From: Helicobacteraceae bacterium
GTDB lineage: Bacteria > Campylobacterota > Campylobacteria > Campylobacterales > Sulfurimonadaceae
DNA: 39,291 nt
Assembly: GCA_015484575.1 (NCBI GenBank)
Contig: WFND01000173.1
Coordinates: forward strand, 1 to 39,291
Direction: 5' to 3'
Of the stretch, positions 1 through 39,291 are shown piece by piece. The translations under genes were made by a program, and so were the position numbers. Position 1 is the stretch's first letter; each line of letters opens with the position of its first letter. The notes beneath the pieces are model-generated. The model had not been told where the DNA came from, made no database searches, and worked only from the letters and a program-made list of their open reading frames with translations.

Positions 1-1
1 G

Positions 2-3000
2 TTAATTGATTTTAATATGACGCTGGTTCTTGCTTCAGGTACCTATAAAAATTATCAATTTACAGATACAGAGTGTTCAAACTTAACAGATTTTAGTTAT
101 ACCAATGCCGTAGTAAGTGGCAGTGATTTAGTCGTAAGTGGCGGTGATGGTAGTGTAAGCTTTACATGTAAAGGCTATATCGCTACAACAAGTGGTACGA
201 ATATCATCAGTTTTAGCAGTGATAATACCGAAGATATTACCGCTTCGGTCTCTTGGGATGTTGTCGCACCACCCGTAACGACCGCTAAAACAATGACACC
301 GCCCAAAGCAGATGCCGGAGATACCATTGCGGGTAAATTTAGTTGGGATGTAAAGTATAACACTAATCCATCGAATAACCCTGCATATAACTGTAGTGTA
401 GAAGATAATCTCTCAACAGCGAGAGATTTTACCGGTAAAGTGATTTATGACTTTAGCTCATTTGCGTTTACAGCTACTCCAGCTGGATACAGTTGTAGCT
501 TTGATAATACAAGCGGTCTCATTAGCTGTCACAGTGATAGCAATACTACCGTCTGTCCTAATGGTGAGGTGAAATTTAATATCACCACTAACGCAGATGC
601 AGTGGTAGGAAGCAGTTACCCTAATACCGTAAAATTTGATGCTAAAACACTCCCTGAAAATCACTACGCTGGTTCAGATACCCATGAGGGTGATGTACAA
701 AAAGAGAGCACCGCTGCTTTTGCACTTAACACGCCATCTAAACCAATTAAGCGTATTGTAGCAACAAGTGAGAGTGCAACAGATGACTCGGATTTAAATA
801 ACAAACCTCCGGTAGCCATTGGCGAGGTAATTACCTATGAGATTGAGTATGCGTTTCCTGAAGGTGTGACTAAAAATGTTATCTTAATTGATGAGCTTAT
901 CTCCGAAAAATGGGCAGAGTATATTCCCAATTCGTTTTATATCAGAAAAAGTTCTATGGATTTAAATGCCAGTTCAAATGTTGGAGTAGATATTATTAAT
1001 GCAGGGGCTGTAGATACCAATATCTCTATTGCTGATAGTTATCTAAATCTCTCTGCTTCTAAAAAGATAGAACTTCAGTTGGGAAATGTACAAAATTCAC
1101 ATATAACGGCAGGAAAATCAACCGAGAAATATATTATCGGTATGCGTTATCGTGTTAAAAATATTGCGACTAATACCATCTCAAAAGATAAGGCAAATAG
1201 AGGGGTACTGAAATTTACGAGAGGTGACAATACAGTCAAATCACTTAACTCAAAAGATATAGATGTTCGTATAGTAGAGCCTCAATTAGAAATCACTAAA
1301 ACAACACTTAATGGTATCAGTTTTGAAGCGGGTGATACCGTTAAGTATGAAGTGCAGCTTTGTAATGCAAAATCAGCTAATGCCAATGATGTTGCTACTG
1401 CTTTTGATATTAATATTAGCGATACTATGCCGGATAAATTAGATGCGTTTAATCTGAGTGTAGCCGCACCAACAGGCTCAAATACTAATATCTCTATTGT
1501 CGATCCACAACACATCATTGGAACAATAGGGGAATTGAAACAGAGTGAATGTGTTGTTTTGGACTATGATGCTACGGTTAAAACTACAGCGTTATTTGAT
1601 GAAAAGCTGATTAATGTAGCGGCTGTTTCGGCAACCTCACTCAAAGGTGACTTTGGTGATGGCGGTACACTTGGAGTTGCTAATGAAAATCCCGGTGAAG
1701 AAAATGGCGAGAGAACGGGTAGTGGAATAGACTCTAACTATCTCTATGATGAAACAGACTTTACTATCAATATCGGAACGGCGGCTATTGTAAAAAGAAT
1801 ACTTAATCATCAAGCCTATTACGCCATTGAAGATAATGCCACGTTTGAAATAGAAGTTAGTACACCTAAAGGGAGTGTAGAAAACTTTAAAATTATGGAT
1901 CAGTTACCTAAAGGCTTACATTTAGTGGGTACACCTACGGTTACAACTGTACCTGCTGGATTTACAGCAAACTTTAGTGAATCAGGTGGTTTATTAGTAT
2001 GGGATTTTGGTAATTTTACCGCAGTAGAGCATGTCTCTATTACCATCGTATATACAACTAACATTGATAATATTTTAAGTAATCAAGACAGTACAATCTT
2101 GAAAAATTCGGCTAAAATAGAGCATGATAATCCTAATTCTGGTGGTCACGTTATCATTGGTCCCGTTACTACGGCAAAAGATGTTCGTGTGGGTGAGCCA
2201 AATCTTTATATCGAGAAGAGACTCTCAGGGAGTATTTCAGATCTTCAATCAGGTGATACTATTGGCTACAATATTGTTATAGAAAATCAAGGGCATACTG
2301 AAGCGTTTGATGTAAATTGGAGTGATGTACTGCCTCAAAGTTTAGCGGGTATTACTAATATGACGCTTACATTAACGGGTGCCAAAGCCAGACGACATGA
2401 TACCAATGCTATCTTACAAAATAGTGATTTAGTGACCTATACTACCGATTATTCAGATGGATTTTCAGCCGATAACTCACTCAAATTACCGGCGTTTAAC
2501 CTCCCTGTTGGTGGCGAGATTCACATTAGCTTTGATAGTATCGCTCAAAATAATCTTATAGCAGATTCAACACTCATCAATAACACCCAAGCAGAGTACA
2601 AAAGTATGTTTGACTTTGGACGTAATGGCGGTGATTGTGGTGATGATGATGACGATTCACGTTTAAATAACTACTGTGAAAGAGCCAAAGCAACATTTAA
2701 AGCTAATGCGGATGTTCAGGTCTATAAAACTTTAGATCAGCAAAAAGATGAATTTACAATTGGTGAAGAAGTTATCTACAATTTACGTGTAACCATTCCT
2801 CAAGCCACTTTACTCTCTTCACATTTAATCGATAAACTGCCACTAGGCTTAACATATGTATCTCACTCTATCTCCTTAGGAAATGGTGGTATAGGTTATG
2901 CAAGTTCAGCCCTTACGCCACTTACATGTACACCGGGTAATGAGTGTGAAGTCGATATTGATTTTGGTGACATCACTAACCCTGACAATGGTAATAGAAA

Positions 3001-5767
3001 TGATGATTATATTGATGTTAAACTTACTGTTAGGGTAGATAATGTCTTAGCTAATTATAACGGTACTATTTTAGTTAATGGAGAAAGTGATGATGGCGTG
3101 AGTGGCTCACCTGTCTATTTTGATTATACTGGAAATCGTGTCTATTTTGATACGAATCAAGCAGCAAGTGGTTATCAAGGTATTCCTATTGAAGTGGTTG
3201 AGCCTCATCTGATTATAGAAAAAACGGTAAGCCCTTCTACACAAACGATTAATGATATTATTACCTATCATGTTAAAGTCAATCATGCAGGTTTATCTCT
3301 CTCAGATGCGTATGATTTGAATTTTACCGATACCTTGCCGGTAGGTATAGATTTTATTCCCGGTTCAGAAGTGAATGCACATCTTACACAAAATGGTCGT
3401 ACGCTTTATGCTAATAGTGCAATGTTTCCACAAAGTTATGGTATTTATGAGTTTAGTTACCAAGCAAAAATTAGTGCTTCGGTTGATCCAACTAAAACCT
3501 ACTATAATGACATAGAGCTCAAATACGCGTCACTCCCTAATGCAACGGGTGCAATAGATAGTGGACGAAACGGTAAAGATGGACTTAATAAGCTTAATGA
3601 TTATATTGCCAAAGCTAGAGTGGGTGTAATGGCAAGTGAAAAATCAAATATCAAAGTTACCAAATCTGTTAATCGAAATATTGTCACTACTTCAGATGGT
3701 GCTGTAACTTATGCGGTGAAGATTGATAATAATGGAACATTGGACGTAAATCTAACGAGCATGATAGATGATAAGTTTGGCGATATAACTCATATAAACG
3801 GCTCTACCTGTACTCTTCCTCAAGAGATATTTGTTGGACAAAGTTATAGCTGTAGCTTTGATGAAAATATAACAGGTGCACCGGGTTTTATACATATAAA
3901 TAAAGTTACTGTTTCTGCGATTGATAGAGCAGGTAATAGCTCAAACGATTCAGATAAAGCACTTGTTCGTGTTATTGATGCTGGAGATTCTGTAATTGGA
4001 CAGATGGTTTTTGATGATGAAAATGCTAACGGTATTTTAGATGCTAATGAAAAAGGCATAGATGGAGTCAGTATCGATCTCATAGACAGCTCGAGCGGTA
4101 TGGTTGTAGATAGTCATGTCACATCCAACGGTGGATTTTATCTGTTTGAAAATTTAAGTGCGGGAACATATATTGTACATGTAAGTGATATTGCACATGT
4201 TGTTGATGGCTATAAGCTGACAACAGCAAACTATAACTACACCACGACAATATCTGCATCTACATCAGATTTGAATGCCAACTTTGGTTACTCTAAACCA
4301 CAAATAACTGTTACTAAAAGCTCTGATATTTCAGCAGTTCCAGCTGGTATAGTTGGTGGTGATGTGACATACAGTATAGAGATTACAAACACAGGCGGTA
4401 GTGAAATAAGTATCATATCGATAGATGATGATAAGTTTAATCCTTTAGAGAGTCCTAGTGATTGTAAAATAGGTAAGCACCTGCTTCATGGACAGAGTTA
4501 CAGCTGTAAATTTACACGACATTTCTCTGGTTATAATGTGGGTGATACACATACAAATACCGTAACAGCAAAAGCACAAGATAGTGATGGAAATACAGCA
4601 ACTTCAAGTGATAGTGAGAGTATTATCTTTACAGACGGCACAAATGGTTGGGCAGGACTGCTTGTATATTATGATGCAAATGGAAATGGAGCTTATGACT
4701 CTGGAGAACCCGGACTTGACAGTGTAAATCTAGTTCTTGCCGATAAAAATGGTAATATTATAGACACAACACAATCATCTAAATATATATCAACCTATGG
4801 TACATCAGGTCTATACCTTTTCAATGGTTTGGCTGCGGGAGACTATATCATATACACCAATGGAGGAAAACCGACATGGCGTGTGGTAAATCCTCTTGAT
4901 CCTGAGGGCGGATATGTCTATACGGGAGGCACTAGTGCACAGATACCTTTTAGTGTCAGTGCGGGTCAAATCTTTCTTCAGGCTAACTTCGGATTTGCTA
5001 TATCAGATATCAATGTCTCCAAGTATGCAAATGTAAATTCAGTTACGCCACCAAGCGGTGATGTTATATATAGTGTAGTAGTACAAAACAGTGGCGGGGT
5101 AGATGTCATCTTAGATTCACTAATAGATGATAAATTTGGCAATCTTAACGGCAAGGGCAGCTGTATTTTACCTCAAAGCATAGCAGTAGCGGGTAGCTAT
5201 AGCTGTAGCTTTACAGAGACAATCAGCGGAAATGAAGGTGATATACATACTAACACGGTAACTGCTTCGGCACATGATGTTGATAACAATATAAGAACAG
5301 ACAGTGCCTCTCGTGATGTAGCTTTTAGCACTCAGGTTATCCAAGGAAAATCGATAGGTGATAGTGTCTATTGGGATAAAAATAACAACGGTATTTTTGA
5401 TGGAACAGATGTGGGTTTTGACAGTGTCAGCGTAGAACTGCATGATAGTAATGATAATGTTATTGCTACGCAAATAACAAATAATGGATATTATGTATTT
5501 GATAATCTAAGTGATGGTACTTATAGTGTACATGTAACAGATACTAATGATGTATTAACAGAGTTTTCACTTACGGCAGGGACAGAGCCTCATACAAATA
5601 TCATAATAGATGCTAATCATCAGATCTATTTTAATATCGACTTTGGATACCGTAAAACTATTCAAGTTCCACTATTTAATAATATTTCTCGTATGATAAT
5701 GGTATTATTACTCTTTTTAAGTGCAATATTTACGTTTTATCGTAAAAAAAATACTTTTTACATGTAA
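2..5767 (+). CDS. Giant repeat-containing surface protein, 5'-truncated by window edge
   Basis: The reading frame is open to the left edge and the ATG at 17 has no ribosome binding site, so the true start lies upstream. Residue numbers here count from that ATG (1916 residues). The protein is a string of DUF11/conserved-repeat beta-sandwich units with recurring 'EKT/TKS...GD.ITY...N.G' starts. From about residue 1211 three tandem units of about 220-235 residues pair a DUF11-type domain (starts near 1211, 1430, 1665) with an SdrD-B-like domain (near 1325, 1545, 1780) carrying calcium-loop-like DxNxNGxxD motifs. The C-terminus has VPL (1884-1886), a hydrophobic segment (about 1893-1908) and RKK, which resembles an IPTL-CTERM-type sorting tail. 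I infer an extracellular adhesin or S-layer-like protein anchored at its C-terminus. It heads a packed run of envelope genes. Its stop codon lies inside a TTACATGTAA palindrome. Confidence 0.88.
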   Translation, partial: LIDFNMTLVLASGTYKNYQFTDTECSNLTDFSYTNAVVSGSDLVVSGGDGSVSFTCKGYIATTSGTNIISFSSDNTEDITASVSWDVVAPPVTTAKTMTPPKADAGDTIAGKFSWDVKYNTNPSNNPAYNCSVEDNLSTARDFTGKVIYDFSSFAFTATPAGYSCSFDNTSGLISCHSDSNTTVCPNGEVKFNITTNADAVVGSSYPNTVKFDAKTLPENHYAGSDTHEGDVQKESTAAFALNTPSKPIKRIVATSESATDDSDLNNKPPVAIGEVITYEIEYAFPEGVTKNVILIDELISEKWAEYIPNSFYIRKSSMDLNASSNVGVDIINAGAVDTNISIADSYLNLSASKKIELQLGNVQNSHITAGKSTEKYIIGMRYRVKNIATNTISKDKANRGVLKFTRGDNTVKSLNSKDIDVRIVEPQLEITKTTLNGISFEAGDTVKYEVQLCNAKSANANDVATAFDINISDTMPDKLDAFNLSVAAPTGSNTNISIVDPQHIIGTIGELKQSECVVLDYDATVKTTALFDEKLINVAAVSATSLKGDFGDGGTLGVANENPGEENGERTGSGIDSNYLYDETDFTINIGTAAIVKRILNHQAYYAIEDNATFEIEVSTPKGSVENFKIMDQLPKGLHLVGTPTVTTVPAGFTANFSESGGLLVWDFGNFTAVEHVSITIVYTTNIDNILSNQDSTILKNSAKIEHDNPNSGGHVIIGPVTTAKDVRVGEPNLYIEKRLSGSISDLQSGDTIGYNIVIENQGHTEAFDVNWSDVLPQSLAGITNMTLTLTGAKARRHDTNAILQNSDLVTYTTDYSDGFSADNSLKLPAFNLPVGGEIHISFDSIAQNNLIADSTLINNTQAEYKSMFDFGRNGGDCGDDDDDSRLNNYCERAKATFKANADVQVYKTLDQQKDEFTIGEEVIYNLRVTIPQATLLSSHLIDKLPLGLTYVSHSISLGNGGIGYASSALTPLTCTPGNECEVDIDFGDITNPDNGNRNDDYIDVKLTVRVDNVLANYNGTILVNGESDDGVSGSPVYFDYTGNRVYFDTNQAASGYQGIPIEVVEPHLIIEKTVSPSTQTINDIITYHVKVNHAGLSLSDAYDLNFTDTLPVGIDFIPGSEVNAHLTQNGRTLYANSAMFPQSYGIYEFSYQAKISASVDPTKTYYNDIELKYASLPNATGAIDSGRNGKDGLNKLNDYIAKARVGVMASEKSNIKVTKSVNRNIVTTSDGAVTYAVKIDNNGTLDVNLTSMIDDKFGDITHINGSTCTLPQEIFVGQSYSCSFDENITGAPGFIHINKVTVSAIDRAGNSSNDSDKALVRVIDAGDSVIGQMVFDDENANGILDANEKGIDGVSIDLIDSSSGMVVDSHVTSNGGFYLFENLSAGTYIVHVSDIAHVVDGYKLTTANYNYTTTISASTSDLNANFGYSKPQITVTKSSDISAVPAGIVGGDVTYSIEITNTGGSEISIISIDDDKFNPLESPSDCKIGKHLLHGQSYSCKFTRHFSGYNVGDTHTNTVTAKAQDSDGNTATSSDSESIIFTDGTNGWAGLLVYYDANGNGAYDSGEPGLDSVNLVLADKNGNIIDTTQSSKYISTYGTSGLYLFNGLAAGDYIIYTNGGKPTWRVVNPLDPEGGYVYTGGTSAQIPFSVSAGQIFLQANFGFAISDINVSKYANVNSVTPPSGDVIYSVVVQNSGGVDVILDSLIDDKFGNLNGKGSCILPQSIAVAGSYSCSFTETISGNEGDIHTNTVTASAHDVDNNIRTDSASRDVAFSTQVIQGKSIGDSVYWDKNNNGIFDGTDVGFDSVSVELHDSNDNVIATQITNNGYYVFDNLSDGTYSVHVTDTNDVLTEFSLTAGTEPHTNIIIDANHQIYFNIDFGYRKTIQVPLFNNISRMIMVLLLFLSAIFTFYRKKNTFYM
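162..171. repeat. TTACATGTAA palindrome, copy 1
   Basis: Exact copy inside the surface-protein gene, in the frame giving Phe-Thr-Cys-Lys. Confidence 0.9.
5758..5767. repeat. TTACATGTAA palindrome, copy 2 (stop codon)
   Basis: Exact copy whose last three bases are the stop codon of the surface-protein gene. It is the only copy in the third coding frame, in which the palindrome contains TAA and can occur only at a gene end. It also adds to the ribosome binding site of the next gene. Confidence 0.9.
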
Positions 5768-5776
5768 GGGATATAT

Positions 5777-6490
5777 ATGAGTCATACTCGACAAAGTGCT
5801 TTTATTTTAGGTCTGTTTCTATTTCTTGGACTAAGCGTTTTGGGTTATTTTTTAGGTGAGAGTGCTATTCGTTATAAGATGTTTGAAAGAACTGTCAGCG
5901 TTAAAGGACTCTCCGAGCGTGAATATCCTGCCGATATTGTTATCTGGCCTATTCAATTTCGCTCTTTATCAAACGATTTAGAAAAATTATATGACAATTT
6001 AGACCATGACTCTAAGATTATTACGGATTTTTTAAAGATGCAAGGTATAGCTGCTGATGAGATTACGGTATCTCAACCGTTTATAGAAGATAAAGTAGCT
6101 CAATCTTACAATAATCAAAAAGTCGCTTATAGATATACGGCAAGAGAGACTATAACAGTCTATTCAAAACAGGTTAAAAAAGTTAGAGAAGCTATGAATA
6201 ATATAACTCAACTTGGGAAAAAGGGGATAGCTTTTAGTGGCAATGAGTATGACAATCGCAGTGAGTATATCTTTACTAGACTCAATGAGATAAAACCACA
6301 AATGATAGAAGAAGCTACAAGAAATGCTCGTATAGTAGCTCAAAAATTTGCGAAAGATTCTAACTCTGTTTTGGGAAAGATAAAAAGAGCAAGACAGGGA
6401 CAGTTTAGTATAATGCAACGTGATAGAAATAATCCTCATATAAAGAAAATTAGGGTAGTATCTACAGTTGAATATTATCTATCTGATTAA
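5777..6490 (+). CDS. SIMPL-domain (DUF541) membrane-anchored protein
   Basis: This 237-residue protein has one N-terminal hydrophobic segment (about residues 8-27) followed by a SIMPL/DUF541 domain. The domain starts at the family-like 'TVSVKGLSEREYPADI' and includes the usual long helix after it and a C-terminal 'VVSTVEYYL' strand. I infer it is anchored in the inner membrane with the domain in the periplasm. Family members are poorly understood; some are linked to oxidative-stress or envelope defence. It starts 9 bases after the surface-protein stop, with AAGGG at 5766-5770 as ribosome binding site, so the two are probably cotranscribed. No specific substrate can be deduced. Confidence 0.85.
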   Translation: MSHTRQSAFILGLFLFLGLSVLGYFLGESAIRYKMFERTVSVKGLSEREYPADIVIWPIQFRSLSNDLEKLYDNLDHDSKIITDFLKMQGIAADEITVSQPFIEDKVAQSYNNQKVAYRYTARETITVYSKQVKKVREAMNNITQLGKKGIAFSGNEYDNRSEYIFTRLNEIKPQMIEEATRNARIVAQKFAKDSNSVLGKIKRARQGQFSIMQRDRNNPHIKKIRVVSTVEYYLSD

Positions 6491-6499
6491 GAGAAAATT

Positions 6500-7267
6500 A
6501 TGAATCGTAGAAGATTTTTGCAGTTTTCATTGGCAAGTGTTGCTATACCAAATACACTACTTGCTATGCACACACCGATTAAGAGTATAAGAGAGGATAT
6601 ATACTTCTCTTTGGTTGATTACAGATGTGCTTCAAGACTCTTTTCACGTTTAAAACGTGTTCAGTATATCGTAGGACATGGTAATTTTAATATCATCAGT
6701 TTTGATGAAGCACTGCTAATCTCTAAAAGGTACTCAAAAGTTGGAAAATTTCAAAAAGATGAGTTAGAGCTTTTTGAAAAACTTTTCTTTCTCGATGCTA
6801 GTAAGTACGGCTTTTTAGGTAAAAAGGTTGTTAAAGATTTAACAACGGTATTTAAGAGAAAAGAGATGAAAAAAGTACCTCATACCGGTCACTTTTTATA
6901 TCAAGAAGATGCTCTAGCCCACTATGAGCTTATTCGTAAAAAGATAGGAGACTCCATCATATTGACATCTGGAGTTCGTGGTGTAATTAAGCAGATGTAT
7001 CTCTTTTTGGGTAAGGTTTTTAGAGTCAATGGAAATCTCTCTTTAGCATCAAACTCACTAGCACCTGCCGGTTACTCTTATCATGGTGTTGGTGATTTTG
7101 ATGTTGGAAAAGTTGGTTTTGGATATAGAAATTTTACACACGATTTTGAAGATACGGATGAGTTTAAGAGGTTGATGGATTTGGGTTTTGTAAAAATTCG
7201 TTATCATAAAAACAATAAACTAGGTGTTCGTTACGAGCCTTGGCACATAAAGGTGGTTAATAGTTAA
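6500..7267 (+). CDS. Tat-exported M15-like peptidoglycan peptidase
   Basis: The 255-residue product begins with a twin-arginine-type signal (RRRFLQ at residues 3-8, then a hydrophobic stretch), so it is probably exported folded. The C-terminal third carries an M15/VanY-like signature: SYH (193-195), G198, D201 and a terminal EPWH (H249). These would supply the His-Asp-His zinc site of D-Ala-D-Ala or related peptidases. The spacing from H195 to D201 is one residue shorter than the usual SxHxxGxAxD. The likely role is trimming peptidoglycan stem peptides or crosslinks in the periplasm. It lies 9 bases after the SIMPL gene and 1 base before a second peptidoglycan carboxypeptidase, which supports an envelope-remodelling role. 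An exact substrate cannot be assigned. Confidence 0.78.
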   Translation: MNRRRFLQFSLASVAIPNTLLAMHTPIKSIREDIYFSLVDYRCASRLFSRLKRVQYIVGHGNFNIISFDEALLISKRYSKVGKFQKDELELFEKLFFLDASKYGFLGKKVVKDLTTVFKRKEMKKVPHTGHFLYQEDALAHYELIRKKIGDSIILTSGVRGVIKQMYLFLGKVFRVNGNLSLASNSLAPAGYSYHGVGDFDVGKVGFGYRNFTHDFEDTDEFKRLMDLGFVKIRYHKNNKLGVRYEPWHIKVVNS

Positions 7268-7268
7268 A

Positions 7269-8555
7269 ATGAGATTTTATAAAATAATTTTGCTTATGGC
7301 GGTAACGGTAAATCTGGCTTTTGCTTTAGATTTTACTCTTATAAAAAAAGAGAATAATGTTTCAGATCCCACACTTTTGGTTGTAGGCGGTATCCAAGGT
7401 GATGAGCCGGGTGGCTTTAACGCTTCAACTATTTTAGCAACACATTATACGATTACAAAAGGCAATGTGTGGGTAGTGCCAAATTTGAATTTTTACAGCA
7501 TAGTAAAGCGTTCTCGAGGTCCATATGGAGATATGAACCGTAAATTTGCTACTTTAAAAAAGAGTGATCCGGAGTATAAAATCGTGCAGAGAATAAAATC
7601 CATCATCACAGATAAGCAGGTGGATTTAGTTGTAAATATGCATGATGGGAGTGGTTTTTATCGTGAAAAATATATAGATAAACTACATAACCCTTATAAA
7701 TGGGGGCAGAGTTCTATAATAGATCAAGCGACTTTTGATTTTAACTCACCATATAAAGATCTGCTAAAAATATCTCAATATGTAGTAAAGCATGTAAATG
7801 AGCATCTGCTAGATAAAGAGCATCGCTATCATACGCATAATACCAAAACCAGAGAGGGTGATGTTGAGATGGCAAAATCATTAACATATTTTGCTATCAA
7901 TAACAAAAAACCAGCTTTTGGAAATGAAGCTACAAAAGAGTTTTCTACGCCTTATCGTGTCTATTATCATCTTCTTGCTTTAGAGGCATATATGAACTAT
8001 ATGGGTATAAAGTTTAGTAGAAATTTTGAGCTTACTCCAAAAGATATAGCCTCTGTTATAAATGAAGATTATGAGGTTACGCTATTTGAGAAAATAACCA
8101 TACCTACAAAAGGTATCAGAAGTAAACTTAGATATTTTCCTATTGATAAAGACAGAACCGTATATAGATCTAAAAATCCTCTTATCTGTGCAATAAAAGA
8201 GGGTAACTCTTATAAATTGCATTATGGAAATCACAGCATTACCTCTCTGTCGCCTCAATTTTTTCGATATGATGATTCTCTAAAAAAACTTGAACTATTA
8301 GTTGATGGAGAGGTGAAAGATGTCCCCACGGGAAGTACAATCTGCGTAGATAAATACTTTAAAGTACGCTCTAAAAAAGGCTTTAGAGTCAATATCATAG
8401 GTTACTCAAATTCCAAAAAAATTGAGACAGATGTGAAAATATATCATAACGATATACCAAAACGTTTCTCTATAGATAAAGATGGAAAAATATTTCGTAT
8501 AGAGGTGTATAGAGATAAAAAATTCAGCGGTATGTTTTTGGTTAAGTTTAGATAG
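7269..8555 (+). CDS. csd4: Csd4/Pgp1-type M14 peptidoglycan D,L-carboxypeptidase
   Basis: This 428-residue protein has a signal peptide (about residues 1-19) and an M14 carboxypeptidase domain. The zinc site reads Q43xxE46 within GIQGDEPGG, and H125 within NMHDG. Helicobacter pylori Csd4 uses Gln46, Glu49 and His128, so the spacing (3 and 79 residues) is identical and the unusual glutamine ligand is kept. The substrate-binding N90-R91 motif is also present. Csd4 (Pgp1 in Campylobacter) removes the terminal D-amino acid of tripeptides in periplasmic peptidoglycan and is needed for helical cell shape. The C-terminal 200 residues match the beta-rich accessory region expected for the family. It starts one base after the M15-like gene and abuts the next gene as TAG-ATG. 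Confidence 0.92.
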   Translation: MRFYKIILLMAVTVNLAFALDFTLIKKENNVSDPTLLVVGGIQGDEPGGFNASTILATHYTITKGNVWVVPNLNFYSIVKRSRGPYGDMNRKFATLKKSDPEYKIVQRIKSIITDKQVDLVVNMHDGSGFYREKYIDKLHNPYKWGQSSIIDQATFDFNSPYKDLLKISQYVVKHVNEHLLDKEHRYHTHNTKTREGDVEMAKSLTYFAINNKKPAFGNEATKEFSTPYRVYYHLLALEAYMNYMGIKFSRNFELTPKDIASVINEDYEVTLFEKITIPTKGIRSKLRYFPIDKDRTVYRSKNPLICAIKEGNSYKLHYGNHSITSLSPQFFRYDDSLKKLELLVDGEVKDVPTGSTICVDKYFKVRSKKGFRVNIIGYSNSKKIETDVKIYHNDIPKRFSIDKDGKIFRIEVYRDKKFSGMFLVKFR

Positions 8556-9167
8556 ATGAAGAGTGTGCTGTTTTCTGCAAATGCAAGAAAATCAGTCGCT
8601 CTTATATTTGTAGTTTTTCTATTTTTATTTATTAAATACAAACCTTACGAGTTTAGTCACTATCATGGCACATCATCTTTGCAACAGATATTTTCACTAT
8701 ATTTTTTCATCTCAAATCAGACTTTGGGAATGATTCATGAAGCTGGACACGGTATCTGTTATATCCTGCCCTGCCCAGAATTTTTTATGGTGTTAAACGG
8801 CACTCTGTTTCAGGTTCTTTTACCATTTGGTATAGGAGTATATTATAAGAGACGTAAGCAGGTTTTTCCTTGGTTGATAGCACTCTTTTTTACAGGTTTC
8901 TCTCTACAATATACAGCTTGGTATATAAGCACTGCTCATATAAGCTCACATGTAAGTGCTGCAAACTCATTTTTGGGTGTAGATGGCTATCATGACTTTA
9001 ACTATATCTTAACCCACTTGCATATATTAAAATATGATTCACAAATCTCATTTCTTGTAAAACTGTTTTCATATATGCTGATGATATTTGTAGTTATAAA
9101 GATGGTTTTTATAGCTTTTGTTTTTGATAATAAGAGAAAGAACAGCTCTAAAAGAGTTAAATTTTAG
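8556..9167 (+). CDS. M50-like membrane metalloprotease
   Basis: The product is a 203-residue polytopic membrane protein with several hydrophobic segments. It carries HEAGH (zinc-metalloprotease HExxH), an 'NGTLFQVLLP' segment and a later 'GYHDFNYIL' segment that may supply the third, aspartate ligand as in site-2-protease (M50) proteins. M50 proteases cut within the membrane, usually on anti-sigma factors or signal proteins; no substrate is visible here. It starts directly on the stop of the csd4-like gene (TAGATG) without a clear Shine-Dalgarno, so translation is probably coupled. Its 3' end overlaps the convergent dnaX 3' end by 11 bases. The family assignment is moderate because only the core motifs are recognisable. 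Confidence 0.65.
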   Translation: MKSVLFSANARKSVALIFVVFLFLFIKYKPYEFSHYHGTSSLQQIFSLYFFISNQTLGMIHEAGHGICYILPCPEFFMVLNGTLFQVLLPFGIGVYYKRRKQVFPWLIALFFTGFSLQYTAWYISTAHISSHVSAANSFLGVDGYHDFNYILTHLHILKYDSQISFLVKLFSYMLMIFVVIKMVFIAFVFDNKRKNSSKRVKF

Positions 9168-10809
9168 ATTGAACGGTTATCTTTGTAGCTTCAAATAGTT
9201 GAGTTGCTTTTTTTATAAACGGATCATCTAAGATTGTGTTTCCGTCAAGCTCTTTTGTGCTTTTGTCATCTTCACTGCAGCCTGTTACGCAACTACCGCT
9301 TCCAGTTTCAACCTCTTCAGTCATCGAAGCACTTTGAGGTGGTTGATTTTCTATAAAATCAGGAGTTTTTTTTTCTGTAGTTTTGGAGCAAGGTTGTGCT
9401 TTTATCTTTGTGTCTATACCAAAAATCTCACGAACAAACTGTTTAATAACCCCATACCCGTTACGCAGATGTTTTTTGCACTCATCATCCGCACAGCTCT
9501 CCCAGATAAGTGTATTATCACTAAAAGATATGAAGCTGACTTGTTTGGTAAAACATCTTCCAAGCTCTGCATTTCTATCCATTATCATATTTTCAAGAGT
9601 CTCAAACATGCTGACTTTTTTATCTGGAATCTCTTTGGTTATTGTCTGCTCTTTTGGTTGTGCTTTTGGAGTCTCTTGTGTAGTATTTTGTATTTGCGGC
9701 TCTTTTTCTTGGCTGTTTACATGTAAACTAGCGGGTCTTTTTATCTCTTTTTCTAAAGACTCTATCATCTGGTCTATCTCTTTAACACGAAGAGCCTCTA
9801 ACATCTTGAAAAATACCAGTGAAAGCACAAAACTTCCATCTGCATTGATAGCAAAAAGTGATTTTGAATCACTTAATATCCTAAAAAAACGTTCTAAAAC
9901 TAAGGTGCTGTATTTAGGGTCATTTGCAAATAACCTCTCTTTTAGATAAGCGATAAGCTCATCAACAACCATTTCAGCTTCATAATCAGCTAAAGATTGG
10001 ACATACTCTATAAGTTTGGCTCTGTCTTTGGTAAAGATGGCGTGAAATATATCCGAGATAGATTTTGGATCAACTAAACCCAACATATCCGTAACAGTAT
10101 TTATATCTACAAAGTTTTTAGAGTAGATGATGGCTTGATCTAGTAGTGTTAAAGTATCTCTAAGACTTCCAGAGCCACTACGAGCCAATATCTCCAAAGC
10201 TTCATTTTCAAATTTTATATTTTCAAGATTTAATATATGAGTTAGATGTTGTACAACACTGTTGTCTGGTATCTTTTTAAATCTAAAGTGCTGTGTTCTG
10301 CTTAGTATGGTAGCTGGAAGTTTAAGCGGGTCTGTTGTAGCCAAGATAAATTTTACATATTCAGGCGGCTCTTCTAGTGTCTTAAGCAGAGCGTTAAAGG
10401 CCTCTTTTGTAAGCATGTGAACTTCATCTATGATAAAGACTTTGTATTTGGCAGAGGCAGGTTTGTATTTTGTATGCTCTATCAAATCACGTATATCATC
10501 TATCTTACGACTAGATGCAGCGTCCATCTCAATGATGTCCATATGACGACCCTCTGCCGCCATCTTACAGTTTGCACAGACCTCGCACGGTTTAGAGGTT
10601 GGACCGTTGTCACAGATAAGTGCTTTTGAGAAGATACGAGCTGTTGATGTCTTGCCAGAACCTCTCAAGCCTGAAAAAAGATAGGCGTGAGAGAGACGTT
10701 TTGAATCGAGTGCAAGTGAGAGAGTCTGAGCTATACTGTCTTGACCTATAAGCTCTTGAAAACTATTTGGACGATATTTTCGTGCTAATACTTCTGATGT
10801 CTCACTCAC
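9157..10809 (-). CDS. dnaX: DNA polymerase III subunit gamma/tau
   Basis: The 550-residue clamp-loader ATPase has Walker A GLRGSGKT (47-54), four-cysteine zinc module after it, Walker B DEVH, and the SRT sensor motif. As part of the replisome it loads the sliding clamp and links polymerase to helicase. Start is GTG at 10807-10809 with AAGG (plus strand CCTT 10817-10820) seven bases upstream. The tail after about residue 360 is a charged linker followed by a second folded region (about 395-465), then a 9-A run in the message and 68 more residues. The A9 run (plus-strand T9 at 9366-9374) covers codons 479-482; a slip either way meets a stop within 2-4 codons, so a gamma-like short form is possible. 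One TTACATGTAA copy lies in the linker. Confidence 0.96.
   Translation of the reverse strand: MSETSEVLARKYRPNSFQELIGQDSIAQTLSLALDSKRLSHAYLFSGLRGSGKTSTARIFSKALICDNGPTSKPCEVCANCKMAAEGRHMDIIEMDAASSRKIDDIRDLIEHTKYKPASAKYKVFIIDEVHMLTKEAFNALLKTLEEPPEYVKFILATTDPLKLPATILSRTQHFRFKKIPDNSVVQHLTHILNLENIKFENEALEILARSGSGSLRDTLTLLDQAIIYSKNFVDINTVTDMLGLVDPKSISDIFHAIFTKDRAKLIEYVQSLADYEAEMVVDELIAYLKERLFANDPKYSTLVLERFFRILSDSKSLFAINADGSFVLSLVFFKMLEALRVKEIDQMIESLEKEIKRPASLHVNSQEKEPQIQNTTQETPKAQPKEQTITKEIPDKKVSMFETLENMIMDRNAELGRCFTKQVSFISFSDNTLIWESCADDECKKHLRNGYGVIKQFVREIFGIDTKIKAQPCSKTTEKKTPDFIENQPPQSASMTEEVETGSGSCVTGCSEDDKSTKELDGNTILDDPFIKKATQLFEATKITVQSKI
9366..9374 (-). other. A9 slippage-prone run in dnaX
   Basis: The dnaX message reads GAA AAA AAA ACT here, giving nine consecutive A residues. 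Adding one A gives the new frame AAC TCC TGA; losing one A gives CTC CTG ATT TTA TAG. Both frames therefore stop almost at once. Thermus dnaX is known to use an A9 run for transcriptional slippage and E. coli dnaX uses A AAA AAG for ribosomal -1 frameshifting. No upstream Shine-Dalgarno-like stimulator or strong downstream hairpin is obvious, so this is a candidate only. Confidence 0.45.
9717..9726. repeat. TTACATGTAA palindrome, copy 3
   Basis: Exact copy inside dnaX, Leu-His-Val frame, in the linker region. Confidence 0.9.
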
Positions 10810-10881
10810 TAAACAACCTTAAAAAATAATGCCTCTATTTTAACATAACTGACCTTACGCACCATACTATTTAGCTCATAA

Positions 10882-11544
10882 CTATATCAGATCATCATAC
10901 CCTGCCATAGGCACTATAGTTCCCGTACTAGTTGTGTAAACAACTATGTCTATTTTTACTTTATTTGCTATAGCGACAATATCGGTAGGTATTCCTGTTA
11001 TAAGTTCCCAGTTACCGTTTCCTATCTTAATTCTCATGCCGTTGCCTATTACTATATTGTCTAGCTGGTTTGAAGTAGTTACTCCACATGCACCTGCATT
11101 ATCGGTAATTGTGTATGATGCACCATTTGCATCTATTACGTAGATATTGTCTGTAAATGTTGAGCCTGTTAAATTTACAACATGTACACGGCTTGAATTA
11201 ACTTTATCATACACATATCCGTTATTATTACACGTTGTTGCCGCATAAAGATAGGTGCTACCGTAAGAGAAAGATTTTGAGTGAGCTGAATTGTAACTTA
11301 CGGTATATGAAGAGTGGTCTTTTAAAGCGTATGCTTCTGCTTGCATATTGTGAGCATATACGGTTCTATTTTGTTGGCTTGTAACGGAAACATTTATAGA
11401 GCCATATGTACCATTTACAACATAAATAACATCTGCCTTGATGCTATCTTTTACTATATCTTTTACAGTATCTTCTACACTACAGCCACTTATAAACAGA
11501 CTTGCAGTAAAAGCCAATAGTGATCCTAAAAGTAACGATTTCAT
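10882..11544 (-). CDS. Predicted lipoprotein of unknown function
   Basis: The 220-residue product has a lipoprotein signal ending in FISGC (Cys at about residue 21), so it is probably lipid-anchored in the envelope. The mature part is rich in Ser, Thr, Val and Tyr with alternating beta-strand character. A strand pattern 'VIYVVNGTYGSINVSV' weakly recalls DUF4397-type beta domains, but I do not assign it. A good ribosome binding site (AAAGGAG) precedes the ATG. It lies downstream of murI on the same strand with a 72-base gap that holds a possible TACAAT -10 (plus 11572-11577), so it may have its own promoter. Nothing around it fixes a role. Confidence 0.75.
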   Translation of the reverse strand: MKSLLLGSLLAFTASLFISGCSVEDTVKDIVKDSIKADVIYVVNGTYGSINVSVTSQQNRTVYAHNMQAEAYALKDHSSYTVSYNSAHSKSFSYGSTYLYAATTCNNNGYVYDKVNSSRVHVVNLTGSTFTDNIYVIDANGASYTITDNAGACGVTTSNQLDNIVIGNGMRIKIGNGNWELITGIPTDIVAIANKVKIDIVVYTTSTGTIVPMAGYDDLI

Positions 11545-11616
11545 AATATCTCCTTTTAACCGTTTAAGACTATTGTACTACTTATATATTTATAATAAAC
11601 ATAAAAAATAATTTTT

Positions 11617-12360
11617 TTAAATTGCCAACCACTTATGTGCTATTTTTTTTAAGGCTTCAGGATTTTCAGAAGCAAAAAACTTCATGTCGCACTCTTTTGA
11701 CAGTGAGGTGAGGTTATATTTTACATGTAAGTATTCAACCATAGCTTCACCAGAGTGAATCATACGGCTTGTATTTTTAAAATAACTGCTAATCTCTTTT
11801 TCAATAAGCGGGAAATGCGTGCATCCAAGGATTATAGCATCTGGAGTTTTTAAATCCCAAAAGTAGTGTTTCATCGTACTTGTCAATATGTCTCCGCTAA
11901 ATATTCCCTCCTCAACAAGTGGCACAAAGAGTCCTGTTGCACGAGAAGTTAAGTTTGTAAAACCCTCTTTTTTTAGAGCCAATTTGTAAGCTTGTGAGCG
12001 AATAGTTGCATTGGTACCCAAGATAAGTACCTCTGAATTTAGATTTTTAAGAGCATTTTTAGTTGCTAAAACACCGGCTTCTACAACACCGACTATATCA
12101 AAATCAGCTTGAGCTTTCATCTCATCAAGAGCGTATGCACTTACCGTATTACAAGCAACTATAAGCAGGTCAATATCAAAGTTTTTAAAAAATTCCAAGG
12201 CTTCTAGGGAGTAGCGTACTATGGTGTTTTTATCTTTAACACCATAAGGGACACGGGCAGTATCGCCAAAGTAGATAATCTCATGAAAAAGTTGATGCTC
12301 TTTTAAGGACTTAACAACACTCAAGCCACCAATTCCGCTATCAAAAACACCGACTCTCAT
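11617..12360 (-). CDS. murI: Glutamate racemase
   Basis: The 247-residue cytoplasmic enzyme interconverts L- and D-glutamate to supply D-Glu for peptidoglycan. It has the N-terminal FDSGIGGLSV motif, the two catalytic cysteines C70 (ACNT) and C180 (GCTH), and normal family length. It begins directly at the stop of rho (TAG-ATG junction), so it is probably translated by coupling from the rho message. A TTACATGTAA copy encodes Leu-His-Val near the C-terminus, a position that is not part of the active site. Confidence 0.96.
   Translation of the reverse strand: MRVGVFDSGIGGLSVVKSLKEHQLFHEIIYFGDTARVPYGVKDKNTIVRYSLEALEFFKNFDIDLLIVACNTVSAYALDEMKAQADFDIVGVVEAGVLATKNALKNLNSEVLILGTNATIRSQAYKLALKKEGFTNLTSRATGLFVPLVEEGIFSGDILTSTMKHYFWDLKTPDAIILGCTHFPLIEKEISSYFKNTSRMIHSGEAMVEYLHVKYNLTSLSKECDMKFFASENPEALKKIAHKWLAI
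11721..11730. repeat. TTACATGTAA palindrome, copy 4
   Basis: Exact copy inside murI, Leu-His-Val frame. Confidence 0.9.
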
Positions 12361-13686
12361 CTACTGCTTTTCGTTCATGCTCTCAAGAAAATCTCTGTTT
12401 GTATCAGTTTTCTTCATAGTATTGTATAAAAATTTAAGTGCTTCAACCTCATCATCTTGTTTATGCAACATAGAGCGAAGTATAAAAACTTTCTGTAAGA
12501 TTTCAGGACCTATTAAAAGTTCCTCTTTACGAGTACCGGATTTTAATATATCAATAGCGGGGTAGATACGTCTATCTGAAATTTTACGACTAAGCACAAC
12601 TTCAGAGTTACCTGTACCTTTAAACTCTTCAAAAATAACTTCATCCATACGTGAGCCTGTCTCTACAAGAGCAGTTGCAATAATCGTTAAAGAGCCTCCG
12701 TGTTCTATATTTCTAGCTGCACCGAAAAAGCGTTTTGGTTTGTGTAGTGCGTTTGCATCAACACCACCGGAGAGAACTTTTCCGCTTGAAGGAGTTACGG
12801 TATTGTATGCACGTGCAAGGCGTGTTATGGAGTCTAGTAAAATGATAACATCTTTACCCACTTCAACACGTCGTTTGGCACGTTCTATAACCATCTCTGC
12901 CACTTTAACATGATTTTTTGCAGGCATATCAAATGTGGAGCTATAGACTTCACCTTTTACAGAGCGTTCCATGTCCGTAACCTCTTCAGGGCGTTCATCT
13001 ACAAGTAAAACCATCAATTCCGCTTCTGGGTGGTTGTTGCTTATACCGTGAGCTATCTCTTTTAAAAGTTCTGTCTTACCAGAGCGTGGAGGTGCAACAA
13101 TTAAGCCACGTTGACCTTTACCGATAGGTGAAAACAGATCCATCATGCGTCCTGTCAGCTGTTTTGGGTCGTACTCTAAAACAAGTTGATCTAGTGCATA
13201 AAGAGGGGTAAGATTTTCAAATAGAGGACGCTTTTTGCTCTCTTCAGGCGGAAGATAATTTATAGCTTCTATCTTTAAAAGTGCATAGTAACGCTCTTGC
13301 TCTTTTGGAGGACGAACCTGTCCTGTTACCGTGTCACCATTACGAAGAGCAAAACGTTTTATCTGTGTACTAGATACGTAAGCATCGTGCATTGAGTCAC
13401 TAAAACTTTGATCTATAGAGCGTAAAAAGCCATACCCGTCTTGCATAATTTCCAAGATACCGGTAAAGAGGATGAAACCTCCTTGGGCAACTTGAGATTT
13501 TAGTATCTCAAATATCAAGTCTTGACGTATAAGTTCATTTGGATGTTCTATCTTTAACTCAATAGCAATATCGACCAACTTATCAAGTGGCATTGTACGT
13601 AGTTTTTCAATACTGTGACCTTTTACAGGCGTATGTGTTCGTCCATTAGATTTTTTGTAGTTTTTGCGAGGAGTATTTTCGCTCAT
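12361..13686 (-). CDS. rho: Transcription termination factor Rho
   Basis: The 441-residue hexameric RNA helicase ends transcription at Rho-dependent sites. The N-terminal helical domain (about 28-65) is followed by the cold-shock-like RNA-binding domain with YGFLR (85-89), then the RecA-like ATPase with Walker A PPRSGKTE (199-206), DERPEEVT and the Q/R-loop segments. A weak AAGGTG precedes the ATG. The gene lacks the long inserted region found in some actinobacterial Rho proteins. Several gene ends in this window show no U-tract terminator, which is consistent with Rho doing much of the termination, although that is inference. Confidence 0.97.
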
Positions 13687-13777
13687 GAAGCACCTTAACT
13701 TTTTGTAAATTTTTTACTTTAGCAGAGATTGTTTTGAAGTAAAGTTAATAAGATTTTGTTTTGATGCCGACATTATA

Positions 13778-14680
13778 TCATAAGAGAATATCTTTGGCAA
13801 CATTAAACTGATTTGCAGTCATCAAATGTATCTTTGGGTGTAACTTTTTTATATCTTCAAAGAGCTGTTTGCTTAGTGCAAAACCTGCCTTGTATTCGGC
13901 TTCTGGTGAGATTTCGTGTGCATCACGCAGGGTCTCTAACCAATAAGAGGGTACATGTATTCCGGGTACATGAGAAGATAAAAACTGTGCGGTACGCAGT
14001 TTTGTTATAGGAAAAATACCTAAAATAAGTTCGCTTTTGTGTGATCTGTCTTTGTGTGCTTCTTCTAAAAGATTTAGTAAGTCTTGTGCATTTTGTGTAT
14101 CATAAACGGGTTGAGTAATGATACCTACTGATCTGTGCTGTATCTTCTTTTGCATCTTTTTAAGAAGTGTTTTTGGATTTTTTGCAAAAGAGTTTATGAC
14201 TGAAAAAGGGTAGATATTTTCAGGCTTACATGTAAGAGGTTTACCGGCATAATCAATTCCACTATTAAAGCAGGTAATCATATCTAAAAGCAGGGTGCTA
14301 TCACTCTCAAATACACCTTTTGCATGAGGTTGATCTGAAATCTTTGCACTGTCACCGGTAAGTGCCAAAATGGCACGAACATCAGCTTCATTTGCTCCAA
14401 GCATATCTGATTGCAGAGCTATACGGTTGCGGTCACGCATACTCATTGTGGCGATTACGGGTTTATTAAAGCGTTTTTGCAACATCTGTGCAGCAAACAG
14501 AGAGTTATATTTTAATTTTGCAAGAGGGTTGTCTGTTGTGCTAAAACCGTCAACAAGTTTATCTAGTCCTAACTCTTGTATCTTATCTATGGTAGGTTTA
14601 AACTGTGCCGAGTGTGTAGGCGTGGTCTCTAAAGTGATATAACTGCCACTTTGTAACTTTTTAATCAATGTTTCAAACAA
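13778..14680 (-). CDS. Methylenetetrahydrofolate reductase-family protein, divergent
   Basis: The 300-residue protein has the overall MTHFR pattern: an N-terminal 'ITLETTPTHS' strand with E18 in the place of the catalytic Glu, 'DGFSTTDNP', 'ATMSMRDRNR', 'LALTGD' and a later 'ITQPVYD' strand. The family reduces 5,10-methylene- to 5-methyl-tetrahydrofolate with FAD, for methionine synthesis or C1 metabolism. The usual EFFPPK start is replaced by ETTPTHS, so it may be a paralogue of the standard MetF, or have another donor or substrate. It is divergent from serB across an 88-base gap. One TTACATGTAA copy encodes Leu-Thr-Cys-Lys. Confidence 0.72.
   Translation of the reverse strand: MFETLIKKLQSGSYITLETTPTHSAQFKPTIDKIQELGLDKLVDGFSTTDNPLAKLKYNSLFAAQMLQKRFNKPVIATMSMRDRNRIALQSDMLGANEADVRAILALTGDSAKISDQPHAKGVFESDSTLLLDMITCFNSGIDYAGKPLTCKPENIYPFSVINSFAKNPKTLLKKMQKKIQHRSVGIITQPVYDTQNAQDLLNLLEEAHKDRSHKSELILGIFPITKLRTAQFLSSHVPGIHVPSYWLETLRDAHEISPEAEYKAGFALSKQLFEDIKKLHPKIHLMTANQFNVAKDILL
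14226..14235. repeat. TTACATGTAA palindrome, copy 5
   Basis: Exact copy inside the MTHFR-like gene, Leu-Thr-Cys-Lys frame. Confidence 0.9.
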
Positions 14681-14714
14681 TTTTCACCCTCTGCTTTAAA
14701 ATTAAGTCTGATAT

Positions 14715-14736
14715 TATAGCTAGAATTTTAGCTATA
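14715..14736 (+). promoter_or_regulatory. Inverted repeat overlapping serB -10 region
   Basis: Perfect 8-bp arms TATAGCTA and TAGCTATA are separated by 6 bases. The right arm overlaps a consensus TATAAT at 14733-14738, which sits 30 bases before the serB ATG. This geometry suits a repressor operator, and because the region lies between divergent genes it could also affect the MTHFR-like gene. No regulator can be named. Confidence 0.4.
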
Positions 14737-14768
14737 ATTGCGATATTTTACACATATAAAGGAAAAAA

Positions 14769-15395
14769 ATGAAACTATGTGTATTTGATTTTGATTCAAC
14801 TTTGATGGATGGAGAAACTATCGATTTTTTTGCCCAAGAGTTGGGAATTGGTGAGCGTGTTAGTGCCATTACTGAACGTGCAATGGCTGGAGAGCTTGAT
14901 TTTTTTGAATCACTTCAAGAGAGAGTTGGACTTTTAAAAGGGCTTAAATACTCTAAAGTAGAAGAGATTTCTCACTCCTTGCCATATATGAATGGAGCAA
15001 AAGATACTATAGAGGCACTTAAGAAAAAGGGGATGAAAGTCGTCTGTTTCAGCGGTGGATTTAGAACTGCAACTTCGTATGCAAAAGATAAGCTAGGATT
15101 TGATGCTGACTTTTCAAATGTTTTACATGTAAGACAAGACGGTACTCTTAGTGGGCTTGTAGGCGGTGATATGATGTTTAACTATTCAAAAGGTGATATG
15201 TTGATAAGAATTCAAAATCTTTTGGGTATTAGTGAAGCAGAAACGATGGTTGTCGGAGATGGTGCAAATGATTTAAGCATGTTTGCTCATGCCAAAACAC
15301 GTGTCGCTTTTTGTGCTAAGGATGTCTTAAAAAAAGAGGCAACGATAGTAGTTCAAAACAGAGATTTAAGAGAAATACTCACGAGGATAGCGTAG
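14769..15395 (+). CDS. serB: Phosphoserine phosphatase
   Basis: The 208-residue HAD-family phosphatase catalyses the last step of serine synthesis. It shows the nucleophile motif DFDST (D7, D9), motif II in CFSGGF, and the Mg-binding GDGANDLSM motif near the C-terminus. Length fits the short bacterial SerB type without an ACT domain. AAAGGA at 14758-14763 and TATAAT at 14733-14738 support start and promoter. The next gene begins directly at its stop (TAGATG). A TTACATGTAA copy encodes Leu-His-Val. Other HAD phosphatases share these motifs, so substrate is inferred from overall similarity. Confidence 0.88.
   Translation: MKLCVFDFDSTLMDGETIDFFAQELGIGERVSAITERAMAGELDFFESLQERVGLLKGLKYSKVEEISHSLPYMNGAKDTIEALKKKGMKVVCFSGGFRTATSYAKDKLGFDADFSNVLHVRQDGTLSGLVGGDMMFNYSKGDMLIRIQNLLGISEAETMVVGDGANDLSMFAHAKTRVAFCAKDVLKKEATIVVQNRDLREILTRIA
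15123..15132. repeat. TTACATGTAA palindrome, copy 6
   Basis: Exact copy inside serB, Leu-His-Val frame. Confidence 0.9.
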
Positions 15396-15701
15396 ATGTT
15401 AGATAACTCACTATGGAGACAGTATCATAGTACAAAATCTATACACGACACCTTGGTGACAATATATGGATGTGAAGATTTTGATATAACAAGTGATGAG
15501 AAAGCACTTTACGCCTCTATTAAAAGAAGACTGACAAAAAAAGAGTTAAGAGCTTTTATCATGAAAGAGGCGACCGTATCAGATAGTGTAATATGTAATA
15601 CTTTACATGTAAACGAAGATGAATTAGAGCTGATGTTACGTAAAGCATATCGTAAAATCCGTCAAGACGGTATGCGTAATGAAGCTAGTTTAAATAATTA
15701 A
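15396..15701 (+). CDS. Small HTH-like protein, function unknown
   Basis: I do not recognise this 101-residue protein by name. It is helical and charged. Residues about 48-92 read as 'LTKKELRAFI...SDSVICNTL...DELELMLRKAYRKIR', which resembles a sigma-70 region-4 or similar helix-turn-helix pattern, so DNA binding is possible but not shown. It starts exactly at the serB stop (TAGATG) and is very likely cotranscribed and coupled. A TTACATGTAA copy encodes Leu-His-Val at the putative turn. Confidence 0.7.
   Translation: MLDNSLWRQYHSTKSIHDTLVTIYGCEDFDITSDEKALYASIKRRLTKKELRAFIMKEATVSDSVICNTLHVNEDELELMLRKAYRKIRQDGMRNEASLNN
15603..15612. repeat. TTACATGTAA palindrome, copy 7
   Basis: Exact copy inside the small HTH-like gene, Leu-His-Val frame. 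Confidence 0.9.
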
Positions 15702-15715
15702 TTATGATTTAAATG

Positions 15716-15738
15716 CAATTCTTGTATTATAAGAATTG
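15716..15738 (+). promoter_or_regulatory. Inverted repeat around a -10-like box before the cytochrome gene
   Basis: Arms CAATTCTT and AAGAATTG (8 bp, perfect) flank a 7-base spacer that contains the -10-like TATTAT (15725-15730). The cytochrome ATG lies 24 bases after the right arm. The arrangement fits a repressor site on the cytochrome promoter. It could instead be a weak terminator hairpin of the serB unit, but no T run follows. Confidence 0.4.
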
Positions 15739-15761
15739 TAAATATTAGAAAAGGAAAATAT

Positions 15762-16100
15762 ATGAAAAAAAGCACTTCAATTATTTTATCTTCATTGGTG
15801 GTTTTAGGTGCGTTAAGCACTGCGGCAAATGCGGATGGCAGTGTTAAAAAGGGGCAAAGAGCCTACCTTAAAAACTGTAAGAAATGTCACGGTAACGGTA
15901 CTAAAGGTGCAGTTTTAAAGTCTCAAGCTGGGTGGAATGCACTGTTTGCAGACGATGGAGCCGGTATAAAAGCCGTACATAAAGGGACAAAGGGTGAGAA
16001 GTTCTTTGGCAGCAAAAAGTTTAAAAAATATGCACCGCACTTAAGAGCGTTTTTGCATATGTATGGCAGTGATTCAGGAAATGTTCCTTCTTGCGGATAG
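15762..16100 (+). CDS. Periplasmic monohaem class I cytochrome c
   Basis: The 112-residue precursor has a signal peptide (about 1-24, cleavage after ANA) and one haem-binding CKKCH (39-43). M100 in FLHMYGS is the likely axial methionine. It is a small soluble electron carrier of the periplasm, as expected for a respiring campylobacterotan. An extra cysteine (C111) lies two residues from the C-terminus and has no haem-motif partner. Ribosome binding site AAAAGGA precedes the ATG. It is preceded by its own candidate promoter with an inverted repeat and followed by a hairpin shared with the convergent gene. Confidence 0.85.
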   Translation: MKKSTSIILSSLVVLGALSTAANADGSVKKGQRAYLKNCKKCHGNGTKGAVLKSQAGWNALFADDGAGIKAVHKGTKGEKFFGSKKFKKYAPHLRAFLHMYGSDSGNVPSCG

Positions 16101-16111
16101 TCTTTTATGTT

Positions 16112-16131
16112 CCGATAGTTTAGCCTATCGG
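16112..16131. terminator. Shared hairpin between convergent genes (candidate terminator)
   Basis: CCGATAG and CTATCGG (7 bp) with a 6-base loop lie between the cytochrome stop and the convergent OmpA-like gene, overlapping the latter's stop codon. No T run follows on either strand, so it would be a weak or Rho-assisted terminator. Confidence 0.35.
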
Positions 16132-17834
16132 TTCATCTGTATCTTAAAATTGACTCTTCTTGAATTTTCTCTATCTTCATCTTTTTTCATAATTCGTTTA
16201 GCGTAGCTGTGTCCGTCACTGCTTAGTATCGTACTTAACCATTTTCTATACTGTTTTAATTGGTGGTCATTGTACATAAACTTTAAAACTTCAAAAGCAC
16301 GTTTTGAAGAGAGTTTCATATTTTTTAGATAGGAATTTTCAGCACTTAAACTGCCCCATTCGCTAGAGCTGTGTCCATTTACATGTAAGCTGTCTATCTT
16401 ATCTCTATATGGATAGAGGCAGGTGATAAGTTTTTTATTAAAGTGGTGTAAAAATGAGAACTGTTTTTGAGTCAAAAGATATTTTCCAGCTTTAAATCTC
16501 AGCTTCGTATCTGTAAGCTTGATTGTTAAATCTTCATCTATAGATATTTTTCCATCTCTTATCTCTTTGGCAAATGTTTTTAATAACTCATAATACAGTG
16601 AACCTTTTTCTGGGCTTATCTGTAGTGTTGAGCCGTCACGATGTAGCTTTATTACCCACATATCTGCTATCTCTGCACCTTTTTTGATGAGTTCTCCCGC
16701 TATTGCTATGTCTCCATTATGAAGCAGTGTTAGTGCATGAAATGTTGAACGTTCAAAGTTATCAAAAAAACGTTTCCATATAGGTTTGAGATGATTATCG
16801 AGTGTAATTGCCATAGCCTCTGTTTTCAATCTTGTATTACGGTGACCAACTCCTACTATAGCTCCATTTGAACGCTCTTTTATGTCGCTTAGGATATTTG
16901 TACCTTCTGTTGTTATATTGCACTCTTGGAGTATATTTTTTTGTAAATCAAATTTTATAAGTCTTGTCTGTTGAGCATGTTTTGAATCGTAGTAGCTGAT
17001 AGAAGTTAAAAAATTATTATCTCTAAGAGTGATGAGTCTATGGGCATTTAGTACGCCTTTTGATCTGTATCGGCGTAGCCATATCTTGTCTCCCTCTTCA
17101 CTAAGACGCATCAATGTTATATCTTGGGTAGAGCCTTGTGAAGTGTTTGCCAAGATAAGAAGAGTACCGTCAAAAGCTTCTGTTGCATCTATTGCTCTAT
17201 CGTCTGCTCTTGTACCGTACTTTTTACTCCAGATGATATTTCCCTCTTGATTAAAACGTGTCAAGTAGATGTCATTTAATCCTATACCTTGAGTGTATCT
17301 GTCATCTTTTCTGCTTCTTGAGGTCATAGATGAGCCGACAGCTAAAACACCACCGTCTCGAAGAGCTACAAGGCGATTCATTCTGTCGTAGTTTTTAGTT
17401 CCAAATTGTTTCTGAAATATTATCGAACCACCACTTGATAGCCTCAGTAAAAGTAACTTTCCATCTTGAGTATATCCACCGATAAAGTAGCCGTTGTCAC
17501 GACTTTTTATAACGCTTACGCCACGGTTAAATCTAGGAAGTTTATTTAAAAAATTGAAACTTATTTTGGCTTTTGAGTCAAGGCGTATTAGATGAAGTTG
17601 CTCTCCTTTGTTGGAGCTTATAGAGTCTAAATAGTCAAATGCAGATGTATAAGCGGTATTTGAGTCGGTATCTTGTCTGTAGTTTTGGGAGAATCCTACC
17701 GCACTGATTTGTCTGTCGTAATCTTGAGTTATATCAAATAAAACATCTTCAAACGGACCACTTATGATAGCAATATAGGGCTTTGCAAATAGATTTAGAG
17801 TAAAAATCAGTAGTAGAAAAATTGAGTGTTTCAT
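16125..17834 (-). CDS. Propeller-like outer-membrane protein with C-terminal OmpA domain
   Basis: The 569-residue protein has a signal peptide (about 1-17). Residues about 80-400 carry repeated units such as 'DGGVLAVGSS' and 'EGNIIWSKKYG', each with a polar turn and hydrophobic strands, typical of a beta-propeller. The last 120 residues resemble an OmpA C-terminal domain ('LHVNGHSSSEWGSLS', 'SSKRAFEVLKF', 'RENSRRVNFKI'), which binds peptidoglycan non-covalently. I infer an envelope protein tethered to the cell wall with a propeller facing the periplasm or outside. It lies 41 bases after the ankyrin gene; a TTACATGTAA copy sits in that gap and a second inside the OmpA domain. Confidence 0.78.
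   Translation of the reverse strand: MKHSIFLLLIFTLNLFAKPYIAIISGPFEDVLFDITQDYDRQISAVGFSQNYRQDTDSNTAYTSAFDYLDSISSNKGEQLHLIRLDSKAKISFNFLNKLPRFNRGVSVIKSRDNGYFIGGYTQDGKLLLLRLSSGGSIIFQKQFGTKNYDRMNRLVALRDGGVLAVGSSMTSRSRKDDRYTQGIGLNDIYLTRFNQEGNIIWSKKYGTRADDRAIDATEAFDGTLLILANTSQGSTQDITLMRLSEEGDKIWLRRYRSKGVLNAHRLITLRDNNFLTSISYYDSKHAQQTRLIKFDLQKNILQECNITTEGTNILSDIKERSNGAIVGVGHRNTRLKTEAMAITLDNHLKPIWKRFFDNFERSTFHALTLLHNGDIAIAGELIKKGAEIADMWVIKLHRDGSTLQISPEKGSLYYELLKTFAKEIRDGKISIDEDLTIKLTDTKLRFKAGKYLLTQKQFSFLHHFNKKLITCLYPYRDKIDSLHVNGHSSSEWGSLSAENSYLKNMKLSSKRAFEVLKFMYNDHQLKQYRKWLSTILSSDGHSYAKRIMKKDEDRENSRRVNFKIQMNR
16379..16388. repeat. TTACATGTAA palindrome, copy 8
   Basis: Exact copy inside the OmpA domain of the propeller-like gene, Leu-His-Val frame. 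Confidence 0.9.
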
Positions 17835-17857
17835 AAAGTATCTTTGTATATAAATTT

Positions 17858-17867
17858 TTACATGTAA
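17858..17867. repeat. TTACATGTAA palindrome, copy 9 (intergenic)
   Basis: Exact copy in the 41-base gap between the ankyrin gene and the OmpA-like gene, about 24 bases before the latter's ATG. Confidence 0.9.
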
Positions 17868-17875
17868 AGCAATTA

Positions 17876-19267
17876 TTATTCCCTATTTTCTTCCTCTTTA
17901 GCTCCATAATTTAGAAGAAGTGTTATGATTTTCTCTCTTTTGTGCTGTTTGGCTATCTTTATTGCGTTAAGATTTTGTTGTGAGGATAGATTTACATCTG
18001 CCCCTCTGCTTAGCAGTAGTTTTGAAACTTTATAGTGGTTATAATAGACACTAAACATCAAAGCACTCCAGCCAAATTTATCAAGCAGGTTTATCTTTGC
18101 ATAGTTGTTTATCAAGATATTAACAGCTTCATAACGTCCGAGTGAAGAGGCTATCATCAAGGTGGTACGCCCGTTTGTATCAAGATAATTAATCTTGGCA
18201 CCTAGCTGAATCAGTAACTCTAGGTGCAGTTTTAAGATGTGTGTCTGCATTTTTGATATTGTCATATATAGTGGAGTCCAACGTAGAGCATTTACGGGGA
18301 TATTTACATGAGCACCTTTTATGAGCAACTCTGTCTCGATAACTCTAAAATCATCTGCCTTGTCAGGGTGTTTTATGATTGCGTTGTGTGTTAGAGTTAG
18401 TGGTGTGTGAAGATTGCATGCGGTATTAACATTGGCTCCATTATCCATAAGAAGCCTAGCTGTTTTTGCATTTGTATGATATAAGGCTATGCACAGAGGT
18501 GTCTGTAAGTTTGAATTTTTATGTTCTAATGTCGCTCCTCTTTTTATCAACACAGATACAAGCTCTGTAGCGTCTTTGAATTTTGCCGCTATACTTAAGG
18601 CTGTATCTGAGTTGTTCTGTGTAGAGTCTATATTGATTTTTTTATTTAGCAGATAGACAACCGTGTCTATATCTCTGCTATATACGGCTAAATGTAGTAG
18701 ATTATATCCATGTTGGGTTGAGTGAAAGAGCTTTTTATCTGCGTTACATGTAAGAGATAGTCTTATTATGTTCGCTTTTTTTGCACTAACATAACATGGC
18801 TCATCCGGTATCTGTGAAAGGTGTAGGCTCTTGATATAGTCTAAAACTTTATCATCGCTTATATTATCTGCATCCGGTATCTTTGCACCATAATTTATTA
18901 AGAGTGCAATCATCTCAAAGTATTGCAACTTAATACTTACATGTAATGCACTATCACCTTTGGATGTAGCTATATTTACATCTGCACCGTGATTTAATAG
19001 ATATAGAGTAATATCTGGTTTTTTATGAATTATAGAGTATATAAGTGGTGGAAGATAAGTAGCGGTATGAAAATCAATATCAAAACCATCTCTGATTAAA
19101 TTATCCAAACTTTCTATGTCGCTGTTTTGTATGGCTTCATAAAATGTTTTATGAAGTTGTTGTGTTATATCTGATTCATAGTGTGTGTGCATAGGTGTTT
19201 TCAGTATCATAGCACTCTGTAAACGTTGTAAAAATGGCATCTGTAATGATAGCTCATTTTCACTCAT
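17876..19267 (-). CDS. Ankyrin-repeat protein
   Basis: The 463-residue protein is built of roughly ten ankyrin repeats with recurring 'GADVN', 'TPL..A' and 'LL..GA' motifs from about residue 55 to the end. No signal peptide is visible, so it is probably cytoplasmic; the repeats imply protein-protein binding. No catalytic domain is present. It precedes the OmpA/propeller gene on the same strand and may be cotranscribed. Two TTACATGTAA copies lie inside (Leu-Thr-Cys and Leu-His-Val frames) only about 190 bases apart, the closest pair in the window. The 5' region faces the divergent ATP-grasp operon. Confidence 0.88.
   Translation of the reverse strand: MSENELSLQMPFLQRLQSAMILKTPMHTHYESDITQQLHKTFYEAIQNSDIESLDNLIRDGFDIDFHTATYLPPLIYSIIHKKPDITLYLLNHGADVNIATSKGDSALHVSIKLQYFEMIALLINYGAKIPDADNISDDKVLDYIKSLHLSQIPDEPCYVSAKKANIIRLSLTCNADKKLFHSTQHGYNLLHLAVYSRDIDTVVYLLNKKINIDSTQNNSDTALSIAAKFKDATELVSVLIKRGATLEHKNSNLQTPLCIALYHTNAKTARLLMDNGANVNTACNLHTPLTLTHNAIIKHPDKADDFRVIETELLIKGAHVNIPVNALRWTPLYMTISKMQTHILKLHLELLIQLGAKINYLDTNGRTTLMIASSLGRYEAVNILINNYAKINLLDKFGWSALMFSVYYNHYKVSKLLLSRGADVNLSSQQNLNAIKIAKQHKREKIITLLLNYGAKEEENRE
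18744..18753. repeat. TTACATGTAA palindrome, copy 10
   Basis: Exact copy inside the ankyrin gene, Leu-Thr-Cys frame. Confidence 0.9.
18937..18946. repeat. TTACATGTAA palindrome, copy 11
   Basis: Exact copy inside the ankyrin gene, Leu-His-Val frame, 193 bases from copy 10. Confidence 0.9.
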
Positions 19268-19326
19268 CTTGCATAAGTTTTGCAGTTAATTCTCTCTTTT
19301 TAATAACATTTAAACTAATTAATACA

Positions 19327-19332
19327 TATAAT
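19327..19332 (+). promoter_or_regulatory. -10 box for the ATP-grasp/alpha-E operon
   Basis: A consensus TATAAT sits 28 bases before the TTG start at 19360 in the gap between divergent genes. No clear -35 is seen, as is usual in Campylobacterota. Confidence 0.4.
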
Positions 19333-19359
19333 AAAGGTAATTTATATTGGAGGTGTCAA

Positions 19360-20724
19360 TTGTTAGAGAAGAAAACAGCTCTACATGAGAAGTTTTGGGA
19401 GATTTATTCAAAACAAGACAGACGTAAAATTGATGAATTTAAGACTTATATGGATAAATTTGCCGTCAATTTCAATCTATACAAAGATGGAAATTTTATT
19501 GAGCAGTCTCTGCCTTTTGATGTTATTCCTAGAATTATCTCTAAAAAAGAGTTTGCCAAGATAGACAGAGGACTTCAGCAGAGAGTTAAGGCTTTAAATC
19601 TCTTTTTAGAAGATTTATATACAGATGCTAAAATAGTAAAAGAGGGTGTTATTCCTGAAACTTTTGTAAAAGAGGCGGCTGGATATTTAAAAGAGTTCAG
19701 AGGTTTCTCTCCATCGCAAAAAATTAGAGCTCACATAAACGGTATAGATTTGGTAAAAGACTCAAAAGATGATGAGTGGGTTATCTTAGAAGATAATCTC
19801 CGTGTTCCTAGCGGGTCTAGTTATCCTCTGTCTATTCGTGATACATACAGAAAAATATACCCGGATTTTTTTGAAAATTTAAAGATAGAGCCTATAAAAG
19901 CGTATCCTAATTATATTGCTGAGTCTATGGATTATGTAAATACGGGCGGTATAAATGTCGTACTTACTCCGGGACGCTTTAACTCTGCGTATTATGAGCA
20001 TAGTTATTTAGCAGAAAAATCCGGTGCACAGCTTGTTCGTCCTCATGAGCTTACCGTAGTGGATAAAAAGGTATATTTTAAAAATTACAACGGTAAGCTA
20101 GTTAGAGTAGGTTCTATATACAGAAGAACTGATGATGAGTTTATCGATCCTAAATTTTTTAATCCAGACAGTCTTATAGGTGTGCCGGGTCTTGTTGAAT
20201 CTTATCTTAGCGGTAATGTCGCTTTGATGAATGCCATAGGTAATGGAGTGGCTGATGATAAAGGAATATACTACTTTGTTCCTAAGATGATTAAATACTA
20301 TCTATCAGAAGAGCCTATCTTAAAAAATGCACCGACATATCTTCCATATTTTAAAGAAGATATGGAGTATGTATTTAACAATATGGAAAAACTTGTTATA
20401 AAAGATGTTGCAGAAGCCGGTGGATATGGTGTCTTGTTCGGTCATGAGATGACTGCACTTCAGATAGAGGACTTAAAGACAATTGTCAAAGCAAATCCAA
20501 GACGCTTTATCGCTCAAGAGCTTATAGAGTTTTATGATGAAAAGTGTTATCTAAGTGGTGATTTACATAGTAGAAAAGCAGATTTTAGAGCTTATGTTGT
20601 TATGGCAGAAGATATTAAAGTATGGCAGTGCGGATTGACACGTTATGCACTTGAAGAGGGTAACTATTTGGTAAACTCTTCACAAGGTGGCGGTTTTAAA
20701 GATACTTGGGTGATGGAGTTATAA
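19360..20724 (+). CDS. Circularly permuted ATP-grasp protein (type 2, COG2308-like)
   Basis: I place the start at TTG 19360, not at the in-frame ATG 19234, because GGAGGT (19349-19354) is an ideal ribosome binding site five bases upstream and the upstream extension would overlap the divergent ankyrin gene. The 454-residue product is a circularly permuted ATP-grasp ligase. Motifs include 'LTPGRFNSAYYEHSYLA', a GGYG phosphate loop (354-357), 'FIAQEL' and a terminal GGGFKDTW (443-450). Such enzymes join a carboxylate and an amine using ATP; the product of this family is unknown. It is followed one base later by an alpha-E gene, its usual partner. Together they form the split copy of the pair that is fused at 24410-26899. 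Confidence 0.88.
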   Translation: MLEKKTALHEKFWEIYSKQDRRKIDEFKTYMDKFAVNFNLYKDGNFIEQSLPFDVIPRIISKKEFAKIDRGLQQRVKALNLFLEDLYTDAKIVKEGVIPETFVKEAAGYLKEFRGFSPSQKIRAHINGIDLVKDSKDDEWVILEDNLRVPSGSSYPLSIRDTYRKIYPDFFENLKIEPIKAYPNYIAESMDYVNTGGINVVLTPGRFNSAYYEHSYLAEKSGAQLVRPHELTVVDKKVYFKNYNGKLVRVGSIYRRTDDEFIDPKFFNPDSLIGVPGLVESYLSGNVALMNAIGNGVADDKGIYYFVPKMIKYYLSEEPILKNAPTYLPYFKEDMEYVFNNMEKLVIKDVAEAGGYGVLFGHEMTALQIEDLKTIVKANPRRFIAQELIEFYDEKCYLSGDLHSRKADFRAYVVMAEDIKVWQCGLTRYALEEGNYLVNSSQGGGFKDTWVMEL

Positions 20725-20725
20725 T

Positions 20726-21382
20726 ATGGAGCAGTTAGTAACAGCAAATGTGGCAACAAACCTTTACTGGTTAGGAAGATATTTAGAACGAACAGAGACA
20801 ACTCTGTATAAGATACTAAAAGCGTATGATAAGATTATTGATGTTGATAAAAATGCCGGTTTAGATATGTATAAAAAGCTTGATATTGAGTTGAAATATA
20901 CAGATGCAAAGGATTTTTTACATGTAGCTATTCTTGGAGAACATGAATCCAACATCTTAGATATTTTAACTAACGCCAGAGAGAGTGCCATTATCTCACG
21001 TCACGGTATAGATACAGAAGCTTTTGGAGAGATTATAGAGCTTCATGCACTTTTTAAATCGATAGCAGATATAGATATTGATTATAAGTTGATAGATAAA
21101 GCCCGTTCTTTAATTCGTGAAATATGGGGAACACTATCAGAACGTGAACACAAAAACAATTCTGACGCTTTTATAAGATTTGGTAAACTTGTTGAGAGAG
21201 CAGATTTTAGAATAAGATTTGGTAAAGATGAAGATGTTACTTTAAGTATTATTCAAGATATAGACACTATCATTGAAACTCTTAAAGATGAAGACAGCAC
21301 CGTACAAGCACAGACGCAAGAGAGCAACAGAGATCTTCTAGCCATAGTAAATGCTAAAATTCATCAGGTTATAGTAGAGTAG
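20726..21382 (+). CDS. Alpha-E domain protein (COG2307-like)
   Basis: The 218-residue all-helical protein carries the alpha-E signature near its N-terminus, 'ATNLYWLGRYLERTE', followed by amphipathic helices to the end. Alpha-E proteins almost always accompany circularly permuted ATP-grasp ligases and transglutaminase-like genes, and are thought to be a partner in the same reaction or complex; no activity is established. GGAG at 20714-20717 lies eight bases before the ATG, inside the preceding gene, so translation is coupled. The gene ends two bases before the convergent diguanylate-cyclase/phosphodiesterase stop. Confidence 0.88.
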   Translation: MEQLVTANVATNLYWLGRYLERTETTLYKILKAYDKIIDVDKNAGLDMYKKLDIELKYTDAKDFLHVAILGEHESNILDILTNARESAIISRHGIDTEAFGEIIELHALFKSIADIDIDYKLIDKARSLIREIWGTLSEREHKNNSDAFIRFGKLVERADFRIRFGKDEDVTLSIIQDIDTIIETLKDEDSTVQAQTQESNRDLLAIVNAKIHQVIVE

Positions 21383-21384
21383 TT

Positions 21385-23454
21385 TTAATCACTAGTGCGT
21401 AAAAACTTTTTTTCAAGTTCATCTGCTTCTACAGGTCTGCTGTAGAAGTATCCTTGTATATTGTGACATTGGTTATTTATGAGAAAATCTTTCTGCTCTT
21501 TAGTCTCCACGCCTTCTGCTATAATTTTCAAATTAAGTGCTTTGGCTAGTGCTATGACAGCTTTTACAATTCCTACATCTTCTTCATCTTTAGGTAAATC
21601 TTTTACAAATGTTTGATCAATTTTTAGTTTGTTAATCGGAAATTTTTTCAGATATGCCAAAGATGAGTATCCTGTTCCAAAATCATCAACAGCTAGTTCA
21701 ATGCCAATTTTACTAATCTCTTGAAGTATTTTGATGGCTTTTTGAGGATTTTTCATAATTTGACTCTCTGTAACCTCTAGTTCAAGCCACTCTGCTTTAG
21801 AGCCGGTGTCACTCATAATAGATTGAAATACTTCAATAAAGTCCTCTTTTTGAAGTTGTTTAACTGCAAGATTCATGGCTAAGATACCGGGTTTTAAACC
21901 AGCTCTGTACCACTGCCCAATCTGTTTCATAGCTGTTTTCATAACAAATCTATCAATCTCAACAATAAGTCCTGTTGATTCTGCTAGTGGGATAAATTTT
22001 GCAGGAGATATTATGCCCATCTTGGGATGTTTCCATCTAACTAATGCCTCCATTCCAACTATTTTATCTTCAACAGCATCCATTTGTGGCTGATAATAGA
22101 CTACAAACTCCTCTTTTTGCAAGGCTTCTCTTAAACTAGCCTCCATTAAAACTCTCTCAAATGCAAGTTCTGTCATAGACTCATTATAAAATTGATAGTT
22201 GTTTCTACCTTCATCTTTTGCTTTGTACATTGCAGAGTCTGCAAATTTTAAGAGATCTTTGGTTGTATCCCCATCATCTGGAAATACGCTTATACCTATA
22301 CTGCTAGATACATATAGTTTATGATTATCTATATCTATGCTTTGAGATAGAGTATTTAAGATATTGTCTGCAACTATAGAAATATCTTTAGTATCTGATA
22401 AATTTTCCAATATTACGGTAAACTCATCTCCTCCAAGTCTAGCAAGAGTATCCTCTTTTCTTATACTTTTATGAAGTCTTTTTGTGACTACTTGTAGTAT
22501 TTCATCACCTATATCGTGTCCAAGAGAGTCGTTTATCTCTTTAAAATGGTCAAGGTCTATAAAAAAAAGAGCAACTTTTGAGTCGGCTCTTTTTGCTTTT
22601 TTCATAGCTTGAGAAAGTCTGTCTGTAAATAGAATTCTGTTAGGAAGTCCTGTAAGTGCATCATGGTGTGCTTGATAGTTGTATCTCTCTTTCTCTTTTT
22701 GCAATCTGCGTTGCACCTCTTTTTGAGCTGTTACGTTTCTTATAAACTCCATTTTACTTACTGTTCCGTCAGAATTTTTTATTGATGTTGCGACAATTTC
22801 AAATGATTCACCGTTTGGTGTTGTGGGTTCATAAGTGACTTTTTGATTTTTATCTATAACTTCATGAAGTTTACAGTATGGACAGGGGTCACTAAGCCCT
22901 GCTACACCAGAGTAACATACTTTGCCGATTTGATTGCCAAACCAGCTAATCATAGTCTTGTTCATATATCTTGTATTATAGTTTTCATCAACAACAAACA
23001 GACCTATGCCGATTTTATCTATAGCTTCTAAATACTGTTTTGTGTTGTAATTTGTCTCTTCAAGCTCTTTTAAGAGTCTCTTCTCTCGTTCAAGTGCCTC
23101 TACTCTTTTGGTAATATCAACCATGCTCCATAGAATTTCATTCGTCTCTTGTATAGGGTCACCTGCTATATGCACCCAAAATAGTGAACCGTCACTATGT
23201 TTAAACTGATAATCTATACCTAGAGCTTCACCTTTTAATACAGCATTGAAGGCTAACTCAGCAAATCTTAAAAAGCTTTCATGATTTACATGAAATATCT
23301 CCGCATCTGTACCCAAGAGAGTCTCTCTATCGTATCCAAACATCTTACAAAGAGCATCATTTACAAATAGATTTTTTCTATTTTTATCAACTACCAAGAT
23401 ACCTATATGAGAGTTATTTTTAAGTTGGTGTATCCAGTGAGTTTCCATATTCAT
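21385..23454 (-). CDS. PAS-PAS-GGDEF-EAL cyclic-di-GMP enzyme
   Basis: The 689-residue protein has PAS domains at about 10-120 and 140-245, a GGDEF domain with intact GGDEF (341-345) and I-site RKED (332-335), and an EAL domain with EAL at 469-471 and DDFGTGYSS (590-598). Both the synthesis and breakdown sites for cyclic-di-GMP look intact, so it may be bifunctional, with product-inhibited synthesis. The second PAS contains C180 and a CPYC pair (191-194), a cluster that could bind metal or sense redox. No transmembrane segment is seen, so the sensor is cytoplasmic. It is the last gene of the minus-strand amidoligase operon, 20 bases after the transglutaminase gene, with AAGGAG upstream. Confidence 0.92.
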   Translation of the reverse strand: MNMETHWIHQLKNNSHIGILVVDKNRKNLFVNDALCKMFGYDRETLLGTDAEIFHVNHESFLRFAELAFNAVLKGEALGIDYQFKHSDGSLFWVHIAGDPIQETNEILWSMVDITKRVEALEREKRLLKELEETNYNTKQYLEAIDKIGIGLFVVDENYNTRYMNKTMISWFGNQIGKVCYSGVAGLSDPCPYCKLHEVIDKNQKVTYEPTTPNGESFEIVATSIKNSDGTVSKMEFIRNVTAQKEVQRRLQKEKERYNYQAHHDALTGLPNRILFTDRLSQAMKKAKRADSKVALFFIDLDHFKEINDSLGHDIGDEILQVVTKRLHKSIRKEDTLARLGGDEFTVILENLSDTKDISIVADNILNTLSQSIDIDNHKLYVSSSIGISVFPDDGDTTKDLLKFADSAMYKAKDEGRNNYQFYNESMTELAFERVLMEASLREALQKEEFVVYYQPQMDAVEDKIVGMEALVRWKHPKMGIISPAKFIPLAESTGLIVEIDRFVMKTAMKQIGQWYRAGLKPGILAMNLAVKQLQKEDFIEVFQSIMSDTGSKAEWLELEVTESQIMKNPQKAIKILQEISKIGIELAVDDFGTGYSSLAYLKKFPINKLKIDQTFVKDLPKDEEDVGIVKAVIALAKALNLKIIAEGVETKEQKDFLINNQCHNIQGYFYSRPVEADELEKKFLRTSD

Positions 23455-23474
23455 CTGATTTCTCCTTCTTTAAA

Positions 23475-24407
23475 TTATTGCTGCGTTTGACTCTGCATTT
23501 GGCTCTGCATACTCTGTATCTCTTCTCTTCGTACATCAACCATAACGCTAAGTTCACTGTTTCCACTACTCATAACAACCCCTTTTAACGGTGAAATATC
23601 ATGATAATCTCTACCTGAACCCAAAAGTATATGCTGTTCACGCGGGATAAGATTATTTGTAGGGTCAAATTCAACCCATCCCGCATTTGGTATATAGAGT
23701 GCAAACCAAGCGTGTGAGGCATCTACTCCAAAAAGTTTCTCTTCTCCTTCTCGAGGCAGAGTCTCTATATATCCACTCATATATTTTGCAGGTAAACCGA
23801 TAGTTCTAAGTGCAGATATGGCAAACTGTGCAAAATCTTGACAGACCCCTTTTTTTGCTTCAAATATATCTTCTACGGGAGTGGTTATATCGCTAAAACC
23901 AGATAGAAATTCAAAATCACTATATATGCGTTGCATAAACTCATAAGATGCTTCAAAAATATCTCTGTTTTTATGAAATGATTCAAGAGTATAATCGGCT
24001 ATTCTAGTAGAGCCTATCGGGATTAGCTCTGATTCAAAAAGAAACTGTTTTGCATGTAAATCACTCTGTTGAAATTTGCTTAAACGCTCTATCGCTTTTT
24101 TATAAGTTATTGAGTTTGATTTTATGTAGTGTATATGATTATCTATGAGTTGCGGAAAAATTTTTACTTTTGATTTTCCTATAACCTCTAATGATTGATG
24201 TGGTTCACGTATAAGCGTATGAGAGTTTAAATTTCCAAACATATCTGTAAATTCATGCGACTCATAAGGCTCAGGAGAGATTTTGATAGTGAAATCCAAT
24301 AGCTTCTGATATGCTGTATCTTTGGGTTTTAATCTTGCTATATTATGGCTGAAGGTAGCTAGACTTTGATAATTAAATTTGGTTTGATGATAGATATTAT
24401 AGGTCAT
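23475..24407 (-). CDS. Transglutaminase-like protein with N-terminal beta domain
   Basis: The 310-residue protein has a bacterial transglutaminase N-terminal domain (about 1-85) and a papain-like core with the Cys-His-Asp triad C189 (GVCQDF), H232 (SHAW) and D248 (FDPTN). Such proteins cut or form amide bonds. No signal peptide is present. It is separated from the fused ATP-grasp/alpha-E gene by two bases and is thus in the same operon. The C-terminus is glutamine/serine rich ('SMQSQMQSQTQQ'), probably flexible. Confidence 0.88.
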   Translation of the reverse strand: MTYNIYHQTKFNYQSLATFSHNIARLKPKDTAYQKLLDFTIKISPEPYESHEFTDMFGNLNSHTLIREPHQSLEVIGKSKVKIFPQLIDNHIHYIKSNSITYKKAIERLSKFQQSDLHAKQFLFESELIPIGSTRIADYTLESFHKNRDIFEASYEFMQRIYSDFEFLSGFSDITTPVEDIFEAKKGVCQDFAQFAISALRTIGLPAKYMSGYIETLPREGEEKLFGVDASHAWFALYIPNAGWVEFDPTNNLIPREQHILLGSGRDYHDISPLKGVVMSSGNSELSVMVDVRREEIQSMQSQMQSQTQQ

Positions 24408-24409
24408 GT

Positions 24410-26899
24410 TTACTCGTCATAATGTGAAAAATAGGTATTTGAAAATTCATTTGAACACTCTAAATACAACTCGGACAGAGATGTTAAAATCTCATCAAGA
24501 TTGCTGTATATTCCATCTTCATCTGATGTGAGAAGCAGATTTTCAATATTGGCTGTTTTTAGTAAAGTTTGAGCTTTTGATATTGGCTCTTCGTAAGTGG
24601 ATAGAGACTCTTTTGCTTTTGGCAGAGATTGAAACTCTTTTAAAAGCTCATCTGTTATATATGTTAATGATTTTGGAAATTGAGTATTTAAGATGAGAAA
24701 ATCTACCATATTTTCTAATGTTAAGGAGCTTTTATAGTGGGCTCTGTATGCGTTGAAGCTGCCTATAGAGTTTAACATGCCCTCTAAAACGTCATAACTC
24801 GTAGCTTTATCTAGTTTTAGACACAGCATTGATCTAGCTTTTGAGATAAGCAGTAGAGAGTTTTCAATCTTACAGCCTATCTCATAAAGGATAAGACCCT
24901 GCTCTTTAAAGATACTTTCACTAACAAGCTCTTTGTATGCTACAAGGTAGATTAAGAATTTATCTAGCTCTTTAGCTACTACTGTTGTAGGATCGTTTTG
25001 TCTGTTTATAAACTCATGCCACTCTTTTTGCATCTTCTCAAACAGTTTACTTGACTCAAATGTCAATAGATCTTTTAGATTTAGATTTGTATTTGAAAGC
25101 ATCGACATCGTAAATGAGAGTGAGCCTGAACGCATAGTCTCTTTTATGATAGATGTTATCTCTAACATAGGAAAAATTTCCAAACTCTCTCTGTTTTTAG
25201 TGTCTAAAAATCCGGGATAGCTCATAGTCATATGTGTTAAAGAGTTCTGTAAAATCTTCTGTGACTCTTTTGATGTTGCTACCTCATATCTATAATAATT
25301 GGTTATCTTTTTGATTACATGTAAGATTAATCTTGTTGTAGAGATACATCGTGCAAGGTATCTGCCAAGCCAGAATAGGTTTTCGGCTTTAGGTGTCGGT
25401 ATCTCATCTATTGAAGTCTCACTGTATGGGAGATAGTCAAAAAAGTTTATAGGAGATTTCTCATCTTCTCCCAAAATCCATAAATCTTTACTCGTACCGC
25501 CTTTACTTGAAGAGACCAAGAGGGTATCTTTTACATTTGATACTCTGACCAAGCCTCCATTCATAACCGAGTAAGAGTCATCTTTTTTAAGACAAAATGT
25601 TCTGATTACCGCATTTCTAGGCTCAATAGTGTTTTGAGTATAATAAGGAGCAGTAGAAAAATCAACATCTTCTTGTGCAACATATTGATTTGGGTATTTT
25701 AGCAGTAAAGTACGTAAATTTTCACGCTCATATAGAGACATTTTTTTACCAAAATAGACCTGTATATTTTCAGTTTTATCTATCTTTTTTACTATGAGAG
25801 TCTCTAAATTTTCAAGTACAAAATCCAACTCTTTTTTCTGTCCACACCACCAAGTAGCTATCTGTGGAAGGATTAGCTTCTCTTTTAAAAAATATTGTGA
25901 AACTTTTTCCATAAATGGATTTAGACCTGTATTTTCCAGTATGGCACTTCCTATGGGATTTATCATATTTAGGTTATTTTGCCTCATAGACTCAACCATA
26001 CCGGCAACTCCCAATCTGGAGTCGTTTTTAAGCTCTAAAGGGTCACAATATCTATCATCTACACGTCTTAAAAGGGTATTTATCTTTTTTAGACCGCTTA
26101 AACTTTTAAGCCATAATGAGCCGTTTTTACTAAGAAGGTCATCTCCTTGAACCATGTTTATACCAAGATAAGAGCTAAGATATGAGTGTTCAAAATATGT
26201 CTCATTATGAGGTCCGGGAGTTAAAAGTGCTGCTGTTGATATATCTGAATCTGTAAGCTCATTTAGTATCTGTTTAAAATCTTTAATAAACGCAGATAGT
26301 TTGTTTATAGCGATATTTGGATACAGCTCTTTAGATATAATATTCATAGTAAGTCTGTTTTCTATCGCATATCCAAGACCGGAGGGTGCTTGTGTCTTAT
26401 CGTTGATTACCCACATCTTTCCATCTGGACCTCTTGCGATGTCCGTTGCGTAAAAGTATAAATTGAAATTTTCTTTATCTCCAAAGTTAAAAACCTCACT
26501 AGAGAAACCTTTGTGAGAGTATATAACCTCTGCTGGTATGATATTGTCTTTTATTAGATTTCGATTTGAGTATAAATCTTTCAAGATGAGATTGAAAAGT
26601 TTTGCACGCTGTTTTAACCCCTTTTTTATCTCTATCCACTCATCTTGAGCAATAACAAAAGGAATAGGGTCAAGACTCCAAGAGCGGGTAGTCTCTCCAT
26701 CGACTCTGTCATATGTGTTGTATGTTACCCCGTTATCCTCAAAATGCCAATCTATCTCCTCTTGCTTTTTTTGAAGTGTCTTTAAAGTAGCACTTTCAAT
26801 ATCACTTAAAATATCTCTCCAGCACTCTCTGATATTGCCATTTTCATCAAAAACTTCATCAAAAGATGATTCGCAAGTGTAGTTATCGAAAATCTGCAT
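24410..26899 (-). CDS. Fused circularly permuted ATP-grasp / alpha-E protein
   Basis: The 829-residue protein combines a circularly permuted ATP-grasp domain (about 1-495, with 'LTPGPHNETYFEHSYL' and GGTSKDLW) and an alpha-E domain (about 505-820, with 'NLFWLGRYLARC'). It therefore equals a fusion of the two plus-strand genes at 19360-21382. Compared with the split copy the ATP-loop region reads 'IDKTENIQVYFG' in place of the glycine-rich GGYG, and the alpha-E signature has Ala where Glu is usual (LARC versus LERT). It could be a variant ligase or a non-catalytic partner. It starts directly at the stop of the upstream 1121-residue gene (TAG-ATG) and contains one TTACATGTAA copy in the alpha-E part. 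Confidence 0.88.
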   Translation of the reverse strand: MQIFDNYTCESSFDEVFDENGNIRECWRDILSDIESATLKTLQKKQEEIDWHFEDNGVTYNTYDRVDGETTRSWSLDPIPFVIAQDEWIEIKKGLKQRAKLFNLILKDLYSNRNLIKDNIIPAEVIYSHKGFSSEVFNFGDKENFNLYFYATDIARGPDGKMWVINDKTQAPSGLGYAIENRLTMNIISKELYPNIAINKLSAFIKDFKQILNELTDSDISTAALLTPGPHNETYFEHSYLSSYLGINMVQGDDLLSKNGSLWLKSLSGLKKINTLLRRVDDRYCDPLELKNDSRLGVAGMVESMRQNNLNMINPIGSAILENTGLNPFMEKVSQYFLKEKLILPQIATWWCGQKKELDFVLENLETLIVKKIDKTENIQVYFGKKMSLYERENLRTLLLKYPNQYVAQEDVDFSTAPYYTQNTIEPRNAVIRTFCLKKDDSYSVMNGGLVRVSNVKDTLLVSSSKGGTSKDLWILGEDEKSPINFFDYLPYSETSIDEIPTPKAENLFWLGRYLARCISTTRLILHVIKKITNYYRYEVATSKESQKILQNSLTHMTMSYPGFLDTKNRESLEIFPMLEITSIIKETMRSGSLSFTMSMLSNTNLNLKDLLTFESSKLFEKMQKEWHEFINRQNDPTTVVAKELDKFLIYLVAYKELVSESIFKEQGLILYEIGCKIENSLLLISKARSMLCLKLDKATSYDVLEGMLNSIGSFNAYRAHYKSSLTLENMVDFLILNTQFPKSLTYITDELLKEFQSLPKAKESLSTYEEPISKAQTLLKTANIENLLLTSDEDGIYSNLDEILTSLSELYLECSNEFSNTYFSHYDE
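25315..25324. repeat. TTACATGTAA palindrome, copy 12
   Basis: Exact copy inside the fused ATP-grasp/alpha-E gene, Leu-His-Val frame. Confidence 0.9.
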
Positions 26900-29800
26900 C
26901 TACTGCTTTGCCCACTTTCGACGCAGGTCAAGTGTATTTGGATACTCTAAGCTCTGTGCAACTTCTTGAAAATAGAAACGTTTTTTCTCTTTGCCCTTTG
27001 ATACAATAGCTCTTTTTGCACCATTTACATCATTCATGCTCTGCTGTATTGATGCCGCTGAAATATGTTCAACTTCTCCTTGGGTGTGATTAAAATCCCA
27101 AAATCTGCTGATACGTCGTGATTCTGCTTCATAAGAGTTTACGGGAAATGAGTCATAAGTACGTCCACCGGGATGTGAAACATAATAGGTCATACCCCCG
27201 ATAGAGTGCTGATTCCACCTATCTACAACATCAAAAACCAAAGGGGTATCAACACCTATAGTAGGGTGAAGTGCAGACCAAGGCTGCCAAGCTTTATATT
27301 TTACACCTGCTACAAACTCTCCTTCTACTCCTGTCGGGCTTAGAGGTATGGCTACAGAGTTACATGTAAGAGTATATCTCTCTGGTGTGAAGTTTGTCAC
27401 TTTTATCTGAACACGCTCTAGTGAAGAGTCAACATAACGTGCAGTTCCTTGCGAACCGCTCTCTTCCCCAAGTACATGCCAAGGTTCAATAGCTGCACGA
27501 AGCTCAAGGTGAAAATTCTCAACCGTTGCCATCCCGTAAAGAGGAAATCTAAACTCAAAAAACGGATCAAACCAGTCAAGTTCAAAAGGGTAGCCTTCAT
27601 TGTTTAAAAATTCAACAATATCTCGTATGTCCTCTTTTACATAATGTTCTAACAAGAACTTATCATGTAACTGTGTTCCCCATCGTACAAGTTTATGCTT
27701 GTAAGGTTTTCTCCAAAACAGTGAAGTCAGAGTTCTTACAAGTAACATCTGTAATAGTGCCATCTTGGAGTGTGGCGGCATATCAAAAGCACGAAGCTCT
27801 AAGATACCAAGTCTTCCAGAGCTAGAATCCGGAGAATACAGCTTATCTATACAAAATTCAGAGCGGTGAGTATTTCCGGTGATGTCTGTAAGCATATGGC
27901 GAAATAGTCTATCTGTAAGCCAGAAAGGAACTTCACCGTTTTCTGGTATCTGTGAAAAGGCTATCTCTAGTTCATAAAGATTTTCTAATCGTCCTTCATC
28001 TATACGAGGTGCCTGTGAAGTTGGACCTATAAAAGCACCTGAGAAGAGATATGATAGACCCGGATGATGCTGCCAAAACGTCAACAGACTTCTTAAAAGT
28101 TCCGGACGCCTAAGAAGTGGGCTGTCTTCTGGTTTTAAAGCACCTATTGTAACGTGATTTCCTCCACCTGTTCCCGTATGCTTTCCATCAAGCATGAATT
28201 TTTCAGTTCCAAGACGTGATTGTTTTGCATCTTCATAAAGTGTAAAGAGATTATCCGTCAGCTCTTGCCAAGAGGTTGCGGGTTGAATATTTACCTCTAT
28301 AACACCGGGGTCTGGAGTAACTTTTATAGTATCAAGACGCAAGTCGTGAGCCGGTTCATAACCTTCCAAGACCACTTTTATATCCAGTTTTTTAGCTACT
28401 GCTTCTATGGAAGCTATGAGGTCTAAAAAGGCATCTGTATGATTTAGAGGCGGTAAGAAGATATAGAGTTTTCCATCTCTAATTTCAATATTTAATGCAG
28501 TTCTGACAAAGATGGCATCTGGATCGTTTTTAATCTTCATCGTCTCCACTTTTTCACAGCGTTTTTTGGCTTTTTTGATAAACTTTTTAAGTTTTGGTGT
28601 CGGTTTAAACGGGTCAGGCTCATGATGAGGTGTATGCTCTTCTTCCGGGTTTTCTATCAAAGAGTCCATAGGAAGACGAAGACCTAGAGGAGAATTTCCG
28701 GGAATTAAAAATAGATTTCCACGTCTAAACTCCCAAGCAGAGCTTATCCATGAAGTTTCACCATAATTTAGAGGTAAAACATAGCCTACACTTTTGCTTA
28801 AGCCTTGGCTTAAAACTTTGGCAATGGTTCTGCGTTGTAAAGAGTCTTTTAAGTCACATTTAAGAGGATCAAAATCAATAGGAAGTTCAGCTTCTTTCAT
28901 AATATAATGAATAGGGTCTTCAAAAGCATCCATAATGTTTTGATCACTAACACCCAATGTTAAAGCTAAAGTTTTTATGAATTTTTTTGCATCTTTATTG
29001 GTGTAAGAGTAGCTTTTGTTCATATCTGCAAACAGAGAAGCATCTTTCCAGATGGCTTTTCCGTCTTTTCTCCAGATAATAGCTGTCTGCCATCTTGGTA
29101 TTGGCTCTCCCGGATACCATTTCCCTTGTGAGTAGTGAAGCATTCCGCCTTTAGTAAAGGATTTTAAAAGTCTTCTTGATAGTATATCTGCCAATTCACG
29201 CTTATGCTCCCCGTCAGCTTCCGTATTCCACTGAGCCGACTCCATATCATCTATAGATACAAAAGTGGGCTCTCCACCCATACTAAGACGAACATCATTC
29301 TCTTTTAGCTCTCTATCTACATCAAAACCTAGCTTATAGATAGCATCCCATTGCTCGTCTCTATATGGTTTGGTAACACGAGGAGATTCAAATATTCTAG
29401 TAACTGTATTTGAGTATTCAAATTCTGTTTCACACTTATCGCTCAATCCTTCAATAGCGTGTGCAGACTCAAAAGATGGAGTACATGCAAGGGGAATATG
29501 ACCTTCACCGGCAAAAAGACCGCTAGTTGCATCAAGTCCAACCCAACCTGCACCCGGTAGATAGACCTCTGTCCAAGCGTGTAAATCTGTAAAATCTTCT
29601 TCAGGACCACTAGGACCATCAAGTGATTTTTCATCAGCGGAGAGTTGAACTAGGTAGCCAGATACAAATCTTGCAGCAAATCCTAAGTGACGTAAAACCT
29701 GAACAAAAAGCCAAGCATAATCTCTACAGCTTCCAAGCTTGTTTCCCAAGGTTACTTCACACTTTTGTACACCTGCCTCAAGACGTATCGTGTAGTTTAG

Positions 29801-30265
29801 GTACTCATATATTTTTCTGTTAAGATAGACTATGAAGTCATTTATAGGCTGTTTTTTTAAATCGAGTGATTTTAAGAATTTTTTTAAATGTTTGCCTTTT
29901 TCTGTTATTTCCAGATATGGCGATAGCTCTTTTTTTAGATCATCTTTATACTCAAAAGGATAATTTTCTGCATACTCATCAACAAAAAAATCAAATGGAT
30001 TAATAGTGATTAAATCTGCAATGATTTCAACATCAATACCAAATTCTGTCACTTTTTCAGGAAAGACAATTCTAGCAAGATAGTTCCCAAAAGGGTCTTG
30101 TTGCCAGTTTATAAAGTGATTTTTTGGTGTTATTTTCATGGAGTAGGCTTCTATAGGAGTTCTACTGTGTGGAGCGGGGCGAAGTCTTATGATATGTGGA
30201 GATAGCGATATAGGTCGGTCATATTTATAGTGTGTTTTATGTGAAAGTACAACTTTAAGTGCCAT
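26900..30265 (-). CDS. Transglutaminase-DUF2126 (putative amidoligase) fusion
   Basis: The 1121-residue protein starts with a bacterial transglutaminase N-domain (about 1-90) and a transglutaminase core with C180 (GSCRDY), H229 (LHAW) and D245 (GLDATS). From about residue 325 ('NDVRLSMGGEPTF') to the end it is DUF2126, a family labelled putative amidoligase and related to glutamine-synthetase-like ligases. It thus joins an amide-cutting or transfer domain to a predicted amide-forming one. It is the first gene of the minus-strand operon and starts with AAAAGGA. A consensus TATAAT is at plus 30303-30308. No signal peptide is present, so the reaction is likely cytoplasmic. One TTACATGTAA copy is near the 3' end. 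Confidence 0.9.
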   Translation of the reverse strand: MALKVVLSHKTHYKYDRPISLSPHIIRLRPAPHSRTPIEAYSMKITPKNHFINWQQDPFGNYLARIVFPEKVTEFGIDVEIIADLITINPFDFFVDEYAENYPFEYKDDLKKELSPYLEITEKGKHLKKFLKSLDLKKQPINDFIVYLNRKIYEYLNYTIRLEAGVQKCEVTLGNKLGSCRDYAWLFVQVLRHLGFAARFVSGYLVQLSADEKSLDGPSGPEEDFTDLHAWTEVYLPGAGWVGLDATSGLFAGEGHIPLACTPSFESAHAIEGLSDKCETEFEYSNTVTRIFESPRVTKPYRDEQWDAIYKLGFDVDRELKENDVRLSMGGEPTFVSIDDMESAQWNTEADGEHKRELADILSRRLLKSFTKGGMLHYSQGKWYPGEPIPRWQTAIIWRKDGKAIWKDASLFADMNKSYSYTNKDAKKFIKTLALTLGVSDQNIMDAFEDPIHYIMKEAELPIDFDPLKCDLKDSLQRRTIAKVLSQGLSKSVGYVLPLNYGETSWISSAWEFRRGNLFLIPGNSPLGLRLPMDSLIENPEEEHTPHHEPDPFKPTPKLKKFIKKAKKRCEKVETMKIKNDPDAIFVRTALNIEIRDGKLYIFLPPLNHTDAFLDLIASIEAVAKKLDIKVVLEGYEPAHDLRLDTIKVTPDPGVIEVNIQPATSWQELTDNLFTLYEDAKQSRLGTEKFMLDGKHTGTGGGNHVTIGALKPEDSPLLRRPELLRSLLTFWQHHPGLSYLFSGAFIGPTSQAPRIDEGRLENLYELEIAFSQIPENGEVPFWLTDRLFRHMLTDITGNTHRSEFCIDKLYSPDSSSGRLGILELRAFDMPPHSKMALLQMLLVRTLTSLFWRKPYKHKLVRWGTQLHDKFLLEHYVKEDIRDIVEFLNNEGYPFELDWFDPFFEFRFPLYGMATVENFHLELRAAIEPWHVLGEESGSQGTARYVDSSLERVQIKVTNFTPERYTLTCNSVAIPLSPTGVEGEFVAGVKYKAWQPWSALHPTIGVDTPLVFDVVDRWNQHSIGGMTYYVSHPGGRTYDSFPVNSYEAESRRISRFWDFNHTQGEVEHISAASIQQSMNDVNGAKRAIVSKGKEKKRFYFQEVAQSLEYPNTLDLRRKWAKQ
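27360..27369. repeat. TTACATGTAA palindrome, copy 13
   Basis: Exact copy inside the transglutaminase-DUF2126 gene, Leu-Thr-Cys frame. Confidence 0.9.
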
Positions 30266-30302
30266 GAATTTCCTTTTAAAAATAGAGAGTTTTTAATCTG
30301 TT

Positions 30303-30308
30303 ATTATA
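30303..30308 (-). promoter_or_regulatory. -10 box of the amidoligase operon
   Basis: Minus-strand TATAAT lies about 38 bases upstream of the ATG of the transglutaminase-DUF2126 gene, between it and the pseudogene. No clear -35 is seen. Confidence 0.4.
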
Positions 30309-30351
30309 TCACTAAAGACTTCAGTTTTGTATCTCCTCATTTCAATCGTTC

Positions 30352-30998
30352 TTAAACGAGCAGTAATAGCCACTCTAAGATATTGATTACTTTAATAGTA
30401 TAACCATCAATAATCTCTTCTTGTGATGTATCCATACTCAATAAAAGAAGCTCTATCTGGTTTGAACGTTTCAATTCATCAGCAGCTTTTACTAAGGATC
30501 GTAGTTCTCTATTTTTCGTCTTTTTATCTGCAATGGTTTGATTCACTTGTATGAGATGTGTAACTTGTTCATACTCTTTGATTAAAAAATCAACCTCGTA
30601 TCCCTGTGCAGTTTTAAAATAATAAATCTCATCAAATCTCCGTTTAAGCTCAAGATAGACTATGTTTTCCAACATATCACCAATGCGTCTGCCCACATCA
30701 AAAGAGACTCTTTTAGAAAGTCCGGTGTCAATTTATTTTTTATCTTTGTAATAGAGATGGTATTTGAGATAAATAAGATGTTTTCTTTAGAAACACCACT
30801 TTTTATAAGACTCTGAATATGATTAAGCAAGATGGTCGATTTGCCACTGCGTCTTACACCTTTGAGAAAGATAATTTCATCTGTACTAGCTTTATGCAGC
30901 ACTTCAGATTCATAAGTTTTACGTAACAAACTCTCTGTAAAAAGTTTGGATTAGTAATTCCAATCTTCTAGTATTGCTAGTATCTCTTTTTTATCCAT
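30352..30998 (-). pseudogene. Decayed AAA_14/DUF4143 ATPase gene
   Basis: The ATG at 30996-30998 starts the family-typical 'MDKKEILAILEDWNY' but codon 16 is TAA. The frame then continues through Walker A GVRRSGKST to about 30780. There the sequence jumps, by a large internal deletion and frame change, to the C-terminal part. That part runs 'KYHLYYKDKK', a TAA stop (plus 30733-30735), 'IDTGLSKRVSF' and 'MLENIVYLELKRR', and ends at 30352. Intact members have about 380-400 residues; just over half remains. Two short open frames (30352-30696 and 30660-30929) are fragments of it, not genes. The family is a common, often decaying accessory ATPase of unclear function. Confidence 0.85.
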
Positions 30999-31079
30999 AA
31001 CTACTATTTTGTAATATTATATCGTAAAATTAACAGATATATTGGATGATTTATTAATTATTATAGCTATATCTAAGTC

Positions 31080-31089
31080 TTACATGTAA
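31080..31089. repeat. TTACATGTAA palindrome, copy 14 (intergenic)
   Basis: Exact copy between the decayed ATPase gene and rpsR, 27 bases beyond the rpsR hairpin. Confidence 0.9.
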
Positions 31090-31115
31090 GAGAATCTATG
31101 ATTGCTATAGGTATC

Positions 31116-31132
31116 CCCATCGAGACGATGGG
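31116..31132 (-). terminator. Hairpin after rpsR (candidate terminator)
   Basis: CCCATCG and CGATGGG (7 bp) with a three-base loop lie ten bases after the rpsR stop. No U tract follows on the minus strand, so it may be a weak terminator, a 3' end protector, or Rho-assisted. Confidence 0.4.
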
Positions 31133-31141
31133 AATGAGGAG

Positions 31142-31405
31142 TTATTTCATATTTTCAAAAGGGTTAACAACCACTTCTTTACGTGAAACGGTGTATGGTA
31201 CTAGTGCTGCTGAACGTGCACGTTTTATTGAGATAGTAACCATATCTTGGTGACGTTTACAGTTTCCTGTAAGACGACGTGGCATAATTTTATAACGCTC
31301 AGATAGTGAGTATTTTAGTGATGCTACATCTTTGTAATCAATGAAGTCAATTTTTGCTTCACAATATTTACAGTAACGTTTTTTGTATTTTCTTCTTTCT
31401 GCCAT
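31142..31405 (-). CDS. rpsR: Ribosomal protein bS18
   Basis: The 87-residue small-subunit protein has the bS18 pattern '[30 protein letters not shown]'-type core (only parts quoted here: RRLTG, CKRHQ). Two N-terminal cysteines (CKYC, 12-15) and the later Cys before KRHQ identify the zinc-binding C+ form. It is the third gene of rpsF-ssb-rpsR, with AAGGA before the ATG and 21 bases after ssb. Confidence 0.97.
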
Positions 31406-31426
31406 AATTTTTCCTTATATTATTTT

Positions 31427-31981
31427 TTAAAATGGAATTTCATCTTCATCTATATCAATTTCAGGGAGATTGTTCTCTGGCATCTTTGGTGCACTTTGAG
31501 GAGTATTGTACCTTGGCTCTTGCTGTTGAGGAGCATTTTGCTGTGGTGTATTGTACTGATTTGGTGCTTGATATGATGAATTTTGCTGTGGTTCATAGCT
31601 ACTGTTTTGTTGAGGAGGGTTGTTGTATCCACCTGAATTTTGAGCAGATGAGGCATCGTTTCTGGAGTCTAACATCTGCATATTTTCAACATTTATAGTA
31701 TGCTTTGAACGTTTCTGACCGTTTTGATCTACCCATTGGTCAAATTTTAGTCGTCCTTCTACAAGTATTTTACTTCCTTTACGAAGGTATTGGTTAGCTA
31801 TCTCACCTGAGCGTCCAAAAAAAGTAATATCAATAAACATCACCTCCTCTTTTTTCTCACCGTTACTTGTAAACTTACGACTTGTAGCAATAGCACTGTT
31901 TGCAACAGCAGTACCACTTTGTAAATATCGAAGTTCTATGTCACGTGTTAAATTTCCAACCAATATGACTTTGTTATACAT
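31427..31981 (-). CDS. ssb: Single-stranded DNA-binding protein
   Basis: The 184-residue protein has an N-terminal OB fold ('KVILVGNLTRDIELRY', 'ILVEGRLKFDQW') over about 110 residues, a Gln/Asn/Pro-rich flexible linker (about 115-165), and the acidic tip DEDEIPF that recruits repair and replication partners. It lies between rpsF and rpsR with AAGGA seven bases before the start. Length and layout are typical. Confidence 0.97.
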   Translation of the reverse strand: MYNKVILVGNLTRDIELRYLQSGTAVANSAIATSRKFTSNGEKKEEVMFIDITFFGRSGEIANQYLRKGSKILVEGRLKFDQWVDQNGQKRSKHTINVENMQMLDSRNDASSAQNSGGYNNPPQQNSSYEPQQNSSYQAPNQYNTPQQNAPQQQEPRYNTPQSAPKMPENNLPEIDIDEDEIPF

Positions 31982-31999
31982 AGGGTGTCCTTATCTTAA

Positions 32000-32434
32000 T
32001 TAAGCTTCTTCAGCTTGTGCTTCTTCAGCAACTACAGTTTCTGCAGTTTCTGCAGTTTCTGCAGGTGCAACAGGTGCTTTTTCTTCAGTTTTAGCAGATA
32101 ACTTTTCTGTTTTAGCAACTAAATCGTTCCATGCTTTAACTTCACGTTTTGAATCATATTTGATTGTAACGAAACGAAGAAGTTCTTCATTAATACGGTA
32201 GCGACGCTCGATTTCAGCGATGTTTTTAGGCTCCATTGTAAAATAGATAACATAGAAATAACCACGTACACTTTTCTCAATCGGGTAGGCTAACTTACGG
32301 ATTCCCATGTCGTTGCAAACTTTAATCTCACCACCATTTGAGGTGATAATATCTTTAATTGCAGCCAATTGGCTTTTGATTTCTTCTTCTGTTAATGTCG
32401 GTTTAACAATTACGAGGTTTTCGTAGTGTCTCAT
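32000..32434 (-). CDS. rpsF: Ribosomal protein bS6
   Basis: The 144-residue small-subunit protein has the bS6 start 'MRHYENLVIVKPTL' and 'DMGIRKLAYPIEKSVRGYFYVIYF'-like strands (shortened), then an acidic Ala/Glu/Thr/Val-rich tail of about 30 residues. The tail includes three AET repeats coded by a perfect 9-bp tandem repeat. It is the first gene of the rpsF-ssb-rpsR operon; AAAGGAG (plus 32445-32450 region) precedes the start. Confidence 0.96.
   Translation of the reverse strand: MRHYENLVIVKPTLTEEEIKSQLAAIKDIITSNGGEIKVCNDMGIRKLAYPIEKSVRGYFYVIYFTMEPKNIAEIERRYRINEELLRFVTIKYDSKREVKAWNDLVAKTEKLSAKTEEKAPVAPAETAETAETVVAEEAQAEEA
32038..32064. repeat. 9-bp tandem repeat in rpsF tail
   Basis: TTTCTGCAG is repeated three times without change (plus strand). 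It encodes part of the Ala-Glu-Thr tail of bS6. Copy-number change would keep the frame and only lengthen or shorten the tail. Confidence 0.9.
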
Positions 32435-32550
32435 AGAGTATATTCTCCTTTTGGAATTCGACCCTTCTGGCTATAAATATATGTAAAATACATACAAAGA
32501 GAAAGGAACTTGAAATTTTACTAAAATGAAGCTTAAAAAGTGGTAAGTAT

Positions 32551-32566
32551 GTGTGCCTAAGCACAC
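32551..32566. other. Short hairpin between lipoprotein gene and rpsF
   Basis: GTGTGC and GCACAC with a CTAA loop. On the plus strand six A residues follow; on the minus strand the T run precedes the stem, so it is not a canonical terminator for the minus-strand lipoprotein gene ending at 32581. It may still end or protect that transcript. The 146-base gap otherwise holds the probable rpsF promoter, without a clear consensus. Confidence 0.35.
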
Positions 32567-32580
32567 AAAAAAGTCTATTT

Positions 32581-33174
32581 TTATCTCTCTTTTAGAAGCT
32601 GTAACATTGCACAGTTCATAGGGAGAGTTTTAGAGTATGAGCCTTCTATTAAACCTGTTTGCAGATTTACAAGTTTAATAAATACGATAACTTCTGAATC
32701 TGTAGCCGTGTATGTTCCTGCTATTGCATGTTTTACGTTTATATTATCTGTACGTATTTTTCTTATGTCACGAGATAAAATTTTTAATCCATTAGCGGAT
32801 AATTTAAAATATTTTGACACTTCAGCCTCTATAACTTTCATGTCAAGTTCATTTGTAAGAGAATTTTTTATACTGTTTGATAAAACATATCCCAGTTTCG
32901 TCTGATTTTCCAAAGACGTTAAATCAACAAACTCTGTCACAATTATATCTTTTGGAAGATCGTAAATATCATCAAATATCTCATCAACAGCTTCATCGGT
33001 TAAAGCCTGATAGTTAACACGACTGTCGGCTAAAGTGTAATTCTTCTCTTCTTGGGCAATGTAACATCTCTCTTGTTTGTGTGAATCATAGCTTACCACT
33101 TTCTGATAACAGCCACTTAGAGCAAATGTGCTAGAGAGTATAAGTGCTGATGAAATTAATGTTGAAATTTTCAT
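32581..33174 (-). CDS. FlgO-like lipoprotein (second copy)
   Basis: The 197-residue protein has a lipobox (LSGC at about residue 22). Residues about 75-190 resemble the FlgO domain: 'IIVTEFVDLTSL', 'KLGYVLSNSIKNSL', 'HAIAGTYTATDSEVIVFIKLV'. FlgO proteins are outer-membrane or periplasmic proteins first described with Vibrio flagella. The ATG overlaps the stop of the upstream FlgO-like gene by four bases (ATGA), so the two are coupled. It is more divergent than its neighbour. Confidence 0.72.
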   Translation of the reverse strand: MKISTLISSALILSSTFALSGCYQKVVSYDSHKQERCYIAQEEKNYTLADSRVNYQALTDEAVDEIFDDIYDLPKDIIVTEFVDLTSLENQTKLGYVLSNSIKNSLTNELDMKVIEAEVSKYFKLSANGLKILSRDIRKIRTDNINVKHAIAGTYTATDSEVIVFIKLVNLQTGLIEGSYSKTLPMNCAMLQLLKER

Positions 33175-33800
33175 TTTTTATCTCCACAGCGATGAGTCAC
33201 CTCGCAGTCATCCGATTTAATCATCATGTTAAATGCCTCTTCCTCTTTTTTCTTTGCTGAACAGCTTAAGTCTTTACAGTGATCACTAAGAGCTAACTTA
33301 ACCGTCTCCTCGTCATCTATAAGAACATTTGATGAAACAACCAAGCGGTTATCTTTTGGATCTAAGATACGAACGTTCACAAGAAGTTGCTCATCATATA
33401 TACCATATGTTCCAACCACAACAAGATAGTTATCACCAAAATCTTTTAATTTTGAGCGATCAAGGTAAAATTCACCATTTCTAACTTCTGTAAGTACCTG
33501 TACCCCGCGATAATCAATAACAGTCCAGCCAAAACGTTCAAGGTTTGTCATAAGTGAATCTGAATAGAGACGACCAAAATTTGATGTCTGGCTGAAATCA
33601 TTAACATCAACTATTGAAGTTAAGATGATTTTCTGTCCGTTGACCTCTTTTTTATCTGTTGCACGTACTGTTAGCTCTTCGGTAAGTGCAGTAACAGAAC
33701 TTGGTAAATCTGGAGCACGCATAATACGATTTCTGCTACAACCGCCAAAAATAGTTGCAACTACTAAGAGTAAAAGTGTAAATTTGATAATAGATTTCAT
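33171..33800 (-). CDS. FlgO-like lipoprotein (first copy)
   Basis: The 209-residue protein has a lipobox (FGGC at about 20) and a FlgO-type domain: 'IILTSIVDVNDFSQTSNFGRLYSDSL', shortened here to TSIVDVNDF and NFGRLYSDSL, then 'VIDYRG', 'NGEFYLDRSKL' and 'LVVVGTYGIYDEQLLVNVRI'. A cysteine-rich C-terminus (four Cys in the last 40 residues) is unusual. It lies between an outer-membrane barrel gene (23-base gap) and the second FlgO-like gene. A link to flagella or to another outer-membrane assembly is inference. Confidence 0.78.
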   Translation of the reverse strand: MKSIIKFTLLLLVVATIFGGCSRNRIMRAPDLPSSVTALTEELTVRATDKKEVNGQKIILTSIVDVNDFSQTSNFGRLYSDSLMTNLERFGWTVIDYRGVQVLTEVRNGEFYLDRSKLKDFGDNYLVVVGTYGIYDEQLLVNVRILDPKDNRLVVSSNVLIDDEETVKLALSDHCKDLSCSAKKKEEEAFNMMIKSDDCEVTHRCGDKK

Positions 33801-33823
33801 AAATAGCCTTTTAATATTTTAAT

Positions 33824-34459
33824 TTAAAATCGTATCATGACGCCAAGTTGCACCATAACACCATCAAGTTCTAAATCTCCACTTGCACTGTATCCTGCAT
33901 CCGGAGTTACGTCTATTGTTCCACCCATTAGATAGTCAATAGAGCCTTTTATAACAAATTTGTCTCCAACGGTAAATGCAAGTCCCGGTGCTATAGCATT
34001 AGTTCCAGAAAGTGTTAAGCTTGTATTTCCACTCCATGTTGGGTTTATGATATTATAGTTAATAATATGTGGACCAATGGCAAATCCTGTCTGAAGACCT
34101 CCGGTGTAATACATGGCTATCTCATATTTAATCAAAGTAGCATCAAAAACATCATGTTTCATCATTCCAAGACCAGCTAAAAGGTGGTATCTCCAATAAT
34201 CAGTATCAATCTCAAAACCTGCACTAATTGTAGGCATATAAGAAGCACCATTTTTTATATTGTCATATTTGACAGGATCTGTTGCGGCAGCAGTCGGGCT
34301 TTTGCCTTGAGCTGAAAAGTCCTCCAGACCAGAACTTAATAATACACTTCCCGGCATAATCTCAACCAAACCACTATACTCTGCTGCAATAGCACTCGTA
34401 CTACCTAAAGCACCCATTAACGAAACAAGAGTTACCGCTTTTTTAAATACATTACCCAA
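33824..34459 (-). CDS. Small outer-membrane beta-barrel protein
   Basis: The 211-residue protein starts with TTG (34457-34459), preceded at a good distance by AAAGGAG (plus 34466-34472). A signal peptide (about 1-25, ending SAIAA) is followed by amphipathic strands with aromatic girdles ('YWRYHLLAGLGMM', 'YYTGGLQTGFAIG') and a final Phe typical of barrels assembled by BAM. No family name can be given. It heads the run with the two FlgO-like lipoproteins, so the three may form one outer-membrane unit. Confidence 0.75.
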   Translation of the reverse strand: MGNVFKKAVTLVSLMGALGSTSAIAAEYSGLVEIMPGSVLLSSGLEDFSAQGKSPTAAATDPVKYDNIKNGASYMPTISAGFEIDTDYWRYHLLAGLGMMKHDVFDATLIKYEIAMYYTGGLQTGFAIGPHIINYNIINPTWSGNTSLTLSGTNAIAPGLAFTVGDKFVIKGSIDYLMGGTIDVTPDAGYSASGDLELDGVMVQLGVMIRF

Positions 34460-34541
34460 AATGTACTCCTTTATAATAAGACTTTATATCAGTCGTTGTT
34501 ATTTACTATCGACAATTGTAGCGAAAAAAGTTAAAAAAATA

Positions 34542-35510
34542 TTATAAAATTGACTGAAAACGTAACAATGTGGATAGTAATAGACTCTTTTTATCATGAT
34601 TTGAGTCTGATTTCATCTGCAATTCGCATTTTAAAAGAAGTTTTAATCCTAATCTATATGCACGATTAGGAAGATGAATTGATATAGATGAACGCTCTTC
34701 TTCTATAAATTTTGGTAATTTATATCCTAATATTTTACTAGAATCCGTAAAGCCGTTGATTTTAATTTGGCAATTAAAGAGGTATAGTTGAGATAGATAA
34801 CTGCTTATGGAAGTTAGTACTCTAATCTCATCTTCACCACTCTCTAATATATGTTGTAGCGATGGCTTGAAATCTGATTTTTGTAGCAGCTCTTTTAATA
34901 ATTTATCTATTTTTACTTCTCCAAGACCATGTACAAGCTCATCAATATCTTTAATTGTGACAGCTTTATCTAGGAGTCTCAATTTTTGTAGTTCGTTACA
35001 TGTAAGAGATAAATCATAATTTTGAGTTTCATAAAGATAAGAGACACCGTAAAAGTCTATGGATATACCTAGAGCTTTTGCCTCTTGCATTATGATATTT
35101 TTAGCCTCTTTTTCATATGGATTAAAAAGTCGTATAGCCTGTGCACCTGATTTTTTATTAAAAGCTTTGTGTGACGTCTTAAAATCAGTTCCTAAATATG
35201 AGTATATAAAGTAGTTGTCAGGATTTTTTTTGCAAAGCTCTAACAGTACATCTAAATCTGCTTTTGGTATCTTCTTTTCACTCTTTATAAGTAGAACATT
35301 CTTGTCTGCAAAAAGTGAGCCTTGTGAGAGATGCTGTTTTGCCAAAGTGCTTTGATACTCATCATAATATAGTGACAAGATATTTGCATCATTAAAGTGC
35401 GTAAGCTTTTTTTGATAGTAATCAATTAAAAAATGACTCTCTCCATAAAGCATCACTGCATTTGATATGCTGTTGTTACGAATAGCCGTATCTAACTCAT
35501 GGCGTTTCAT
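34542..35510 (-). CDS. holA: DNA polymerase III subunit delta
   Basis: The 322-residue protein fits the divergent campylobacterotan HolA: 'AVMLYGESHFLIDYYQKKL' start (shortened: YGESHFLIDYY), a long middle region without a P-loop, and a C-terminal helical collar domain. It is the clamp-opening wrench of the clamp loader and works with DnaX, also in this window. It overlaps rnr by four bases (ATGA), so the two are coupled. A TTACATGTAA copy encodes Leu-Thr-Cys. Confidence 0.85.
   Translation of the reverse strand: MKRHELDTAIRNNSISNAVMLYGESHFLIDYYQKKLTHFNDANILSLYYDEYQSTLAKQHLSQGSLFADKNVLLIKSEKKIPKADLDVLLELCKKNPDNYFIYSYLGTDFKTSHKAFNKKSGAQAIRLFNPYEKEAKNIIMQEAKALGISIDFYGVSYLYETQNYDLSLTCNELQKLRLLDKAVTIKDIDELVHGLGEVKIDKLLKELLQKSDFKPSLQHILESGEDEIRVLTSISSYLSQLYLFNCQIKINGFTDSSKILGYKLPKFIEEERSSISIHLPNRAYRLGLKLLLKCELQMKSDSNHDKKSLLLSTLLRFQSIL
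34996..35005. repeat. TTACATGTAA palindrome, copy 15
   Basis: Exact copy inside holA, Leu-Thr-Cys frame. Confidence 0.9.
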
Positions 35511-37444
35511 ATATCTATCTTCTCTACGATAGTTGCGTAAATCTTAGCTCTAGCCAGATTTACACGCTCTATTTTTACTATAACATCATCAAAAAGTAGT
35601 ATAGGCATAGAGTTTGTTATCTCTACCTCGACACCTTTTATAACATCATCAATTTCTGCTTTTAAAATCTTCTCTGTGGCTGATATTTTGGCTTTGAATG
35701 TTTCGTTTACATGTAAAGATGCCCAACGTGCAAATTTCCTCTGCATATAACGTATCTCTATATCTGCTGATTCACGCTCTTTTTCACTTATGGAGATGCT
35801 TAAAGCTTCTATATTTCTAAGTACATAGGAACTCTCTTCGCTATCATCTGCTTTTATAGCTTTTATTAGGCGATGAACTATAAGGTCACTATATCTTCTA
35901 ATCGGTGAAGTAAAATGTGTATATCTCTCAAATCCCAAACCGAAATGTCCTGCGTTTTGCGGAGCATATTTGGCTCTCATCTGTGAGCGTATAATTAGTG
36001 TATCTACTTCGCTTTGTAAATCACGCTCTTTTGCCTGTTCTTGGATAGAGGTTATAGTCTCTTTCATAGACTCTTTCGGCTCTATCATTATGCCTATTCC
36101 TGCTAGTTCTTGATAGAGGTTTTGTAGTTTCATCTGTGAGGGCTGTTCATGGATACGAAATATTCCTATATCAAAGATTTTAGCTGCTGCTTTGTTTGCT
36201 AGTAGCATACAGTCTTCAATAAGTGCATGAGAAGGTGTCTCTTGTGCATAAGTTGTAGAGATTAATTCTTGATTTTCATCTACAGACATCTCTAGCTCTT
36301 TTGAGCGAAAATCATAACCGTATCTTAAACGTTCCTGTTTAAGTCTGTCTGTAACATCACGAAGAGGAAGAAGATAATCTATAATCACCTGCTCACTCTT
36401 TTGTATTTTAAAATTATTTTCAAATATAGCATCTACATCTTCATAGGTAAAACGACGTTGTGAATGGATAATAGCTTCATAAACTTCACTATAACTGTTT
36501 TCAAGAGTCTCTCTGTCTAAGTGCATCTCAAAAACATACGCCAATCTATCTGTATCAGGTTGCAATGAACAGAGTGTTTCACTAAGTTGTCGTGGTAACA
36601 TAGGTATAGAGCGATGTGGCAGATAGATAGAAAAACCCCTATACATAGCTTCTGCATCAATAGCACCAAAAGGTGTTACGTATTCGCTGACATCCGCAAT
36701 GGCCACATAAAGAATTGAATTTTCAACATCAAAATATATGGCATCATCATAATCTTTTGCTGTGCTTGGATCTATGGTACAAAATGGGAGGTGACGCAAA
36801 TCTTTACGTTTTGGGTAGTTGTCTGCATCAACCTCTGTGAATGATTTAGCCAGTTGGATAACCTCTTGTGTAAACTCATCATGCTTATTGTACTGTGCCA
36901 AAACTATCTTTTCATCAACTTTCGGATCATCAAGATTGCCTAGAAATTTTACTACGCTTCCGTCTTGATTATTTATCTGCAAGCAGTCTCCTTCATGATA
37001 CTTGGAGAGTTCATCTGAGGACAATGTTGCTCCTACGGGGTATTGTGTCTTAATATCAACAATAGAGAGTCTCCCATCACTGTTTTGTATATAAGCTACG
37101 CTGTAACTCTCCGCACGACCGGCAATAACTATAACTTTTGCCTGAGGAGTTCCACGTCTGCCCATAAGACGCATAGCGATAACCAAATCACCCTCTTTTG
37201 CACCATTTAAATTTTCAGATTCTACTAAGAGGTCTCGTGTATATAAGCCTATAGCTTGAAGGTATGCGGAATTGTCTTGTATGTTTGATACGGTTGCTGC
37301 TCTGTATTTGGAGTGAAATCGAAACTTGTTTCCCTCTTGTACAATTATCTTTTTTTGTAGCCACTCATTAACGAAGTTTTGCTCTTTTTTTAGTATATCT
37401 TGCTTGTGTAATCCTAGAGAAAGTCTTAATAAGAGTGATCTCAT
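35507..37444 (-). CDS. rnr: Ribonuclease R (RNase II/R family)
   Basis: The 645-residue 3'-5' exoribonuclease has N-terminal OB-type domains, then the RNB core with the metal-binding aspartates D225, D231, D233 and D234 (IDPSTAKDYDDAI), and later 'FGLGFERYTHFTSPIRRYSDL'-type motif (shortened: HFTSPIRRYSDL). It is shorter than E. coli RNase R (813 residues); only a short S1-like tail remains, as in other campylobacterotan copies. It overlaps both neighbours by four bases (HDOD upstream, holA downstream). A TTACATGTAA copy encodes Leu-His-Val. Confidence 0.94.
   Translation of the reverse strand: MRSLLLRLSLGLHKQDILKKEQNFVNEWLQKKIIVQEGNKFRFHSKYRAATVSNIQDNSAYLQAIGLYTRDLLVESENLNGAKEGDLVIAMRLMGRRGTPQAKVIVIAGRAESYSVAYIQNSDGRLSIVDIKTQYPVGATLSSDELSKYHEGDCLQINNQDGSVVKFLGNLDDPKVDEKIVLAQYNKHDEFTQEVIQLAKSFTEVDADNYPKRKDLRHLPFCTIDPSTAKDYDDAIYFDVENSILYVAIADVSEYVTPFGAIDAEAMYRGFSIYLPHRSIPMLPRQLSETLCSLQPDTDRLAYVFEMHLDRETLENSYSEVYEAIIHSQRRFTYEDVDAIFENNFKIQKSEQVIIDYLLPLRDVTDRLKQERLRYGYDFRSKELEMSVDENQELISTTYAQETPSHALIEDCMLLANKAAAKIFDIGIFRIHEQPSQMKLQNLYQELAGIGIMIEPKESMKETITSIQEQAKERDLQSEVDTLIIRSQMRAKYAPQNAGHFGLGFERYTHFTSPIRRYSDLIVHRLIKAIKADDSEESSYVLRNIEALSISISEKERESADIEIRYMQRKFARWASLHVNETFKAKISATEKILKAEIDDVIKGVEVEITNSMPILLFDDVIVKIERVNLARAKIYATIVEKIDI
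35707..35716. repeat. TTACATGTAA palindrome, copy 16
   Basis: Exact copy inside rnr, Leu-His-Val frame. Confidence 0.9.
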
Positions 37445-38256
37445 TGGCTAAGGTTGGCTAAGGAGTTCTCAAACGATTTTAAATCAAGCTCATATTTTGA
37501 GATAAGCTCTTTTGCACTCTCTATGCTCTCATCGCTAAGTGTTCCGTTTAAGGTTACTGCTGTTCGTATTACATGTAAACTTTTTGCTGCTAGTCTGTTT
37601 GGCTCTTCTGCTTTATCCGGATTGTTAGAGTGGCGTATGGTATCTATCATGGCTTCTTCAAAACGCCAATGATTAAAGATATGAGCACTTACAAAAGCAG
37701 TATCGACCTCTGTAAATTTCTGTTCAACTTCACTGGTGTTACTATTTGAAACAATGGCTTCTGAAAATTCTTCTGTTTTATTGTTCTCGATTATATTACG
37801 TGCTATAAGCACTTTTCCAATATCGACTAAAAATGCGGCAGCTGATAAAACGCCGAGTACTTTTGGGTTTGTACGAATATACCAACCTGTTACCAAAGCA
37901 TTTTGATTTTCAGAGCGTTTTGAATATTGTGCATTTGATATTTTGTAAGGTGATAGGTCTAATTTAAAACTTTTGCTGATAATAGAAGCCAGTGCAAAAC
38001 CACGAATAGTACCCATACCAAACAGACTTACAGCTTGAGAGATAGCCGTAATTTCACGACTAAAGCCGTATAGTGGAGAATTTGCTGATTTTAGTATATC
38101 TGCCGTTAATAGAGGATCTTTCTCCAATATCTTAACCATATCTTCAAAAGTTGAATTTGGGTCTTGATAAACAGCTTCTATCTTTATAGCTGTTTCCGGC
38201 AGAGGAGGAAGTTGTTTAATCTGTTTTAAAATAGCTTCATTCATGATTTTATCCAT
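37441..38256 (-). CDS. HDOD-domain signalling protein
   Basis: The 271-residue protein is almost entirely one HDOD domain: 'LPPLPETAIKI', 'ILEKDPLLTADILKSANSPLYG', shortened, 'AVSLFGMGTIRGFAL' and 'AAFLVDIGKVLIA'. HDOD proteins resemble HD phosphodiesterases but usually lack the metal-binding residues, and often act as regulatory adaptors. A minus-strand TATAAT at plus 38271-38276 is only about 15 bases from the ATG, so the true start may be the second Met (residue 5), or the leader is very short. It heads the unit HDOD-rnr-holA. A TTACATGTAA copy encodes Leu-His-Val. Confidence 0.88.
   Translation of the reverse strand: MDKIMNEAILKQIKQLPPLPETAIKIEAVYQDPNSTFEDMVKILEKDPLLTADILKSANSPLYGFSREITAISQAVSLFGMGTIRGFALASIISKSFKLDLSPYKISNAQYSKRSENQNALVTGWYIRTNPKVLGVLSAAAFLVDIGKVLIARNIIENNKTEEFSEAIVSNSNTSEVEQKFTEVDTAFVSAHIFNHWRFEEAMIDTIRHSNNPDKAEEPNRLAAKSLHVIRTAVTLNGTLSDESIESAKELISKYELDLKSFENSLANLSQ
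37569..37578. repeat. TTACATGTAA palindrome, copy 17
   Basis: Exact copy inside the HDOD gene, Leu-His-Val frame. Confidence 0.9.
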
Positions 38257-38270
38257 TGTTATTTTTCAGT

Positions 38271-38276
38271 ATTATA
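38271..38276 (-). promoter_or_regulatory. -10 box of the HDOD-rnr-holA unit
   Basis: Minus-strand TATAAT lies about 15 bases before the annotated HDOD start. The resulting leader would be under 10 bases, which hints at a start at the second Met. Confidence 0.4.
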
Positions 38277-38362
38277 ATTTAAAGAGTTTAAAGTACTACT
38301 GAAAGCTAAAGTTTTTATTTTTTTTGTTAAAATAGTCTTTTAAAATAAAAAGTAGGATTCTT

Positions 38363-38689
38363 ATGCAACGTGATGCAATGTTAAAACAGTTAGGTTATTC
38401 ACCAAATGAGGCACTCTTAAGTCAGATGGGGCGTATTATTGAAAATACGAAAGATTATTCAAAGATTGAGAAACATATTATAGATTTACATGATGTATTA
38501 AAAGTAGATAAGTCGTATGTTGCAATGTCAAATAGTGAAGATTATCTTAAAATCAAAATAGAGACAGACTCTAAAGAGATGATTGATGATGCTATAAAAA
38601 AAGTGGATCATTTCTCAGATAAGTTTAAGGTTGAGTTAAAAAAAATTGATGGTAAAAACACATACTATATTTTAGGATTTAACAAATAA
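38363..38689 (+). CDS. Conserved small protein, function unknown
   Basis: I do not recognise this 108-residue soluble protein. It starts with a helical region ('LKQLGYSPNEALLSQMGRII'-like, shortened: QLGYSPNEALL) and continues with strands and helices ('LKIKIETD', 'YYILGFNK'). The AGGA before the ATG and the TAAAAT box at 38328-38333 support expression. It precedes the Gre-factor gene by 14 bases and is divergent from HDOD. No domain can be assigned. Confidence 0.75.
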   Translation: MQRDAMLKQLGYSPNEALLSQMGRIIENTKDYSKIEKHIIDLHDVLKVDKSYVAMSNSEDYLKIKIETDSKEMIDDAIKKVDHFSDKFKVELKKIDGKNTYYILGFNK

Positions 38690-38703
38690 CTTCATTAGAA
38701 CCT

Positions 38704-39216
38704 ATGACTCAAGAGGGCTATGATTTGCTTATTAAGGAGTTTAAATTTTTAAAAGATATTCAAAAGCCTCAGGTTAATCGTGAAAAACAGGAGGCTGCCG
38801 CACAAGGCGACAGGTCGGAAAATGCAGAGTATCATGCAGCAAAAGAGAAGCTTCGTCATATAGATAAACGTCTATTTTATCTAAACTCCATGATAGAAAA
38901 GTCTATCATAATAGATCCTCAAGAACTAGATAACTCCCATGTGCATTTTGGCTCTACGGTTGAGCTGTATGATTTAGATAGCGATGAAGAGTCAAGATAT
39001 ACAATCTGCGGTGTTTTAGAGAGTGAACCTGAAAATGCACTTATCTCTGTTCATGCACCTCTTTCTCGTGCTGTGATGGGTAAAAGTGTTGGCGATGAAT
39101 TTAAGATCTCTCTACCTTCTGGAGTAAAAAATTATGAGGTAGTATCTATCTCATATCTACCTATTTTTTCTCTGAAAAAGAGAATAAAAACGGAAAAAGA
39201 GTTTGCTTTTAAGTAA
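38704..39216 (+). CDS. Transcript cleavage factor, GreA/GreB family
   Basis: The 170-residue protein has an N-terminal coiled-coil hairpin with the catalytic tip GDRSENAEY (35-43; acidic D36 and E39) and a C-terminal FKBP-like domain ('GSTVELYDL', 'LSRAVMGKSVGDEF'). It enters the RNA polymerase secondary channel and triggers cleavage of backtracked RNA. The tip mixes GreA (AEYHAA) and GreB (GDRSEN, LRHIDKRL) traits. The ATG at 38704 has no ribosome binding site, and codons before it (Ser-Leu-Glu-Pro) match the usual pre-Met sequence of Gre factors, but no upstream start codon exists before the stop at 38680-38682. Expression may depend on the preceding gene. Confidence 0.88.
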   Translation: MTQEGYDLLIKEFKFLKDIQKPQVNREKQEAAAQGDRSENAEYHAAKEKLRHIDKRLFYLNSMIEKSIIIDPQELDNSHVHFGSTVELYDLDSDEESRYTICGVLESEPENALISVHAPLSRAVMGKSVGDEFKISLPSGVKNYEVVSISYLPIFSLKKRIKTEKEFAFK

Positions 39217-39291
39217 AATACTGTAACAAATTTAGTTAATATTATGTTTTATTGAAATTTTATACACTTTCACTTTAATATCTGTCTCTTA

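Follow-up and report, generated by a model that had tools for sequence, protein, structure and literature searches.

The window analysed here, a stretch of 39,291 nucleotides, is contig C173 of a 2.07-Mb draft genome that is 92% complete. Judged by the genes discussed below, it is closest to metagenome genomes of Campylobacterota that bear the labels Sulfurimonas, Sulfurovum, and Helicobacteraceae. The locus consists of two arms that face each other. On the plus strand, a gene for a stand-alone circularly permuted (CP) ATP-grasp (19360–20724) is followed, after 1 bp, by a gene for a stand-alone alpha-E protein (20726–21382). On the minus strand, the gene for a transglutaminase-like (Tgase) domain fused to DUF2126 (26900–30265) directly abuts that for a fused ATP-grasp–alpha-E protein (24410–26899), and a free Tgase-like gene (23475–24407) lies 2 bp further on. 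Pfam profile matches bear out all of these assignments, which an earlier note on this DNA had proposed.

Between the arms lies the last gene of the minus-strand operon, encoding a PAS-PAS-GGDEF-EAL protein (21385–23454, minus strand, identified by Pfam), which the earlier note did not mention. We ruled it out as a component of the system because it is not found at that position in relatives. Indeed, DNA similarity with relatives is confined to the 19–21 kb and 23–30 kb bins, which leaves this gene and both flanks outside the conserved unit. The intergenic stretches examined hold no conserved small ORF that might encode a dedicated precursor peptide. In the flanks, an AAA-type ATPase remnant lies in fragments at 30352–31010 (minus strand), one of them with a Walker A-like GVRRSGKST, and a tandem pair of FlgO-family genes occupies 32581–33800. 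On the other side, an OmpA/MotB-like protein adjoins an ankyrin-repeat protein (16125–17834 and 17876–19267); the C-terminal part of the former gives a weak, below-cut-off match to ZorB2. Further out are a VanY-type D-Ala-D-Ala carboxypeptidase adjoining an M99 helical-shape carboxypeptidase (6500–8555) and an adhesin-like protein of 1916 aa with SdrD_B, DUF11, and DUF7507 domains (17–5767).

The stand-alone ATP-grasp, of 454 aa, matches PF14403 with E = 1.7e-132 and has the features of a working ligase of this family. Its TTG start at 19360 is plausible, as had been suggested before, since a Shine-Dalgarno-like GGAGGTG precedes it (19349–19355, plus strand) and the resulting length matches that of relatives. 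Compared with the crystal structure 3n6x, the solved structure that both ATP-grasps of the locus match and whose residue numbers (E161 to Q462) we use throughout, it keeps the Gly loop, the C-terminal NSSQGGG loop, and the E-x-N metal motif, with the Glu codon at 19789–19791 and the Asn codon at 19795–19797. E161, N163, K321, G374, G377, D428, N459, and Q462 are invariant across all 94 complete stand-alone copies, and the 32 stand-alone copies of an unbiased sample likewise keep every motif. Escherichia coli Gss and YgiC hold the same D...E-x-N pattern, which forms the metal site in glutathione-type ATP-grasps. A Yersinia homologue of this live-type ATP-grasp frees phosphate from ATP (PMC6376114). 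The neighbouring alpha-E protein (218 aa; PF04168, E = 3.8e-15) carries the ER motif as RYLER. Its profile match covers no more than positions 1–164 of the 294-position model, and stand-alone alpha-E proteins are short throughout the Campylobacterota loci, at 216–252 aa versus 313–332 aa elsewhere.

Both Tgase proteins of the opposite arm have complete Cys-His-Asp triads, as previously claimed. In the free protein (310 aa; PF08379, and PF01841 with E = 2.7e-17) the triad is C189-H232-D248, and in the DUF2126 fusion (1121 aa; PF01841, PF08379, and PF09899 at 1280.9 bits) it is C180-H229-D245; the corresponding columns are conserved in 74 and 97 sequences, respectively. Within the DUF2126 domain (26921–29440, minus strand), E332 of a GGEPT motif, N703-H704, and E823-x-R825 are conserved in at least 99% of 97 sequences; a role in catalysis is presumed for them from the family. 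When the DUF2126 model was compared with the PDB, the top 12 matches were all glutamine synthetases and Dop came 19th, with a best E of 1.6e-3 and low TM-scores. A sequence-profile search of DUF2126 against solved structures returned chance-level matches only, and a search of a viral fold library gave only weak amidoligase matches. From its predicted structure, and with weak statistics, DUF2126 looks glutamine-synthetase-like, which would make it a ligase fold distinct from ATP-grasp. A simple hydropathy scan of the locus proteins found no signal peptide, in agreement with the earlier note, and no long hydrophobic segment.

The fused protein, of 829 aa, is a different case. Its two domains match their profiles well (PF14403, E = 1.8e-129; PF04168, E = 1.1e-38, for the alpha-E domain at residues 505–824, positions 24428–25387), but compared with 3n6x its ATP-grasp has lost the E-x-N metal ligands, both the Gly loop and the NSSQGGG loop, and an ATP-site lysine. 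At the metal site, the fused protein has N-D-K (residues 166–168, positions 26396–26404) in place of the E-D-N of live copies; the Gly loop GGYG has become ENIQ (residues 377–380, 25760–25771), and the C-terminal loop reads SSSKGGT (residues 463–469, 25493–25513) instead of NSSQGGG. The loss is general. Neither E161 nor N163 is kept in any of 117 fused copies, N163 having been replaced by Arg in 100, Lys in 15, and Gln in 2, and K321, G374, G377, D428, N459, and Q462 are each kept in at most 5%. One apparent exception (locus L101) is a fused copy cut by a contig end. The same loss of E161 and N163 is seen in Actinomycetota, Acidobacteriota, Burkholderia cenocepacia, and an Enterobacter plasmid.

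Fused copies also have invariants of their own, among them the two tryptophans of a WWCGQ motif (117/117; in this protein residues 350–354, positions 25838–25852) that is conserved only in fused copies, E230 (115/117), and E319 (115/117). The scan for fused loci relied on short fused-protein patterns that included WWCGQKKE, so that a conservation bias is possible, and we dropped this motif as proof of conservation in the pattern-based set for being itself a search pattern. We therefore recounted on the 44 fused copies found only via DUF2126 or PF14403. There, E161 and N163 are lost in 44 of 44, W347-W348 are kept in all 44, and the Cys of WWCGQ is kept in 43. The fused alpha-E domain has changed as well: it reads RYLAR rather than RYLER, and the Glu is absent from most fused relatives and kept in some.

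Judged by these residues, the fused ATP-grasp is a PF14403 member by descent and is predicted to be no ligase. The earlier statement that each activity is present twice at the locus thus does not hold, given a fused ATP-grasp without catalytic residues and a fused alpha-E with RYLAR. Stand-alone and fused ATP-grasps form two clades with 100/100 support, so the degeneration is most simply explained by a single event. The structure has apparently outlasted the active site. An AlphaFold model of the fused protein (pLDDT 86.8) has 3n6x as its closest match and homoglutathione synthetase as its second, with YgiC/YjfC and trypanothione synthetase-amidase further down. In addition, at 30 positions the residue that never varies in the live type also stands in at least 95% of fused copies, which speaks for retention of the fold and of a partner or ligand surface. 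D148 is retained, and K368 usually so, and some residual nucleotide binding is therefore possible.

How closely do the two types travel together? A single search for the fused protein across 84,980 species genomes returned 79 loci, nearly all of the complete ones holding Tgase-DUF2126, the fused gene, and a Tgase. The facing alpha-E/ATP-grasp arm is present in most Campylobacterota loci with enough flank. Besides Campylobacterota, the gene set is found in Bacteroidota, Pseudomonadota, and Acidobacteriota, which agrees with the earlier view that these families travel together; in Acidobacteriota the fused gene occurs with Tgase-DUF2126 and Tgase, and in Actinomycetota with a Tgase. Synechococcus elongatus, used as a control, also gives matches to PF14403 and PF09899. 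Among 397 Campylobacterota genomes, DUF2126 scores above cut-off in 46. All 46 have a fused copy and 45 have a live one, the remaining genome (G284) being a draft of 240 contigs; a live copy alone is found in 6 of the 397. In a sample of 249 Pseudomonadota genomes, about half of which have an ATP-grasp, DUF2126 occurs in 71; counting from tables and judging copy type from score and open-frame length, we found a live-type ATP-grasp in 71 of 71 and two or more ATP-grasps in 67. Of 50 genomes outside Campylobacterota picked because they carry the fused gene, 48 also hold one live copy, in many cases on a different contig. In the draft genome G595, a fused copy stands alone, with no live one. Conversely, a plasmid locus of A. 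caldus (L197) and three genomes (G482, G495, and G510) combine DUF2126 and a live ATP-grasp with no fused copy, from which it follows that the twin is dispensable. By these counts, DUF2126 seems almost unable to do without a live ligase, whereas the dead twin, though commonly present, is not essential.

A similar pairing may be found within the live arm of some relatives. In eight Campylobacterota loci (L036, L037, L042, L046, L047, L049, L051, and L056) and four live-only Campylobacterota genomes examined (L189–L192), the stand-alone alpha-E/ATP-grasp operon contains two PF24827 (AstE/AspA-type) paralogues side by side. The H-E...H metal-ligand pattern is present in one, whereas the other has lost it in 12 cases out of 12, so that by their sequences these paralogues qualify as another live/dead pair. 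A search for an AstE/AspA partner elsewhere in the present genome, at 92% completeness, found none. We give even chances to the broader reading that the fused family is an ancient and widely kept non-catalytic partner of the live CP ATP-grasp, with the live/dead pairing recurring in the AstE/AspA-type pair of Campylobacterota.

The degeneration and the pairing are counted in sequences; what follows, on the order of reactions, the role of the partner, and the product, we infer. Our leading proposal, tentative and held at slightly under even confidence, is a cytoplasmic system for making and cutting amides that has two ligases and, for the first of them, a non-catalytic twin. To begin with, the stand-alone CP ATP-grasp and its alpha-E partner would activate a carboxylate with ATP and Mg2+ and couple it to an amine, in the manner of glutathione-type and peptide-polyamine synthetases. 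DUF2126, as a carboxylate-amine ligase, would then add another amide bond to the same compound or to a precursor. The Tgase-like Cys-His-Asp domains, both the DUF2126-fused and the free one, might cut or trim that amide, rather like glutathionylspermidine synthetase, whose amidase half cleaves the product of its synthetase half. The fused protein, which by its sequence degeneration should be incapable of normal ATP-grasp chemistry while keeping the fold and the shared invariant residues, would most likely serve the live ligase as a non-catalytic partner, be it an adaptor, a sensor of substrate or product, or a pseudo-symmetric subunit. The earlier suggestion of cytoplasmic amide making and cutting is fair in this light and in line with published proposals (PMC6376114, PMC5666114), but its duplicated set of activities falls away with the recognition that the second ATP-grasp is a degenerate paralogue.

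Three alternatives deserve weighing against this proposal. One could suppose that the fused ATP-grasp is still an enzyme, in which Arg or Lys replaces the metal and WWCGQ and Glu form a new site, giving the system three active ligase-type domains. Its strict invariants (WW, E230, and E319) do exceed what a decaying domain would need, and D148 and mostly K368 remain. However, E-x-N, K321, and the Gly and C-terminal loops have disappeared together, which removes the known means of holding Mg-ATP, and strict conservation would suit a binding partner too; we consider this idea very doubtful. A tagging role is easier to entertain, if still unlikely: the ligases would tag cell proteins with an amino acid or a small peptide, which the Tgase-like domains would then take off, as in PafA/Dop pupylation or RimK/RimB. 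Such a role has been proposed for the Anbu operon (PMC6376114), DUF2126 is structurally similar, weakly, to the glutamine synthetase/Dop superfamily, and the lack of a conserved precursor peptide in the intergenic stretches examined fits a protein target. On the other hand, the closest ATP-grasp folds make small molecules, and searches of this genome for Anbu or a 20S proteasome turned up HslV alone, next to HslU.

The last alternative, nitrogen salvage, overlaps our preferred explanation and differs from it mainly in purpose. Here, amide- or peptide-bound nitrogen would be rearranged or broken down: when nitrogen is limiting, the Tgase-like domains would work as deamidases or peptidases, while the ligases would assemble a compound for storage or shuttling. 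Published nitrogen-limitation data on related operons in other organisms do suggest, by analogy, a nitrogen link for the system. Expression of B. cenocepacia BCAM1233–1236 depends on NtrC and sigma54 (PMC5491218), Anbu is induced under nitrogen limitation in Pseudomonas putida (cited in PMC6376114 and PMC5666114), and in marine metagenomes these domains and those of urea metabolism vary together (PMC3597751). The gain of AstE/AspA-type deacylase homologues by the live ligase operon of relatives points the same way. However, two ATP-dependent ligases would be expensive for catabolism, the support comes from other organisms, and the AstE/AspA partner was not found in this 92%-complete genome. 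As a purpose in its own right, nitrogen salvage strikes us as quite improbable.

The degeneration of one of the two ATP-grasps makes it unsafe to annotate each CP ATP-grasp protein as a ligase; if the fused family is indeed an ancient non-catalytic partner, a large share of the proteins so annotated would lack ligase activity. The stand-alone ATP-grasp with its alpha-E protein, and DUF2126, are the proteins to assay as ligases, and the fused protein is a candidate binding partner. The association of these gene families is already established (PMC5666114 and PMC6376114, both citing Iyer et al. 2009); what this analysis adds is the dead twin and the pairing rule. In the open-licence literature searched, we found no report of a degenerate CP ATP-grasp copy, and no product is named for this widespread set of families.

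It is useful to contrast the locus with known systems. The Anbu operon, for example that of Yersinia bercovieri (PMC6376114, PMC5666114), shares the live-type ATP-grasp, alpha-E, and Tgase-like proteins, whereas this locus adds DUF2126 and the fused pseudo-ligase and has facing arms. A single published pull-down, on Anbu operon proteins, showed no complex among them (PMC6376114), which weighs against our proposal. The Anbu protease gene was not found in this genome (92% complete), where HslV, beside HslU, is the sole proteasome-family gene found, and we dismissed an Anbu link for this genome on that ground. In B. cenocepacia, NtrC/sigma54 control of BCAM1233–1236 (DUF404/407, DUF403, Tgase, and large Tgase), with changes of −6.0 to −9.4 fold, has been demonstrated (PMC5491218). 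A B. cenocepacia locus from the plasmid collection (L198) brings together an ATP-grasp, a Tgase, Tgase-DUF2126, the fused protein, and a Tgase; its fused copy also lacks E161 and N163, and its genes all lie on one strand, unlike the facing arms here. The same five gene types, in a single orientation and with a degenerate fused copy, occur on the Enterobacter roggenkampii plasmid p1_120063 (L199; NZ_CP116251.1, 6963–27377). That plasmid is IncFII-typed, with arsC upstream of the locus and an IS26-type transposase downstream. A split set and a fused set probably also coexist in the genome of Mycobacterium tuberculosis (Rv2409c–Rv2411c and Rv2566–Rv2569c).

Among ligases of known function, PafA/Dop of the pupylation pathway belong to the glutamine-synthetase-like fold group into which DUF2126 weakly falls; here, in contrast, DUF2126 is fused to a Tgase domain, in a genome in which no 20S proteasome was found. 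Gss, the E. coli peptide-spermidine ligases YgiC/YjfC, and homoglutathione synthetase share the CP ATP-grasp fold with the fused-protein model, and glutathionylspermidine synthetase/amidase likewise pairs a ligase with a Cys amidase. These are nonetheless different families, and when the ATP-grasp profiles were aligned to E. coli Gss and YgiC with hhalign, no match reached significance. Compared with them, the present locus brings together two predicted ligase folds, alpha-E, and a putative pseudo-ligase.
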